In this document: positions 1 to 64,000 of the stretch, one piece after another | How the letters are laid out: the number at the start of each line of letters is the position of its first letter | Position numbering within the stretch: the stretch's first letter is position 1 | NCBI GenBank assembly: GCA_032622095.1 | Contig: CP136065.1 | Location: forward strand, 151,905,577 to 151,969,576 | Source of the DNA: Siphonodentalium dalli | Taxonomy: Eukaryota; Mollusca; Scaphopoda; Gadilida; Siphonodentaliidae | Direction of reading: 5' to 3' | Length of the DNA: 64,000 nt | Notes under the pieces: generated by a model | What the model was told of the DNA's origin: nothing | Seen by the model: only the letters and a program-made list of their open reading frames with translations | Databases searched by the model: none | Program-made: the position numbers and the translations under genes

Positions 1-22
1 TTTCAATTAATTTTATTCTCAA

Positions 23-1035
23 TTAACCCTTTGAACCCGTAACACCTATATTTCGGTGCAAATGAAGAGTGACTATATCCCGTAAGACCGATATTTCGGT
101 GCAGCGACGACATGAGTGATTTATATTTAGATGGCATCCGGATATGTCAGCATTGCCCATGGGCCATGGGTTGAAATATATGTGCATGCGCATATCATAT
201 AATCTACAAAGAACTTATAATATTTTAATAAACTGGCATATATGGCATATAGTGTCATGTTCCACATGTTTGTGGAACAGACACAATTTAGACAAATAGT
301 TTCAGTTTAAATTACCCTCTCGTATATTAATCAGTGTTCTGCCACATATGGGGAAGGCTCTATCACATATCAAGTTGATTTATTCGTGCATGCACAGAGC
401 ATCACAATGAGAAATAAATGGTTTACAGCATACTTGTACACAACAGACCGACTAATATATATTTAAATGTTCCATATACACGTCAGCGGTGGAGAGGACA
501 TGTATATGGAATGGTTACCCGCCAGTATCGGGTAGGAATATATGCGCATAGCATTGGCTATATTTCACAAAAAACATGCATTTTTAAGTTAAAATACCAC
601 TGAATGGTTAGTGCAATGGTGTCATACGATCATTTGTGGTATTTGCTTAGCAACCGTTGCTATCCTTAAATAAGACATTTGGTTCACTCTTCTGGTCGGG
701 TATATCTCAAATTTTACATCATGATATTACCTGCATCGAAAACGCAATCACTGGCCTTGCATTATGATGCTATATAAGCTATAATTGCATTTTCCAATCA
801 ATTCCAGTAGTTGCCTAGCAACTGTTACCAAGGAGTTGCTGCGTGACAAAGTCTCTCGATCTTATAATGATCAGTGTTCCAATGGGGCCAAACCTGTAAA
901 GTTTCAGACCTGTGTCACAATTTAAACATAACCAATGTCATGCGACAAGACACTATCTAATTTAAGGGAAAATACCACTGGGAGCCCCGGGTCAGGGTGT
1001 CGGTCGCTGTGGGGTGTCAGTGTTCAAAGGGTTAA
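23..1035. mobile_element. piggyBac-type MITE, TTAA target duplication
   Basis: TTAA at 23-26 is followed by CCCTTTGAACCC, and the far end has its inverse (GTTCAAAGGG) followed by TTAA at 1032-1035. The interior around 590-860 is the reverse complement of part of the element at 28597-29777 (shared stretch near AGCAACCGTTGCTA), so both are one family. No coding remnant is visible in this copy. It occupies nearly all of the window upstream of the first hydrolase exon. Confidence 0.82.
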
Positions 1036-1291
1036 GAAACAGTTTTTTTTTCTTTTGTAAACTTAATGCATGTGTGTTCAATGATGTTGATTATAAAATA
1101 AATTTTTATTTTTATTTCTCTTGTGAGCACAAAAATTGGCATAAAAAATTCTAGTTTAATATGAATTCAAATTGGCAGCATTGAATCGTGAATTTCCAGC
1201 AGTAAAGAACTGCTAGGGTTGAAAAATTGGTCACGTATATGCCAATTTAATATTAAAACTTAAGTCTGCCTCCAATACCTCTTATTTGCAG
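1036..1291. other. intron remainder
   Basis: A+T-rich sequence between the element and the first visible exon, ending in a polypyrimidine tract and acceptor. No initiator exon was recognised. Confidence 0.5.
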
Positions 1292-1483
1292 AAATAACTT
1301 ATCGTCTGGACTGGAGACTGGAGGGAGTTTCTCGGCTTACTATAAAGGCGAACTCGCTGTTAACCTCTGGGGAGGATATGCTGACAAAAAGGCTCACCGC
1401 CATTGGAAAAAAGACACAATTTCATGTTTATTTTCGACAACCAAAAGTCCTTCGTCTGTCGTGATTGCGCATATGGTTGACAG
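1292..1483 (+). CDS. hydrolase exon 1 (first visible), carries SxxK
   Basis: The acceptor is TTTGCAG and the donor CAG/GTAAAT. The first base completes a codon split with an upstream exon that was not found. The frame reads GSFSAYYKGELAVNLWGGYA and continues to CLFSTTKSPSSVV, with the SxxK nucleophile motif STTK. The exon ends with two bases of an Arg codon, matching the single leading base of the next exon. Confidence 0.93.
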
Positions 1484-4400
1484 GTAAATTTATGACAGCA
1501 TTGACATGTCTTATTTGAATCTACAGTCAATTGCAGTGAATTGCTTATTTATTAATTGCATATTTATGATCATTTGTATAAAAGTAGCATGCACCCTTAC
1601 ATTTGCATAAAGATCACATGGTATCCTGCTTTATTGCTTAGTAAAATTGCCATAAAAGCATCCTAAAACTAGCAAAAAATCAGACATAATGGGGTTGAAT
1701 TGGTAATTATTTTAATGTGTTCGATAACCATCGTGTTTTAATTTATATTCCTTTTTATGATGTCCATGTTCACGAAAATAACAGCACAATATGGTGTTCT
1801 GACTGCTTTAGAAGTGAATCTTTTATTCAGGTGATTTGCAGAATTTTCTAGGAATGCAGCCGCCAGATTAGATAATTTGGCAGCGACATCGCAACTCGAG
1901 CTGTTTGCAGGCAAATGGTGGAGTGATTTCATCATTTTTATTGATGTAAAATATAAGGAGTATTATCCCTTTCATGATGGGAGTTGAGCTTGTGCAGCAT
2001 TAAAGATTCTGTGCCAGTGCATTCTCTTTTATATTTTTGTTAAGTGCGCATTTTTCATCGCGGTGACAATAGATTGTTTTGGCTGTGGTTGTTATTTACA
2101 TTTCCTTCATGTTTTTGCTTTCCTTCAACATTTGTTCAGCTGCTAGTTGTTACCTTTTGCTGTCTCATGAAGTTTGACTTGATATATTTTCAATGCTGTG
2201 CAACCGGCCATGGAAAGGTTACTCACTCCAGCCTGAATACATAATACAGAACATAGCACCATTCTTACTGTCATATGTCTGAGTTTGCTATAGGCCTTTA
2301 CTGGTACGATGTTTCCAAAGTACGAAACCTGCGTGTTCAAGACCGGCAATACTGCTTCATCACCTAGTCTCAGCACTGTCGATCGATTCAGCACTTCTGA
2401 ATTGGCTTTCCATTTGGGGTAAAACAAAATATGGCCTAAAGTTTAGCCAAATGAGATTTGCCAATTTGGCCGACAGTATGAACCCTGGGGATATCTGATC
2501 TTGTATCTAGACTGATCTTGCTGATGTGGCACTCAAAACATATTTTGTTTTCTGTAATGTGCTGTTAATTTGAGGTCATACCAGCTATGCCAATCTAAAC
2601 ATTTTAACTGTTCTTGGTATCTTTATGTCAAACTAGCTTGCTGTATATGTAATTTGAGCAGAGAGATATCAAGCCATAACTACATGAATGATTTGCCAAG
2701 GTGACCAACAAACAGGTGTGAAGAAATTATTTCAAATGCAAATAATGTACGTTCACATTATGTGGCAGTGCGATCCAAAGACATCACACTACAAAATGAG
2801 CTTGCCAACTACTGAGGCCACTGTTTTTTTTGTCCCCCAAAAATAAATTTCGGGGGACTTTAGAAATCAGTACCATCTGGCTGATCCGGTCGTAAGCACA
2901 ATAACTCAAACAAATGTTATCCGTTTTCAATAATTATTAGTTGAGTTTTGACTTATGGTTTGACGAGGGACGGTTGGCGGCGGACCTAAAGAATGCCTTA
3001 TAACTTTGACATTTGTGAACGGATTAAAAAAAAATTTGGTATGTGAGTTGCTCCCAATGACTATTTACTGCCTGTAGAAAATGAGTCATGTCCGAACTTT
3101 TTGACAAGAGTTATCCATCTTTGATTACTTTTTTTTTAGTTTTTCACTGTTAGCGCAATAACTCACGCAAATATTAACCAATTTCAACAATATTTGGTAT
3201 ATTAGACTCTTGCAACAATATCTCGTACGAGTTCGAAAACCAGGTTTGTCCTAAATTTTATTCCGGAGTTATGGGTCTTAGTTTGTCTATTTTTAGCAAT
3301 GTTATCACCGTTAGCGCGATAACTCGATGAAATATTAACCGATTTCAACAATATTTGGTATATGAGTCTCCGGCAACGATATCTCGGACGAGTTCGAAAA
3401 CCAGGTTTGTCACAATTGTTTTTCGCAGAGTTATGGGTCTTCGTTTGTCTATTTTTAGCAATGTTATCACCGTAACTGAACTAGCGCGATAACTCAATGA
3501 AATATTAAGCGATTTAAACAATATTTGGTATATGAGTCTCTTGTAACAATATCTCGGACGAGTTCGAAAACCTGGTTTGTCCGAATTTTTTTTCCGCAGT
3601 TATGGGTCTTAGTTTGTCTATTTTAATAATTTTTTTATCACCGTTAGTGCGATAAATCCATGAAATCTAAACCGATTCAATTGATATTTGGTATATAGGT
3701 CTATTGCAATAATATACCACCGTCTGACTTTTTTCCCGGAGTTGTGCACCTTATTGGCAGAAGTTTGGTTTGACTGCCAAAAAACTCGACAAAAGCATCT
3801 TAGATGTGTACCCCTTGTTTATTTATGAGTTGGTTGCCACAATATCTCGGGAAGAATTCGAAAACCAGTTCGTCCCATTTTTCTTACCTGAGTTGTGCTT
3901 CTTAGTTCGACGATTTATCGCAATTTTTATGTCGTGAGCGCAATAACTCAAACAAAGATTAACCGATTTCAATAATTTTGTTGATGAGTTGGTTGCCACA
4001 ATATCTTGGATGAGTTCTAAAACGAGTTCGTCAGATTTTTTTTTTACCTGAGTTACCTTAGTTTGATGATTTTTTCGCCACTTTTGTTTATCGTAAGTGC
4101 AATATCTTGAACAAATATTAACCAATTTCATAAAAAATTTTGGTTTATGAATTGGTTGGTTCAGTCCAAATATTTTTTGAACCAAATATTTTTGACTGTA
4201 CGTGTTATGTCTTATTTCGACTTATTTTGAAATATTTGAGGTTTTCATTGGACTTAGAACGCACACAATTCTTGGTTTCTGAATTATTACTTTTAGTTAT
4301 GTTTCTTTAATCGGAGTGAAACTTGTTATGTGGATTAAATAATTTTACGCCTAACACTGCCAATCTCGGAGTTAGCCACCGTGGAGTTAGCCAATCTTGG

Positions 4401-7400
4401 AGTTAGTCTCTGTTTTGGGGACACTGTGGTTGGCGACCTTTTATTTTATTAATATTAATATAAATTTTATTAATTATTTTTTAAGATAGGGTAGGCGGGA
4501 AAACAAATAAAATAAAAATTATTTTGAATTTTGTTCATGTTTATATAAAAAAATCAGGTAGGAAGATAAAAACAAATTTTAAATCGTCATTCGCTTTTGA
4601 TATATATATTTTAGGGACCTGTTGAATTACAATGAGAAAGTTGCAAAATATTGGCCGAATTTTGCTCAGAATGGCAAGAAGGACATAACACTTGAACAAC
4701 TGATGAGTCATCAGGTTGGTTTGTTTCTATATTCAGATTTCAAATCACCCCCGTGCCTTTTGTGTATCCATCGCATCCCATGCCATCAGTTAGATCGACA
4801 CACAAGCCTGAGCTTAGTGTGCCTGTCACTTGCATAATGAGGTCCCCAGAGGGTGAATTTAGTGACACTATCTCGCATAGTGGGCTAGCATCACTAAATT
4901 CACCTCTGGGGACATCATTATGTTATGTGAGACATAGACCCAGATTGAAGTTCCCAAATGATGAATATTGTGATGTACACCCATTGGGAACCTCGATTAT
5001 GCAACATGTTGTTTGTCAATTTGGGGATATAGAGAAACTAAACTAAAAAAGAAATAGAATCTATGTGAAGAAGTTTCTATAGAAATTTGATAATAAAGAA
5101 ACTTTCCACAGAAGATGAGGCCTATGCGGGATAGCATCACTAAATTCACCCTCTGGGGACTTCATTCTGCAAATGACAGGCACACTAAACTCAGGCTTGT
5201 AGACACACCAGTTCCAGGTTCCATTTATGCGTGGATAAAGTCAAATGGCAGAATAGGACGGAATGTGGAATTAAGTGAGAATCTGCTGAACATAATTTGT
5301 AATGGTGCGAAACATGCAATTCCTCTAAAAAAATATCACTTTAGAGTGCTCTTTTTTGGTGATAATAGAAAGCTTGATATTTGCCCGAAACGAATATAAA
5401 TTAGCCCCACCACTCACCAAAAACCAAGTCATGCAAGTATTCGGCCATCAACTGACATACCCTAACACAAGAAAAGTAAACTTTCTACGACTCGGGGAAT
5501 TGTGATGCAATTTCTGTTCAGCGATTTGTCATACATTGTTCCATATTCCATCCCATTTAGCTATCTGTCCTATCGTCTGCATATATATGATGTGCAGAGG
5601 GCTTCAGCTTAACCCTTTATATACTAAATACTCATTGATAAGTAGTTCCCTTAGGAAATGTTCAGATAATAATCATTATCTGAACATTTTCACCTTAAAT
5701 ATGAATCCTACTTGTAGCACTTATCTTATTGTCTGCTTGTCTTACCTGAACGTCTCTCCAGATGAATATTAGACCATTCCAATGAATACTTTTATAACTG
5801 GGCTGGAGTAACCATTTAGTATAGAAAGGCTTAAAAGAATGGATTAGGGAGAATTCACTGCACTTAGCAGCATCATCTGGGAAAATCGATGAAAATTTAC
5901 CAGAAAATAAGTTCCTTTGTATTACAGAATCAAGAGGATTAACTGTTTGTAGCTATGGAAACACTTATGCCTGCCTTGTAAATGAAAAAAATATACATTT
6001 TTTATGGCTTTAATATTCATATTTTTTTTCAAATTATAAGTTTACTCACCTGAGTCAAGAGGGTATCTTGCCAAATCATTAACCTTTATTTTACTAAATA
6101 GGTTCTTCCATCAGTTATAAAAGATTAGATTGGAATGATCTATTTTACTCACCTGGAGGGATTTTCAGGAAATATAAGCAGATGACATATAATATAATTG
6201 CAGAAGGATTCCTATTCATTGGCAAGAAATGTTCAGATAATAAGTTAAACAAACTGTCTATACTTATTATAACTACTCGTAAATGAGTATTTAGTAAACA
6301 AATGGCAAAGAATGACAACTTTTTTATGATATGATAAATAAACTCATATTAAAAATAAAAGATTCATTCAATTACTGCCGTGTGGATAGTGGAAAGCAGT
6401 TAACCCTTTCATGACGGGAGCCATGCTGGTGCAGCATTAAAGATACTGTGCCAGTGCATTCTCTTATATATGTGAGTCTACCATAGGGAGCCTCACATAT
6501 ACAAGAGAATGCACTGGCTTACAAGTTTAAGGTACATATTGTTAGGCCAATGTACATGTATTCTCTTATATATGTGCGGCTCCCACAGGGTTTTCTCAAC
6601 ATTTTAGGAAGGGTTAACTAATTTTAATCAATTCGTTTAGACTGTGCAGAGGTAATATATAAAGAAAGGATATGAGTGCAATTTATTATTATTCTGTTCA
6701 TGACACACTTTTTATCATTATAATTCATTGAATAGTCTATTTGGACACAGAAGATACTAAAATTATGACAAGATAAAATATCTTGTGGATAGTGTAGAAA
6801 CGATTAATCAACTAGTCGAAATCGATGCGATTATTAAATTAGTCGATCCCGAAATCTGCTAGTCAACTAGTCGGGGGAAAAAGCAGTACCTATGTGCTAT
6901 CATGACAGCAGTGCCATTGCACGGCCATATTATCATGTAATCTGTAACAGTTAACACATATTAACTTCTTTAAGCCTTATTGCATCGTTCCTTTAACGAT
7001 GCCACTGCCAGTGACCTGAACTGAACGCAATGTATGCACGTGTAGGCGCAGTTTCTTTTATGTTGATCATCAAAGACATGTTCAAAGTGTCGCTGCCGAC
7101 TGAACAGTGTCTAGTTCCATGGGACACAATTGACCAGTGATAACTTCTCACTGTCTCACGTGTAATACTAGAGTAATGATGCAACAAAATGGCTTCAATG
7201 ATATACGAAACATAATTCGCGACAAGTCAAGCTAGTAAAGCCAACTCAGTAACTGAATAAATTCTAGATCATTCTTATACCCCTACCCCCCCAACCCCCA
7301 CCCCCGTGACACATGAGGCGCCAATTCAGACAGACAATAGAACACACCCGACATCTCGTTAGCAAGACTTATGAACGAGACTTGCCTATTTATTTCCAGG

Positions 7401-10400
7401 TTACCGGTGACAATTTTTGTTTAAATAAAATGTTTTTATTACCTGCATTCCCCAAACCGTGAGATTATATGGAGGTTGCAGGAGAGCCGGGTTTAATACA
7501 TCAAATTGGGAGACTCACGGGCAAAACGGAGATTACATAGTTCACGTGCTTTCCGTTTGAACGTTCTGACACGGAAGAGTTGGATACTCGAAACTGCGAT
7601 GCCACATGGCCCATTTTATACGTCATATGGGCATAGAAACAGGAACTCTTAGAAGGGGTCCGACTAGTAGTCGATTACCTCTGGCGACTAGTCGATTCCT
7701 TAAAATCGCTAATCGTTTCAACACTACTTGTTGATGATCCATATATGTGTTGTCCGACATTTTGACAGTCACCGACCTGTGACAGTTTTATTCAAGTGTT
7801 TTGGTGTTCATGTAGAACAAAATAGTTTGCTATTGGACGGAGTTAAGAGCTGTCAACATGTGTGTGCTGTCACCGTGGGCATAGGTGTGACATTTCCAGT
7901 TATATTTTACTGAGAAATCGTTATAAATCACCTATACTAAATATTTATTAACCTACTTCAACCCACGAAACACATTAAAAGTAAACAAAATATAGACTTT
8001 TATCCTTTCTTTACTAAATGCTCATTGACGAGTAGTTGTTATATCTCATGAAATGTTAAGATAATAATTTCAGCAAATAACCATATTAAATGAATATTTG
8101 CCACCAATGAATAGGATTCATTCTGCACTTTCTATTATATATAGTCTACTTATAGCAACCACCAGCATGCTGCAGGTGCGCATGGTTGTTTACACCTTAG
8201 GTGCAGGTAAATGACATCATATATATTTTTTCTATATCTATCAGTGATTTTTCAAAGATCGCGGGTAAGGAATTTGGAGAAATTGTCAACGGACTTCCGG
8301 TTAGCAACAGTGTGGAGATTGCCAAAGCGTGGAATCGGGAATGGACCATCGGGATGAAAATGAAATTACCTACTTCTCAACTTAAGAAAATTCCTATTAG
8401 TTTCTTTTAGTTCAATTTCGTTGGATAACTTAATGAAAACCAGCGAAGAAGTCATGACACGTTTCTGATGTCATTTTGGATTTGCGGACCAGAATCCAGA
8501 TAAGATTGCACAATCCACGACAAGTCTTGTCATGTGTTACTGCATGATGTTACATAAATTATTCTTAGCGTTATGTCGCCGATAAAAGGAATTTGAGGCA
8601 CAACTTGTGTGGTTGCTCCACTACATGTCACGTACAATTCATATTATATTTCCTGAATATCTCTCCAAATGAATAATAGTCCTTCCAGTGTATACTTTGA
8701 TAACTGATGTGAGATTCCATTTAGTAAAGAAAGTGTTAATATAATCATGAAGATTATGTATATAGGCCTTTAAATGTTTGTTTTATCTTTTCAAAGGCAG
8801 GTCTTTGTGCATTAGATGAGCCATTCAGATTTTCACTTATTAGAGATGATCCTGAGAAGCTGTGTGAATTGCTAGAGAAACAGAAGCCTCTCTGGGTACC
8901 TGGTACGTTTTATTGCATATATATTTAAAGTGCCATATAACATTCAAACCGTATTAGGTTAAACTTCATAATATCTTGCTATTACAACATTTCGGAGATC
9001 AAAATAGGTCTTTTTTCTGGTACCACTATCTACAACAACAACAACATTTCTAGGAAACTCGTTTTGAAGGTTCCTTAGCACTGCTGTTCCTAAACAAATG
9101 CATGAGAAACATCTGGTGTTACACATATTTCACATAAATTATTGTTTTAAAAGATAAATTTTAATATAAAAATGTAACAATGTTCTAAAAATAGCCACAT
9201 AATCTGTCCCAATTCATAGAAATAATTCATAGAAAATTTCATTTACTAGCGACAGAAGCTCCAGTTGACTGGTTTACTGACGAATAATTATTATTTTACA
9301 TCCAAGGAATCTATACGAAAAGTTCAGGAAGAGATACACCATCATTCTGCATGGCCTCATCTGTTATGGGCAGAGCTGTTAAGTTTCGCGGATTGTCCGT
9401 GAGACTCCCGGGTAGTCATGGCAATTCCGCAAATACGGATAACCCCCAATTTCTCACGAATTCAGCTAAACCCAGCATTCGAAATCCAAATAAACGATGT
9501 TATTTTATTTTTCAAGTTTTCCTGCTTATGCGGGAAGGGATTTCCTTATTTCCGGTACCATAAATACCCACACATTAACATTCACAGAATATATACCGTC
9601 GGTAGCTTTTGATGTTCCCTCCGTTCGAAGACTGATCAGTGGTGGCCTGTGACAGATATTAATTTATTTTCACACTCTGGTGAAGCCACATGTATAAGGG
9701 TGTTGTTATAGTATACAATACGTATAATCACAAGTGTGCAGCTGTATTGTAAGGCCCCTTGATGAACATTTCTAAGTATCAGATTAGTGGTATGCATTGC
9801 GAATGTAATGTGTCAATTTCATTTGCGGGTAAAACGGGTCAGTTTCGGTTTCACACATACATGTCCAGTGGTAACCTGTGTAACTCAGGTTCGTATTTAC
9901 TTATTTAAAAAAGTTTCTTCTTAAAATTTGTTAATAAATGATGGAATGTGTCCATTTCTTTTGGGGGTTAAACCGTAAGATGAGTCCATTTTGTAGTTTA
10001 TTCTGATGTTGTACTTTTGGCTTCACGCATATCTGGCTGTATCCGGTAGAATTCTGAGTAGCTTTACTTAGTTTATACGAAGTGTCTGTTTCTTTCTCTT
10101 CAATAAATGGTGGTGGTCTCTCGATTAACACAGGTGGAATTTGTCTTTTGAACCGAAAATTAGGTGGTAATGTTTAACAAGTGATCGCCCATTGCAGGTG
10201 ATATATAGAATAAACCAGTCGGTGAACAGGAAATGCGGTCGCAAGTTGGAGGTGGCCCGTCCCGCAAAATTTTCCCGGATTGCTATTTTAAAACTTAAAA
10301 ACATGTCTGGTTATGGAAAACCTACACTCAGATTTAAGTTCCCAGGTGGTGATGTGCACCTCAATTATGCACTTTGTCATCTGTCAAAAAGAAAAAGAAA

Positions 10401-13400
10401 CTTTCTAAGAAGTTTCTAAAGAAACTAAAAAACTTGTTAATTTGATAATAAAGATACTAGTACTTTCCAGAGGAGATGAGTAAGCAGAATGAGGTCCACA
10501 GAGGGTAAATTTAGTGGTGCTATCCTGCTGTATGGGGTAGCATCACTATATTCACCCTCTGGGGACCTCATTCTGCAAATGTCCGGCACCATATTTTGAG
10601 GCCTGTTGAACATTCCTATAAATAATTTAGTGGATCAAGTAACAATTGAATAGTTCAGTGTCCATCCATCTTTACAGGTGAAGGTCATGGTTACCATGCA
10701 ATCACATTTGCTCTGTACCTGGACCAGATAGTCAGGAAAGTCGATCCTCAAAGGAGGAACTTATCACAGTATTTCAAGGATGAGATTGCGGAACCATTTG
10801 GTTAGTATTTACAATCCACACAAAATATCAGATCAAAATGCATAGAACTTCATAGATTGTAAGAAAATCAAAATCCATTTTTCATGATTTGTGGAGTGAT
10901 TGATTGCAAATGTTGGTAAAAAAACTACCAAGATTATCAGTCCAATTATGGTATTCAGGCCTCATATGGTCGTTTGCAGAATGAGGTCCTGAAAAGGGTG
11001 AATTTAGTGATGCTACCCCACACAGTGGGCTAACGTCACCAAAATATTCCTCTGGGGGACCTCATTCTGCATGGCCTCATCTGCTATGGGAGACGTAGAC
11101 ATATTTTAATTTCCCAGATGGTGTTGTGCCCCATTGGGCATCTTGTTTATGCATTGTGTTGTCTGCCAGTTTGGGGATATAGAGAAACAAAACTAGAAAT
11201 GAAAAAGAATAATTCTAAAGAAAAAAAACTTGTTAATTTGACAATAAAGATACTTCCAAATAAGATGAGGCCTAAACAGAATGAGGTCCACAGAAGGTGA
11301 ATTTAGTTATGCTAGTCCACTGCGGTGTATGGGAGACTTGCATATAAGAGAATGAACTGTCAATGGATCTTTAATGCTGCTCCCGTCATGAAAGTTTTCT
11401 GTATATTTTTCACAAACTTTCATTCTGAATTCTTGGTATTCATGTTGTCCACATGATTCCTGCCCATGGTTATTCAACTCAATTTGAAGATATTGAGTGT
11501 AATCATTAAGATGGCGCAGAGTTGGGTTATTTCCATATTAATGCATGGTCGTAGCAAATTTGTCAGAAATTTTATCTTCCCGAATTGAAGTTACATCATC
11601 AAACTTATGGATTTATTGAAAAACTAGAGTACTTATCTGATACAAGTACTGGTTTATTTTATTTTTGGTAAAGATCCATTTAATTTTTGAGTTGCCAATT
11701 TTTTTTTTTTTATAGTGCCTCGGTTTTAATAACAATCTATGCCATAAAATATCATTAAAATACTATAATTCATCACCATTTGGAACGTCTGTGTCTCAGA
11801 AGGTGCCCATAGAGTAATAGAAAATAGTTGAAATCATAGAAATATTTCCCCCGTTGCGGCTCCCAGAATGCAACAGAATTCAAACAAACAATTTATTTTC
11901 AAATGAAGGGGAATAACTCTATATCTTTAAGATATATAGTTATTCCCATTCCATCTGATTCCATTGAAAATAAGGAAACTTAAGCAGAACACACGTCGGT
12001 ATCTCAACAAAAACATGTTCAAAGTTTATTACACCGAATATGTTGATAATACAGTACAATGTTTTGAAGCTTCCTCTTTCAAATGATATATAATATGGCA
12101 TATATTATATATAAAATGATCTGGGGGTTCGAAAATTAAGTGAGCGTTTGAAGAAATTTTGGATACTTCCTATCAAACTGACCTGGTGTTCAAAAGAAAG
12201 TCCATGTTCATACTTTATCAAAATGAAAATATTTGAACCAATAAACCAGTGATTGTACAATATCACATCAAAATATTAGCTTTCTGTTTTTGTGATTTTC
12301 ATGAGAATTGAGCTGCAGCTTGATTAAATTTAGTTTTTAGAAATAACTTTTCTATTAAGAAATATTTAACCTAATTCTGAGGTATGAATTATCTGCCTAT
12401 GAAATCCAACAATACCATTAACTAAAGTTAACCCATCCATGAATGGAGCTTCCTGAAATTTTGCAAAAACCATGTGCCAATGCATTCTCTTAGCTACAGG
12501 GTTTGCGCTGGATGAAAATGTTTTGCCAAATAAAATTATTTTTTGCCATTTAAAAAAAATATTTCCCAAATTTAATCGCGCTTATAATTGGGGAAATTAT
12601 TGTGTTTTATCTTTGTTATATACTTTAAAAACTAACCACAGACACAGGTAAAATGACCTAGTGGCAAAACAAGTTAGTATTATTAATAAATATCAAAGTA
12701 GCAATAAATATCTAAGCAACACCTGCCTGGAAACTACATTTACCGGTAATGTTGCTACACAGTCATCAAGCATACATATTATTTCTCCTTGTATCACTGC
12801 TGAAATCAACGAGCCATAAATTAATCCAAACAGACAAAGGGAGGATTAACTGTCAAAACAAATTAATATTATTCTTATGCGGTATCTACATTGAGAACAT
12901 GTTACCAAGTACATGTACTTACAACAGCCTCAGTGAAAATTTACAGAACATTGCTTTTTTCGAACTGACATTTTAACCATGATTGATTAGCTGTTTGATG
13001 AAACTTTGATTATGACAGAAAGATGGGATTACCTTTTTGTGAAAACTAAAGACAGTTACATATAACTGTAGACATAACACTGCTGACTGCACTACATGTA
13101 AATTGATATATAGATAGATAGATTTCTTGTTTTGGTTTCCCATTGTATTGTCTGTGTAATTCGGCACACATGATGAATAACCCACTTTCGATGATGTTTT
13201 ATGACTAGATAATTCACATCCCATAATTAAAAAACACACTTGCAAGCGGCAGTGCGAACCCTGCTTATATATGCGAGTCTCCCATAGGGAGCCTCGCATA
13301 TATAAGAGCATACATTGGCCTAACAATATTTACCTTGACCTTGTAAGCCAGTGCATTCTCTTATATATACGAGGCTTCGTATGGGAGACTCACGTATATA

Positions 13401-16400
13401 AGAAAATGCACTGGCCCAAGATCTTTAATGCTGCTCCAGCACAGCTCCCATCATGAAAGGGTTAACGAACCTCTGATATATATGCACTTCCCCCCGGGAC
13501 AAAATTAGGAACAAGTGGCACATTTTAAGATGTCTCCCGAGTCACCCTCTTGGCTGGTCTCTGTGAGGACCTGATATTTCTTAAGACAGTGGAAACATTT
13601 TTCACCCCAGCGAAAAAATTTCAGGAATTGACTTGCAAATAGGACTCCCAAAAAAGGACCATCATCGTGCAACACGACTAGTGACCTATAGAAAACCAGG
13701 AAAGGATCCACAAGCATCTATGGAAGTATTATTAGAGAACTTCAAGGGTGATCCAGAAGTTTTTAATAAGATGCCCGGGAATGTTGTGGAATGGATTGAT
13801 GCAAGTACTATATTCACTACATATATTCATGACTGGAGCTTCCTGAAATTTTGCGAAAACCCTGTGTCAATGCACTATCTTATATATGCGAGTCTCCCAT
13901 TGGGAGCCTCGCATATATATAATGCATTGGCCAATATATATAACAGTGAAATGTATCCCATCGTTAAAAGGAATACTGATATATATATATTATGAACTAA
14001 TCTGCATAGTCGCAGATATATAGTGATTTCACACTTATTACCCATTTAATAGTAACATCCAACTCCTGATATCATCAGATCAAATCGCGCGAATGTGACA
14101 TAAAATGTGTTCATACTTACCAGAACCATTGGTCCCGCTGGAGATAAAATCCCTTAAAGAATTTAACCAGCAGAGAACATTTTTAACAGACAAAAATTCT
14201 AGCACAACAATAGCATTACTCCAGCTAATTCCAATTGCAAACTCATTAACATTAAAGGTACTCAATCCGATTAGACGCTCCTAAATTACTATTTCTTTGG
14301 CTTTGGGGGTAAAAAATATTTGATTCGAGTCGGGGAACCCACCCTTCAAAGCTCAGAGTGATCAGATATCAATTTTTGAAATTTGTTAATTTTTGGAGAT
14401 GTGATCCACTTCCACGTGCTCAAACGGACAAATTACGGGTGTAAGATGGATAACTCTAAAATCAAGTGGTTATTATTAACACTAATAACCACTTGATTTT
14501 AGAATTATCCATCTTACACCGTCCACTTCCACGTGCTCAAATGGACAAATTACAGGTGTAAGATGGATAACTCTAAAATCAAGTGGTTATTATTAACCAC
14601 TTGATTTTAGAGTTATCCATCTTACACCCGTAATTTGTCCGTTTGAGCACGTGGAAGTGGACCACATCTCCAAAAATTAACAAATTTAAAAAATTGATAT
14701 CTGATCACTCTGAGCTTTGAAGGGTGGGTTCCTCGACTGGAATCTAATATCTTTTACCCCCGACGTCAAAGAAATAGTAGCTTAGGGGTGCTTAATCGGA
14801 TTGAGTACCTTTAACTGCCCCATTGTGTTTCACAAAATGCTGTATTACAATATATAAGATGATCATTGTGTCTTAATTTAATTATTAATCTAACATAATA
14901 AAACACAAAACAAATTGTTTTCATTAAATAAAATAATATACATCATGATGCATATAAACACAACATTTAGTCGGTCTCACAACTGGGCTCTTTAGGGAAT
15001 ATCCAACCACTTTCTGTTTGATACTGATTCCAGAGTACTTTTCGATGAGGAATTCAGTGGTGCCGACCGATTTTTGATAAAAGGGGCCCAAATTCCATTT
15101 TTAAGGGCCTGAACCCCAATTTTGGGGTTCAGCACTTTTTTCTCAAAGTTGTGCCCCCAATAAGAATTTTATTGACCTATATGCATCAGTGCCACATACA
15201 GGTATCATTTCCAATATTTTCTGTACCACTATCGGACGGGATAGACCTTCAAGGAGCACTTGACACTGAAAATCCAAAATGGCCGACTTCAAATTTGCAA
15301 AAATTTAGCAAAGTCAAGAATAATTGAAATTGTGCTACCTATAGAATTATTTTCATCTTTAAAGGATCAGCACTGTTTTGCTTCCACTCATGACTGCTTA
15401 ACAAGATTTTTGGATGGAATATATTGGTCAAAGAATGAAAAACAGACATTTTCCCAATAACAAAGATTTTGGGGAAATCGTCAATTATAGGGTATTTGAT
15501 CAGTAACCTAAAACTCTTGCAATAAGGTTACCTAGTGATATAATTTGAATGAATACATGTAATTGTGAGTAGTTCATCCTTTGTTATCTAGATTTCATGG
15601 CCTTTGATGTGAGATGGCTGCCAAAATGGCTATAAATTGGATGACATATATCACATTATCATTATAAATGAGTTCAAAGTGTTATTTTCTTTAAATTTAT
15701 GGGAGAACAGGATGTTTTTATGGTATTCTAATGTTCAATTAAATTATACTCAGCCCACAAGTAGGATTAGTAAATGTTGAGTTAATACAATTCAATCAAT
15801 ATGTATGATTCGGTAGTTGAACAGGTTGTGTCTTTATCAGACCCATAGCAATTTTGATTGGCCGCATGTCATCACTGCCATTTTGAATAAAGGTTCTACA
15901 ATTTGGCTAACATGTACATTATTGTAGAACAAATAATGGCTTGCCTGGCATAATCATCTATACTTATATCCTGATTTAGTGGGTTTTTTTAATGAATTTG
16001 AACATATATGTATATGTACACGTATATGTATTTTTGGCCTAAATTGTTTCCGGTTCAAATTTGGGAGTTTGTAAAAAAACAAATCATAAGAAAGAAAGCA
16101 ATTGCAGTAATATTAAAAGATAGTGTCCTGTTCAAAACTACAAATGCATCGTTCCTTGTGTTCAACCATTAAAGTGAGTTTATGTGAGCTAGGGTTATGG
16201 AATGTTATTTTGGCAAGCTTGATTCTAAAGTATCTAAGCTTTATGGGCTTGAAATTCAGAATGCAATTCCATATTGGCAGATGTTTTTGTTGATCAGTGA
16301 ATGTTGTACATGTAATTCAATATAGATCTCCATTATACTAGCACAATTTTATTTTTCATTTGATCACTTTAAATTGACTCAGTGTCAGTTGTTTTAGTTA

Positions 16401-19400
16401 TGTGATGTACATGCAGTAACTGTATTCTTGCCAAATTTATGGTCTGCACTCTGCAGTCTTTCAAAAAACATGCTATGACCATGCCTACATATACATGTAC
16501 ACTGATTCTAACACTGTGATTGTCAGGTTATATTCTATGTTTGAGGAAAGTTACTATGTATTTTTCATTTGTGTTGCATTGTCAATATTAATAGGTCCCA
16601 GGAGCCCAGATGTTACTAGTGCAGAGCCCATCTAATTTGCATGAGACTGGTGTACTGCATGTCCATACTCCTAAATAAACATGACACTTATCACACCAAG
16701 AGTGCAAGACGTTATGGTGTCAATTTTCAACAACTGTTCTAGAATTATATTTAGACAAAAGCATGCCGTCAGGGCATGGCATAATATGCCCGTTTCTGGT
16801 GTAGAGTGGGGCATGTTAAGACAGAACCCATATTTGAACTTGATCTGTATACCAAATTTGGTTCAGTTCAATCGATTCATTCTAAAGTTATCATCTGGAA
16901 ACTGCATATCAGGTAAAATCTAAGTCGAAAAAGGGTCATAACTCAGTCAAAATCATGCGGATGAAATCCATATTCGAACTTGATCTGTATTTTGGTATGG
17001 TAAACTAACATGCCAAATTTGGTTCAGCTCACTCATTCAATCTAAAGTTATCATCCAGAAACCAAAAGCGGATGGACGGATGACAGATGGACAAACCATT
17101 TACATAATACGACTGATTTTTCAAACTGGCGTATAAAAAGACTCAACCATTATTTTCCACTGCCCTATATGTCACAATATATTCATATGGCAGTATTCAT
17201 CCCAAGTTAAGTGATGATGCTAATAAATTTGCTATCATACTCATGTGGAGCAAAGCGATCTGAACAAATCGAGGATAAACCACTACATGTGGAAAACATT
17301 AAAAAACATGTATATTGTGAAATATAATGAATGCTGGTTGTTACAAACTTGCCATAATTGAGATGACTATTCCTGTTGTTTACCAAACATCAGCGTACAC
17401 ATTATTAATTAAATATTTTGAAATATATATGTTTCTGAATGTTTCATACAGACTCTGGCTTTTGCATAAATCGCTCGGATTAGCCAAACTATGCAAAAAT
17501 TACCAACTTTAGGTAAACTGATGGTACTCTTTCTACACAGAATCGCTTTGACATACAAACATCATAGCAATCTAGCAGTACCCATCATGTTGATATAAAA
17601 TTAGCAGGACCACTTAACCTTGGGTGGTATTGAAAATGAAAATATCTTTAAAATGGTAAGTTATGTGGGCTTTTAGCTATTATGAAGAATTATGATAGTG
17701 AAATTATAGACCCTCATCTTCTTCATCCTGCAACTGCTGCAACTATCTTGGCCAATCAAAATTAATGTGGGACTGACAAAGGCCCATTCTACTATTGATT
17801 GAATAGTGATGATTCCATTATTTCCTAAATCTTTTTGTCAGATGAGTTGTCAATGATTACTTCTGAAATATATACTGGTATACATGTATATGGTCATCTC
17901 GCATCTGATTACAACATGTTTTTACTATGCACAGATGCAATATCATATTAAGAACGCAACATGTGGTTGCTTTATGAAGCAAACAGCTGGTCATTCCATT
18001 TAGTAAAAGTGTTTAGCATGTTCCATAGCTTGGTCACTTAAATCAGATCAGCTGCTAAATGTTCATAACAAATTTTGAAAACCATGTTCAATCTCTACAT
18101 TTCTGTTGATTAGAGCCCAATCATTACCTGAGTTTTGGTAAAGCACACCAATTTCCAAGGTATGTGTTGTGTGTCAGGGTCAATACATTCTCAGCAGCTA
18201 TTTCCAGCTAATACAATTGTGCGTGGTCAATTGTGCTCAATCAGAGTCAGTCAGAGCATGCGGATAGTTCTATACGAGAATAAATCTCGTCTTCGACTCA
18301 ATTGATCTGGCAAAAGAACTATGCTCTATAACCCTTACTTATTAAAATAAATTTCAAACTAATATGCAATTCAACATTAGAATACCATAAAAGACATACT
18401 GCTCTCCTGTTAGCTATAGTTTAAATGAACTGCCACATTGCGCTCATTTACAATGATATAAATGTGATATTATGTCATCCCATCTATAGCCATTTTGGCA
18501 GCCATCTCATATAAAAGGCAGTGAAATCAATATAAAAAGGATGAACTACTCATAAATACATGTATTTATTCATATCATAGCATTTGCTATCCTTGTTTAC
18601 AGCAGTGTTTGCACTACTAATCAATTACCTTAAAATTTATGATTTTGTCAAAATCTTGGTTATTGAGAAAATGTCAGTTTTTCAATCTACGGCCAATACA
18701 TTCCATCCAAAACCTTGTTGAACACTCATGGGTGGAAGCACAATGGTGCCGATACTTTAAAGTTGAAAAAAAACTCTATATGTTGCACTATTTTAAATAT
18801 TCTTGACTTTGCTCAATTTTTGCTAATTTTGAAGTTGGTCATTTTGGATTTTCAGGGTCAAGAGCTCCTTGAAGGTCAATCCCGTTCTAAAATGCTATAG
18901 AAAGTATCAGAAATGATATCTCTATGTGGCATTAATCCATATAGGACATTAAAATTCTAATTGGAGGGTCAACTTTGAGAAAAAAGAGCTGAACCCCAAA
19001 ATTGTGGTTCAGGCCCTTAAAAATAGAATTTGGGCCCCTTTTATAAAAAATCGGTCGGCACCACTGAATTCCTCATCGAAAAGTACTCTAGAATCAGTAT
19101 CAAACAGAAAGTGGTTGGATATTCCCAAAAGAGCCCAGTTGTGAGACCGACTAATTAGGCCACATTAAGTTAATTATATGTTTCTCAGGCACTTTTATTT
19201 TCAAAACAAGGGGGGGGAGGCAGGTATTTATTTTTATTATTATTGACCAAAATTTACCGGGAGGCAGGTTTTTATGTCTTAATTTTTATGGGGAAAATTT
19301 TGCGGGAGGCAGGTTTTTATACATGACTTTTTACAACAAATTTTATATTGGGAGGTGCGCTACGAGATGCCTGTTCCAGATTCAAGATGATGCCAAAATG

Positions 19401-22400
19401 TGTCTCCCTTCATAGGTGGATGAAAAAATTGATATATAATATACTAGTTTTACTACATGCAGTACATGTATGGCAAATTGATATTAATAACATTGACTGA
19501 ACTGAATTATTTAAGTGATATTTAAAATATTCAGTTCAGTCAATGTTATTAATATCAATTTGCCATACATGTACTGCATGTAGGAGAACTAGTTTTTAAT
19601 ATACAGCATGGAGATATATATCGACATCATATTGAGCTTCCTGTAGCAACGAGAAGAACTTGCAGTTTACAAACTTTCATGTTTGCAGATTGAAAACCCT
19701 TGAATTTTGGGGTTAAATTAAAATATGACTGGCTGTTTTGATTTTGATTGAAATTTTAATGTAAAATAAAAAGTGAATGGAAGGTGCAGGTTTTTCGTAT
19801 ATTTATTTGGAAGAAGCGGCCAAATATGTCCGCAACTTCAGCCGCCTTCAGCTCCATCGATACACGGTCGAACTCATCCCTCTTTCGTTTGGAAACACTG
19901 CCATTTACAGAACTCTCTTCACATTCACAATGAACGGAATTATCCTTCATAAAATTGTCAGCAACCGTTTGTGTTGTGTCGGAAGTGTCTATGTTGATTA
20001 TCCTCCATGGAATCAATACATGTCCATTTTCAATCACGCAAATATTTAGCAGCGCCATGTTTTTGAGGTGGTGCGTTCGATATGCGTTCGGAGTAGGAAG
20101 TAGAGTTATCCCTCTTACTCAATGACCGGCTAACTGCAGTTACACACATGATATAAACTGAACACGCGGGTGCACATTTATAGCAGGCGGCGGTCACTTT
20201 ATTAGTCAAGTTTTTTTCCAAAACTCGACTTATAGTTTGATGAGGGACGGGCGGGCGGCGGACGGGCGGGCGGGCGGCGTGTTTTGCTTTATAACTCAAC
20301 CGTTTATTGACGGATTAAAAAAATAATTTGGTGTGTGAGTACATATCCATGCACGTAAGCTGCAGACAAAAAATCGGGTTCGTCCGCACATTTATTACAG
20401 AGTTATGGCCCTTTGCCATTTTTCACTGATTTTAGGCTCGTTAGCGCAACAACTTCAACAAACGTTATCTGATTCGATTGAAATTTGGGATATAGGTGTC
20501 TCGGACGAGTTCGAAAACCGGCCTGGTCCGATAAAATTTGATAAAGTTATGGCCCTTAATTAGTCAATTTTCACGAATTTTCAGCTCGTTAGCGCGATAA
20601 CTTCAACAAACGTTATCCGATTTGATTGAAATTTGGTATATAGGTGTCTCCCAAGAATATCTCGGATGAGTTCGAAAACCGGCCTGGTCCGATAAAATTT
20701 GATAGAGTTATGGCCCTTAATTAGTCATTTTTCATGAATTTTCAGCTCGTTAGCGCGATAACTTCAACAAACATCATCCTATTTGATTGAAATTTTGATA
20801 TATAGGTGTCTCCCAAGAATACCTCGGACGAGTTAGAAAACCGGCCCGGTCCAATAAAATTTGATAGAGTTATGGTCCTTAAGTAGTCATTTTGTACGAA
20901 TTTTGAGCTCGTTAGCGCGATAACTTCAACAAACGTCATCCGATTCAACTAAAATTTGGTATATAAGTGTCTTCCAATAATATCCTGGACTAGTTCGAAA
21001 ACCAGCCTGGCCCAATAAAATTTGATAGAGTTATGGCCCTTAATTAGTCATTTTTCGTGAATTTTTAGCTCGTTAGCGCGATAACTTCAACAAACGTCCT
21101 CCGATTTGTTTAAAATTTGGAATAGACATACTTGCCAAGAATATTTCGGACGAGTTCGAAAACCAGCCTGGCCCGATAAAATTTGATGGAGTTATGGCCC
21201 TTAATTAGTCATTTTTCGATTTTACCTATTAATTAGTCTACCGATACTGATGCACACCAATTGGCGGTAGCCACCGGCAGTAAGCCACCGAAAACGAGAC
21301 ACAGCATCTCTGATGCCACCTCTTGTATACTTTTTATTTTCGTTGTCGAATAAAAAGCTCCCAGTGGCGGATTTTTAAGGGGGCGGCGGTGCCTGAGAAA
21401 CATAATTAAGTTAATGTGGCCTTAGATTAGCGCTTTGAATGCAAACTGAGATTTTGCATGGGGGGGGGGGTGGTCCTCGAAGGAAAGCCTAATCCCAAAT
21501 TGTTGTCAAAAACTTTACGGCCCACGAGCTTACTGATGGGTATATGTAGTACCCTAAACTGTTTAGAAGTGGTTTCTAAACATGTTTATTTGCCACAAAA
21601 ACGGTGTCAGAAAGTATCTGCAAACTTTGAAAACAAAAATTCCTCACCTCGGATTCTGTTACTTCTGGTTTTCGTTTGTGTTCGCTACATGCCTACAAAT
21701 AGTATCTACGTTTTGGAATAAGCGCATACATATTTTATTGGTACTCAAGAGTATGTTTATTCCTGAGGCTGCTATGAAAATACTTAATAGTGTTGTTTAT
21801 TTTGTAGGCCAGAATAATGAATGATCCAGATATTATGGAATTACCCATTGGATCAACTCATGGATTCGGAACATCTGAAGCTGTGGCGAAATTCCATGGA
21901 ATAATCGCAAATGGGGGAGTTCATCAGGGGAAGAGGCTTTTGTCTGAGGAAGTGATCTCACAATTACAGAAACCTCTTGTAAAAGGATACGAAAAGGCAT
22001 ATGGTTTGGACGTTATTTTTGGATTGGGAACCATAATGATAACTGCAATTGAGGGATCAGATAAGGTATGAAACAGCATTTTTATATGTCCAGTTTGAAA
22101 AAAAAGTTGTGTTATATCAGTCTGTCTGTTTGGTTTCCCACTGGTAACTCCAGTTTTGATTATTTGATTAGAACTAACAAATTTGGTATCGCCAGATGAC
22201 GCCTCTAACTGATAAATACAAAATAATTTCTTTCTATAATAATTTTATTGCAAAAACTGTGGACCTATCAATGTTTATGTGTTGCCAAAAAAAATTAATT
22301 GTGCTGAGAGGCTAACTAGAAAACAGAGGACTCCATTTGCACTGAGTGGTGGGGGGGGGGGGGGGCACAAAGAGGTTGGACCGTAATTAAGGCTTTAACA

Positions 22401-24589
22401 TGAAACAGAAATCTGAGGATTTGTCCTCTGAACATCTTTCCCGACAAATACAATTTCAGAGAATCCCCTGCCATTTTTAGCCCAACTTGACGGAGTTGGT
22501 CGTCTGTGTATACGTGCATGTGTGTGTCCATCAACAATTTCCTTTGGCACACCCTACAGGCCTCACCTGATCATCACCAAACTTCATAGGGATCTGTTTT
22601 TTTCTGAATTTCTTTGAAAAATGTGGCCATCTTGGATTTCAGTTTTGAATCCATTAGCACACCCTACAGGCTACATCCCTCGCCCTATCTTCACCAAACG
22701 TCGTATGGATCTTCGGGGTGACCTCTAGATGGGAGCTTACCATTTGTTCGCGAATTTCATTGAAAAACATGGCTGCCAGTGGCCATCTTGGATTATACAG
22801 TTTGTATGACTAAATCCTTCAGCACACTACAGGTCGCGTCCCTCACCCGATTGTCATCAATCTTCATATGGTTCTTCCATATTGGATTTCAAAATTGGAT
22901 CCATCGGCACAACATGCAGCCCACAATTATTGGCAAAAGGTTTTGAAAATTTATAAGCATGTTTGGGATCAGCTCTAGATGGCAGCTATTGTATTTGAAC
23001 GATTTCAGATGAAAAACATGGCCACTGACAGCCATCTTGTATCTTACTCTTTGCATCACTAAATCCTTGGTACACATGCCTTTTCTGATTGTTACTAAAC
23101 TTTATATGTATCCTCTGGGGTGACCTCTTGATGGGAGCCTACCATTTATTCCGAATTCTGTTTAAAAACATGTCTGCCAGCGGCCATCTTGAATTTTACT
23201 TTGTTTGACTAAATCCTTTAGCACAACCTACAGGTCTCATCTCTCATCCGGTCATCACCAATCTTCAGAAGGATCTTTCGGATGACCTCCAGATAGGAGT
23301 TTACATTTTTTCCGAATTCTGTTAAAAACTTGGCTGCCAGTGGCCATCTTGGATTTTATTCTTTTTATGACTAAATCTTTTATCACACCCTACAGGTCAC
23401 ATCTCTCATCCGATCATAACCGAACTTCATATGGATCTTTGGATTGTCCTCTAGATGGGAGCTTACCATTTTTTCCAAATTCTTTTAAAAACATGGCTGC
23501 CAGCGGCCATCTTGTATTTTACTCTTTGTATGACTAAATCCATTGGGTGTTTAGAATTACATAGACATATCAACTTTCTGCATTCCCCATTCCTCCATTA
23601 ACTGTAACATTTGACAATAGCCCCTATCCATGTTGAGCTTCAGGGTCATGGATACTTTCATTATATTATCCCTAAATACAGGTATTTTGTCGGAGTCATG
23701 GTCCTTGTCGACTTGGAATTTGCCAATATTTTTGTTTCCGGATTATAACTTTAGTTTTAGTTCTCTTGACTATTTTCAAATTTTGTATGTAGATTAACCA
23801 CATGAAAATACAGCTCAAGTTATGTTCCTTGTCGACTTAGAATTTGCCGATTATTTTGGTTTCTGGGTGATAAATTTAGTTTTGGTAATAATTTGTTATA
23901 TGGATTACTCATATGATAAAACAGGTCAAGCTCGAATTTGGGTTCCGTCCGCATATTTTGACCAGAGTTATGGTTCCTTGTTGTTATAATTTGACGATTA
24001 TTTTTGTTTCCTGCTGCTTTAGTTATCGTTTTCTGTGTATTTTCAAATTTTACATATGGATTACTTGTTATGGCCCTTTGTTGAAATTAACACAGGTTTA
24101 TTTTGCCACACCCTGGCGATGGTCTTGTTGTTATATTTCACTTTAAAGATGGTCTATCTCTTCCTGTAACAAGTTTTATATAGTTTCCTGGGTATAAAAT
24201 AAGAAACATGACTGGCATGTCTGACGCAAATTATTATTGTACCTCTGAATCAAAACAGAAATTATGGGAATAGATACAACATATTTAATTACAACATAAT
24301 TAATTATGCGATGCAAAAAGGATATTTCCATTTTTATTTTCAGCCAAATTACATATTTGGGCACCCTGGTTATGGAGGCCAGAATGGAGCTGCCGATACC
24401 AAGCGCAAAGTTGGATTTGCCTACGTATCAAACTTTATGAATCCTGATGCAGGAGCTGAACTAGAGGATCGATGGGTGACTTTATACGATTCTTTATATG
24501 AGTGTATAGACAAAATGGAAAACAGAACCTTACCTAGGAAGACCTACCATGTATCAACAGAATTCTTGCGCCAACACAGTAAATTATGA
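1292..24589 (+). CDS. beta-lactamase-like serine hydrolase (LACTB/EstB type), seven exons, 5' end missing
   Basis: Joining exons 1292-1483, 4615-4714, 8797-8902, 10678-10800, 13625-13800, 21808-22065 and 24344-24589 gives 399 residues and a TGA stop. The product resembles the class C beta-lactamase / family VIII esterase group that animals carry as 'beta-lactamase domain-containing' proteins. Visible residues 48-51 are STTK, the expected SxxK catalytic serine and lysine. YWPNF at 76-80 and GYHA at 137-140 are conserved family blocks. GHPGYGG at 324-330 supplies the HxG third motif. Visible length suits a family of roughly 400-450 residues, so only a short N-terminal part is missing. No initiator exon was found in 1-1291, most of which is a transposon. 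The substrate is unknown; animal members are often hydrolases of small esters or amides. No signal peptide can be judged. Every intron is packed with transposons. Confidence 0.93.
1484..2825. other. intron sequence with a fragment of the TTTCATGA MITE
   Basis: Mostly featureless intron. At 1966-2035 it holds one end of the palindromic MITE family (CCCTTTCATGATGGGAG, then the GTGCCAGTGCATTCTCTT block). Nothing else was recognised. Confidence 0.5.
2830..4170. repeat. diverged tandem array, period about 160-180 bp
   Basis: Units recur near 2895, 3150, 3308, 3480, 3643, 3935 and 4094. Each has a GCGCGATAACTC-type motif, then ATTTGGTATAT, then ATATCTCGGACGAGTTCG, then AGTTATGGGTCTT. A head near 2950 reads TTTGACGAGGGACGG. 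The same unit and head occur at 20205-21225. The array is noncoding and lies in the intron between hydrolase exons 1 and 2. Confidence 0.85.
4171..4614. other. intron remainder before exon 2
   Basis: A+T-rich sequence. A short triplication of GGAGTTAGCCA-like text lies near 4375-4405. Nothing else was seen. Confidence 0.4.
4615..4714 (+). CDS. hydrolase exon 2
   Basis: The acceptor is TATTTTAG and the donor CAG/GTTGGT. It encodes RDLLNYNEKVAKYWPNFA and then ITLEQLMSHQ, the block in which family members recruit the Tyr-containing loop. It ends in phase 0. A foldback transposon (about 4796-5218) begins some 80 bp downstream. Confidence 0.92.
4796..5218. mobile_element. foldback MITE family c (GAGGTCCCCAGAGGGTGAA), copy 1
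   Basis: Inverted ends share CAAGCCTGAGCTTAGTGTG at the left and its near-inverse at 5185-5210. Inside are palindromes built from GAGGTCCCCAGAGGGTGAA and its inverse around a short CGCATAGTGGG loop. An A/T-rich core includes AATTTGGGGATATAGAGAAA. Confidence 0.75.
5609..6300. mobile_element. MITE family e (TTAACCCTTTATATACTAAA), copy 1
   Basis: It starts at TTAA then CCCTTTATATACTAAATACT and ends near 6300 with the inverse GAGTATTTAGTAAA. Subterminal GAAATGTTCAGATAATAA occurs at both ends in inverse order, and a short hairpin of it lies at 5655-5690. An internal end at 5745-5830 (ACCATTCCAATGAATACTTT) matches other copies. The TTAA-CCC start is piggyBac-like. Confidence 0.65.
6400..6617. mobile_element. 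palindromic MITE family b (TTAACCCTTTCATGACGG), full copy
   Basis: TTAA at both ends (6400-6403 and 6614-6617). CCCTTTCATGACGGGAG at the left pairs with the right end. Two internal palindromes are built from ATTCTCTTATATATG, GTGAGTCTACC and their inverses. About 218 bp, non-coding, the reference copy for this window. Confidence 0.82.
6782..7734. mobile_element. hAT-type nonautonomous element with 8-bp TSD
   Basis: The left end TAGTGTAGAAACGATTA (6790) and right end (inverse of TAGTGTTGAAACGATTA, ending 7726) are inverted repeats. Flanking octamers CTTGTGGA (6782-6789) and CTTGTTGA (7727-7734) match at 7 of 8. Subterminal ACTAGTCG motifs repeat at both ends. No transposase frame is seen in the 937 bp. 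Confidence 0.85.
8001..8740. mobile_element. MITE family e, copy 2
   Basis: The left end reads CCTTTCTTTACTAAATGCTC then GACGAGTAGTTG, and a right block near 8645-8740 (TCTCCAAATGAATAATAG ... CCATTTAGTAAAGAAAG) matches the other family e copies. Hydrolase exon 3 begins 57 bp to the right. It carries the unidentified open frame at 8228-8410. Confidence 0.6.
8228..8410 (+). other. unidentified open frame inside a family e element
   Basis: Preceded by a good acceptor-like tract (CTATATCTATCAG), the frame reads SDFSKIAGKEFGEIVNGLPV and then AKAWNREWTIGMKMK before TAG at 8408-8410. Composition is protein-like and unlike the surrounding A/T-rich DNA. The phase does not fit a join to hydrolase exon 2, so it is probably not an alternative end of that gene. 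It may be a captured exon or transposon-coded. Family not recognised. Confidence 0.3.
8797..8902 (+). CDS. hydrolase exon 3
   Basis: The acceptor is TTTCAAAG and the donor CCTG/GTACGT. It encodes AGLCALDEPFRFSL and then LLEKQKPLWVP, so with exon 2 the family SHQAGL and QKPLW blocks are continuous. A competing AG four bases later gives a stop within five codons, which fixes the boundary. It ends in phase 1. Confidence 0.92.
8903..10300. other. intron sequence, nothing recognised
   Basis: A+T-rich DNA with no convincing exon, inverted repeat or tandem array. A short GT/CA-free stretch near 9350-9560 is slightly more G+C-rich, without a supportable frame. Confidence 0.4.
10310..10585. mobile_element. 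family c foldback MITE, copy 2
   Basis: GCAGAATGAGGTCCACAGAG at about 10480 pairs with CTCTGGGGACCTCATTCTGC at about 10557 around a short loop. The left half carries the family core AGAAACTTTCTAAGAAGTTT and a GTGATGTGCACC block. Confidence 0.7.
10678..10800 (+). CDS. hydrolase exon 4
   Basis: The acceptor is CTTTACAG and the donor TTTG/GTTAGT. It encodes GEGHGYHAITFALYLDQIV and then FKDEIAEPF, the most conserved central part of the family. The phase is 1 at both ends. Confidence 0.93.
10970..11330. mobile_element. family c foldback MITE, copy 3
   Basis: The same palindrome (AGGTCCTGAAAAGGGTGAAT ... CTGGGGGACCTCATTCTGC), the internal AATTTGGGGATATAGAGAAA-like block and a second partial palindrome near 11275. 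A family b fragment follows at 11335-11392. Confidence 0.7.
11400..13240. other. intron sequence, mostly unrecognised
   Basis: A block at 11990-12150 (GTTTATTACACCGAATATG ... AATCTGGGGGTTCGAAAATT-like) recurs near 38930-39065, so it is a dispersed repeat. A family b fragment (TCCATGAATGGAGCTTCC) lies near 12430-12490. No exon was seen. Confidence 0.45.
13258..13465. mobile_element. family b MITE, copy 2
   Basis: It contains both internal palindromes (TATATATGCGAGTCTCCC with its inverse, and a second near 13360-13405) and ends CATGAAAGGGTTAA at 13465. The left TTAACCC end is eroded. Confidence 0.7.
13625..13800 (+). CDS. hydrolase exon 5, probable GC donor
   Basis: The acceptor is AATTTCAG. 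The frame reads GIDLQIGLPKKDHHRATRL and ends NVVEWID. The end at 13800 is chosen because the next bases are GCAAGT, the canonical GC-type donor, and this leaves phase 0, exactly what the next exon needs. The alternative GT donor after 13804 leaves phase 1. That runs into a stop when joined to either acceptor of the next exon, so it would need an unseen microexon. A truncated palindromic MITE starts about 35 bp downstream. Confidence 0.82.
13830..13945. mobile_element. family b MITE fragment beside hydrolase exon 5
   Basis: It starts GACTGGAGCTTCCTGAAATT, also the start of the copies at 30400 and 38297, and carries one palindrome (GCGAGTCTCCC / GGGAGCCTCGC). It lies about 30 bp beyond the exon 5 donor. 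Confidence 0.65.
14252..14813. mobile_element. long hairpin MITE family d, copy 1
   Basis: The left end TTAAAGGTACTCAATCCGAT is matched by its inverse at 14795-14813. The arms, about 280 bp each and highly similar, include TATTTCTTTGGCTTTGGG and CACTTCCACGTGCTCAAA. The centre holds two nested smaller hairpins built from GATTTTAGAGTTATCCATC. Confidence 0.8.
14968..19153. mobile_element. 4.2-kb element with inverted repeats of about 0.8 kb (element L)
   Basis: The left end (14970) begins GTCGGTCTCACAACTGGGC, and the right end (19151) is its exact inverse for the first 23 bases. Similarity continues inward to about 15760 and 18360 (shared AGATGGCTGCCAAAATGGCT and TTATGGTATTCTAATGTT), with weaker matches to about 15900 and 17735. 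TA flanks both ends. No transposase frame is seen in the middle. A small diverged tandem repeat sits at 16800-17090. Confidence 0.85.
16800..17090. repeat. two-unit tandem repeat inside element L
   Basis: CATATTTGAACTTGATCTGT and CCAAATTTGGTTCAGTTCA recur near 16830-16870 and 16970-17025, with AAGGGTCATAACTCAGTCAA between. A GGATGGACGGATGACAGATGG tail follows near 17070. It carries the same CATAACTC core as the other arrays. Confidence 0.55.
19756..20058 (-). CDS. unidentified element K protein, N-terminal part (copy 1)
   Basis: A minus-strand frame starting at an ATG in an AAAACATGG context encodes MALLNICVIENGHVLIPWR, then an acidic stretch and SKRKRDEFDRVSMELKAAEV, ADIFGRFF, and stops at 19756. 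The C-terminal part resembles [10 protein letters not shown] ... [11 protein letters not shown] in copy 2 (36556-36674). A shared position inside related elements implies a transposon-coded protein rather than a host gene. The KRKR run could be a nuclear localisation signal. The family was not recognised. The frame is probably truncated, because no continuation is seen between it and the left end. Confidence 0.45.
   Translation of the reverse strand: MALLNICVIENGHVLIPWRIINIDTSDTTQTVADNFMKDNSVHCECEESSVNGSVSKRKRDEFDRVSMELKAAEVADIFGRFFQINIRKTCTFHSLFILH
20205..21225. repeat. tandem array, period about 160 bp, inside element K1
   Basis: Five units start near 20436, 20583, 20743, 20906 and 21067, each with TCGTTAGCGCGATAACTTC, then AAATTTGGTATATAGGTGTC, ATCTCGGACGAGTTCGAAAA and GAGTTATGGCCCTTAATTAG. 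A G+C-rich head (GACGGGCGGGCGGGCGGC) lies at 20245-20280. It is homologous to the array at 2830-4170. Confidence 0.88.
21808..22065 (+). CDS. hydrolase exon 6
   Basis: The acceptor is TTTTGTAG and the donor AAG/GTATGA, phase 0 at both ends. It encodes ARIMNDPDIMELPIGSTHGF and then FHGIIANGGVHQGKRLLS, the family block IANGG. Joined to exon 5 it gives EWIDARIMNDPDI with no gap. Confidence 0.9.
22475..23545. repeat. tandem array, family 'CCATCTTGGATTT', period about 170-200 bp
   Basis: About six units, each with CATGGCTGCCAGTGGCCATC, TTGGATTT, ACTAAATCCTT, CACACCCTACAGG and ACCTCTAGATGGGAGCTTAC. A TTGGTCGTCTGTGTATACG head lies near 22495. Reverse-oriented relatives lie at 26270-27068 and 49775-50346. 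A 17-base G run precedes it near 22350. Confidence 0.85.
23640..24095. repeat. tandem array, period about 125 bp
   Basis: Units with GTCCTTGTCGACTTGGAATT, TTTGTTTCCGGATTATAAC and TTCAAATTTTGTATGTAGAT occur near 23695, 23820, 23945 and 24065. The last keeps GTTATGGCCCTTTGTTG, the common core in reverse. It lies in the last hydrolase intron. Confidence 0.75.
24344..24589 (+). CDS. hydrolase exon 7 with HxG motif and stop
   Basis: The acceptor is TTATTTTCAG. It encodes PNYIFGHPGYGGQNGAAD, where HPG is the HxG motif, then KVGFAYVSNFMNPD, a C-terminal family block, and ends LRQHSKL before TGA at 24587-24589. No clear AATAAA lies in the next few hundred bases, so the 3' UTR end is undefined. Confidence 0.93.
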   Translation, partial: PNYIFGHPGYGGQNGAADTKRKVGFAYVSNFMNPDAGAELEDRWVTLYDSLYECIDKMENRTLPRKTYHVSTEFLRQHSKL

Positions 24590-25655
24590 CATAATTGATG
24601 ATAATAGGTTGTTATTACTTTATATCTTTAGGTGATTTACAGGGATTTCTTGGTGAATTTAAAGTGGTAGTGTAACACCTGCGAATTACGTCCCCATTGA
24701 ACGCATGCACATTTTGACTCGCTGCCAATCTCGCATAAATGCGAGTTATCCAGTCGCTGCCAATAGCACATTTATGCGAATTCAGGGGTGCATCTGGTAT
24801 AAGGGATGTAATTCTATTGTTTTGTTGCATTACGAAGGAGGTTCGGTTATTTTCTATAGAGCACTGGCATGCTGACAATTTAGAAGAAAGGTCAGTCAAG
24901 GTTATGCCACTCCTGAAGTTCTATGATTACAGCTAAAGCCAGAATAGAATAGACCATTGACTTTTGGTAGGATGCGATCGATATATGGTATATTTATTTA
25001 CTATTTTATAATCCTGTATATATTTTCATAAGGGTTCGCATTATTAAATTTGGAACCGAAAAGCGACACCATCTAATTCAGTTCTTTTAGTATCATGGTG
25101 GGGAAATCACGTGGTTTCAAGTCGAGGAGTATCACCCATTCAAAATGGCCGAGGCGATCGAAAACACAACCAGAAACAAGGAAAAAGGTAATAAACTAGG
25201 ATATGACATAGAGCATAAATGAAAGCAAATCCAAGATGGCCACCAAGGTCAAGTGACCCCTATGTCATTGAATGGGTTTCCGCCGTGGCTGGTGATAGGT
25301 CATTGCCATATATACCCACATGTGAAGTTTCAACTAAATACATCAATAATTACCCGATAGTCATTGCATTACCCACATATGCATAAAATACTTGTATTTA
25401 CATTCAGAATGCTTGGCACCGGGGGTATGTCCATGTGGCAGCAAAAAAGTTATAAACTCTGCCTCATGTTGGAAATGTTTTTGTTCATTTTGTTCATTCT
25501 TGTTTACAAATGGCTTGGTTTGAACTTTCAAATATTTGCAAATATCAAAATGACTTACATCAGAGATATGGACAAGACTACAACATATTCTTGTTCGTAA
25601 TTATAGCATTTTCTGAATCCTAATAGACCATGTTCAAATATATATTCTGAGGGTG
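24590..25655. other. downstream of the hydrolase stop, little recognised
   Basis: It includes the 3' UTR, whose end is not defined. An imperfect palindrome at 24715-24785 (CGCATAAATGCGAGTTATCC / GCACATTTATGCGA) may be a MITE. A G+C-richer patch near 25125-25190 has ATGGCCGAGGCG in an open frame followed by a GTAATA donor-like site, but no downstream partner was found. Confidence 0.4.
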
Positions 25656-25657
25656 TA

Positions 25658-27306
25658 AGAGATGACATGGTTCCCACTATGAATTGATAATCAAATTCAA
25701 GCACTTTTCAAGCACCTGAATACGCATTTTCAAGCACCATATATGATACATGTCTAGCTCAATTTAACTGTTAATAATAGTAGACAATTTGACAGTTACA
25801 ATTATAGTTAATTAGTTATATAAGTGTTTGTCTGAATTGTCTCATTGTTCTACTAACTATACCAATACTAACATAATAATTGAATTTATTCTGATACCAT
25901 CTTATAAATTTCTAAATCAAATGATAATACCAAATAACTAGCTACTACATAATCTCTAATTAAATAAGTTGTTTGTCCCTGGCAGCTTCGCCCATCCCCG
26001 ATACGTCGATATCCTTACATCACAGCATACATCGAGCCTTTCTGTTATTAGGTACCTGTTGCAGCCACGCCGCATATCTATCATTATGCAGCCACGCAAC
26101 ATTGAACACACATTTCCCCATTGTATTTACAACAAAAGAAACCGTGCCATTCGCCAGCAACTGACCAGCATATCAATGAAAGTGTCAATGACACTGTAGC
26201 TCAACTTAGGTAGGGGAATAATTTAATGGTTGACAGTAAATGGAGGAATAGGAAAGGTGCTAATTGAAATGTCTAAGTAAGACTAGATGTACATGTCAAT
26301 ATCAACATTCATGACAGGTTTCATAATGATCGGATCAGGGATGTGGTGATTATGGTGTGCCAAAGGATTTATTGATGCAAAGATTAAATTCTAAAATGGC
26401 CACCGGCAGCCATGTTTTTTTCCGAATTACCCCAAAATGACCTGTTCCCATCTACAGCCTTTACAAATCTCATAATGATCTGATCAAAGGTACGACCTGT
26501 GGCCTGTGCCAATGGATTTAGTCATGCAAAGAGTAAAATCCAAGATGGCTGCTGGCAGCCATGTTTTTCGGCTGAACGACCCCAAAATGACTCGTTTCCC
26601 ATCTACATGTCATTGTTAACATCCATGACAAATTTCATGAAGTTCTGACCAAAGTTACGTCCTGTAGCCCGCACCAAAGGATTTAGTCATGCAAAGAGTA
26701 AAATCCAATATGGCTACTGGCGGACATGTTTTTTAGCCAAACGACCCCAAAATCACTCGTTCACATCTACATGTTAATATTGACATCCATGATACATGAT
26801 CAGACGAACAGTACGACCTGTAGCCCGTGCCAATGGATTGAATTTTGAAATCCAAGATGGCCACCAGCGGCCATGTTTTTAGGCCGAATGATCCCAAAAT
26901 GACTCGTTCCCATCTACATGTCAATGTCAACATTCATGACAAAGATCAGACCAAAGGTATGACCTGTAGCCCTCGTCAAAGGAAATTGTTGACGGACACA
27001 TGCACACACGGACGTCGGACGCCAAACCATGGCAATAGCTCAAACTTACAAAGTAAGTTGAGCTAATAACGCTGTTTTATCTCCGAAGTCACTATTTTGA
27101 TCGATAAAACTGGCGATTTTGTGATAAATATTATGGCTAAATTATGAACTGACACACATATTATTACATGTCAGTTATGATAATAAGTTTGAATTCATGA
27201 CTTTTCAAGCACCCCTGATCAAATTCAAGCACTTTCAAGGGCTTGAAAACTGGAAAATATAATCCAAGCACTTTCAATAAATTCAAGCACTAGTACGGAC
27301 CCTGGA
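25658..27306. mobile_element. possible hAT-like pair of ends (CAAGCACTTTTCAAG)
   Basis: AAATTCAAGCACTTTTCAAGC near 25693 and its inverse-paired repeats at 27197-27300 (TTGAATTTATTGAAAGTGCT on the minus strand) bracket the region. The outermost sequences ATGGTTCCCACTA and inverse AGGGTCCGTACTA are similar. No matching 8-bp duplication was found, so the limits are provisional. Confidence 0.35.
26270..27068. repeat. tandem array, 'CCAAGATGGC' family, reverse orientation
   Basis: About five units of roughly 150-160 bp with GTCATGCAAAGAGTAAAATC, CAAGATGGCTGCTGGCAGCC, ATGTTTTT and CATCTACATGTCA. The right tail reads ATGGCAATAGCTCAAACTTA then GTTGAGCTAA. It is the inverse of the array at 22475-23545. 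Confidence 0.85.
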
Positions 27307-28596
27307 TGAGTTCTAGTGTTGACAGTTCCAGTGAAAAAAAAAAGAAGTAAAATCGGAATCATTACCTCACAAAAATTCAAATGATGTGTTTATCCATTAT
27401 GAACAAAGTTGAATCGACATCTTATGAATGAAATGAACATTATGTAATGGATATGCTTCTCCATCTAGTATCTCAAGCAGAGGGCTCCCTCAGCATCAAT
27501 AAATATGAACTTCAGTAAAATGCTTTCTTCTCTTGACAACAGACCTTATCTTCACGCCAAGAATTGGAAATAGCTGTTTTAGATATCTTGCCTGAGAAAT
27601 ATCTGCACCTGTTGGTGACTTGAGTACTTAGATTATGATTATACAAACCCTGGCCTAGAATGTTAGAGACACAGTTGCAGGGGTCGCACAGAGTTAGCAG
27701 TGCCGGGAATCGCCAACCAGTAACTATATGACCAAGAGATATAGATTTCTCATCCAGAGAAGTCATCAGTCTTCTCTATTTGCACCACAGCGCCATGACA
27801 CAGTCCCCTGAGTGTCGAATGAACCACCAAGTGTAACACAGCAAGAGAGAGAAGTGTGGGAGTCACACTGAAAGTTAGCAGCGCCCAGCCTTCTACGTTT
27901 ACACCGCAGCTGCTACACAGGTATAGTGTTTGCAAAGTAAAAGGACAACATTTTGTAGAGTGAGTTTATTTTTTTTATGGAAATAGATTCAGTAACAATA
28001 AAATTGAGAAATTATTATAAGATTACATGCAGATCTAATAAAATGTTTTATTTTTGAAAAGTAAAGTAGGATGGAATGTATATCACAATATAAATGATTT
28101 GGTCCACTTTCAAAAGCAGAATCTCCTAGTGAAAGATTAGTGCTTGGTACCTCATCAAGTATATTTGAGGAATTGTTTATACCATTACCCAAGGTAATTA
28201 TTATCACAACTGTTGAATGCATGGCAGATTAATTTAATGTTGATATTGATTGCAGTGCTTCTCATTTGGAATGTTTATTGAAGAGTAATTTAGTTAGTTA
28301 GATGTCCTGTTTTCTGATATGGTATAACCAATATAGTTGATGTGGTCAGCAATAAATAATTCAATATTACATTCTACAATCGCGTATACTGTCCGAATGC
28401 TGAAATATCAGTCTGAACCACAAAATAAGCATATGATTATTGTTTCTCCAGTTCAAAAGTACCTTCTGATGCATAATACAGATGTGGAGGGGGAAACTAC
28501 AATGCTGTTATTCGGACATATAGTTGAAAGTAAAAAGCAACAAAACAAGAACCATTTCCTGCAAACAAAAGTATATTTTGATTTTTCACCTAATAT
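27307..28596. other. intergenic sequence, nothing convincing
   Basis: A moderately G+C-rich patch at 27640-27915 has short open frames on the minus strand but no splice-supported coding. The rest is A+T-rich. Confidence 0.35.
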
Positions 28597-29777
28597 TTAA
28601 CCCTTTGAACCCTGGCTCCCCACAACGATCGACACCAAGACCCTGGGCTCCCAGTGTTATTTTTTATTTGTTGTAGACTTTGTTGCGGCGCAATGGGTGG
28701 GTTCCGTTTAAGTGGTGCCACAGATCTGAAACTTTACATGTATGTTCCCCATGGACCACTGAGTATTTTAAGACCGGGATACATTGCCACACGATCTCTC
28801 CCTGGCAACGGTTGCTATGCAGCTACCCGAAATCGAATGTAAAATGCAATTATAGCTTTTATTGACGTATTTCAGCCCTAGGAAATGACGTTTTCGATGC
28901 AGCCCATGCCCCACTGTGAAATTTGTTATATATCTGGCCGGATGAGTGAACCAAACTTTTGTTTAAGGGTATAGCAACGGTTGCTAACCCTAAATGATCC
29001 AATGACACCATTGCCCTGAGCATTCAATCGTATTATGCCCCATTTTATACATTTCCTAGGCGGATGTTACGTTTTTTCGAAATCACGTGACGAGCGTTTT
29101 GGTTGGTCTCGTCGACAATCAAATGCCAGAGTGCATGATCCCAGAATAAATTTAAGTACTCCACCTTGGGGTGTACTGTCCATAGTTATTGAAGTTGGTA
29201 CATTCTTTGGTCCCGGCTTCTCGTTCGGTGTAAAGGTTGGTATGACAAACGAATTTGCGTCCCTTTTCAACGTATGGACATTATGATCACCGTGACTAAT
29301 TGCAGGTATGAAGCCACGCCCCTACCTCGACATAAGCTCCGCCCACTTCCACAACACCTCAACTACCCCATACATTGATCTCTTGTCTTGAAACAACGCC
29401 ACCCACTCCTGGAGCGACTGACGTCTCAATATCTCCCAGTGTCACTGTGCTTTCGTTCTCCCATTCTAACTCACAAATGGCTTAGTCATCATCATCGAAA
29501 TCTTCAGCGTCCGATTCCAAAATTTGCCGGACCACCTCGTCTACCGAAAATGTTTTAGGCTTCATAATTCATGATGCTGTGTGCTTAAACACAATAGCAA
29601 CAAGACACAAAGAAAAACATTATTATTGGAGAAGCAGATGACCGCGACGATGTATGTAAACAACAAACATGTGGCGGTCGATATATGGCCGGTCCAGCGG
29701 CCGGTATACCGGCCGCTGGGGTATTTGGGGGTTCACACAGCGGCCGATTTTCCGGCCGCTCGGGTTCAAAGGGTTAA
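28597..29777. mobile_element. piggyBac deletion derivative with transposase relics
   Basis: TTAA at 28597-28600 then CCCTTTGAACCC; the right end is CGGGTTCAAAGGG followed by TTAA at 29774-29777. Subterminal GGCCGGTATACCGGCC palindromes lie near the right end. The part at 28790-29010 is the inverse of sequence in the 23-1035 element. Minus-strand transposase fragments (next entry) identify the superfamily. Confidence 0.9.
29070..29565 (-). pseudogene. broken piggyBac transposase (DDE_Tnp_1_7 type), N-terminal part
   Basis: On the minus strand an ATG at 29565 begins MKPKTFSVDEVVRQILESD and an acidic run, closed by TAA at 29482. Piggybac transposases typically start with such an acidic segment. 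Further on (about 29245-29160) one frame reads NEKPGPKNVPTSITMDSTP, and after a frame change (about 29160-29075) another reads NLFWDHALWHLIVDETNQNA. This matches the family block in which LFF..LL..IV.ETN is conserved. The catalytic Asp region is absent, so this copy cannot encode an active enzyme. Confidence 0.82.
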
Positions 29778-30387
29778 AAAAATATATATATATATCACAG
29801 GCTAGAGAAATGTGAACAATAGATTTCATGATTTTCATAAATCTGTATAGATTTGAAATAAAATAAGTTATGGTGCATATACATATTGGTGTAAAACAGG
29901 TGTATATCACATTTAAACATGTAACAAGTATAATTTTAACATACTGAATAACAATAAGCTTGCAAATTTTTTCACAATGATACAACTCAATATTTGGTCA
30001 ATGTGGGACAAAATAAGGAGTGATGAAATTAATTGTATACCAGTACAAATAATTAAAAAACTGTGTGGGAGTTTCAAACCATTTACTTATGCCAGGCGTT
30101 TATTCTGATCGTTGAATGGAAATAGGAAGATAAATATATAATACTTCATCTAAAAGTGGAGTTTCATTGGCTTAGAAAGTTACTACCAATTGGTAGCTAT
30201 TTATTGCCTCAACCATTATAATAAAAAAAGTTTCAACATATTAGATATTTGGATGTGGATAATGAATACAACCAAGCAACCCGATTTGATATGATACTCA
30301 TGTTTTGGCATCTCTGTGTGAATTCCCAGAACACTGCACAGATGAGAAACAATCTCACCACATAAGAATTATCATTCACAACTGATT
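29778..30387. other. intergenic, nothing recognised
   Basis: A+T-rich, with an AT dinucleotide run at the element boundary. No frame or repeat is supportable. Confidence 0.35.
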
Positions 30388-30600
30388 CACAACCCTTTCG
30401 TGACTGGAGCTTCCTGAATTTTTGCGAAAACCCTGTGCCAACGTATTCTCTTATTTAAGAGAATACATTGGCCAAACAATATTTACCTAGATCTTGTAAG
30501 CCAGTGTATTTTCCCATGGGAGCCTCGCATATATCAGAGAATGCACTGGCACAGGATCTTTAATGCTGCACCCACACAGCTCCTCTCATGAAAGGGTTAA
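30388..30600. mobile_element. family b MITE, copy 3
   Basis: The left end ACAACCCTTTCGTGACTGGA and right end CTCATGAAAGGGTTAA are both present. The central palindromes are partly deleted. Confidence 0.75.
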
Positions 30601-31241
30601 GCTCCGTAGGTGTTTTGAGATACATCTTAACAAATTATGTACACATAAGACGATATTACTCAAGAATTCACTTGTGAAATGTGCGACTTCGAGCATGTAT
30701 CTAATCTAGTTGCAGTGTTGCTGGCAAATTGCAGGATTTGTTTGCCGCCTGCAAGTTCTCATTGTACCCTATGTGTTTCTAATGTGGTGGATCATGCCAA
30801 CCACATGATTTATGGAGGGGCTTCTATCAGGAACATTGTACTATTCTATGAACAAATAGGAGTATACCATGAAAACCAATATTATAACAATCTCAATAGA
30901 CAAGTTTAGACCGGACCACTTCACACTTCAGACTTCTGTTGCTATATTCTTGGCACAAAGAATGATGTGGTATTTATGGCCAGATGTTTAAAAAGTTGTA
31001 TGTAACGGTCATATTGCTGATCGTCTACTTGGATGTTGTTATTAGGCCAAATCAAATTGATGTTTTGTTTCCTCAGACACTGCTCCCCTCATAAAAAATG
31101 GCTATGACCCATAAAAAAAATCATCATGCCCGTTAGCTTCACAATGCTATGTCCACATTCTCTTGTCCACTACCGACTATAAATTTAGCTAGACACATTT
31201 CAACTTATATTTAATATTTCCCTTTGATATTTCTGATAATA

Positions 31242-31660
31242 TTAAAGGTATTCAATCTGATTCGATGGTCCCCATATAAACAGATTCCAACAACAATATT
31301 TTTAGAAATGCCGCTTAAGTTATCAGAATTGATTAATTGCCGAAAAATAATGCTAACCACTGTCAACTATAGTATAAAATTGCACGAAACATGTAATTTA
31401 TCAACATGTTGTTCGATGAAATTTGGCCTTATTATCCACAGAAAGCCTCTTGATTTTAGAGTTATTCATCTTCATCCGCAATTTGGTCCGAGACCGGTGG
31501 CTCATCGACTGTTTACTGGGCCACTGATAATTCTCGATGTTGAAAAATTATAGATTTAAAAAAATCGATATCTAATAACTCTGAGCTTTGATAGGTGGGT
31601 TCCTCGACTCGAATCAAATAGAAATTGAGGGGCGCTTAATCGGATTATGCATCTTTTAAA
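31242..31660. mobile_element. family d hairpin MITE, copy 2 (diverged)
   Basis: It starts TTAAAGGTATTCAATCTGA and ends with the inverse near 31660. It keeps CTCTGAGCTTTGATAGGTGG and GATTTTAGAGTTATTCATC blocks, but the arms have diverged. The middle (GTCAACTATAGTATAAAATT) matches the copy at 60240-60490. Confidence 0.65.
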
Positions 31661-31689
31661 GTTTTCTTTTTGGTTCATTTAAACTATGT

Positions 31690-31916
31690 ACTTGGGTTGT
31701 GCAACAGACTTAAAATTGCCACACTGATGATACAATGTTTTTTGATAATTCGGTAGTAAACATATATAAACCTGCCTGTATGGAATTTTTGTTTTTTTAA
31801 ATGTGGGAATAAAAACGTGCCTGCTGGGAAAAATATATATAAAAACCTGTTTTGCCTGCCCATTTTTAAATAATAAAAACTATCCGACAAACAGATAATC
31901 AAGATTTGTGTGGCCT
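31690..31916. mobile_element. right end of a third K-type element
   Basis: Read on the minus strand from 31913 it begins GGCCACACAAATCTTGATTA and TCTGTTTGTC, like K1, followed by GGGCAGGCAAAACAGGTTTTTAT-type subterminal repeats (two copies). TTA follows at 31914-31916. No left end was located. Confidence 0.5.
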
Positions 31917-32208
31917 TACTATTTAATATTGTTAATCACAATCCAAATAATTCATATTGTACCATGAGTCAAAGGTAATTCAACTTGCTTGGTAGAACCA
32001 AACATAGTCTGGCAGTCTGGTCAATTTACACAGAGAAATTAGATTGAAGCTTTTATGGATTGAGTTATCCTGTTTGTACAATCAGTCAATACAAAGACCA
32101 CATCTGGCAATCTCATGAGTAGTGAGTCACAGTAACAGAAGTTTGAAATGTAAAATTGTTGGATCTAAACCTGGCTATTATTACATTATTGCAAAAAATA
32201 CTAACAAA

Positions 32209-32334
32209 TTAATTTTTCCCAACCAGGGCACTTAACACTTTGCGGTAGTCTCCACTGGTGTCTTCTTGGATCCATTTCCACAATGTCTTCCTGGTCTTCT
32301 CCAGGAAGCATTTCTTTATTTGGACCATATCCAT
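32209..32334 (-). CDS. annexin exon I (repeat 4 end and stop)
   Basis: The acceptor is CTATTTCCAG. It encodes [18 protein letters not shown] and then [18 protein letters not shown] before TAA at 32209-32211. DTSGDYRK and the ALVG terminus are annexin hallmarks. An ATTAAA about 285 bp downstream (near 31922-31927) could be a poly(A) signal, weakly supported. Confidence 0.95.
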   Translation of the reverse strand: MDMVQIKKCFLEKTRKTLWKWIQEDTSGDYRKVLSALVGKN

Positions 32335-35300
32335 CTGGAAATAGAACATAATTTGAGACAGAATCTCAGTTGACCATACCCAATGCTGTTCTAGTTTGAA
32401 AGGGCACCCCTGACTGGCAAGAATGAATGGATGAAACCAGTAGTATATGGAAATTTTCCCCCAAAGCTGGGATATCGTAAGGCCAAAGCACAACCAAATC
32501 TGATGATCCACACGCCAGAATAACAAGGTGATATATATGTTCCTACAGATGGACAGACAGATCCCTCAACTATATGACCCAAACCACCTTCGGGGATCAT
32601 GGTATAATAATAATTGTATGACTCAGCGTATAGCTACCTCACTGCAAGTTCAGTAATTGTATATCATCGGTGAGCTTCTAGAAGGTCGTACCCCAGGAAA
32701 ATTGAAATGTTCAGGAGACACAAATAACTAGTATCTCTGGGACTAGAATTTGTATCTGCCAATAACTTTGCACAATAACCTGCAATAACACTTTATATCA
32801 CAGTTGTTATAATAGATTCACTTTCATTTTCAATTATCTTCTAGTTGATTAGAAAACATGATTTGATGGTGTTATACGACACTTTAGAAGTAAAAAGTAG
32901 AAATCTTGTCTATACAACATTTTAGTTTTGACAATTTCTGTGGCCTCATTGGTCTCTGTCACACAGGATAAGAAGGATATATGCCATACGGCCATTATTC
33001 TCCAAAAGAAAAACATCGAAAAATGGCATTTATAAATGAAATATTGACAAGTTATCTGACAAACTTATGTAAAATGCAATAAAAAGTTTTGCGCCAAAAT
33101 GGCAGGTACAACATTTTGGAAGCCCACTGACAATATGCTGAATCAGTCTCTTGAAAATGCACGCTAGAACTCATAAAATTATATGAATAGTCTGTATTTA
33201 CTTTATTGGAGAGGTTTAAGTTGATAACTTCTAACTTTGCCTGCCAAGCACCCACAGACTATTATCACTGGGCCATATCAGAATTGTTGCTCCATTTAGT
33301 GTGTTTTGTAAATTAATGTTTCTAAATTTTGGCCATCTACATTCATCATTAATCGTCTTCCTCCAGTACTTTTATTATGTATTGTCTCATCTTAGGTCTT
33401 TAGGAAAATTTATTTGCCTGTCAGGTCATAATTCATTAGTCTTAATTGTCATATTCACTTAATCAAACCTTTTAATTTTGTTAGTAGCTTTTAATTGTTT
33501 TCCTTCTTGGCTTATCTAGTTCATTAATCTTAATTGCCATATTCAACTAAACTATTTGAACTCACTACACTATTGGCAATGGTTGTTGACAATCACTGTA
33601 ACAGTTCTGTTTACATAACAATGGTTTCAACACACGAAATGTTGTTATTGGAGAGATCACAATAATTGTTTCAATAGTCAATGGTTCAGTTCTTTGCTAT
33701 TTACTATAACAAGATACTTGTATAATTTATAACTTTTTGTATTTTTGCAACTCATCAAAATCAAGGAACATAACAAAACAAGTTTACATCATCTTAACAA
33801 TAATGAATATAAGAACAAAGTTTTATCTATTTCTCAATGTTTTTCTCAGTGGTGGTGTTTTCAGACTTTTTATATATTTGGCATATTTATCCACTTATGA
33901 GCCTTGGTTCCCTTTAAATTAGGACACTATTTGCATGTAACAATGCACACTCAGTGTTATGGGGAGTCTATCAACTGTTATAGTTCATCTCCCATTGGAG
34001 AGGATCTCCTGACACATATTATGGAATACTATAGTCGGTTGTGCTTGACAGGTGAAGTTTTTCAATCTAAACCTGTCTGTAACTCTCTTGTGCCTAATAA
34101 TGGCGATGGCCTAATAGTATTGATCGGTGGGGATTTAGGCTGAAATTAATAACATTTATGGCAAATTCACTCTATGTCTCAATGCCAAATAATAGTGATT
34201 GTTGGGAATGTTCTCCAAAATTAACAATCGTTCTGACACTATTATTAGGCACCTGAGAGTATGACATAATTTATGGTGGATAAATTAAAAATAAAAAGTA
34301 TGAGAACTAACCTCTGATCTTGATACACATATACGGATGAGATCTCTGTCTGCAGTACCAAGACCCTTCATGGTGTCTACCAAACGCTCAGCAAAGTACA
34401 TTGGTCGGCATTTGATTCCCATTACTAAAAGAAGACAAGTCCATTTCTATAACATGTAAAATGGAGTCTGAAATGTGCAGCAAAAACTATCAAAGATGTG
34501 TTCAGGGTTCCAAACCTACAGTTAAAACAAGAAGTTGCTCCTCGGATGCTAGCATACGCCCATGGTGCCAAATTAAAATATTGGCAGGACGGAAACCAAA
34601 TTGAAAATAAACAAGCAGTCACCAATGGCGGTATCCCCTGCCAAGGTGCAAAGTTGGGGATGGGCATTTTCAAAATATGCTAAAAAATAATGGATAATCG
34701 GTTAATATTTGTTTGAGATTGGTTAACATTTGTTTTAGCTTGGGCTTAAAATTTAAATTGCAATGCCAAAAATTACAATCAAATGGACGTAACTCTGGCA
34801 AAAATGTATGGCCAGGCAAAGTTTGCAAACTCCTTTCAGAGACTCTTCTTGTGAACTCACACATACCAAAAATCTTTCAAATCTGTTGATAACTGTTCGA
34901 AATAACTCCCGGACAACTTTTCGTGGAGGTAAGTGCAAAAAAAATGACAATCAAAGGGCCATAACTCAAGTGAAAATGTCCAGCCAGACCTTATCTGCGA
35001 AATTGTTTCATATACCAAAAATATTTCAAATTCGTTGATAATTGTTCGAAATAACACCAGGACAACTTTTCATGGGTGCTAAATGCCAAAAAAATTACAG
35101 AGGGCCATAACTCTGGTGAAAATGTTCGGCCGGACCTAGTTTGTGAAGTCATTTCAGATATTACCCTTGTGAACTAATGTACCAAAAATCTTTGAAATCC
35201 ATTGATAATTGATTGAAATAACCCCCGGTCAACTGTGAGAGACGAGACGGAAAAGCCCATTCCTATATTATCCCTGGGGGAGAACAAAGAAGGATAACTC

Positions 35301-38300
35301 TATCTAGAATGGAAATGGCAACAAATTCACAGAAAGTGTTTGTTTCTCAGGCAACTTTTTTTCTTCAAAATGGTGAGGCAGGGAGGAATTTATTTTATTA
35401 ATTTATTTCAGGATTTTCTGAGCATGAGGCAGGTATTTATTAATGAAAATATTTATTTATCCAGTATATTGTATATTCCTATAGCTATTCAAGTTGTTGA
35501 TGAACTTTGGGCTCTAATGGGTGTAGTAAATCTACCTGCACCTTTTCTGGTCTGATTAGGACCACGAAACACAACTGGGTCCTGTACCTTTCGTAGCTAT
35601 AGATGTCACCAAACATCTGTTTTTGTGAATAGTCAGTGCTGATGTTCAAGCCCATATTTAATAGTCAGGATAGAATAGAAACAAGCAGTATAATGCAATC
35701 ATTTATTCATCTTTGGATCATATTATTGCTTATGTGAAAGAAAAATGAAGGCAAAATATGTGACAAACTGTCATTCAAAACAGTTTTAAGACACTATAAG
35801 ACTATGAAAACATATATGTTTTCAAAGGCATAGCCTGCGGCAAGAAATGAATGTAATGTCGTCTGGCATCAGTATCTGATGGCGTGAAATTGTCCACAGA
35901 TATTGGGGCAGAATATGCTGTATCAACAAGAGGTTTGTATCAAGCCCGGAATGTTGGTTTAACAACAGTTTTTGTGTGAATAAGTTGAAGATGTTCACAC
36001 TCCGATAATTCACGCACTGGTTGTGTTTGGCTTGCATGATAATCCACTGATTTTCTAAATAAATCAAATACCGATGGATTGCTTCTACAAAGTCAAACAG
36101 CAGTGTTTTGATTTCTGTCCAGATATCAGCTTTCAAGAAAGGCTGCTCCAGCACATCACTCAAAGTGTCATTCAAGTCTATCAATTTTATTGAGTCAAGT
36201 TTTTGAATTTTATGTTTAGATTTAGTCGGGTCGTTGAATTGATGGAATGGCGATGGAATATGACAGGCATGCTCTTCAAGTTTCTGATAATGTGGATCTA
36301 TTAGCCATAAACAATCAGAAAAAGAACTCACAAATTGACGGCCCATCATATTCACACTGTCTTTGTTGAAGCCAACATGTTTGTCATCAAGCCATTGTAA
36401 AAATGCATTTGTCAGTTCATCTCTGTTGTTATTAACTTTCACTTTTGGGGGCAGAACTAGCTCCTTTTGACTATTCATCATCAAAGTGCATCCTTCACTC
36501 CGCTAGCTGCCTCCTTGTCAGCATCATTGTCTGTGTTCTGATGCTTTAAACTAAATCAAAAATATCTTCCGAAATGTTCGACAATTTCCGCCACAGAAAT
36601 ACAATCGTCCGACACGATATCGAATCGCCGTTTTTGGATTTTGACACCGCAACGAAATTGATCAGCGTCGCCATGTTAAAAAGCTTGATTTTTTATGATT
36701 ACGTCATGGCTTCCCCGCATACGTCATGGGATTTCCTGCGCGAATTACTTCCCTTTCCGGAAGTTACAAACTCCGGACTGAATTAACTCCGTTTTTGCCG
36801 GCGAAACGCACTGCCCCAAAGATACTTTTGTGGTGTTTTTTTTACAAGCGGAATTTATTCATTTATTAATTTTTCAGACCTAATAAAGACTTACCAGGCG
36901 CAGGTTTTCCAACGGGCGGCGATCCCTGAGAAACAAACTATTAATTTTATTTGGCCATATATAGAACTAAAGTTTATCATCATACAAATTACATATTAAT
37001 TATTTATCACCCACTGTTTGGAAGGCCTGTGATTGGAAATTAGAGGTGCCATGATTATTGATTTTGATAATCGATAATCGCGGGTCGCAATAATCGACTA
37101 TAATCGATTAATCGTACCTAATAACATCAGTGGAAGTATTCCATAATATGGCCTATTGGCTGGGTGCTGGTTAACTGCACTGTCGCTGGTTGTTTGAGGC
37201 ATTGGCTGATGAAATATTTACGTTAATAAAGTGCATGATAAACCACTGTTAATGACCAATGAACACAATGAATTCAATACCTGCACAGTTCTCGGCAATG
37301 TTATAATATTTGTGAATTCATTAGAACGAACGTAGCGATTAATTTCAGTGTTATGAATAGCCAAACATACAAACAATATAAAAGTAGGAATGCACGATGG
37401 ATGGCCAGCGGTTCCTAAAACAAGGAAACTATAAGTTTCATCAAACTTCCAGAGCGTGGATAACAATCACAAAGGTGTGTGCCCCACCCGCAAATTGCAG
37501 GATAATATCGAGTTTCATTCAACATTCACCGCATGATACGCTATAGCCTGTACAAGTAACATCTAGGTATACTTATGCAAACAAATACATGTATACTCGC
37601 AAATGACATCGCTGATTAAAATTCCGTAGGTTCCCTGGTATTCAGAGAATGTCAATCAACTCCCCATTGGTCCAATCAGATTCAAGTGCGAGTGCATTCA
37701 GTTCATTGAACACGGTGACAGTCGGCACATTTCAAAGACATAGTGCCGCCTTTCAATTTAAGTATAAATATACAACGACGTCGCCATAAGTTCAAAACTG
37801 CAGTCCTGCCAATTTGTAGAATATACAATGACCCGAAGAGTAACCATGTCGCATCATCAACTGAACTACCGATTGTTTGCAATTTAAGTTAGTAGTACTC
37901 ATGTTGTCGGAATCTCATTCATACATGATCAAATGTTGTTAACCCTTTGGTTGCAGATTAAACTGTGTAAAACAAACACGGTAAATAATACCTGGCATTT
38001 CTGACGTCAAAATAAATAATGCAGATTAATCGATGATGGAAATGGTAATCGATTATTGGCTTTATCAACGGTTCATCGATTATACGATTAATAGTGGCAC
38101 CCCTATTGGAAATAATATAGCACATATTATTATGTTAGAATTTTTCTCACTGTTGGATTTTCCAACCATTATTTAGTGGGAAATTTGTTGTTTTTCAGTC
38201 ACCCTTTATCAGTGGAATTTTTGCTGGGATGACAAAAATTCAAAACATGTTTAAACTTCCTCTTTTGAAATTCAATATCTCCCCACCAAATACTCTATGA

Positions 38301-41300
38301 CTGGAGCTTCCTGAAATTTTGCTAAAAATCCTGTGCCAATGCATTCTCTTATATATGCGAGTCTCCCCCAGGGAACCATGCATATATAAGAGAAGGAATT
38401 GGCCTAACAATAGTTACCTTCACCTTGTAAGCCAGTGCATTCTCTTATATATACTCACTCAAAGCATATAGTCCATTTTCAAAGTTTCCAGAAGTTTCCC
38501 TCTCAATGGTGTTCAGGATATCCCTTTGTGTTAGCTTGAAAATAAAAATAATTTTATTACATACTAATATAATAATAAATTAAGACAGTCAGGCAACGAT
38601 TTGGAGGGGTGTTCAGGATATACAGTATAAGCAGCCGACAGAAAAACGATATGAAAGCAGAAGGATTTCATATTCAGTTGTGGGAAGTGTTCAGATAATA
38701 AGTTCAACAAATGTTCAACACTGTTCTAAATTTGTGAGACCCAATACTGCATTCATCGGAAAGCTGTCAAGCCATATTTCCGACTAAATCCTGAAAAATT
38801 ACTCATAATTCTGCTGTGGTTAAGGAGTCGATTATTTAGGGCATTACTGTATATGCTAGCAGGGGGTTTGGGAGTCCCTGGACTACTGGATTGCTTTTTA
38901 CTGCAATCTAGATGACAGAACGCGTTGGCAACTCAACAAAAACAACATGTCCATAGTTTAGTACACCGGTTGATAATACAATGTTTTGGAGCTTCCTCTT
39001 TCAAATGGTATATAATATGGCATATATTTTATATAATGTAATCTGGGGGTTCGAAAATTAAGTGGGCCTTTAATCATTTTAACTATTAACTTGTGTTTAA
39101 GCATGCTAGCTATTATAACTTACACAACTGACATATATTTGAGACAACAAATTCTCGTATTGTTACTGATGGATAAAGCCTTTTAGTGATCCTAGAATGC
39201 ATCGAGAAAATGACCAAGCCTACAGCAAATGATGAGAGAGTTCTTTGTTCATATAAATACAGTTAAAGGTATTCAATCCGATTAAGCACCCCTAAATTAC
39301 TATTTCTTTGGCTCCAGGGGGAAAAAATATTTGAATCGAGTCAAGGAACCCACCCATTAAAGCTCAGAGTGATCAGATATTGATTTTTGAAGTTTGTTAT
39401 TTCTTGAGACGTGTACTAATAATTTCCCCAGAAACACTTATTCAAACGGACGAAGATGGATAACTCTAAAATCAAGTGGTAATAATGACACAATTTTGAC
39501 CGAGACCATCCCTTTGACGGCGAGTTTCTGGGCCACAAACAATAGAAATAACAAAACTTCAAAAATTGATATCTGATCACTCTGAGCGTTGATGTGCAAG
39601 GTTCCTCGACTCGATTCAAATATTTTTTACTCCCGAAGCCAAAGAAATAGTAATTTATGAGGGTCTGATCGGATTGAGTACCTTTAATCCACTGTGTTTA
39701 ATTACTTTTATTAATTATTTTTCATGCAATTGGCCCAAATGGCAGCGCGAACACTGGACATAGTTCATACCTTCACATATTCATCATACACCACTCGGGA
39801 GTGACAGTAGTCCTTCACTGCAAACACCCGAGTGAATGTCTCCTCATCTGTTCCTATGCTGTTCTCTCCCGCCTCGTATAGCTGCTCTGCATCTCGCTTT
39901 GCCCGTTCCACTTTGACGAGTTTTTCCATGTTAACCATGAACTGTCCACTTGGCTGTTCATCAGGTGTTAAAATGTCCTCACATGCATCCTCTACTTTAC
40001 TTCTAGATAACTCATTTCTGTTACCCTGCAAAATAGTAAGAGACAGACCTGAAAATTTGGTGCCAGAAATTTGCAGAATGAGGTCCCCATGCAGAGGGGT
40101 GGTTTAGTGATGCTATCATGCATAAGCGGGCTGTCATCATTAAATTCACCTTCTGGGGACCTCATTCTGTTTAGGCCTTATCTTCTCAGGAAAGTATCTT
40201 TATTATTTAGTTTCTTTAGAAACATCTTTAGAATTTTCTTTTTCTTTTTTTTTAGTTTAATAGTTTCTCTAGCTATATCCCCAAATTGGTAGATAACACA
40301 ATTGATGCATAATCACGGTGCCCAATGGGTGCACATTGCCATCTTCACCAGCTGGGAACTCAGATCTAGGTCTCTCATAGCAGCTAGATGAGGTCATGCA
40401 GAATGAGGTCACCAGAGGATAAATTTGGTGAAGCTAGCCTGATAGTGTCACTAAATTCACCTTCTTGGTACCTCATAGCAGATGAGGCCTTGCAGAATGA
40501 GGTCACCAGAGGATAAATTTGGTGAAGCTAGCCTGGTAGTGTCACTAAATTCACCTTCTTGGTACCTCATTCTTAAGGCCCAGCGAATCGATTCGATTCG
40601 ATGCGATTCAAAATCGTTTGTCTGATTCGATTCGATTCGAAATAGGCTACCATGATTCGGATTTCGTTGAATCTTTGGTGACGTGCATTTCCGTGCTTTC
40701 TACAGACCACAATGCTTTTACCAGAAAAGAAAATTCACTATAATAATGTAGTAAACAACTTAAACGTACACAAGTACCGTTATGACCAATGGCAGGAGAT
40801 GTAATGTTATCGCCAACTAGTCTATAATTAATTTGTAATAATGACATAAGTGAACAACAAAATTGCCATACAAGGCTATGTGCTTGTGTCATTCCAGGAA
40901 TCATGGGAATTCCATAACATACATGCATGCCAAATTATAGATCTTTGTTTAATTTGCATAAATGCTAGTCGGAATCAAGTCCTGAGTATTTTGTAAACAT
41001 TGTCTGGTAAGTCTTCCAGTTCAGGCGACAGACAACACAATCATCGCAAGTGTAGTGAAAAATACTGCGCTATTAAAAGAAAGGCTTGCCGTATTTACGT
41101 CGACATTGGTTCTCTCATGCATGTATGCTCTTATCTATACTCAACGATTGCTTAGGCACAGAAAATACATAGAGGTGTGTAGATAAACGCATATCTGCGC
41201 ATATTGCACTTCATCGACGATCACCAGACGGTTTTTGCCAGTCAATTTTAGGTGTTTTTCGAAGTTCTATATATTTGAAGTGATTTGGCTCAGTGACAAT

Positions 41301-44300
41301 GATTCGATTCGAGATTTGATTCGATTTCGAATCGTTTGCCAGATTCGATTCGAGATTCGATTCGAAATGAAAACACCCGATTCGCAGGGCCCTACTTGGG
41401 AGACATCTTCTCCCTAAAATGTGTCACTTCTCCCAAAGTGACCTCTCTCATGTACCAGTATGCATTTGTCCCAACAGAATATTTAAAGTATATTTACTGG
41501 TTATATAAATGGTGTTCTTATTCACTATACAATGGTTTTATAAATGGGCTCTTATATTGCATAATACTTTCAAAATTCAAAAGCGAATATTATTATGTGT
41601 ATTTTGGAGCCCAAACCGCCATGTGGCTTTAACCTTGATACGTGCACAAATTTGTTGCAGCTGGGGTTGCTTCCTCTTTGGAGGATGGGATTGACTACAG
41701 TAATGCCCTAAATAACGACTCCTTAACCACATTAGAATTATGGGTAATTTTTAAGGATTTAGTCGGAAATATGGCAGAGCTTTCCAATGGCAACAAGCCA
41801 TATTTCCGACTAAATCCTGAAAAATTACCCATAATTCTACTGTGGTTAAGGAGTCGATTATTTAGGGCATTACTGTATGGTGTCACATGCCCTATGACCG
41901 AGGTAATACTTTATGTGAAGTGCAATGAAACTATTTCACTGTATAATGCCCTATATAAACAGTGATATAAATTGAATTTATTATTAATATCATTATAATT
42001 ATGTGGTGAAACTTTTGTGTAGTATATGCACATAGACCTGCACGTCTGTTTCTGACCATCGGTTTAGAGCATGAGAATGATATAACGGTTAGCATAGCAT
42101 GGGAGGCACGAGAGACCTCAAGTGTAATCTTACGTGATAGCAAATGTGCCAAAAACTATTAGCTACATAATGTGCAGTTCTGTGTTTATTACAGACCCGA
42201 CTGACATCTCCTAGCTGATCTTATCTGAAGATTTTAAGTCGTGGTATTTTCTTATCTTGGGTGATATATATTAAATACAATATTTTCCTAAATAAGTAAA
42301 ATATATATCTCCTAGAAGTATTCTTGCCCACTGAACTATATGGTATATTATCCCAAGTAGGAGGGGTTAACTCTCAGAGTTGAAAAAAACGTACGAAATT
42401 CTATGGTACATATCTTCTGTCATGTTCTAAGGAAATGGAAATAGAAAAATACCCGTTGACAAGAAATCCCCAGCCGGGTATTATAAACCCAGGGATGGCT
42501 AAATACTAATACCGCACCTAACAGGCTAACCCAGGCAGCAAAAGCCGCAAGTAATAACGAAGACCCCCCTTAAAAACAATAGAACCAACCCCCGAACCAA
42601 ATCTTGAGTGGGTTGGGCCGTGTACCAGTACACGATGAGAGCCCGATGAAAAACCAGCTGCAAGCTCCCAAGAAAGGGCCCGACACCAACTACTTGGAGA
42701 CATGCCATTGTCGATAAGGAGGAGGTATCATTGACCAATAGTCTGACCGGGAAGCGAATGGGTATTACACAGACATACGTTGCAAGGCTCAGGCCGTATG
42801 AAGAACATGGCTCAGAATTGGAGTTTCACAGCAGAAAACTTAGTTTGAAGCCTGGAGTTCGAGATATGACCGACTAAGATGCAATAAGCCATGTCATTTT
42901 TCCCTGATGACGTTCCCAAATGTGGAAATGCCCAACAACACAGTTAAACCCAACTGACCAATCACAGGCTACTGAATCCATGACAGAAAGGCAGCCAGGA
43001 ACCGAAATTCCAATGTCGTTAAGGTGGAAATCCACAAAAACAAAAATTGGACTAACGATGCATCAGGATTGTGGCACAAGCCCAAAACCAGCAGAAACCG
43101 ACGGCAGGTATGTAATGAAAAGCAGACCAAGGGCCACCGCGCCCCAACTGTTCGAGCTCTGCTGACTGGTCCCCGACGAGTCGATGGCGCAAGATAACCC
43201 TTCTGGTAAGGATGGGGTGCCCTTTCAATGGGACCCTGTTCCGGAGACAACCATTGCCCGAAGTGCGAATCGAGAGGGCGGATCATATGATCTGGCATCC
43301 GACACCCAATGCTAATGAATCTCGCACGAGGAGAAGCATCTGGCAAGAATTTTCATCCGGCTTTATGAAGTGTGCCCAACACGATTCATATGCTGCCCCA
43401 CAGGTGCAACATTATCCTGCATTGGCAATCGCTGAGGTCAGCAAAGGACCTGGCTTAGTATGTTAAATGAGCACTAGGCGAATCAAGCACTATCAGGGAA
43501 AACAAAACCATTATGTACCGACAACCAAGCCCATAAGAAGAATGACGTATTAGACGCAAAGGCCGATATCACTGAAGCCATTTCGTTCTTCTTTTCCACG
43601 CTGCTAATACGCCGTGTTGCCCATTAAGCTCGAGTGGGGTGCTGAACTAGACCTCATGTCAACAGTGTTCTGAAATTGAGCATATGTCGAACCATGGATA
43701 ATGGACTCATCTATGTATGACAGGACAACAAAAGTGAAATCCATGTTGAGTTAGCACTGAAAGCAACCTGAAGACAAAATATATGTCATTCGTATCTATT
43801 ATGGAAACACAGCGAGGTCGGAGATAAAGCATGTATGCTTGTTTATCTCTGAATCTTGCGTCCCAAATTGAGATGTAAATATTTACCCTATCGAGCACCC
43901 GAACCAGTCCAGAACACGTCTTAAAAGTCAGGAAAATGAAAGGGCGAGAGTCATATACTAATCTAGTGATATGCATGACTATAGACATTCTCCAGCAAAG
44001 CCCGTGACCATGAAAGAGCTGGATGGAACATGGAAAGAAGCAACAACTTATAAAGTAAGAAGTTGAACACATCCCAACCCGAGAACAGTAAAATGTTTGA
44101 ATACCTCTCAGGATGGTCGAACCCAGGTCGCCAAGTGTGCAGTCCGATGGCACAACCACCCAGCTCTGACGACGTTAGGCAGGGTACAAATTGACCGGCA
44201 TCACAGGGCAAGTTGCTACCCAAATGCTAACAAAAGCCATGCAACTTGGATCCTATTTCCTCATTTGACTGTCCCAGGGTATGCCAACAGTCGTCCCGTA

Positions 44301-47300
44301 GTATCCGACTTGGAGTCCCTGTCGATAGTCCAGAAAGCCCACCAAATGCGGCCAATGGGTTCGATGGGTAGCCCCAACCCGCGACCTGTTTGGTGGGTCT
44401 ATCATCCTGAGTGCTAATTACGCCAATGAAGGGAACTCTATACATCGACAAGTGACAGTGTCCTGGTCGTAAAGGTTTCTATCTCTTCCTTGGAACCCTC
44501 GAAACAAGGGAAAGCACTCTGATGTTCTGTTAAATTGTAAATGATTGTAGAACAATGCTATCAAATCATGTCAATCTGAGGTTATTTGCTAATCAAAATT
44601 CGACATTAATTTTCTTCCTGCACTTGGCTGCATCAGAGAACACTGAACAACTAACTGAGCTCCCTCGTAAGCGCATGTAAAGGTGACCCGAAAGGAATGT
44701 CGAAAGCCCTTTCACCTCGTGCTGGAGCGACTGCTCGATCTGATCCTGATCTCCATCCGTCGATGGGGTGTTAACAGCACAATACACCACGACAAGCTTC
44801 ATTTCTAATTGCATGTGAGGTCTGGTCATTGGGGACCCCGGAGGAATGTCCAGAGCCTGTACATATCGGGGTGGAGCAGCAGCAGGACCGATCCCGATAT
44901 CCAACCGACCGAACTGGCGATTGGAGGTTAGTAGGTACCAGTTCCCAAGCAAGCTTCCTGCTATAATGGCGTCAGGGAATAAGATCTTTTGTTTTCATTT
45001 AAAATCAAACCCGAAGTTACTGGCAGCTGTTGGCCAGAATGTGGCCAGTAACCTGTCTGCCAAGCCCCCGGAAGTGGTGACTTATAATAAGGAGGAAACA
45101 AGCCTGTGAACTGTGATCCCATTCCAAGCCCAGCTGGGGCAGAAGGCATGGAGGATAAACTTTCAGGTGCCAAATAATTGCGTAAATGTAATAATTTGAG
45201 AAAAAGTCTCCTAATTTGAATTGAGACAAAGTAAAATGGCCATTCGACTAGTAATTTTAGCCCAAATTTCCACACACTATGATCATAAGGCACCGGAGAG
45301 CATGGTCAGGGACCACTGAGGGTGTATCCCCCAGCCGCGCTGACCCCGAGATGACGACTTGTAGCGATGGACGGCGTGTGTCGAGTGTTTTAGTAGAGCT
45401 CAGTGGTCACAGCACTCCGGGGCACGTCAACAGCCAACGGTCGACCCGCAGAAGCAGATTGACGTCCCGTTCGATAGTCCAGGGAGCGCACCAATGTGAC
45501 TAATGGGTTCAATGGGTAGCCCTAACCCGCGCCCTGTTTGGTGTGACTATCGGCCCGAGTGCTAATTACGCCAATTAGAGGAACACGATATATCGGCAAG
45601 TCAGAGAAGGATACAGGGATGTTTTGATACCTGTTACAGGTTTGGGTGCCCAAACTATAGAGACCCAAATGTCCCCAAATTCCATGTAGATAGTATTTAT
45701 TCCAGTTGGATCTTCCATATTTTCAAGGAATTTTTCTACAATTCAACAAAATGTCCTAGTAATGCAAATCATCAGCCCGCAGATGATATTATAGTCTATA
45801 ATATGGAGCCTTTATTTGCACAATCAAGTATCCCGTACTGAATATTTTAACATCAAAATTTATATGGGCACATACTCAAATACAGAACAGGTGTCCCCAA
45901 ACAAAAATTCTCTGGATCCTTCCCCGCGAGTTTGTCCGTGTCCTAGGGGAAGCAACTCGTGTGAGCTACGGGTTCGATGGGTAGCCCCAACCCGCGTCCT
46001 GTGTGGTGTGACTATCGCTCCGAGTGCTAATTACGCCAATTAGAGGAACCCTATATATCGACTTACGGGGAAGGCGATTCATGAACCTGTTCTTACCTCG
46101 ATGAGCAGTCCTGTGAAAGTAATTAATGTGATTACGAACAATCACAAATACACCTGTTGTGTTATGTTACCATGTCTGTGCCAACCAAGGCAGTAACAGC
46201 TCCATTGTTGGTTAAAAAGGTTCAAATTGACATTCAGGATTTTACAATCCTATCAGCGTATTCCACAAGCGTTAAAACAGTGCTTTTGTCTTCAGTTTTA
46301 CACCAGACGATGTTATTGTTAACGTCTAAATAAAGCCGTAAAACGAAAAAATGAACCCGAAAGTAAGTCACCTAATTTCGTGATACCTTTAACCACCGTC
46401 AACGCACGTGGTAACTTAAATTATACGTCACCTGTATGCCATAGATTTGTTATAAAGAAAACGATCAGCGTCTTTAGTCATATCCAATGGTGCCTCGAAT
46501 GTTCTGTCGTTAATAGGCCAGAAATTCTTACATTGTCGGCATAAACAACGGATATATTACTTCATTTGACCGATTAAAATTATGGAAGACAAAGTCCGTT
46601 AAAACGAAACGAGTCATCCATTTCCGATCTTATATTCGGAACAAAACCGCGTAATCTTTATGTGAATTGTTACATAATTTTCAACTATAAGCAAAGAAAT
46701 AATGTTGTTTGTATAAAACAAAAACAAAACTGTTTTTGCTATACAAACTGCAACTTAGCTTCGTATTCTTTGTGAGAGATTCTTTTTGCACCCGTCCTGG
46801 TGAGGAGGGAAAAAAATATGGCGATTCCTTCACTACGTGTCAGAAATCACGTGATTACACGGGTCATGAACATGACAGAAGATATGTACCATAGAATTTC
46901 GTACGTTTTTTTCAACTCGGAGAGTTAACCCCTCCTACTTGGGATAATATACCATATAGTTCAGTGGGCAAGATACCTTTGACGGAGATATAATTTTCAC
47001 TGTATTAGCAAATGTATAAAATCAATATATATTTTCCATATATATATTTTTCACAGTATTAGCATTGAATTATTTTCATTAATAAATAAGAAGAATTGGA
47101 TTTTGGATCAATACGTACAGAGCATCAAACTATTTATTATCACAATAATAATTGCAAGCTTAATATATTTAGCACTTATCCCATGTGACTCTTTTGTCAT
47201 TCACATTATAACCTCAGATAATGAGAAATGCTAAATACATGCTGGCATATTACAGGTGGGTAACTAGATTAGTTAGCAATCACAGTATGAGTAATCCTGA

Positions 47301-50300
47301 TTAAAAGTCACAACTAGGTTCAAAAACACTAGTCCTGAGTTGCTATACTCAAAACCAATCCACTACTATGAAAACCCAATAGTCCACTAGATCACCAATT
47401 AACCCGTTCTATACCAAATACTCATTGATGAGTAGTTCCCTTTATGAAATGTTCAGATATTTTGTTCAACAAATGGTCATTTGTTGAACTTATTACTCTC
47501 AGGTGCTTAATAATCATGATGGCCCAATAATAGTGATGGGTGGGGATTTAGGCTGAAATTAACAATAGAGATGGCAATTTCACTCTATGTTTCAATGCCA
47601 AATAATAGTGAGCTTTGGGAATTTTCTCAAAAATTAATAATCCTGCTGACACTATTATTAGGCACCTGAGAGTATCTGAATATTTCCCACCAAAGAATAT
47701 TAATCATTCTGCCCTTATATTATCCTTTCATCATACCGTTGTCTGCTAATTTATGCTTAATAACCCCTCCAAATGATTAATAGACAATTCCAATGCATAC
47801 TTTTAGAACTGATGAGAAAATCAATTACTCTTGGGCTCCAAATAAACATGCATGCACGTTTATTATTTTCTTGGGAAATTTCCCCCTGCTTACTTGGGTC
47901 TGCACGTTTGTTAATTTTGAGGCTATGAAAATTGAAATCAGCACAAACTCAAGATTTCTAAATGATTCTGATATCAAAATGATGAGATTATAACTTTATG
48001 CATGTACATATACAAATATATGGCATACATATGAACATTTAATTGATATAGAATAAAACACCACATGACACATACATGTACTATGTTGATTCCTATACTT
48101 GACCTACTATAAAAATAATTTGTTTAACCACAGTTATGTTAATGTTTTGCCCAGAGCCCCCCCCCCCCCCCCAACACTATTATTTGGGTCTGCACTTATA
48201 TTAACTTTCAATGGTATTCCCCCCCCCCTGCACTATTATTTGGGCCTGCACTTTTATTTGGAGCCCGAGAGTACTCACCTGTGCTGCTGATATCAAGATC
48301 CGCTTGAAGTCACCAGAGGTATCACCTTCCAAATCCTCTTCTAAGTTTGTCTGATCTGATCGATTTGGACTTGTCACTTAATATAAATAAGAAATTCATA
48401 CAAAATTAAATTTGTAATAATTTATTTTCTTAATTAGGACCAGAAGCCCATTTTGACAAAATTTACCAGCATTTCAAAATGGATTTTCTCAAAATCTGCC
48501 TTCTTTTTTAAATTTGGTACAAGCGATTATTGTAGCACAATATTTCAGAACCACCAAACCGTTGGAAATTATAACCTCATTTTCTTTACTTTCAAAAGTG
48601 AAGTTCATATATCCATGAAATATCATATCAAAAGATCATGAATGGAGACATAATTTTTCTTGATTCATGATAATTTTTATTTGGAAAGGCAACTACCCAT
48701 AAATAATTTTCTATATCTGAAACAATATTTTCATGTCATTGACATTGTTGATCAATAATTAATCCCAAGAAACAAACATGTTCTTGTTCGAAATGACACC
48801 TAGTAGCTGAAATAATAAGCGATGAATTGTGATGAAACTATCACCTCAATTAGTTAAATTGTCACACAAAATTAATGTAGTTTTATATGCTGGGAATATC
48901 CCGTTTGTGATGTTATGTGTCAAATGTACCAGATAATTTTATTTGTCACAAACTGAAGATCATATTGCACCAGAATTTGTCAATGTTCTTCTTATTGATA
49001 GATGATAATATCTGAGACATAATACCTTCTGGATAGATATCCCTAATTGCTTGTAACTGAGCATTTGTTCGTGTAAAGAGAACCTCTATAAGGGCAGTCT
49101 CGTCTGTTCCAAGGCCCTGAAAAAGTAAACATGATGCATTAATAAAAGTAGCAATGCTGATACTTAGAGGTTATAATTTGGATAGTTTGATATTGGTCGA
49201 GATATAAGCCCGAGGTAACTTTATAAATTATGTCAGCCTGAGAGCGAAGGTCAAAGGCTAATATATGTATTGAGAGCTAATATATCTCAACCAATGTCAA
49301 ACTAACCTTATAATAACCTTGTTGTTATTTTAGATCAACTAAAATACCATTACCAACCATCAAGACATCATTTGATTGGTGTTAAGATTGAATAAACAAC
49401 AGATTATAGAATTTAATTGAAATACCCAATTCACCTGAAAAGTTACCATAACATTGCATACAGCCATAAATGACAATCAATAGATATGGTAGACTTTTAC
49501 CAGAAACCATCGAAAAACAAACAGATATAATACATGATTGTTGGTCCTTTCAACTGATGTTGGTATAATAGGGTCAATCTGGTCATCTGAGGAATTATCC
49601 AAAAACAAAACTGAGGGAAAAAAAGCCTATTGTATCTGACTGCATGATAATGACACTGTAGGTCATCTTGGAGAGGGGATAATTTCATGAGTTACAGTAA
49701 ATGGAGCGATTAGGAATGCGGAAAGTTAAATGTCTAAGTAACAATTGTGAACATTAAGAGATACATGTATTTATAAATTAAAATCCAAGATGGCTGCAGG
49801 AAGCCATGTTTTTCATAAAAATTTCGGAAAAATTTGATGGCTCCAATCACCCCGAAGTTTCATATGAAGTTTGGCAATGGTAATGATGAGGGAGGTGCCC
49901 TGTAGGGGGTGACAAAGGTTTTAGTCATGCGAAGAGTAAAATCCAAGATGGCTGTTGGCGGTCATGTTTTTCAACAAAATTCAGATAGAAATTGATGGCT
50001 CCCATCTAGATGTCACCCTGAAGAACCATATGAAGTTGGGTGATGATCGTATGAGGGATGTGGTCTGTAGGGTGTGCCAAAGAATTTAGTCGTGCAAAGA
50101 GTAAATTGCAAGTGGCCATGTTTTTCATCGAAATGTTTTCAAATTCGATAGCTCTCATCTAAACATGCCTATAAATTTTCCAAACAATTCTCAAAAAAAT
50201 GTGGGTTGCATGGTGTGCTGATGGATTCAAATTTGAAATCCAAGTTGGCTGCTTGTGCCATATTTTTTAACGAATTTCTGCCAAAATTGGACGATGGACA

Positions 50301-53300
50301 CCAACCCATTGTCGCTAGCTCAAACTTGACTTTGTCAAGTTGAGCTAAAAAATTATCAGAAATAGCACATAGACTTCTTGTGGCGTAATATTTACCAACC
50401 CTTTGACACAAGGAATTTGCAATTGTACCATGCAATGTACCTAATAATAGTGATTAATAATAGTGTCAGCACGATTATTAATTTGGCATTGAGACATAGA
50501 GAAATCACTATTATTAATTTCATCCCCACCCATCACTATTATTAGGCCATCACTATTATCAGTTACCTGAGAGTTGTATGGTATAGTAATGCTCTAATTA
50601 ATCGACTCCTTAACCACAGCAGAATTATGGGTAACTTTTCAGGATTTAGTCGGAAATATGATATTTTAAAAAATATAATATATATTTCCTTAAAGAAAGC
50701 CTGAACACTGAACTATATGGATAGATGTCCTGCGTTTGTAAACCATAGCAGAAAAGGGTTAACTTTTTGGTCGGTCGCCTACGGTAACTAATGGTCAGTG
50801 GCTTGCCTCGGTATCAGTCACGCATGCGCAGTCCCAATATAATTCACTGTACAGGTTGAATTAGCCAGTTTATTTTCAACTCAATTAGAAGATTGGCGAG
50901 TCGCGGGGTTGGGAATGGCACCGCCATGGGAGGGCCCTATGATAGTTCAGTGTTCAGGCTTTCTTTAAGGAAATATATATTATATTTTTAAAAATATCAT
51001 ATTTCCGCCAAAGGAAGCCCTCACACTGAACTATATGGATTAGAATGCAAGCCCAGGAGGAGGCACGAGCAATAAAGTTAATAGCCAAACTTTGAGTAAA
51101 GGTACTCTTCTAAAACAGATTGTACCATATATGAACACTTTAATGAATCTGTTAGGATTATTTACGTGAAATAACTCATATAGTTAGAGTGCTATATTGC
51201 TCAAATGTGTACTGCCCCCCTTGTTTTGAAACAAACATCCCATGAGGTGCCATCCAATGCATAGTTGCGAGCGAACCGAGCAAGTATAACGTTAGAAGAA
51301 ACTCTTCGTTCCTCTCTGTGTCGTCTTCTTCAGCTGTCTGTTCTAAGGTCCCACCCGTCAAGGTCCCATGATGCAGGATCATGAAGGAAGGAGACTAACT
51401 CACTCTCCGCCTTAGCGACAGAACGACCTGCAGACGGAGGCCCACTCCATCGATGGCGAGACAACCTAAGTTAACTAACTGCTATTCGCCAAAGAAAAAG
51501 CCAGAGAACCTGATGCCAAATTTGTGGCACAGGGATTGAGTTGAGAACCCATTAGGCCAAACAGGTTGTACAACGATAATGGAGTCAAGCCATCTGAACA
51601 GAGGGAGCCCTCTCTGAGGTACCTATGCAACACAGGATATCCGACAGAAATCCTGTGATACAAATCTTACGAGTATATAAACAGTCCTTCCCATGAGGAA
51701 AACACACCGAGAGCATTTATTTGCTCCCGTAATGCAGAAGACGGGTGTAATATGGCACCCATACGATACCATAATTGTACATGTAAGTTTGGTTTTTGCT
51801 CAAACCAAAAGTCATTGTGGAATAGACCTATGTCTAGTTACACTTTAATATGCCATAGTTGCACTGAGATGGTAAAGCATCTAAATAAACCTTAAAATTA
51901 GAGCTGAAACGGTTAGACGGTTAACCGGTTAGCATCCGGTTAGCGACGTAACCGGTTAGAAAAATATGAACCGGACGTAACCGCATCCCGTTGTCAGTTG
52001 AATGTGAACGTGAATAATCCTCAAAATATTAGGTTAAATGATGCAAAACTAATACTAAATCCTGTGTCACCGATAGTAGAGTGCAATGCAAGCATTAATT
52101 GGTACACGCGGTAGTATCAGATACTTAGTAGCAATTCTCGAACTGTCTGGAAGTGTCGGCGACCTTCAATCAATTCCGACCCTTTGAAGTTTTCTTCCGA
52201 CAAAAGCATGTGTGCAGTCACTATGTATCAAGCAACATGGATTCAAATTGGAGTCACACCACGACATACTATATATAAAACTGTTTTACAGTGGGGTTTA
52301 TAAAAACTATGTAAGTCGACAAAGTTTGAAGATTGAGATCAGCAGCACAATGTCTTCACTCTTCCCGTTCTTCCCCCCTGTTGTGATTTAATATGATCAA
52401 TTCAATTGAGTGACCCAACAGACATCGTAGTTGAAGCAACCCAAAACTTCTTCAATAATCTTCCCTTTTATCAAGGAAATTGATGCTCCATGCTACTCTG
52501 TAACTGGTTGTGTCTGTGGGACTAATTAACACTCAATTTGGCAGTAATTGCTATATGTTAAGTGATTGCATACTAAAACCGAAACCGAAATCGTAAATTA
52601 TATAACCTCCCAACACTAGTGTCCGCTATCATGATACCGACGAATAGCTCGAATACTGAATAGGACTGCGAGTCTGACCTAACTGACCTTCCTTTTTGTT
52701 CTCTACATGTAGTTATTACTTTCTTGTCTTTATATATAATGCATTGGAGGATATACCAATGATGATAATGATATATTACAGATATTTAATATATAGTTTT
52801 GTTACTCGTTTTACCAATACCCATACTATTTTACTCGTTTTACAAATGCCCAAACATATGCTGATCACGGCAAATAAGCGATCTCCCCTGCCATTCACAA
52901 ATTTCACTTGCTCATTCCCCATCACTAGAGCCAGCAAAAGAACAGTTAATGCGTGTTTTTGAATATCGTTAAATGCCGTGAATAATAAGGTCTTTATTTC
53001 AGCTACTACTTCTCACCTAGGTTTGTCCCTGGAGCATGGCATAATGTCGACATAATTAGTGTGAGAGAAGTCCGCTAGAAATTTAGCGGTTAACCGGTTG
53101 AAATCCGGTTAACCCCGATGGTTAACCGGTTAGAAGAATGGGTCAACCGTTTCAGCTCTACTTAAAATAGTTCAATATTGAACCAACAATTACAGTCTCC
53201 ATTAGTATTTTGTGAAGAAGGACGGGTGCGAATTTTAGCACACGTGAATTGAAAATTACGAGTGCATACGGGTTCGAGAGCAATCACTCCCGTCTCCTGG

Positions 53301-56300
53301 GAAGGACTGATATAAATATATAAAAATGATATAAAAATTATATATCAAGGTGATCTATAAGTCACAATGAGATCATTGCAGAAGGCCCTTTGGCTCTTTG
53401 ACAACTGAAATCAGTTCAAATGATGTACAATGTAATCAGATGATAACCACGGGTAAATTGTCACCATGCGGAATATTCAGTTCGGAGCCTCCGCCCAGTA
53501 CATCATGTCACTTTCCCCCTCAAACATGCAGCAGAACGACATAGGTGTGTGATATGTTAGTGTGAGGCATGCAGCAAACTAGGGGAAGACCCCCTCCAAA
53601 AAGGCTCGCTGATTAAGGAAACAAATGAAATTTTTTATCCTCCTAGTAAAGGACACACATCCCTTTATAATGTTGTTACTTATTGAATTTTAAGAGCCAT
53701 GATGGAGAGGAGCTCCCCCGACCTAAGTGGTCCTGTTGAAGGCATGTTTAAGGAAAATAGGACAAATCCAGCATAGACCGAAGCGAGCAGAGTTGTCAGC
53801 ATGATCTCAGGCCCTTATGATTGGGCGGCTGGTGCCATGTGGTTGGGATCCCCTCATATGGGTTGGTCCCTGCCTGCAAGGAAAGGTTTGATGGCTAGTC
53901 AAAGAGCTTCCTCGAAAGCTGAGCTGGACAACGCAAACGTCTTTGCCTGTTTTTTATTGTCGAATGTTGATAGGACAATTCCGGCATATACCGAAGCGCG
54001 CAGAGTTGGCAGCATGGTTTCAGGCCCGTATGATCGGGTGCCATGGGGTTGGGATCCACTCGGACTGGGTGGTCCCCTGCCTGCAAAGAAAGGTCTATAA
54101 CGCTAGTCAATGAGCTTCCTAGAAAGCTGAGATGGACAGTGCAAACGTCTTTGCCCGCGTTATTGTCTATTGTCTATAGGCGTGCAGTGCCCTGTTAATT
54201 TTATTACCATGTGCCAGATAATCAAATTGATATTGGTAATAGTAGTATGAAGAGCCATGAGATGTACTCTGTCGGCCAGGCCATTGGCAGGGTCGTTGTG
54301 GCACGTGACAAGAGAAATGCTTTCCATGTAAATGTGCTTCATTCATGTGTGAAGTCTATTGACCAGTGTGTCAGTTGCGGGTCGTGTCACTTACCTATGA
54401 AATGTATATCACAGGTAAGATAGATCGTGTTCTCGATGCATTTTGAAGACGGTGGTACGAGTGCGCAGGGCGAGCCAGGCGAGCTTGAGAGTACATAGTT
54501 CAGTAGGAAGAAGCATATAGATGAGATAATCCGTGGATAGGAAATCACGATCCGCAGCTTCTGCCTTACCGATGCCAGACTGTGACGACCGAAAAGACCC
54601 ACAGTCTGACGTATTGTGCGCAGACGGGTCGTCATCGAAAGCCTCAGACGCCTTGGGGTGTAAGGATAGCATGTCGCTCTCTGCCCTAGCGTCGGAACGA
54701 CCTGCAATAATGGACGACAAAACACTAGAGGGAGGCCCATTCCGGCGATGGCTCAATTGAGGAGTAAATACCTCCCATGGAATTTTAAGGCTGATAAACT
54801 GAGTTCCAATTTTGGAGTCCAGTGTCGAAATGAAGAATCCCATAGCCATTAGCCAAAACTGGTTTCTTCTGATAACCGGAAGGAGGTGGAGCCATCGGAC
54901 CGGGGTGAGCCCCCCCCCCCCAAATGCAGGTGGTCCCGACCAAGCTGAATGTCCTGTCCAAGCAGAACGATGGGTAGAGGCCATTGCAGCAGAAACCCCA
55001 AGACGGCTGAGAGGCAGGCAAGGCCGTGTCTTTATATAGATCGTGACCAAGGGGACCGGGCTTGCTACCTCATGGATAGGGCCACTGCCCTATGCCGAAG
55101 TCGCCGTAGGCCGCCCAGCCGGTGTTGTTACGTTCGCACGCGATTTTGGCAACTTCAGCACACAGAACCGCTTGCGCCGGTGTGGGACCAAATGTCCTGG
55201 GGGTCCCAAGTACCCCTGCATCGCCACCGGTCGCTTCCCCACTAATTGATTTAATGCCGCGGCATAATCGGGGGAGCGTGAACTGTTCCTGCCCGAGAAG
55301 AGATCCGCCCGAGAAATACTACCTGGGAAGGATCCAGAGATGGTGCAAATAAAGGCTCTATATCATACTAGTAGACTATCTCATCCGATTTTCATGTTTA
55401 GTTGTTGAATTATTCTTCTCTTAGAAAAATTTGTTGAAATAATGGAGAACCACTTTAATAATTACTATCCCCAGGGTCTCCAGAGTTTGAGCGCCCAAAC
55501 CTGTAGCAGGTAGAAAAACATCCCTGGATCCTTCTCAGAAATTTACAAGCCCACCGGTTCAGACCGGCTTGCTGAACCGGCTGGTGTATAATCGCAGCTA
55601 TTGTTCATTAGACCTACCGCCATACTTAAAGTAATTAACCACCAATAACGTGGTGTCACCCAGTTAATATGGCGGTACTATACCGCGGTATCCTCCAACA
55701 CCGCGGCACCGATACCGCTTGTTAACGCGAACAAGCATGCGCGAGTAAATACCTCCCCTAAAAGAGTTCCATGAAAATCACCGCGGTATTCCACAAAATT
55801 AATGCGGTGCCCGCTAAAAGACCACTGTATCATCACCCAATACCGTAACTTCACGCCATGACCGTCTCGATACCGCTACCGTTTATTACCGGTATCACCG
55901 CGGTCATGACCGGGGTATCACCCCGTTTCTCTGGTCAATCACTTTGAGAATAGCGGTATATACAAGGTAGCTATTAATCGACATACCTCTATGACATGGC
56001 TGAGATTTATTCGTAGCACTACGGTACTACTGTCATATGAAGTTATTGTTATGCATGTGACATTGATAAACCAAGATCTAATCAACTGTCAGTATTCTTG
56101 GGTAGATTGTAATCAACTTCAAGGTCAAACGTGATTAACACATCTGGATCATTTGTATTGAAACATAGTATTATGTGAAAGCACGTTGTTCATAACATGA
56201 CGAGAGATAGCGTCAGTAGCGATGGAATTATTGTTAAATAAATTTCCACGCATTAAAACGTCAAAATAATTCCCACGAAATTATGATATTTCCGGCGGAG

Positions 56301-59300
56301 AATCACGTGGCATTTTTGATATCTGACAAATTCAATCATACCTTATAGGTGCTATAATAATTCCATAGATGTATTTCTCACAATAATCTGTGCGCCTCGT
56401 AAGGCCTTGAAATGGTATCTGGTTTTGCCATTGATAAACCAAGATGTTAATGTTATCAACTTTAAGTTCGAATGTGACCAACACATCTGGATCAGTGGTA
56501 TAGAACCATAAAACAACAAAGTATTATGAGAAAGAATGTTGTTCATAACATTATGATAGATAGCGTCAGTAGCGATGGTAATTATTGCTAAATAAATGTC
56601 CACGCGTAAATAAATTCCCACGAAATTAGGAGACTTCCGTTAGAGAATCACGTGGCATTTTTCATATCTGACAAATTATATCATACCTTATAGGTTCTAT
56701 AATAATTACATAGATGAATTGTTCACAGTAGTCTATGCGCCTCGTAAGGCCTTGAAATGGCGGCTGATTATGGCGAAATGTGCGCCTCGTATCGATTTTC
56801 ATATTCGAAAATTTTGAAGTCAGCCGCCTATTCGAAAAACACGAACAATTATATGTTTGAAACGAAACGGTCCGTGAATTCGAAACGATAATTATAAAAA
56901 CGAACGCGTAGGCGACCAGTAATTATTGTATCGATAAATTGAATTTGTCGCTATTGTTAAACGACAAATTCGGAAAAATACTCCCTTATGATCCGTTCGG
57001 TTGTAGCAGAAAAATAAACTGGCTAATTCAACCTGTACAGTGAATTATATTGGGACTGCGCATGCGTGACTGATACCGAGGCAAGCCACTGACCATTAGT
57101 TACCGTAGGCGACCGACCAAAAAGTTAACCCTTTTCTGCTATGGTTTACAAACGCAGGACATCTATCCATATAGTTCAGTGTGAGGGCTTCCTTTGGCGG
57201 AAATATGGCTTGTTGCCATTCATCGGAAAGCTCTCAGCGAGAGCTTTTCAATGAATGGCAACAAGCCATATTTCCGACTAAATCCTGAAAAGTTACCCAT
57301 AAGTCTGCTGTGGTTATGGAGTCGATTAATTAGAGCATTACTGTACTTTCAAATGATGTGACTCATTCCCATTAGTTGTAATACTCACATATATAGCTTC
57401 TTTCAGGCACCATGCATCAAATTCTGCTGGTTGAACAAACATTGCCATGATGGCCTCCTCAAAGTTACCACTTAAGTCATCTTGTATATCTTCTATTAGG
57501 TCCTGTATGAAATAAAACCATACCTGGATAACATCATCGTAGTCTAGGCTAGACAAGGAGGTTGTGGTTTTGGACCCCAACATGGGCAAAAATTTATATA
57601 GATTTTCAAGCTTCATCTGAGTTGAGTCATTTCAACACGTCAATCTAATCGTAACATGGTCATTTTGATAAAAAATTATCATTTGTTCATGCACATTACG
57701 AAGCTATGAACAGCCCATCCTGAGCCAGTGGATTATCCATTCTCATATGTTATTATAATGTTAATATCTACGTGGTATCAATAGGGCGAAGTAATCAAGG
57801 TCATAATCCATATCATATCAAGTTGTTAAAGGAAAGATAAAAAAAAATATTTTTGCTGATATTTTAATTACAGTCAATTTGGCTCAAACAAAAACAAAGA
57901 ATTAATAATAAACATTAATTATAAACATAAAACTGAATTAAAAATGCTCTCAATTTTTTGTTTATACAAGTGAGATTGAATAGACCGTTTCCTGATTAAA
58001 ATTTCCGATTCATTACTATAATTGGTTAAGCATGTGTTATATTGTAACTGCAAACTCAGTAAAAATGCAGCAATAATGCTTTGGGTGCCCCGACGAAGAT
58101 CCCTATACTACAAACTGTAGCAGGAACTGATTACATGTACACCAATATGATGCAAAGTGCATATTCGCTAAATATGTTGCAAATCTTCAATGTGTCAAGA
58201 AAGGGTCAATAACTCTAAAATAAAAAACATAAAACATTTCTATGTCGAAAAATGGCAATAACTCTGCCAAAATGACTTCAACTGAACTCAAAATTGCAGG
58301 TACACAGGTTCCCATGCTGGTTGATATCTGTGCCAGGTTTAAAAAAAATTGACTGAAAAATGACAGAATACAGGATCAGACAAAAGATGAGTCCCAGGAT
58401 GTACGATTGTATGTCGAAAAAGGGCAATAACTCTGCCAAAATGACTCAAAATCGCAGGTGCGCAGTTTCCCATGCTGGTGGACATCTGTGCCAAGTTTTT
58501 TAAAAATTGACCAGAAAATGACAGAATACAGGCTCGGACAAAGCTCAGGATGGACAGACTGGCGGACGAGGGTGACTACTATAGTCATCTGACAGGGACA
58601 CTTATCCATGTACCAGTAGATAAGATTTGATATCCCTCCTCATGACTGTTTGAAGTACAAAGACTAAACAAATTAAATACACACATACCCTTCCATACAT
58701 TGTTTTGTACATCTTTTTCAACTCCTGGCGCTGTGCATTACATCGTGTGGTGCACACCTGAATGATTGCATCCTCATCGGTACCTGCAGAGGAAGAGCAC
58801 CACCAAATATATTTATCATTATGTCAATTTTTAAGGTAACACATCCATGGTGAATAAAATTCCTCAGGGGAAAAGAGGACCATGCTTGAAACGATTTTTT
58901 CCTCATTATCTTGTGATGAGAATCACTATGAGTTACAACCCCCCCTCCCCAACCTACAAGAAATACAAGCTCGGACAAAATAATGCATGTTGCGAAAAAC
59001 AACTCTAAGTAGAACACAGACACTTCATAGGTGACCGCAGAAGTGAAAACAATAGACGGGCGGAAAAGTCTATATTTTTAACAGGATGTGTTTATTTCCC
59101 TGGCCGCTGTAGCTTTCTACTGAGCATGTCTTATAAGCCAGAGCCGTTAGGCTACAGCTGGCTACAGCCTGCACGCTCAAATATAGCCACTATTTCTCAG
59201 CTGTTCAAAGCATTGTATTATTTTATATAACATGCATGTATCTCACATTAGCTGTATAAAACTCTGTTTAGGTATATATATTTATAAAATAAACACAAAT

Positions 59301-59884
59301 ATAAGCTCATAAAATTACATAATCTTCATCATATATATAAAAAGATGAAAATCAATTAAATTTGTTTTTAACATGCCACTCATGAGTATAATTGGGCATA
59401 CCTCCCGCAAAAATCTCCCGGATGACCATTTTCAAAACTTAACAGGTCTGGTGGGGATCCAAACAAACTAGACAGCAACAATAGGATATTAACCCTTTTG
59501 ATTACTAAATGGATTTTCCCATTCATTTATAAAAGTATACAATGGAATGGTATTTTGTTTATTTATGGAACCCAAATTTTAAGACAAAACATCAAAATGC
59601 AACCTACCAGCCCCTTTCATTGCATAGCGGAAATATTCGCAATCATACTCTGGATTCCACTCTTCTTCATTGACATCCATTGGGGAATCCTCCTTGCTGT
59701 TGAACCACTGTTGAACACCATCTTCTTCTGTATAATTTGTGAATGCTTTCACAGTCCCTTGTGCCCCTTCCATTGTACCATTTTGCTCCAGGTTTCGACA
59801 TATGTTGTCCACAAAATAACCTTTGACTCTTGCATAAATATCTTCATCTTCTTGACACTTCTTGGCTAATTTCTTTGCAGCCCT
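32209..59884 (-). CDS. annexin, four-repeat, nine exons, 5' end missing
   Basis: Nine exons on the minus strand (59884-59608, 58783-58689, 57502-57389, 49116-49026, 48376-48279, 40025-39771, 38534-38459, 34424-34312, 32334-32209) join in frame to 414 residues plus TAA. Annexins are cytosolic proteins that bind acidic phospholipid membranes when calcium is present. Repeat 1 starts near residue 83 (YAMKGAGTDED), repeat 2 at 163 (GLGTDETAL ... GDTSGDFKR), repeat 3 near 280 (SIGTDEETF ... ETSGNFE) and repeat 4 near 355 (KGLGTADRD ... DTSGDYRK). Repeats 1, 2 and 4 keep the GxGT calcium loop, and repeats 2 and 4 keep the distal SGD. Residues 1-80 form an acidic N-terminal extension. About 30 extra residues separate repeats 2 and 3. 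The start codon and promoter lie beyond 59884. Confidence 0.95.
32335..34081. other. annexin intron, little recognised
   Basis: A+T-rich. A diverged duplication of about 100 bp (TTCATTAGTCTTAATTGTCA / TTCATTAATCTTAATTGCCA) lies at 33430-33560. No other feature is supportable. Confidence 0.4.
34082..34260. mobile_element. family f MITE (ACTCTCAGGTGCCTAATAAT), copy 1
   Basis: About 180 bp with inverted ends (CTCTTGTGCCTAATAATGG / ACACTATTATTAGGCACCTG). Copies at 47494-47674 and 50439-50575 share the interior CAATGCCAAATAATAGTG. It lies 52 bp from the exon H donor. Confidence 0.75.
34312..34424 (-). CDS. annexin exon H (repeat 3 end, repeat 4 start)
   Basis: The acceptor is CTTCTTTTAG and the donor GAG/GTTAGT. 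It encodes [20 protein letters not shown] and then [17 protein letters not shown]. The repeat 4 loop is GLGTADRD where TDD or TDE is usual, a mild deviation. Confidence 0.93.
34700..35230. repeat. tandem array, period about 165 bp
   Basis: Three units with AAATTACAATCAAATGGACG or TCAAAGGGCCATAACTC, then AAAATGT(T/C)CGGCC, ACCAAAAATCTTTCAAATC and TGTTCGAAATAACTCCCGG. It carries the GGGCCATAACTC core. Confidence 0.75.
35822..36484 (-). CDS. unidentified element K protein, central part (copy 2)
   Basis: 220 open codons on the minus strand, beginning [18 protein letters not shown], with blocks [32 protein letters not shown] and [18 protein letters not shown]. It looks like a folded, mostly helical protein with many Leu, Trp and His. 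Upstream in the same element the start of a related N-terminus is found (next entry). It is probably the transposon's own protein, possibly the second exon or an interrupted continuation. No DDE signature could be picked out and I do not recognise the family. Confidence 0.5.
   Translation of the reverse strand: MMMNSQKELVLPPKVKVNNNRDELTNAFLQWLDDKHVGFNKDSVNMMGRQFVSSFSDCLWLIDPHYQKLEEHACHIPSPFHQFNDPTKSKHKIQKLDSIKLIDLNDTLSDVLEQPFLKADIWTEIKTLLFDFVEAIHRYLIYLENQWIIMQAKHNQCVNYRSVNIFNLFTQKLLLNQHSGLDTNLLLIQHILPQYLWTISRHQILMPDDITFISCRRLCL
36556..36674 (-). pseudogene. element K protein N-terminus (copy 2), frameshifted
   Basis: The minus-strand ATG at 36674 (AACATGGCGAC context) begins [11 protein letters not shown] second frame then reads [10 protein letters not shown] and [14 protein letters not shown] before TGA at 36556. 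The order (Met-Ala-x-Leu start, basic run, AE(I/V)..(F)GR(F/Y)F end) parallels the frame at 19756-20058. A frame change between the two parts is inferred. Confidence 0.45.
37033..38113. mobile_element. hAT-type nonautonomous element with perfect 8-bp TSD
   Basis: TTGGAAAT flanks both ends exactly (37033-37040 and 38106-38113). The ends are TAGAGGTGCCATGATTA (37041) and the inverse of TAGGGGTGCCACTATTA (ending 38105). Subterminal ATCGATTA motifs cluster at both ends. The 1065-bp interior has no transposase frame. Confidence 0.92.
38296..38454. mobile_element. family b MITE fragment abutting annexin exon G
   Basis: It starts GACTGGAGCTTCCTGAAATT and runs through the GCGAGTCTCCCCCAGGGAACC palindrome to GCATTCTCTTATATAT. 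The last bases sit 4-5 positions from the exon G boundary, so the intron just beyond GTGAG derives from the element. Confidence 0.75.
38459..38534 (-). CDS. annexin exon G (repeat 3 middle)
   Basis: The acceptor is TTTTCAAG and the donor TTGA/GTGAGT. This short exon encodes [20 protein letters not shown] and then GLYAL. It fills the gap between exons F (phase 0) and H (phase 1) exactly: 25 codons plus one base. A palindromic MITE (38296-38454) begins within five bases of the exon end on the intron side. Confidence 0.92.
38743..38853. mobile_element. family g MITE, right half
   Basis: GCCATATTTCCGACTAAATC through TTAAGGAGTCGATTATTTAG to GGCATTACTGTA matches the right arm of the full palindrome at 41696-41877. 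Confidence 0.75.
39263..39688. mobile_element. family d hairpin MITE, copy 3
   Basis: Left TTAAAGGTATTCAATCCGAT and right inverse (GGATTGAGTACCTTTAA) flank arms with TATTTCTTTGGCTCCAGGG and CTCAGAGTGATCAGATAT in both orientations. It ends 83 bp from the exon F donor. Confidence 0.78.
39771..40025 (-). CDS. annexin exon F (linker with insertion, repeat 3 start)
   Basis: The acceptor is TTTTGCAG and the donor AAG/GTATGA; 85 codons, phase 0 to 0. It starts GNRNE, the usual end of repeat 2, and later reads [19 protein letters not shown] and [12 protein letters not shown], the usual start of repeat 3. In common annexins about 10-15 residues separate these blocks. Here about 35 intervene (for example [15 protein letters not shown]). 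Frame, splice sites and codons are continuous, so the extra segment is coding. Confidence 0.92.
40065..40572. mobile_element. family c foldback cluster, copies 4-6
   Basis: Three palindromes based on GCAGAATGAGGTC(C) and its inverse lie at about 40072-40172, 40397-40470 and 40493-40572. The last two are near-identical over about 75 bp, including GATAAATTTGGTGAAGCTAG, so they look like a recent local duplication. Confidence 0.75.
40574..41394. mobile_element. hAT-like element with CGATTCGATTCGA subterminal repeats
   Basis: The left TAAGGCCCAGCGAATCG and right inverse of TAGGGCCCTGCGAATCG are inverted. GATTCGATTCGA repeats cluster at both ends, as in other hAT MITEs here. The neighbouring octamers do not match, possibly because the left end landed in a family c palindrome that later changed. 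Confidence 0.65.
41696..41877. mobile_element. family g palindromic MITE, complete
   Basis: A 182-bp near-perfect palindrome: TACAGTAATGCCCTAAATAA at the left and its inverse at the right. Arms contain CTCCTTAACCACA and GGATTTAGTCGGAAATATG, with a short CAGAGCTTTCCAATGG loop. Confidence 0.9.
42306..46990. mobile_element. large TIR element X1 (4.7 kb), superfamily unassigned
   Basis: Inverted repeats at 42323-42427 and 46868-46972 are 105 bp with one difference seen by eye (CTCAGAG / CTCCGAG). They contain CCCACTGAACTATATGG and GGAGGGGTTAACTCTC. Weaker similarity runs outward through TATCTCC(G). The interior is more G+C-rich than the flanks, with three direct repeats (separate entry) and no long open frame. 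Minus-strand frames near 45290-44960 and 44950-44600 contain Gly/Pro/Gln-rich text such as [14 protein letters not shown], suggestive of a decayed gag-like protein. It sits in the annexin intron between exons F and E. Confidence 0.8.
44285..46060. repeat. three direct repeats inside X1 (GGGTAGCCC block)
   Basis: GATGGGTAGCCCCAACCCGC followed by CCTGTTTGGTG, CTATC and GAGTGCTAATTACGCCAAT occurs at about 44358-44440, 45510-45580 and 45965-46048. The first two extend leftward (GTCGATAGTCCAGAAAGCCC / GTTCGATAGTCCAGGGAGCG), giving units of about 180 bp. They could be internal promoter or protein-binding repeats; function is unknown. Confidence 0.8.
47398..47800. mobile_element. family e MITE, copy 3, interrupted by family f
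   Basis: TTAACCCGTTCTATACC and CAAATACTCATTGATGAGTA start the left part. The right part (near 47755-47800) keeps CCCTCCAAATGATTAATAG and ATTCCAATGCATACTTT. A family f element (47494-47674) has inserted between them. Confidence 0.6.
47494..47674. mobile_element. family f MITE, copy 2
   Basis: ACTCTCAGGTGCTTAATAAT at the left and ATTATTAGGCACCTGAGAGT at the right. The interior GGTGGGGATTTAGGCTGAAA is shared with copy 1. Confidence 0.8.
47828..48276. mobile_element. TIR element ending at the annexin exon E donor
   Basis: TACTCTTGGGCTCCAAATAA (about 47828) is matched in inverse by TTATTTGGAGCCCGAGAGTA ending at about 48274. A repeated TATTATTTGGG(T/C)CTGCAC block with runs of C lies at 48155-48250. 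Its terminal bases form positions +4 onward of the exon E intron. Confidence 0.65.
48279..48376 (-). CDS. annexin exon E (repeat 2 second half)
   Basis: The acceptor is ATATTAAG and the donor CAG/GTGAGT. It encodes [19 protein letters not shown] and then [14 protein letters not shown]. The acidic SGD residue expected to pair with the GLGTDE loop is present. A TIR element (47838-48275) ends inside the donor region, so intron position +4 onward is transposon sequence. Confidence 0.92.
48377..49025. other. annexin intron between exons D and E
   Basis: A+T-rich intron with a normal donor and acceptor. Nothing else was recognised. Confidence 0.5.
49026..49116 (-). CDS. annexin exon D (repeat 2 calcium loop)
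   Basis: The acceptor is CTTTTTCAG and the donor GAAG/GTATTA. It encodes [20 protein letters not shown] and then RDIYPE, a type II calcium loop GLGTDE. It ends in phase 1. Confidence 0.95.
49775..50346. repeat. tandem array, 'CCAAGATGGC' family, third block
   Basis: About three units with AAAATCCAAGATGGCTG, CATGTTTTTCA and ATATGAAGTTTGGC. The right tail reads ATGGACACCAACCCATTGTC then GCTCAAACTTGAC and CAAGTTGAGCTAA, matching the tail at 27040-27068. Confidence 0.8.
50439..50575. mobile_element. family f MITE, copy 3 (rearranged)
   Basis: It ends CAGTTACCTGAGAGT and contains CACTATTATTAGGCCATCAC. The interior is shorter and partly inverted relative to the other copies. Confidence 0.65.
50583..50662. 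mobile_element. family g MITE, left arm, split by X2
   Basis: AGTAATGCTCTAATTAATCG through GGATTTAGTCGGAAATATG. The matching remainder of the palindrome is at 57198-57345, on the other side of X2. Confidence 0.85.
50943..51045. repeat. extra X2 terminal motif, head-to-head
   Basis: TAGTTCAGTGTTCAGGCTTT at 50945 is the inverse of the left end of X2. It runs on through the inverse of the flanking A/T block into ATTTCCGCCAAAGGAAGC and CACACTGAACTATATGG, which equals the right end of X2 read inward. Two X2-type termini therefore meet head to head here. Confidence 0.8.
51384..51470 (-). pseudogene. gag-like relic, copy 1, inside X2
   Basis: The minus-strand frame reads [18 protein letters not shown], then stops soon after (TGA near 51328). 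Compare [17 protein letters not shown] in copy 2 at 54706-54660. The DNA just beyond (GGAGGCCCACTCCATCGATGG) also matches copy 2. Confidence 0.5.
51674..53315. repeat. inner inverted pair around the nested hAT element
   Basis: AACAGTCCTTCCCATGAG with GCTCCCGTAATGC and GACGGGTG at 51674-51760 is matched in inverse by 53215-53315 (GAAGGACGGGTGCG ... GGGAAGGACTGATAT). This gives a further level of nesting inside X2. Confidence 0.55.
51891..53168. mobile_element. hAT-type nonautonomous element with perfect 8-bp TSD, nested in X2
   Basis: CTTAAAAT flanks both ends exactly (51891-51898 and 53161-53168). The ends are TAGAGCTGAAACGGTTAG (51899) and the inverse of TAGAGCTGAAACGGTTGA (ending 53160). 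GGTTAACCGGTTAG repeats are subterminal on both sides. 1262 bp, no transposase frame. Confidence 0.93.
53766..54165. repeat. tandem duplication, about 205-215 bp unit, inside X2
   Basis: ACCGAAGCGAGCAGAGTTG at about 53777 and ACCGAAGCGCGCAGAGTTGG at about 53989 start two similar units. They share CAGGCCC(T/G)TATGAT, GGTTGGGATCC, CCTGCCTGCAA and GCAAACGTCTTTGCC. The copies differ by scattered substitutions and small gaps. Confidence 0.85.
54409..55050 (-). pseudogene. gag-like relic, copy 2, inside X2
   Basis: A minus-strand open frame of 213 codons. Its downstream half includes [40 protein letters not shown] and a Ser-rich acidic tail. Upstream, the better protein-like text is in another frame ([20 protein letters not shown]), so a frame change is inferred near 54800. 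Pro/Gly-rich then acidic Ser-rich composition recalls the ORF1 (gag-like) proteins of tyrosine-recombinase retroelements, but no CCHC knuckle or enzyme domain is seen. It may be a broken copy. Confidence 0.45.
55640..55930. repeat. ACCGCGGTAT-rich inverted segment inside X2
   Basis: Repeated TACCGCGGTATC / GATACCGCGG-type motifs and approximate inverse ends (GGTGTCACCC at the left, GGGTGATACC inverse at the right). Possibly another miniature hAT-type element. Ends are not secure. Confidence 0.4.
56140..56720. repeat. diverged direct repeat of about 320-340 bp inside X2
   Basis: GTGATTAACACATCTGGATC, GTTGTTCATAACATGA, GATAGCGTCAGTAGCGATGG and GAATCACGTGGCATTTTTG at 56135-56345 recur in order at 56470-56700 with substitutions. 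The second unit also repeats CCTTATAGGTGCTATAAT and CGCCTCGTAAGGCCTTGAAA. Confidence 0.75.
57198..57345. mobile_element. family g MITE, centre and right arm, split by X2
   Basis: CGGAAATATGGCTTGTTGCC, an expanded central hairpin (GAAAGCTCTC / GAGAGCTTTTC), then GCCATATTTCCGACTAAATC to GAGCATTACTGTA. It completes the palindrome whose left arm is at 50583-50662. Confidence 0.85.
57389..57502 (-). CDS. annexin exon C (repeat 1 second half)
   Basis: The acceptor is TTCATACAG and the donor TAT/GTGAGT. It encodes [18 protein letters not shown] and then [14 protein letters not shown], phase 0 to 0. A palindromic MITE half ends at about 57345, some 45 bp into the downstream intron. Confidence 0.95.
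57503..58688. other. annexin intron between exons B and C
   Basis: A+T-rich sequence, with the small tandem array at 58200-58570 described separately. No other element is supportable. Confidence 0.5.
58200..58570. repeat. two-unit tandem repeat, period about 180 bp
   Basis: GTCGAAAAATGGCAATAACT and GTCGAAAAAGGGCAATAACTC start units near 58243 and 58412. They share CTGCCAAAATGACT, TTCCCATGCTGGT, ATCTGTGCCA and AATGACAGAATACAGG. It carries the GGGCAATAACTC variant of the common core. Confidence 0.78.
58689..58783 (-). CDS. annexin exon B (repeat 1)
   Basis: The acceptor is CTCTGCAG and the donor AGG/GTATGT. It encodes [20 protein letters not shown] and then [10 protein letters not shown], the classic first half of an annexin repeat. 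It completes the Gly codon split with exon A. Confidence 0.95.
59608..59884 (-). CDS. annexin exon A: N-terminal extension and start of repeat 1
   Basis: The acceptor is TTTTACAG and the donor GCTG/GTAGGT. It encodes 92 residues from [13 protein letters not shown] through [13 protein letters not shown] to FRYAMKGA, ending in phase 1. Only the last 15 or so residues belong to repeat 1. The rest is a hydrophilic, Glu/Asp-rich region not typical of short annexin tails. Ends of TTAACCCTTT-type elements lie on both sides (about 59490-59552 and 59899-59965). Confidence 0.85.
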
Positions 59885-60029
59885 CTGTAAAATAAGCAAG
59901 TTAACCCCTTCTTTACTAAATGGATTCCCAGAGTTATAAAAGTAAATGATCTATTATGGAGGGGTATTCATGTAAAAAAAAACGTCGCAGACCATGAAAC
60001 GAGGGTACTTTTTGAGATGTTTTTTTTTT

Positions 60030-60236
60030 TAACCCTTTGGTGGGTAGGACGATATAAATGTTGCCATACAGTTGGTGGGTGGAATGACATTTATGTTGTT
60101 TACGGTAGTTTTAGGCTAATAGTATATTACTATGCACATTACTTAAAAAAAATTTCTCTTAAATGAAACTTTTCATGGATATAATGTCGATGGATATTAT
60201 TTTAATTATTTACATTGATTCATGCTTTTAAAGATG
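60030..60236. other. TTAACCCTTTGG-type element end
   Basis: TTAACCCTTTGGTGGGTAGG at about 60030 and GGTGGGTGGAATGAC resemble a TTAA-CCC terminus, but no partner end was found. Confidence 0.35.
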
Positions 60237-60490
60237 CATAATCCAAATTAACTCTCCTAAATTACTATTTCTTTGGCTTTGGGGGTAAAAAATATTAGAT
60301 TTGAGTCGAGCAACCCACTTGTCAAAGCTCAGAGTTATCATATAGCAATTTTTTAAATCTGTTAATTTTCACCACCTAGAATATTTGGCAGCCAAGAAAA
60401 TATTCCACGAGCTGACCGACATACACTCGATATACCAAATTGCGTTGAACAAAATGTTGATATATAACATGTTTTGGGAAATTTTATGCT
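60237..60490. mobile_element. family d MITE fragment interrupted by the LINE
   Basis: AATTACTATTTCTTTGGC, GGGGGTAAAAAATATTAGAT and AAAGCTCAGAGTTATCA match the family d left arm. TTTTATGCTATAGTTGAC is the inverse of the middle of copy 2. It stops where reverse transcriptase sequence begins. Confidence 0.65.
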
Positions 60491-60494
60491 ATAG

Positions 60495-62980
60495 TTGACA
60501 TAGTTGACTTTACTCAGTTGTTTTGGGAAATTATTTACCAAAATATTATCAAATAGGATCAACAAATATCTAGAAGAACATGAAGTAATGAAAGAAAATC
60601 AATCCGGTTTCAGAAAAGGATATTCCACAGTTGATAATATCTTTGTTCTTCACATGCTGACAGAAATTACTAGGTCACTCAACAGAAGCTTATATTGTGC
60701 ATTCATTGATTTTGAAAAAGCATTTGATAAAGTATGGAGACAGGGACTATGGCACAAACTTCTATCTAACGGTGTTAATGGAAAAATATTTAAAGTCATT
60801 TGCAATATGTACTCGAACATTAAGTCCAAAGTTCAACTAGGAAATGAGCACTCCAATTACTTTCCGTGTTTATCTGGTGTCCGACAAGGTGAGAATCTTT
60901 CACCAATACTCTTTGCACTGTACGTAAACGACTTGGAATCTTATCTGACAAATACAGGAGTTATTGGTCTGCCAAAATTGTCGAATGATATTGAAAACAA
61001 TTTGAACATCTATATGAAACTTTTTGTAATTTTGTATGCAGATGATACTGTACTAATGGCAGAAACACCTACAAAATTGCAAACTGCTTTGGATTCATTC
61101 TATAAGTACTGTGAAATGTGGAAATTAACAGTTAATGTCGATAAAACTAAAATAATGTTGATATCAAAGCGTAGCCTTCCAAAAAAGAGAAAATTTTTCT
61201 ATAATGGGAGGGAAATTGAAGTTGTTAAAAAATTTAATTACCTGGGAATAATACATACTAAATCTGGTTCATATACGGAGGCAAAGAAGGTGCTTGTAGA
61301 TAAAGCCACTAGAGCAATGTACGCTATAATCACCAAATCAAGAGCACACTGCCTTTCGGTAAAGGACCAATTTGATTTATTTGATGCACAAGTTGTACCC
61401 ATACTTGCTTATGGATCTGAAATTTGGGGTACAGGAAATAATGATATAATTGAGAATATACATAGAAAATTTTGTAAGTTTATTTTACGGCTAAAACCAT
61501 CCACATGCAATTATATGTTGTATGGAGAGAGCGGCCGTATGCCAATTGATATATTAATAAACATGCGCGTGGTGAAGTATTGGTTGAAAGTAGTAAATAT
61601 GAATTGTAATAGATATTGTAAAATATTATATATGTTGGCGCTAAAACTCAGTAATGTCTCATCCTCTAATTTCACGTGGATAAACAAAGTTAAGCAAACT
61701 TTAACAGAATGTGGTCAGATCCACTTAATGGATATAGGTAAAATTCCCTGTACTGAGCGATTACTCTCATACATTGAGTGCAACCTTATTTGTAGATTCC
61801 GAAATAAATGGAAAAATGATATAGAAGCCTCGGGCAGTAGGGGAATTATATACAAAATGTTCAAACAAGATATCAATTTTGAAGATTACTTGAGCATTCT
61901 TGATACCAGAAACCGGTTAACATTATGCAGATTCCGTACATGTAACCACCAGCTACCTATAGAGACGGGCCGATGGAATAATATTGATATCGCTGACAGA
62001 ATATGCCCAAAGTGTCACAAATACATTGGTGATGAATTTCATTATTTATTGGAATGTGAGTTCTTTACGGATGTAAGAAAACGCCTTTTACAACCAAAAT
62101 ATAGTAGACGAATAAATGCTACCGCGATAAATGAAATTCTCAATATGAAGAATCCCATATTACTACGCAGACTTTGTTCTTTCATTCGGATCATCACGAA
62201 CGTATTATCAGATCACAATTAATGCATCGAAATCTCTCGTCATGAATCTGTCTAATTTTGATCTGCTATGATATATGTGTATAGTCGAGCAGACGACACG
62301 GATTAACATTCATTAATCTATGGTGATGGTCAGATTCGGGATTTGACAGAAAGTCTCAAACTTTCTGCTGAATTTAGCTAGCTGAGCATCCACATTGATG
62401 AATGGATGTGAACCAAGAATTAAAGTAAATACCTGCCAACAAGCGCAATGAGGATTCAAGTATATTTACATTTATATCAGTTATAATTGATTATTTAAAT
62501 AGTCATACGTTATGACATTGATACTTGGCTTTTATGTAGGTATATTAGTATATATGTATGGTTCCCGGAATCAATTATACGATAGTCACTAGTGAACGAT
62601 ATGGCAATCATCGATGGTATAAATACTAAATTGACGACCTACATGTAGTAACCTATTATTTGTACTTAAATCTAAACACATGTGTGACTGTGAAGACATC
62701 AACCTTTTATGTCAGCGTTGCGACTAAATAGTTTACTCCAACCAACAAGGTTTCACACGAGATTGCGCCGTCATTACTCTTGGCGAAAATAAGCTACAGT
62801 AGCGATGTCAGAATAAAACTCGGAATATACATTCATCGAATTTCAACATACCATCGACCCGGAACCATATGTACATATCTATTGTATAATATTTCTATAT
62901 ATCTATTGTTTATATAATTCTATATCTCAATATCCTTATGTTATACATGTATTAACTTGGATGAGAGAATAAAGCATTGG
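60495..62980 (+). mobile_element. 5'-truncated LINE (jockey/CR1 group)
   Basis: The truncation point near 60495 joins a family d MITE. A 3' UTR of about 750 bp may run to near 62980, where AATAAA (62968-62973) precedes GCATTGG. No poly(A) tail or target duplication was identified, so the 3' limit is provisional. Confidence 0.6.
60504..62222 (+). CDS. non-LTR retrotransposon reverse transcriptase, 5'-truncated
   Basis: 572 codons open from just after an in-frame TAG to TAA at 62220-62222. It starts within the first reverse transcriptase block (TLLSCFGKLFTKILSNRINK). Downstream are FIDFEKAFDKVW (67-78), GVRQGENLSP (125-134, Glu where Cys or Asp is usual) and YADDT (178-182) with the two catalytic Asp. 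A C-terminal CxxC...H...C cluster (C501, C504, H513, C518) matches the zinc-like motif of jockey/CR1-group LINEs. The missing part would hold the endonuclease and ORF1. No internal stop suggests a young insertion. It lacks the sequence needed for autonomous movement. Confidence 0.93.
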   Translation: MTLLSCFGKLFTKILSNRINKYLEEHEVMKENQSGFRKGYSTVDNIFVLHMLTEITRSLNRSLYCAFIDFEKAFDKVWRQGLWHKLLSNGVNGKIFKVICNMYSNIKSKVQLGNEHSNYFPCLSGVRQGENLSPILFALYVNDLESYLTNTGVIGLPKLSNDIENNLNIYMKLFVILYADDTVLMAETPTKLQTALDSFYKYCEMWKLTVNVDKTKIMLISKRSLPKKRKFFYNGREIEVVKKFNYLGIIHTKSGSYTEAKKVLVDKATRAMYAIITKSRAHCLSVKDQFDLFDAQVVPILAYGSEIWGTGNNDIIENIHRKFCKFILRLKPSTCNYMLYGESGRMPIDILINMRVVKYWLKVVNMNCNRYCKILYMLALKLSNVSSSNFTWINKVKQTLTECGQIHLMDIGKIPCTERLLSYIECNLICRFRNKWKNDIEASGSRGIIYKMFKQDINFEDYLSILDTRNRLTLCRFRTCNHQLPIETGRWNNIDIADRICPKCHKYIGDEFHYLLECEFFTDVRKRLLQPKYSRRINATAINEILNMKNPILLRRLCSFIRIITNVLSDHN

Positions 62981-63665
62981 TTAGCATTATTTTTGGTAAT
63001 TATCAATTCTGATAACTGAAGCATGTTTTGAAGAAATGTTGTAGTTGTTGGAATCTGATGATACAGGGACCATCAAATCGGAATTGTGTACATGTACCTA
63101 TAATAACGATGTTAGTATTATTATTTATTTGTTATTTAGGCGATTGTTTATTTGAAGAACTATATTTATCCATGGATATGACATCATACATGACATACTC
63201 ATCTGCTAAAGTGTAAGAACAAACAAGTAAAATTCTGACAAAAATTTGACTCCCATCTTGAAGATGACCTGTGTGTTCTCAAAGGTGAACCAAACACAAT
63301 TGCAAATATCAGGAGACTCTTTTCAGAATAGCTCATGTTATCATTTAGACAATGAAAATATTATGATTTCTAAGTCAAGCAAAGGCACATAGGTCGGTCA
63401 TAAATCATTGGACCATGAAAAAGTTTGATCTTGACCGGTGTTTTCTGATGTGTAAACCATTTACCAGATATCAAGAAATTTTGTAAAACACTGTTCAAGT
63501 TATCATCTGGATAACCTAAGAATTAATTATTTTGAGCCGAAAAAGGGACATAACAAAATCAAACTTTCCTCAATAATGTAATGGTTATTCCTCATAACAA
63601 CTGCAGTTGACATCCGGACAAGTTTTGGATGGACACACGGAAGGATGAATGGACACGGTTGATTA
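62981..63665. other. sequence right of the LINE, likely annexin intron or upstream DNA
   Basis: It contains one diverged unit of the CATAAC-core repeats at 63410-63640 (GAAAAAGGGACATAAC and GTTTTGGATGGACACACGG). No annexin N-terminal exon could be recognised. Confidence 0.4.
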
Positions 63666-63671
63666 CAATAG

Positions 63672-64000
63672 TAGTGATGGGCGGTTTTGAAATTTTGACT
63701 TGGTTACGGTTTCGGTTTGGACTAAAAGAGTTGACTCTCGGTTTTCGTTTCGGTTTTTTATAGTAGATTGCATATATGTGTTGAGAAGAGAGCTTAATGT
63801 GCCAAGATTCAGTAGGTATTAATCAAGTATGAAGACAAATGTACCGAGATAAAGGGGATCGTGCGATGTTGCAGCTAATTTGGGGCTAATTCCCAATTTC
63901 CCCACCCACGTGTGACATCGCAGCTGAATCAGTAGTTCGATGTACGATATATTAAGTTATTTAACGAAATACTACCTACAGTGTATTGTAACTGTTTATC
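63672..64000. mobile_element. left end of a hAT-like element, cut by the window
   Basis: TAGTGATGGGCGGTTTTG followed by repeated CGGTTTCGGTTTGG-type motifs has the form of the other hAT ends here (TAGNG start, subterminal repeats). The other end is outside the window. Confidence 0.45.

Follow-up and report, generated by a model that had tools for sequence, protein, structure and literature searches.

Two large insertions with a common terminal motif, X1 and X2, raise the question of what kind of mobile DNA they represent. A first-pass annotation of the 64 kb stretch of DNA analysed here (the window) had put them forward as a candidate undescribed superfamily of DNA elements. We consider it probable that the locus holds three non-autonomous DNA transposons (X1, S and X2) belonging to one family group; these would have been moved in trans, probably with duplication of TA. 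If this reading is right, they represent a further group of large non-autonomous transposons with a common transposase-binding end, recognition of which would aid annotation of the host genome.

Locus organization

The window is eukaryotic by content, since an annexin repeat is present. The annexin exon, on the minus strand between X1 and X2, matches Pfam family PF00191 with 33.6 bits (cut-off 25), and annexin matches below the cut-off lie at 39765–40103 (22.1 bits), near 48288–48353 (14.6 bits) and at 57338–57631 (19.8 bits). Of the annexin stretches, the first and the middle one enclose X1, and the middle and the last one enclose X2. The two had been assigned to introns of one gene; the gene appears indeed to be a single annexin gene, but the exon separates X1 and X2, which therefore occupy different introns.

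The segment originally annotated as X2 has inverted ends with the core motif, but a third pair of ends is found inside it. Because a further right end and left end lie within 50942–51038, the segment is better read as S, followed after 28 bases by X2 proper. With its AT-rich inverted flanks, S spans 50659–50999 and is bordered by TA at 50657–50658 and 51000–51001. The coordinates of the features are summarized in Table 1; three insertions in one window form the whole sample.

Table 1. Features of the X1, S and X2 locus (window coordinates)
Feature	Position	Strand	Basis
MITE M1, uninterrupted site GTCGGAAATATGGC on both arms	41698–41875	+	
X1, 4681 bp, tips TCTCC.../...GGAGA, TA both sides	42308–46988	.	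Tips, flanks, arms; no Pfam in six frames of 42322–46973
X1 left inner inverted repeat, 106 nt, 99% complementary to right arm	42322–42427	+	
Core CACTGAACTATATGG, X1 left	42329–42343	+	
114-nt unit inside X1, three diverged copies (44345, 45493, 45958)	44345–46071	+	
X1 right inner inverted repeat, 106 nt	46868–46973	-	
Core, X1 right	46952–46966	-	
Annexin exon stretch	48994–49122	-	Pfam PF00191; coordinates derived from residue range
MITE M2, left part, up to TA holding S and X2	50584–50658	+	End points read from sequence
S, 289 bp, 22-nt outer arms identical, first 11 core bases at both ends	50685–50973	.	No Pfam
185-nt repeat, S left end, 98% complementary to X2 right	50692–50876	+	
Core, S left	50706–50720	+	
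First 11 core bases (CACTGAACTAT), S right	50942–50952	-	
X2 proper, 6202 bp, tips TTTCCGCC.../...GGCGGAAA, TA at 51000–51001 and 57204–57205	51002–57203	.	No Pfam at cut-off
Core, X2 left	51024–51038	+	
185-nt repeat copy, X2 right	57011–57195	-	
Core, X2 right	57167–57181	-	
MITE M2, right part, resumes after X2	57204–57343	+	End points read from sequence

The terminal module

The core occurs in five exact copies in the 64 kb, all of them in inverted-repeat ends, which bears out the terminal motif first reported for X1 and X2; the sixth end, at the right of S, has only its first 11 bases. The window contains 11 matches when up to three mismatches are allowed; shuffled sequences gave a mean of 2.16, and 11 was not attained in any of 100 shuffles. 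All six ends have the same layout: TA, a tip with the sequence TYTCC, 21–22 variable bases and then the core, the TA-flanked TYTCC tip and the 11-nt core being present in 6/6. Twenty columns are invariant across the six aligned ends, 11 of which belong to the core. The string TATYTCCGYCAAAGG is found exactly at X1 right, X2 left and X2 right only.

The outer arms, from tip to core, were compared by plain global alignment against a null distribution of 4000 pairs. Within an element the two arms agree at 22/22 positions in S and in X2 and at 18/24 in X1. Between elements the likeness is uneven: S and X2 match at 15/23 (P = 0.0025) and X1 right and X2 at 14/22 (P = 0.005), with weaker agreement between X1 left and S (13/22, P = 0.02) and between X1 right and S (13/23, P = 0.05), while X1 left and X2 are not alike (10/23, P = 0.6). 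A TTAAC block had also been described about 40 bp inside the motif in both elements. It is present in X1, about 38 bp from the core start, and at S left and X2 right (53 bp), but is absent at X2 left, where the longest common string has nine bases (GGGTTAACT); this likeness is weak because a string of nine is also attained by 193 of 5000 random pairs.

Sequence identity switches at the core. The left and right ends of X1 match at 83/85 positions inside the core and at 18/24 outside it, and S left and X2 right at 85/85 inside and 15/23 outside; the two ends of S, and likewise those of X2, are identical outside (22/22 each) and have no alignable match inside. The partners of the outer arms thus differ from those of the inner repeats, and the change falls at the core in all four pairings. 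Descent of entire ends gives no reason to expect such a switch; the inner identity could be explained by gene conversion between the inverted arms of one locus.

Target site and proposed mechanism

S and X2 lie, as a composite, within a palindromic, TA-flanked MITE (M2, 50584–57343), which they interrupt. The MITE site has the sequence GTCGGAAATATGGC in all four uninterrupted arms (both arms of M1, the right arm of M2, and M3), and in M2 it is split into GTCGGAAATA on one side of the S and X2 composite and TATGGC on the other. Uninterrupted arms contain one TA, whereas the composite has TA on both sides. Duplication of TA probably accounts for the split site and fits the six tips, all of which adjoin TA. 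The MITE insertion alone is informative for the duplication and is compatible with a length of up to 10 bp, since the direct repeat there can be extended to CGGAAATATG; in X1 the corresponding positions lack a repeat of this kind. Being AT-rich, the sequences flanking X1 and S say little about the duplication. Beyond the tips, these flanks are themselves inverted repeats when measured against the most AT-rich sites (score 18, P = 0.004 for X1; score 33.5, reached in 0/4000 for S), so the tips of X1 and S may lie further out; no such inversion is seen around X2 (score 4). The inverted flanks may reflect either longer tips or palindromic targets.

The terminal module (TYTCC, 21–22 variable bases and the core CACTGAACTAT(ATGG)) is likely to be the binding site of one transposase encoded elsewhere in the genome. 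Such an enzyme would cut at the tips, paste the element into TA and duplicate the TA. Any DNA between two modules could then travel, which would explain why the interiors of X1 and X2 differ and code for nothing recognizable. X2 would have entered a TA in one arm of the hairpin MITE, and S would have entered at or beside the TA at the left edge of X2. Mobilization in trans, as had been suggested from the ends, is likely, as indicated by the common ends around largely unrelated interiors.

Alternative interpretations

The clearest competitor, which we hold to be possible, treats S and X2 as one element of 6.5 kb (50685–57203) with inner repeats of 185 nt, in the way that X1 has inner repeats of 106 nt. 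The ends within 50942–51038 would then be a trapped inverted right-end/TA/left-end junction, as in a circle or a tandem dimer. So read, the element resembles X1 in its long inner arms (98–99%) and its outer arms (about 65–75%), the right-end/left-end junction agrees with the borders given by the MITE site, and a 2-bp duplication lies one base outside CACTG in both (GC in X1, GA in X2). An extra rearrangement with breaks exactly at the core on both sides is required, however, whereas two neighbouring elements require none. Treatment as one element is compatible with the other readings.

A second alternative, which appears unlikely, places the ends of the unit at, or one base outside, CACTG...CAGTG, as in elements like CACTA/EnSpm, Mirage and Chapaev, and takes the outer arms as palindromic target DNA. 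The excerpt of PMC12730594 gives CA...TG termini and direct duplications of 2–5 bp for this clade (CMC), and the core starts with CACTG, is inverted and marks the point where sequence identity switches in the four pairings described above. If the ends are set at NCACTG, a 2-bp duplication (GC) lies one base outside CACTG in X1; for X2 taken as one element the duplication at that offset is GA, or TGA if the offset is shifted. However, S and X2 read apart show no duplication near CACTG except for GC five bases out, and X1 shows none of 3 bp or more near CACTG. The inverted arms of X1, S and X2 also extend at least 21–22 nt beyond CACTG, unlike those of the CMC clade, and the likeness of some outer arms across insertions (X1 right with X2, S with X2) is unexpected for random targets; X1 left and X2 are unlike. 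A CMC transposase would bear C(2)C and H(3-4)H motifs, and no enzyme was recognized in the elements.

Somewhat less credible still is that outer arms and inner repeats are exchanged at CACTGAACTAT, which would act as a junction, either because the unit ends there and enters the centre of palindromes with a loose consensus, or because the family swaps end modules between elements. If true, this would be an unusual choice of site, or an unusual way of building ends, for a eukaryotic DNA transposon, and the group would be of greater significance if genome-wide copies sit in the middle of palindromes or swap outer arms at the core.

It is very improbable that a site-specific recombinase integrated a circle at the common 10-bp CGGAAATATG: this sequence flanks the insertion on either side and recurs in inverted orientation at the internal junction, but X1 has no such duplication at matching positions and Pfam finds no recombinase domain in X1 or X2. 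That the 15-mer is no end signal and recurs by chance is hardly conceivable given five exact copies in 64 kb, all at inverted-repeat ends, although it also occurs in viral contigs, with 37 matches in 37 stretches; no inverted partner accompanied any of these in the sequence examined, which covered part only of long contigs.

One sequence context is common to many of those viral matches, as would be expected of homologous phage genes. The pattern CAAAGG-N8-10-CACTGAACTATA was found in six prokaryote stretches and one viral stretch, with the full 15-mer in 0/7. These exact-pattern scans, of viral contigs for the 15-mer and the CAAAGG pattern and of prokaryote contigs for the latter, gave no related end, which says little because such collections are the wrong ones for a eukaryotic transposon. 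In the literature text CACTGAACTATA was not found, and one or another of five shorter strings occurs in 92 papers, of which the 20 listed carry unrelated titles.

Relationship to known transposons

Transposon superfamilies are distinguished by their enzyme. An undescribed superfamily is unsupported here, both because the defining enzyme is absent from X1, S and X2 and because known groups can accommodate inverted-repeat elements that are flanked by TA and lack a transposase; a transposase missing from non-autonomous copies gives no evidence of a new enzyme.

Returning to the reading of three elements that duplicate TA, the most economical guess at the enzyme type, because of the TA at the tips, is Tc1/mariner, which we offer tentatively and regard as more probably wrong than right. 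Terminal inverted repeats, as in Tc1/mariner, lie at the tips (the 22/22 arms of S and X2 and the 18/24 arms of X1), although to our knowledge TYTCC is unlike the tips of animal members. No Tc1/mariner DDE/D transposase was found in X1, S or X2 by Pfam at the cut-off, an absence compatible with Tc1/mariner because it is expected of non-autonomous copies. Tc1/mariner elements likewise have inverted repeats and would share the probable TA target, and some Tc1 TIRs reach several hundred bp, but X1 and X2 measure 4.7–6.2 kb, far above the length of ∼1.3 kb that Tc1 and mariner typically have (excerpt of PMC7325037). TA is not unique to Tc1/mariner, since the fungal groups PHISTA and ESTA also produce TA duplications; these groups are described by their transposases, however (excerpt of PMC12730594), and X1, S and X2 contain no recognizable enzyme.

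KolobokP, which has a similar composite-looking arrangement, was considered and rejected: it has long terminal direct repeats and Kolobok elements make TTAA duplications, whereas the arms here are inverted and the flanks are TA (excerpt of PMC9587614). No TTAA adjoins the tips of X1, S or X2.

Interiors and coding content

The description of X1 and X2 as relatively G+C-rich inside holds (45.1 and 43.0%, respectively, versus 36.5% in positions 1–40000), as does the lack of a recognizable transposase. Six-frame searches of X1, S and X2 returned no Pfam family at the cut-off, whereas the same method detects the annexin exon; one unrelated sub-threshold match was obtained in X2 (E = 0.18). Six-frame Pfam searches likewise gave no transposase domain in the stretch between X1 and S or in two other large inverted-repeat units (6399–13466 and 14967–19154); in the rest of the window the search covered nine chosen frames. 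Rfam gave nothing at the gathering score in the 64 kb window, and its five sub-threshold matches in 42300–57210 (best E = 0.31) were taken as chance. No match was found between the X1 interior and plasmids or between the X2 interior and plasmids and phages.

X1 and X2 may nevertheless hold coding remnants of an unfamiliar protein, a possibility kept because of an excess of frames of 60 or more residues (29 in X1 versus 21.8 in shuffles, s.d. 3.1; 34 in X2 versus 23.2, s.d. 3.9) and because of a 226-residue frame in X2. A frame of that length is reached in 1/200 shuffles (0.5%), compared with 17.5% of 200 for the longest frame of X1; the 226-residue frame has no Pfam match at the cut-off and no match in a PDB sequence search. 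Three-base periodicity is not clear in either element, with signals of 0.9 (X1) and 2.0 (X2) versus 3.2 in a reverse-transcriptase frame.

The interiors, first described as different, are largely unrelated but share one stretch in opposite orientation (45601–45825 and 55339–55539), with 68% identity at the DNA level. When translated interiors were compared with the window, this stretch, near 45600–45835 and 55329–55543, was the sole match. The interior of X1 also resembles, at the DNA level, a segment outside it (47522–47673), and X2 contains duplicated units.

Repeats and a reverse-transcriptase frame in the window

A plus-strand open frame of 572 residues towards the right end of the window matches the RVT_1 reverse transcriptase domain with E = 8.7e-37 and is probably part of a retrotransposon. 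The repeats that were observed are summarized with it in the table.

Coordinates of the repeats and the open frame (window positions)
Feature	Position	Length	Identity
Inverted pair, left	6399-6554 / 13311-13466	156 nt	88%
Hairpin repeat	14252-14814		
Inverted pair, right	14967-15306 / 18815-19154	340 nt	89%
MITE M	41698-41875 (M1), 38768-38851, 50584-57343		
X1, three-copy unit	44345-46071		
X1 interior / outside	45159-45291 / 47522-47673	152 columns	68%
X2, tandem pair	56108-56772	~330 nt per unit	81%
RVT_1 frame (+)	60504-62222	572 aa	

The left inverted pair has the tips GTTAACCCTTTCATGA, which we take to be reminiscent of piggyBac-like ends; a six-frame Pfam search of window 6399-13466 returned no family at E <= 0.1. 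The arms of the right inverted pair, which starts with TTAGTCGGTCTCACAACTGGGC, are separated by 3.5 kb, and a Pfam search with this unit likewise gave no family at E <= 0.1. The hairpin repeat begins with TTAAAGGTACTCAATCC and has related pieces elsewhere in the window, at 39260, 39600 and 60228.

MITE M is palindromic and flanked by TA, with the tips CAGTAATGCCC in copy M1; its arm has CGGAAATATG in common with the right tip region of X2, a proposed non-autonomous transposon. In X1, another such proposed element, the three copies of the interior unit are strongly conserved at the centre and diverged in the flanks, and a search of Rfam with E up to 1 yielded no match to this unit. An interior segment of X1 also resembles sequence just outside the element, in the opposite orientation. 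The tandem pair of A+T-rich units lies inside X2, about 0.4 kb from its right end.
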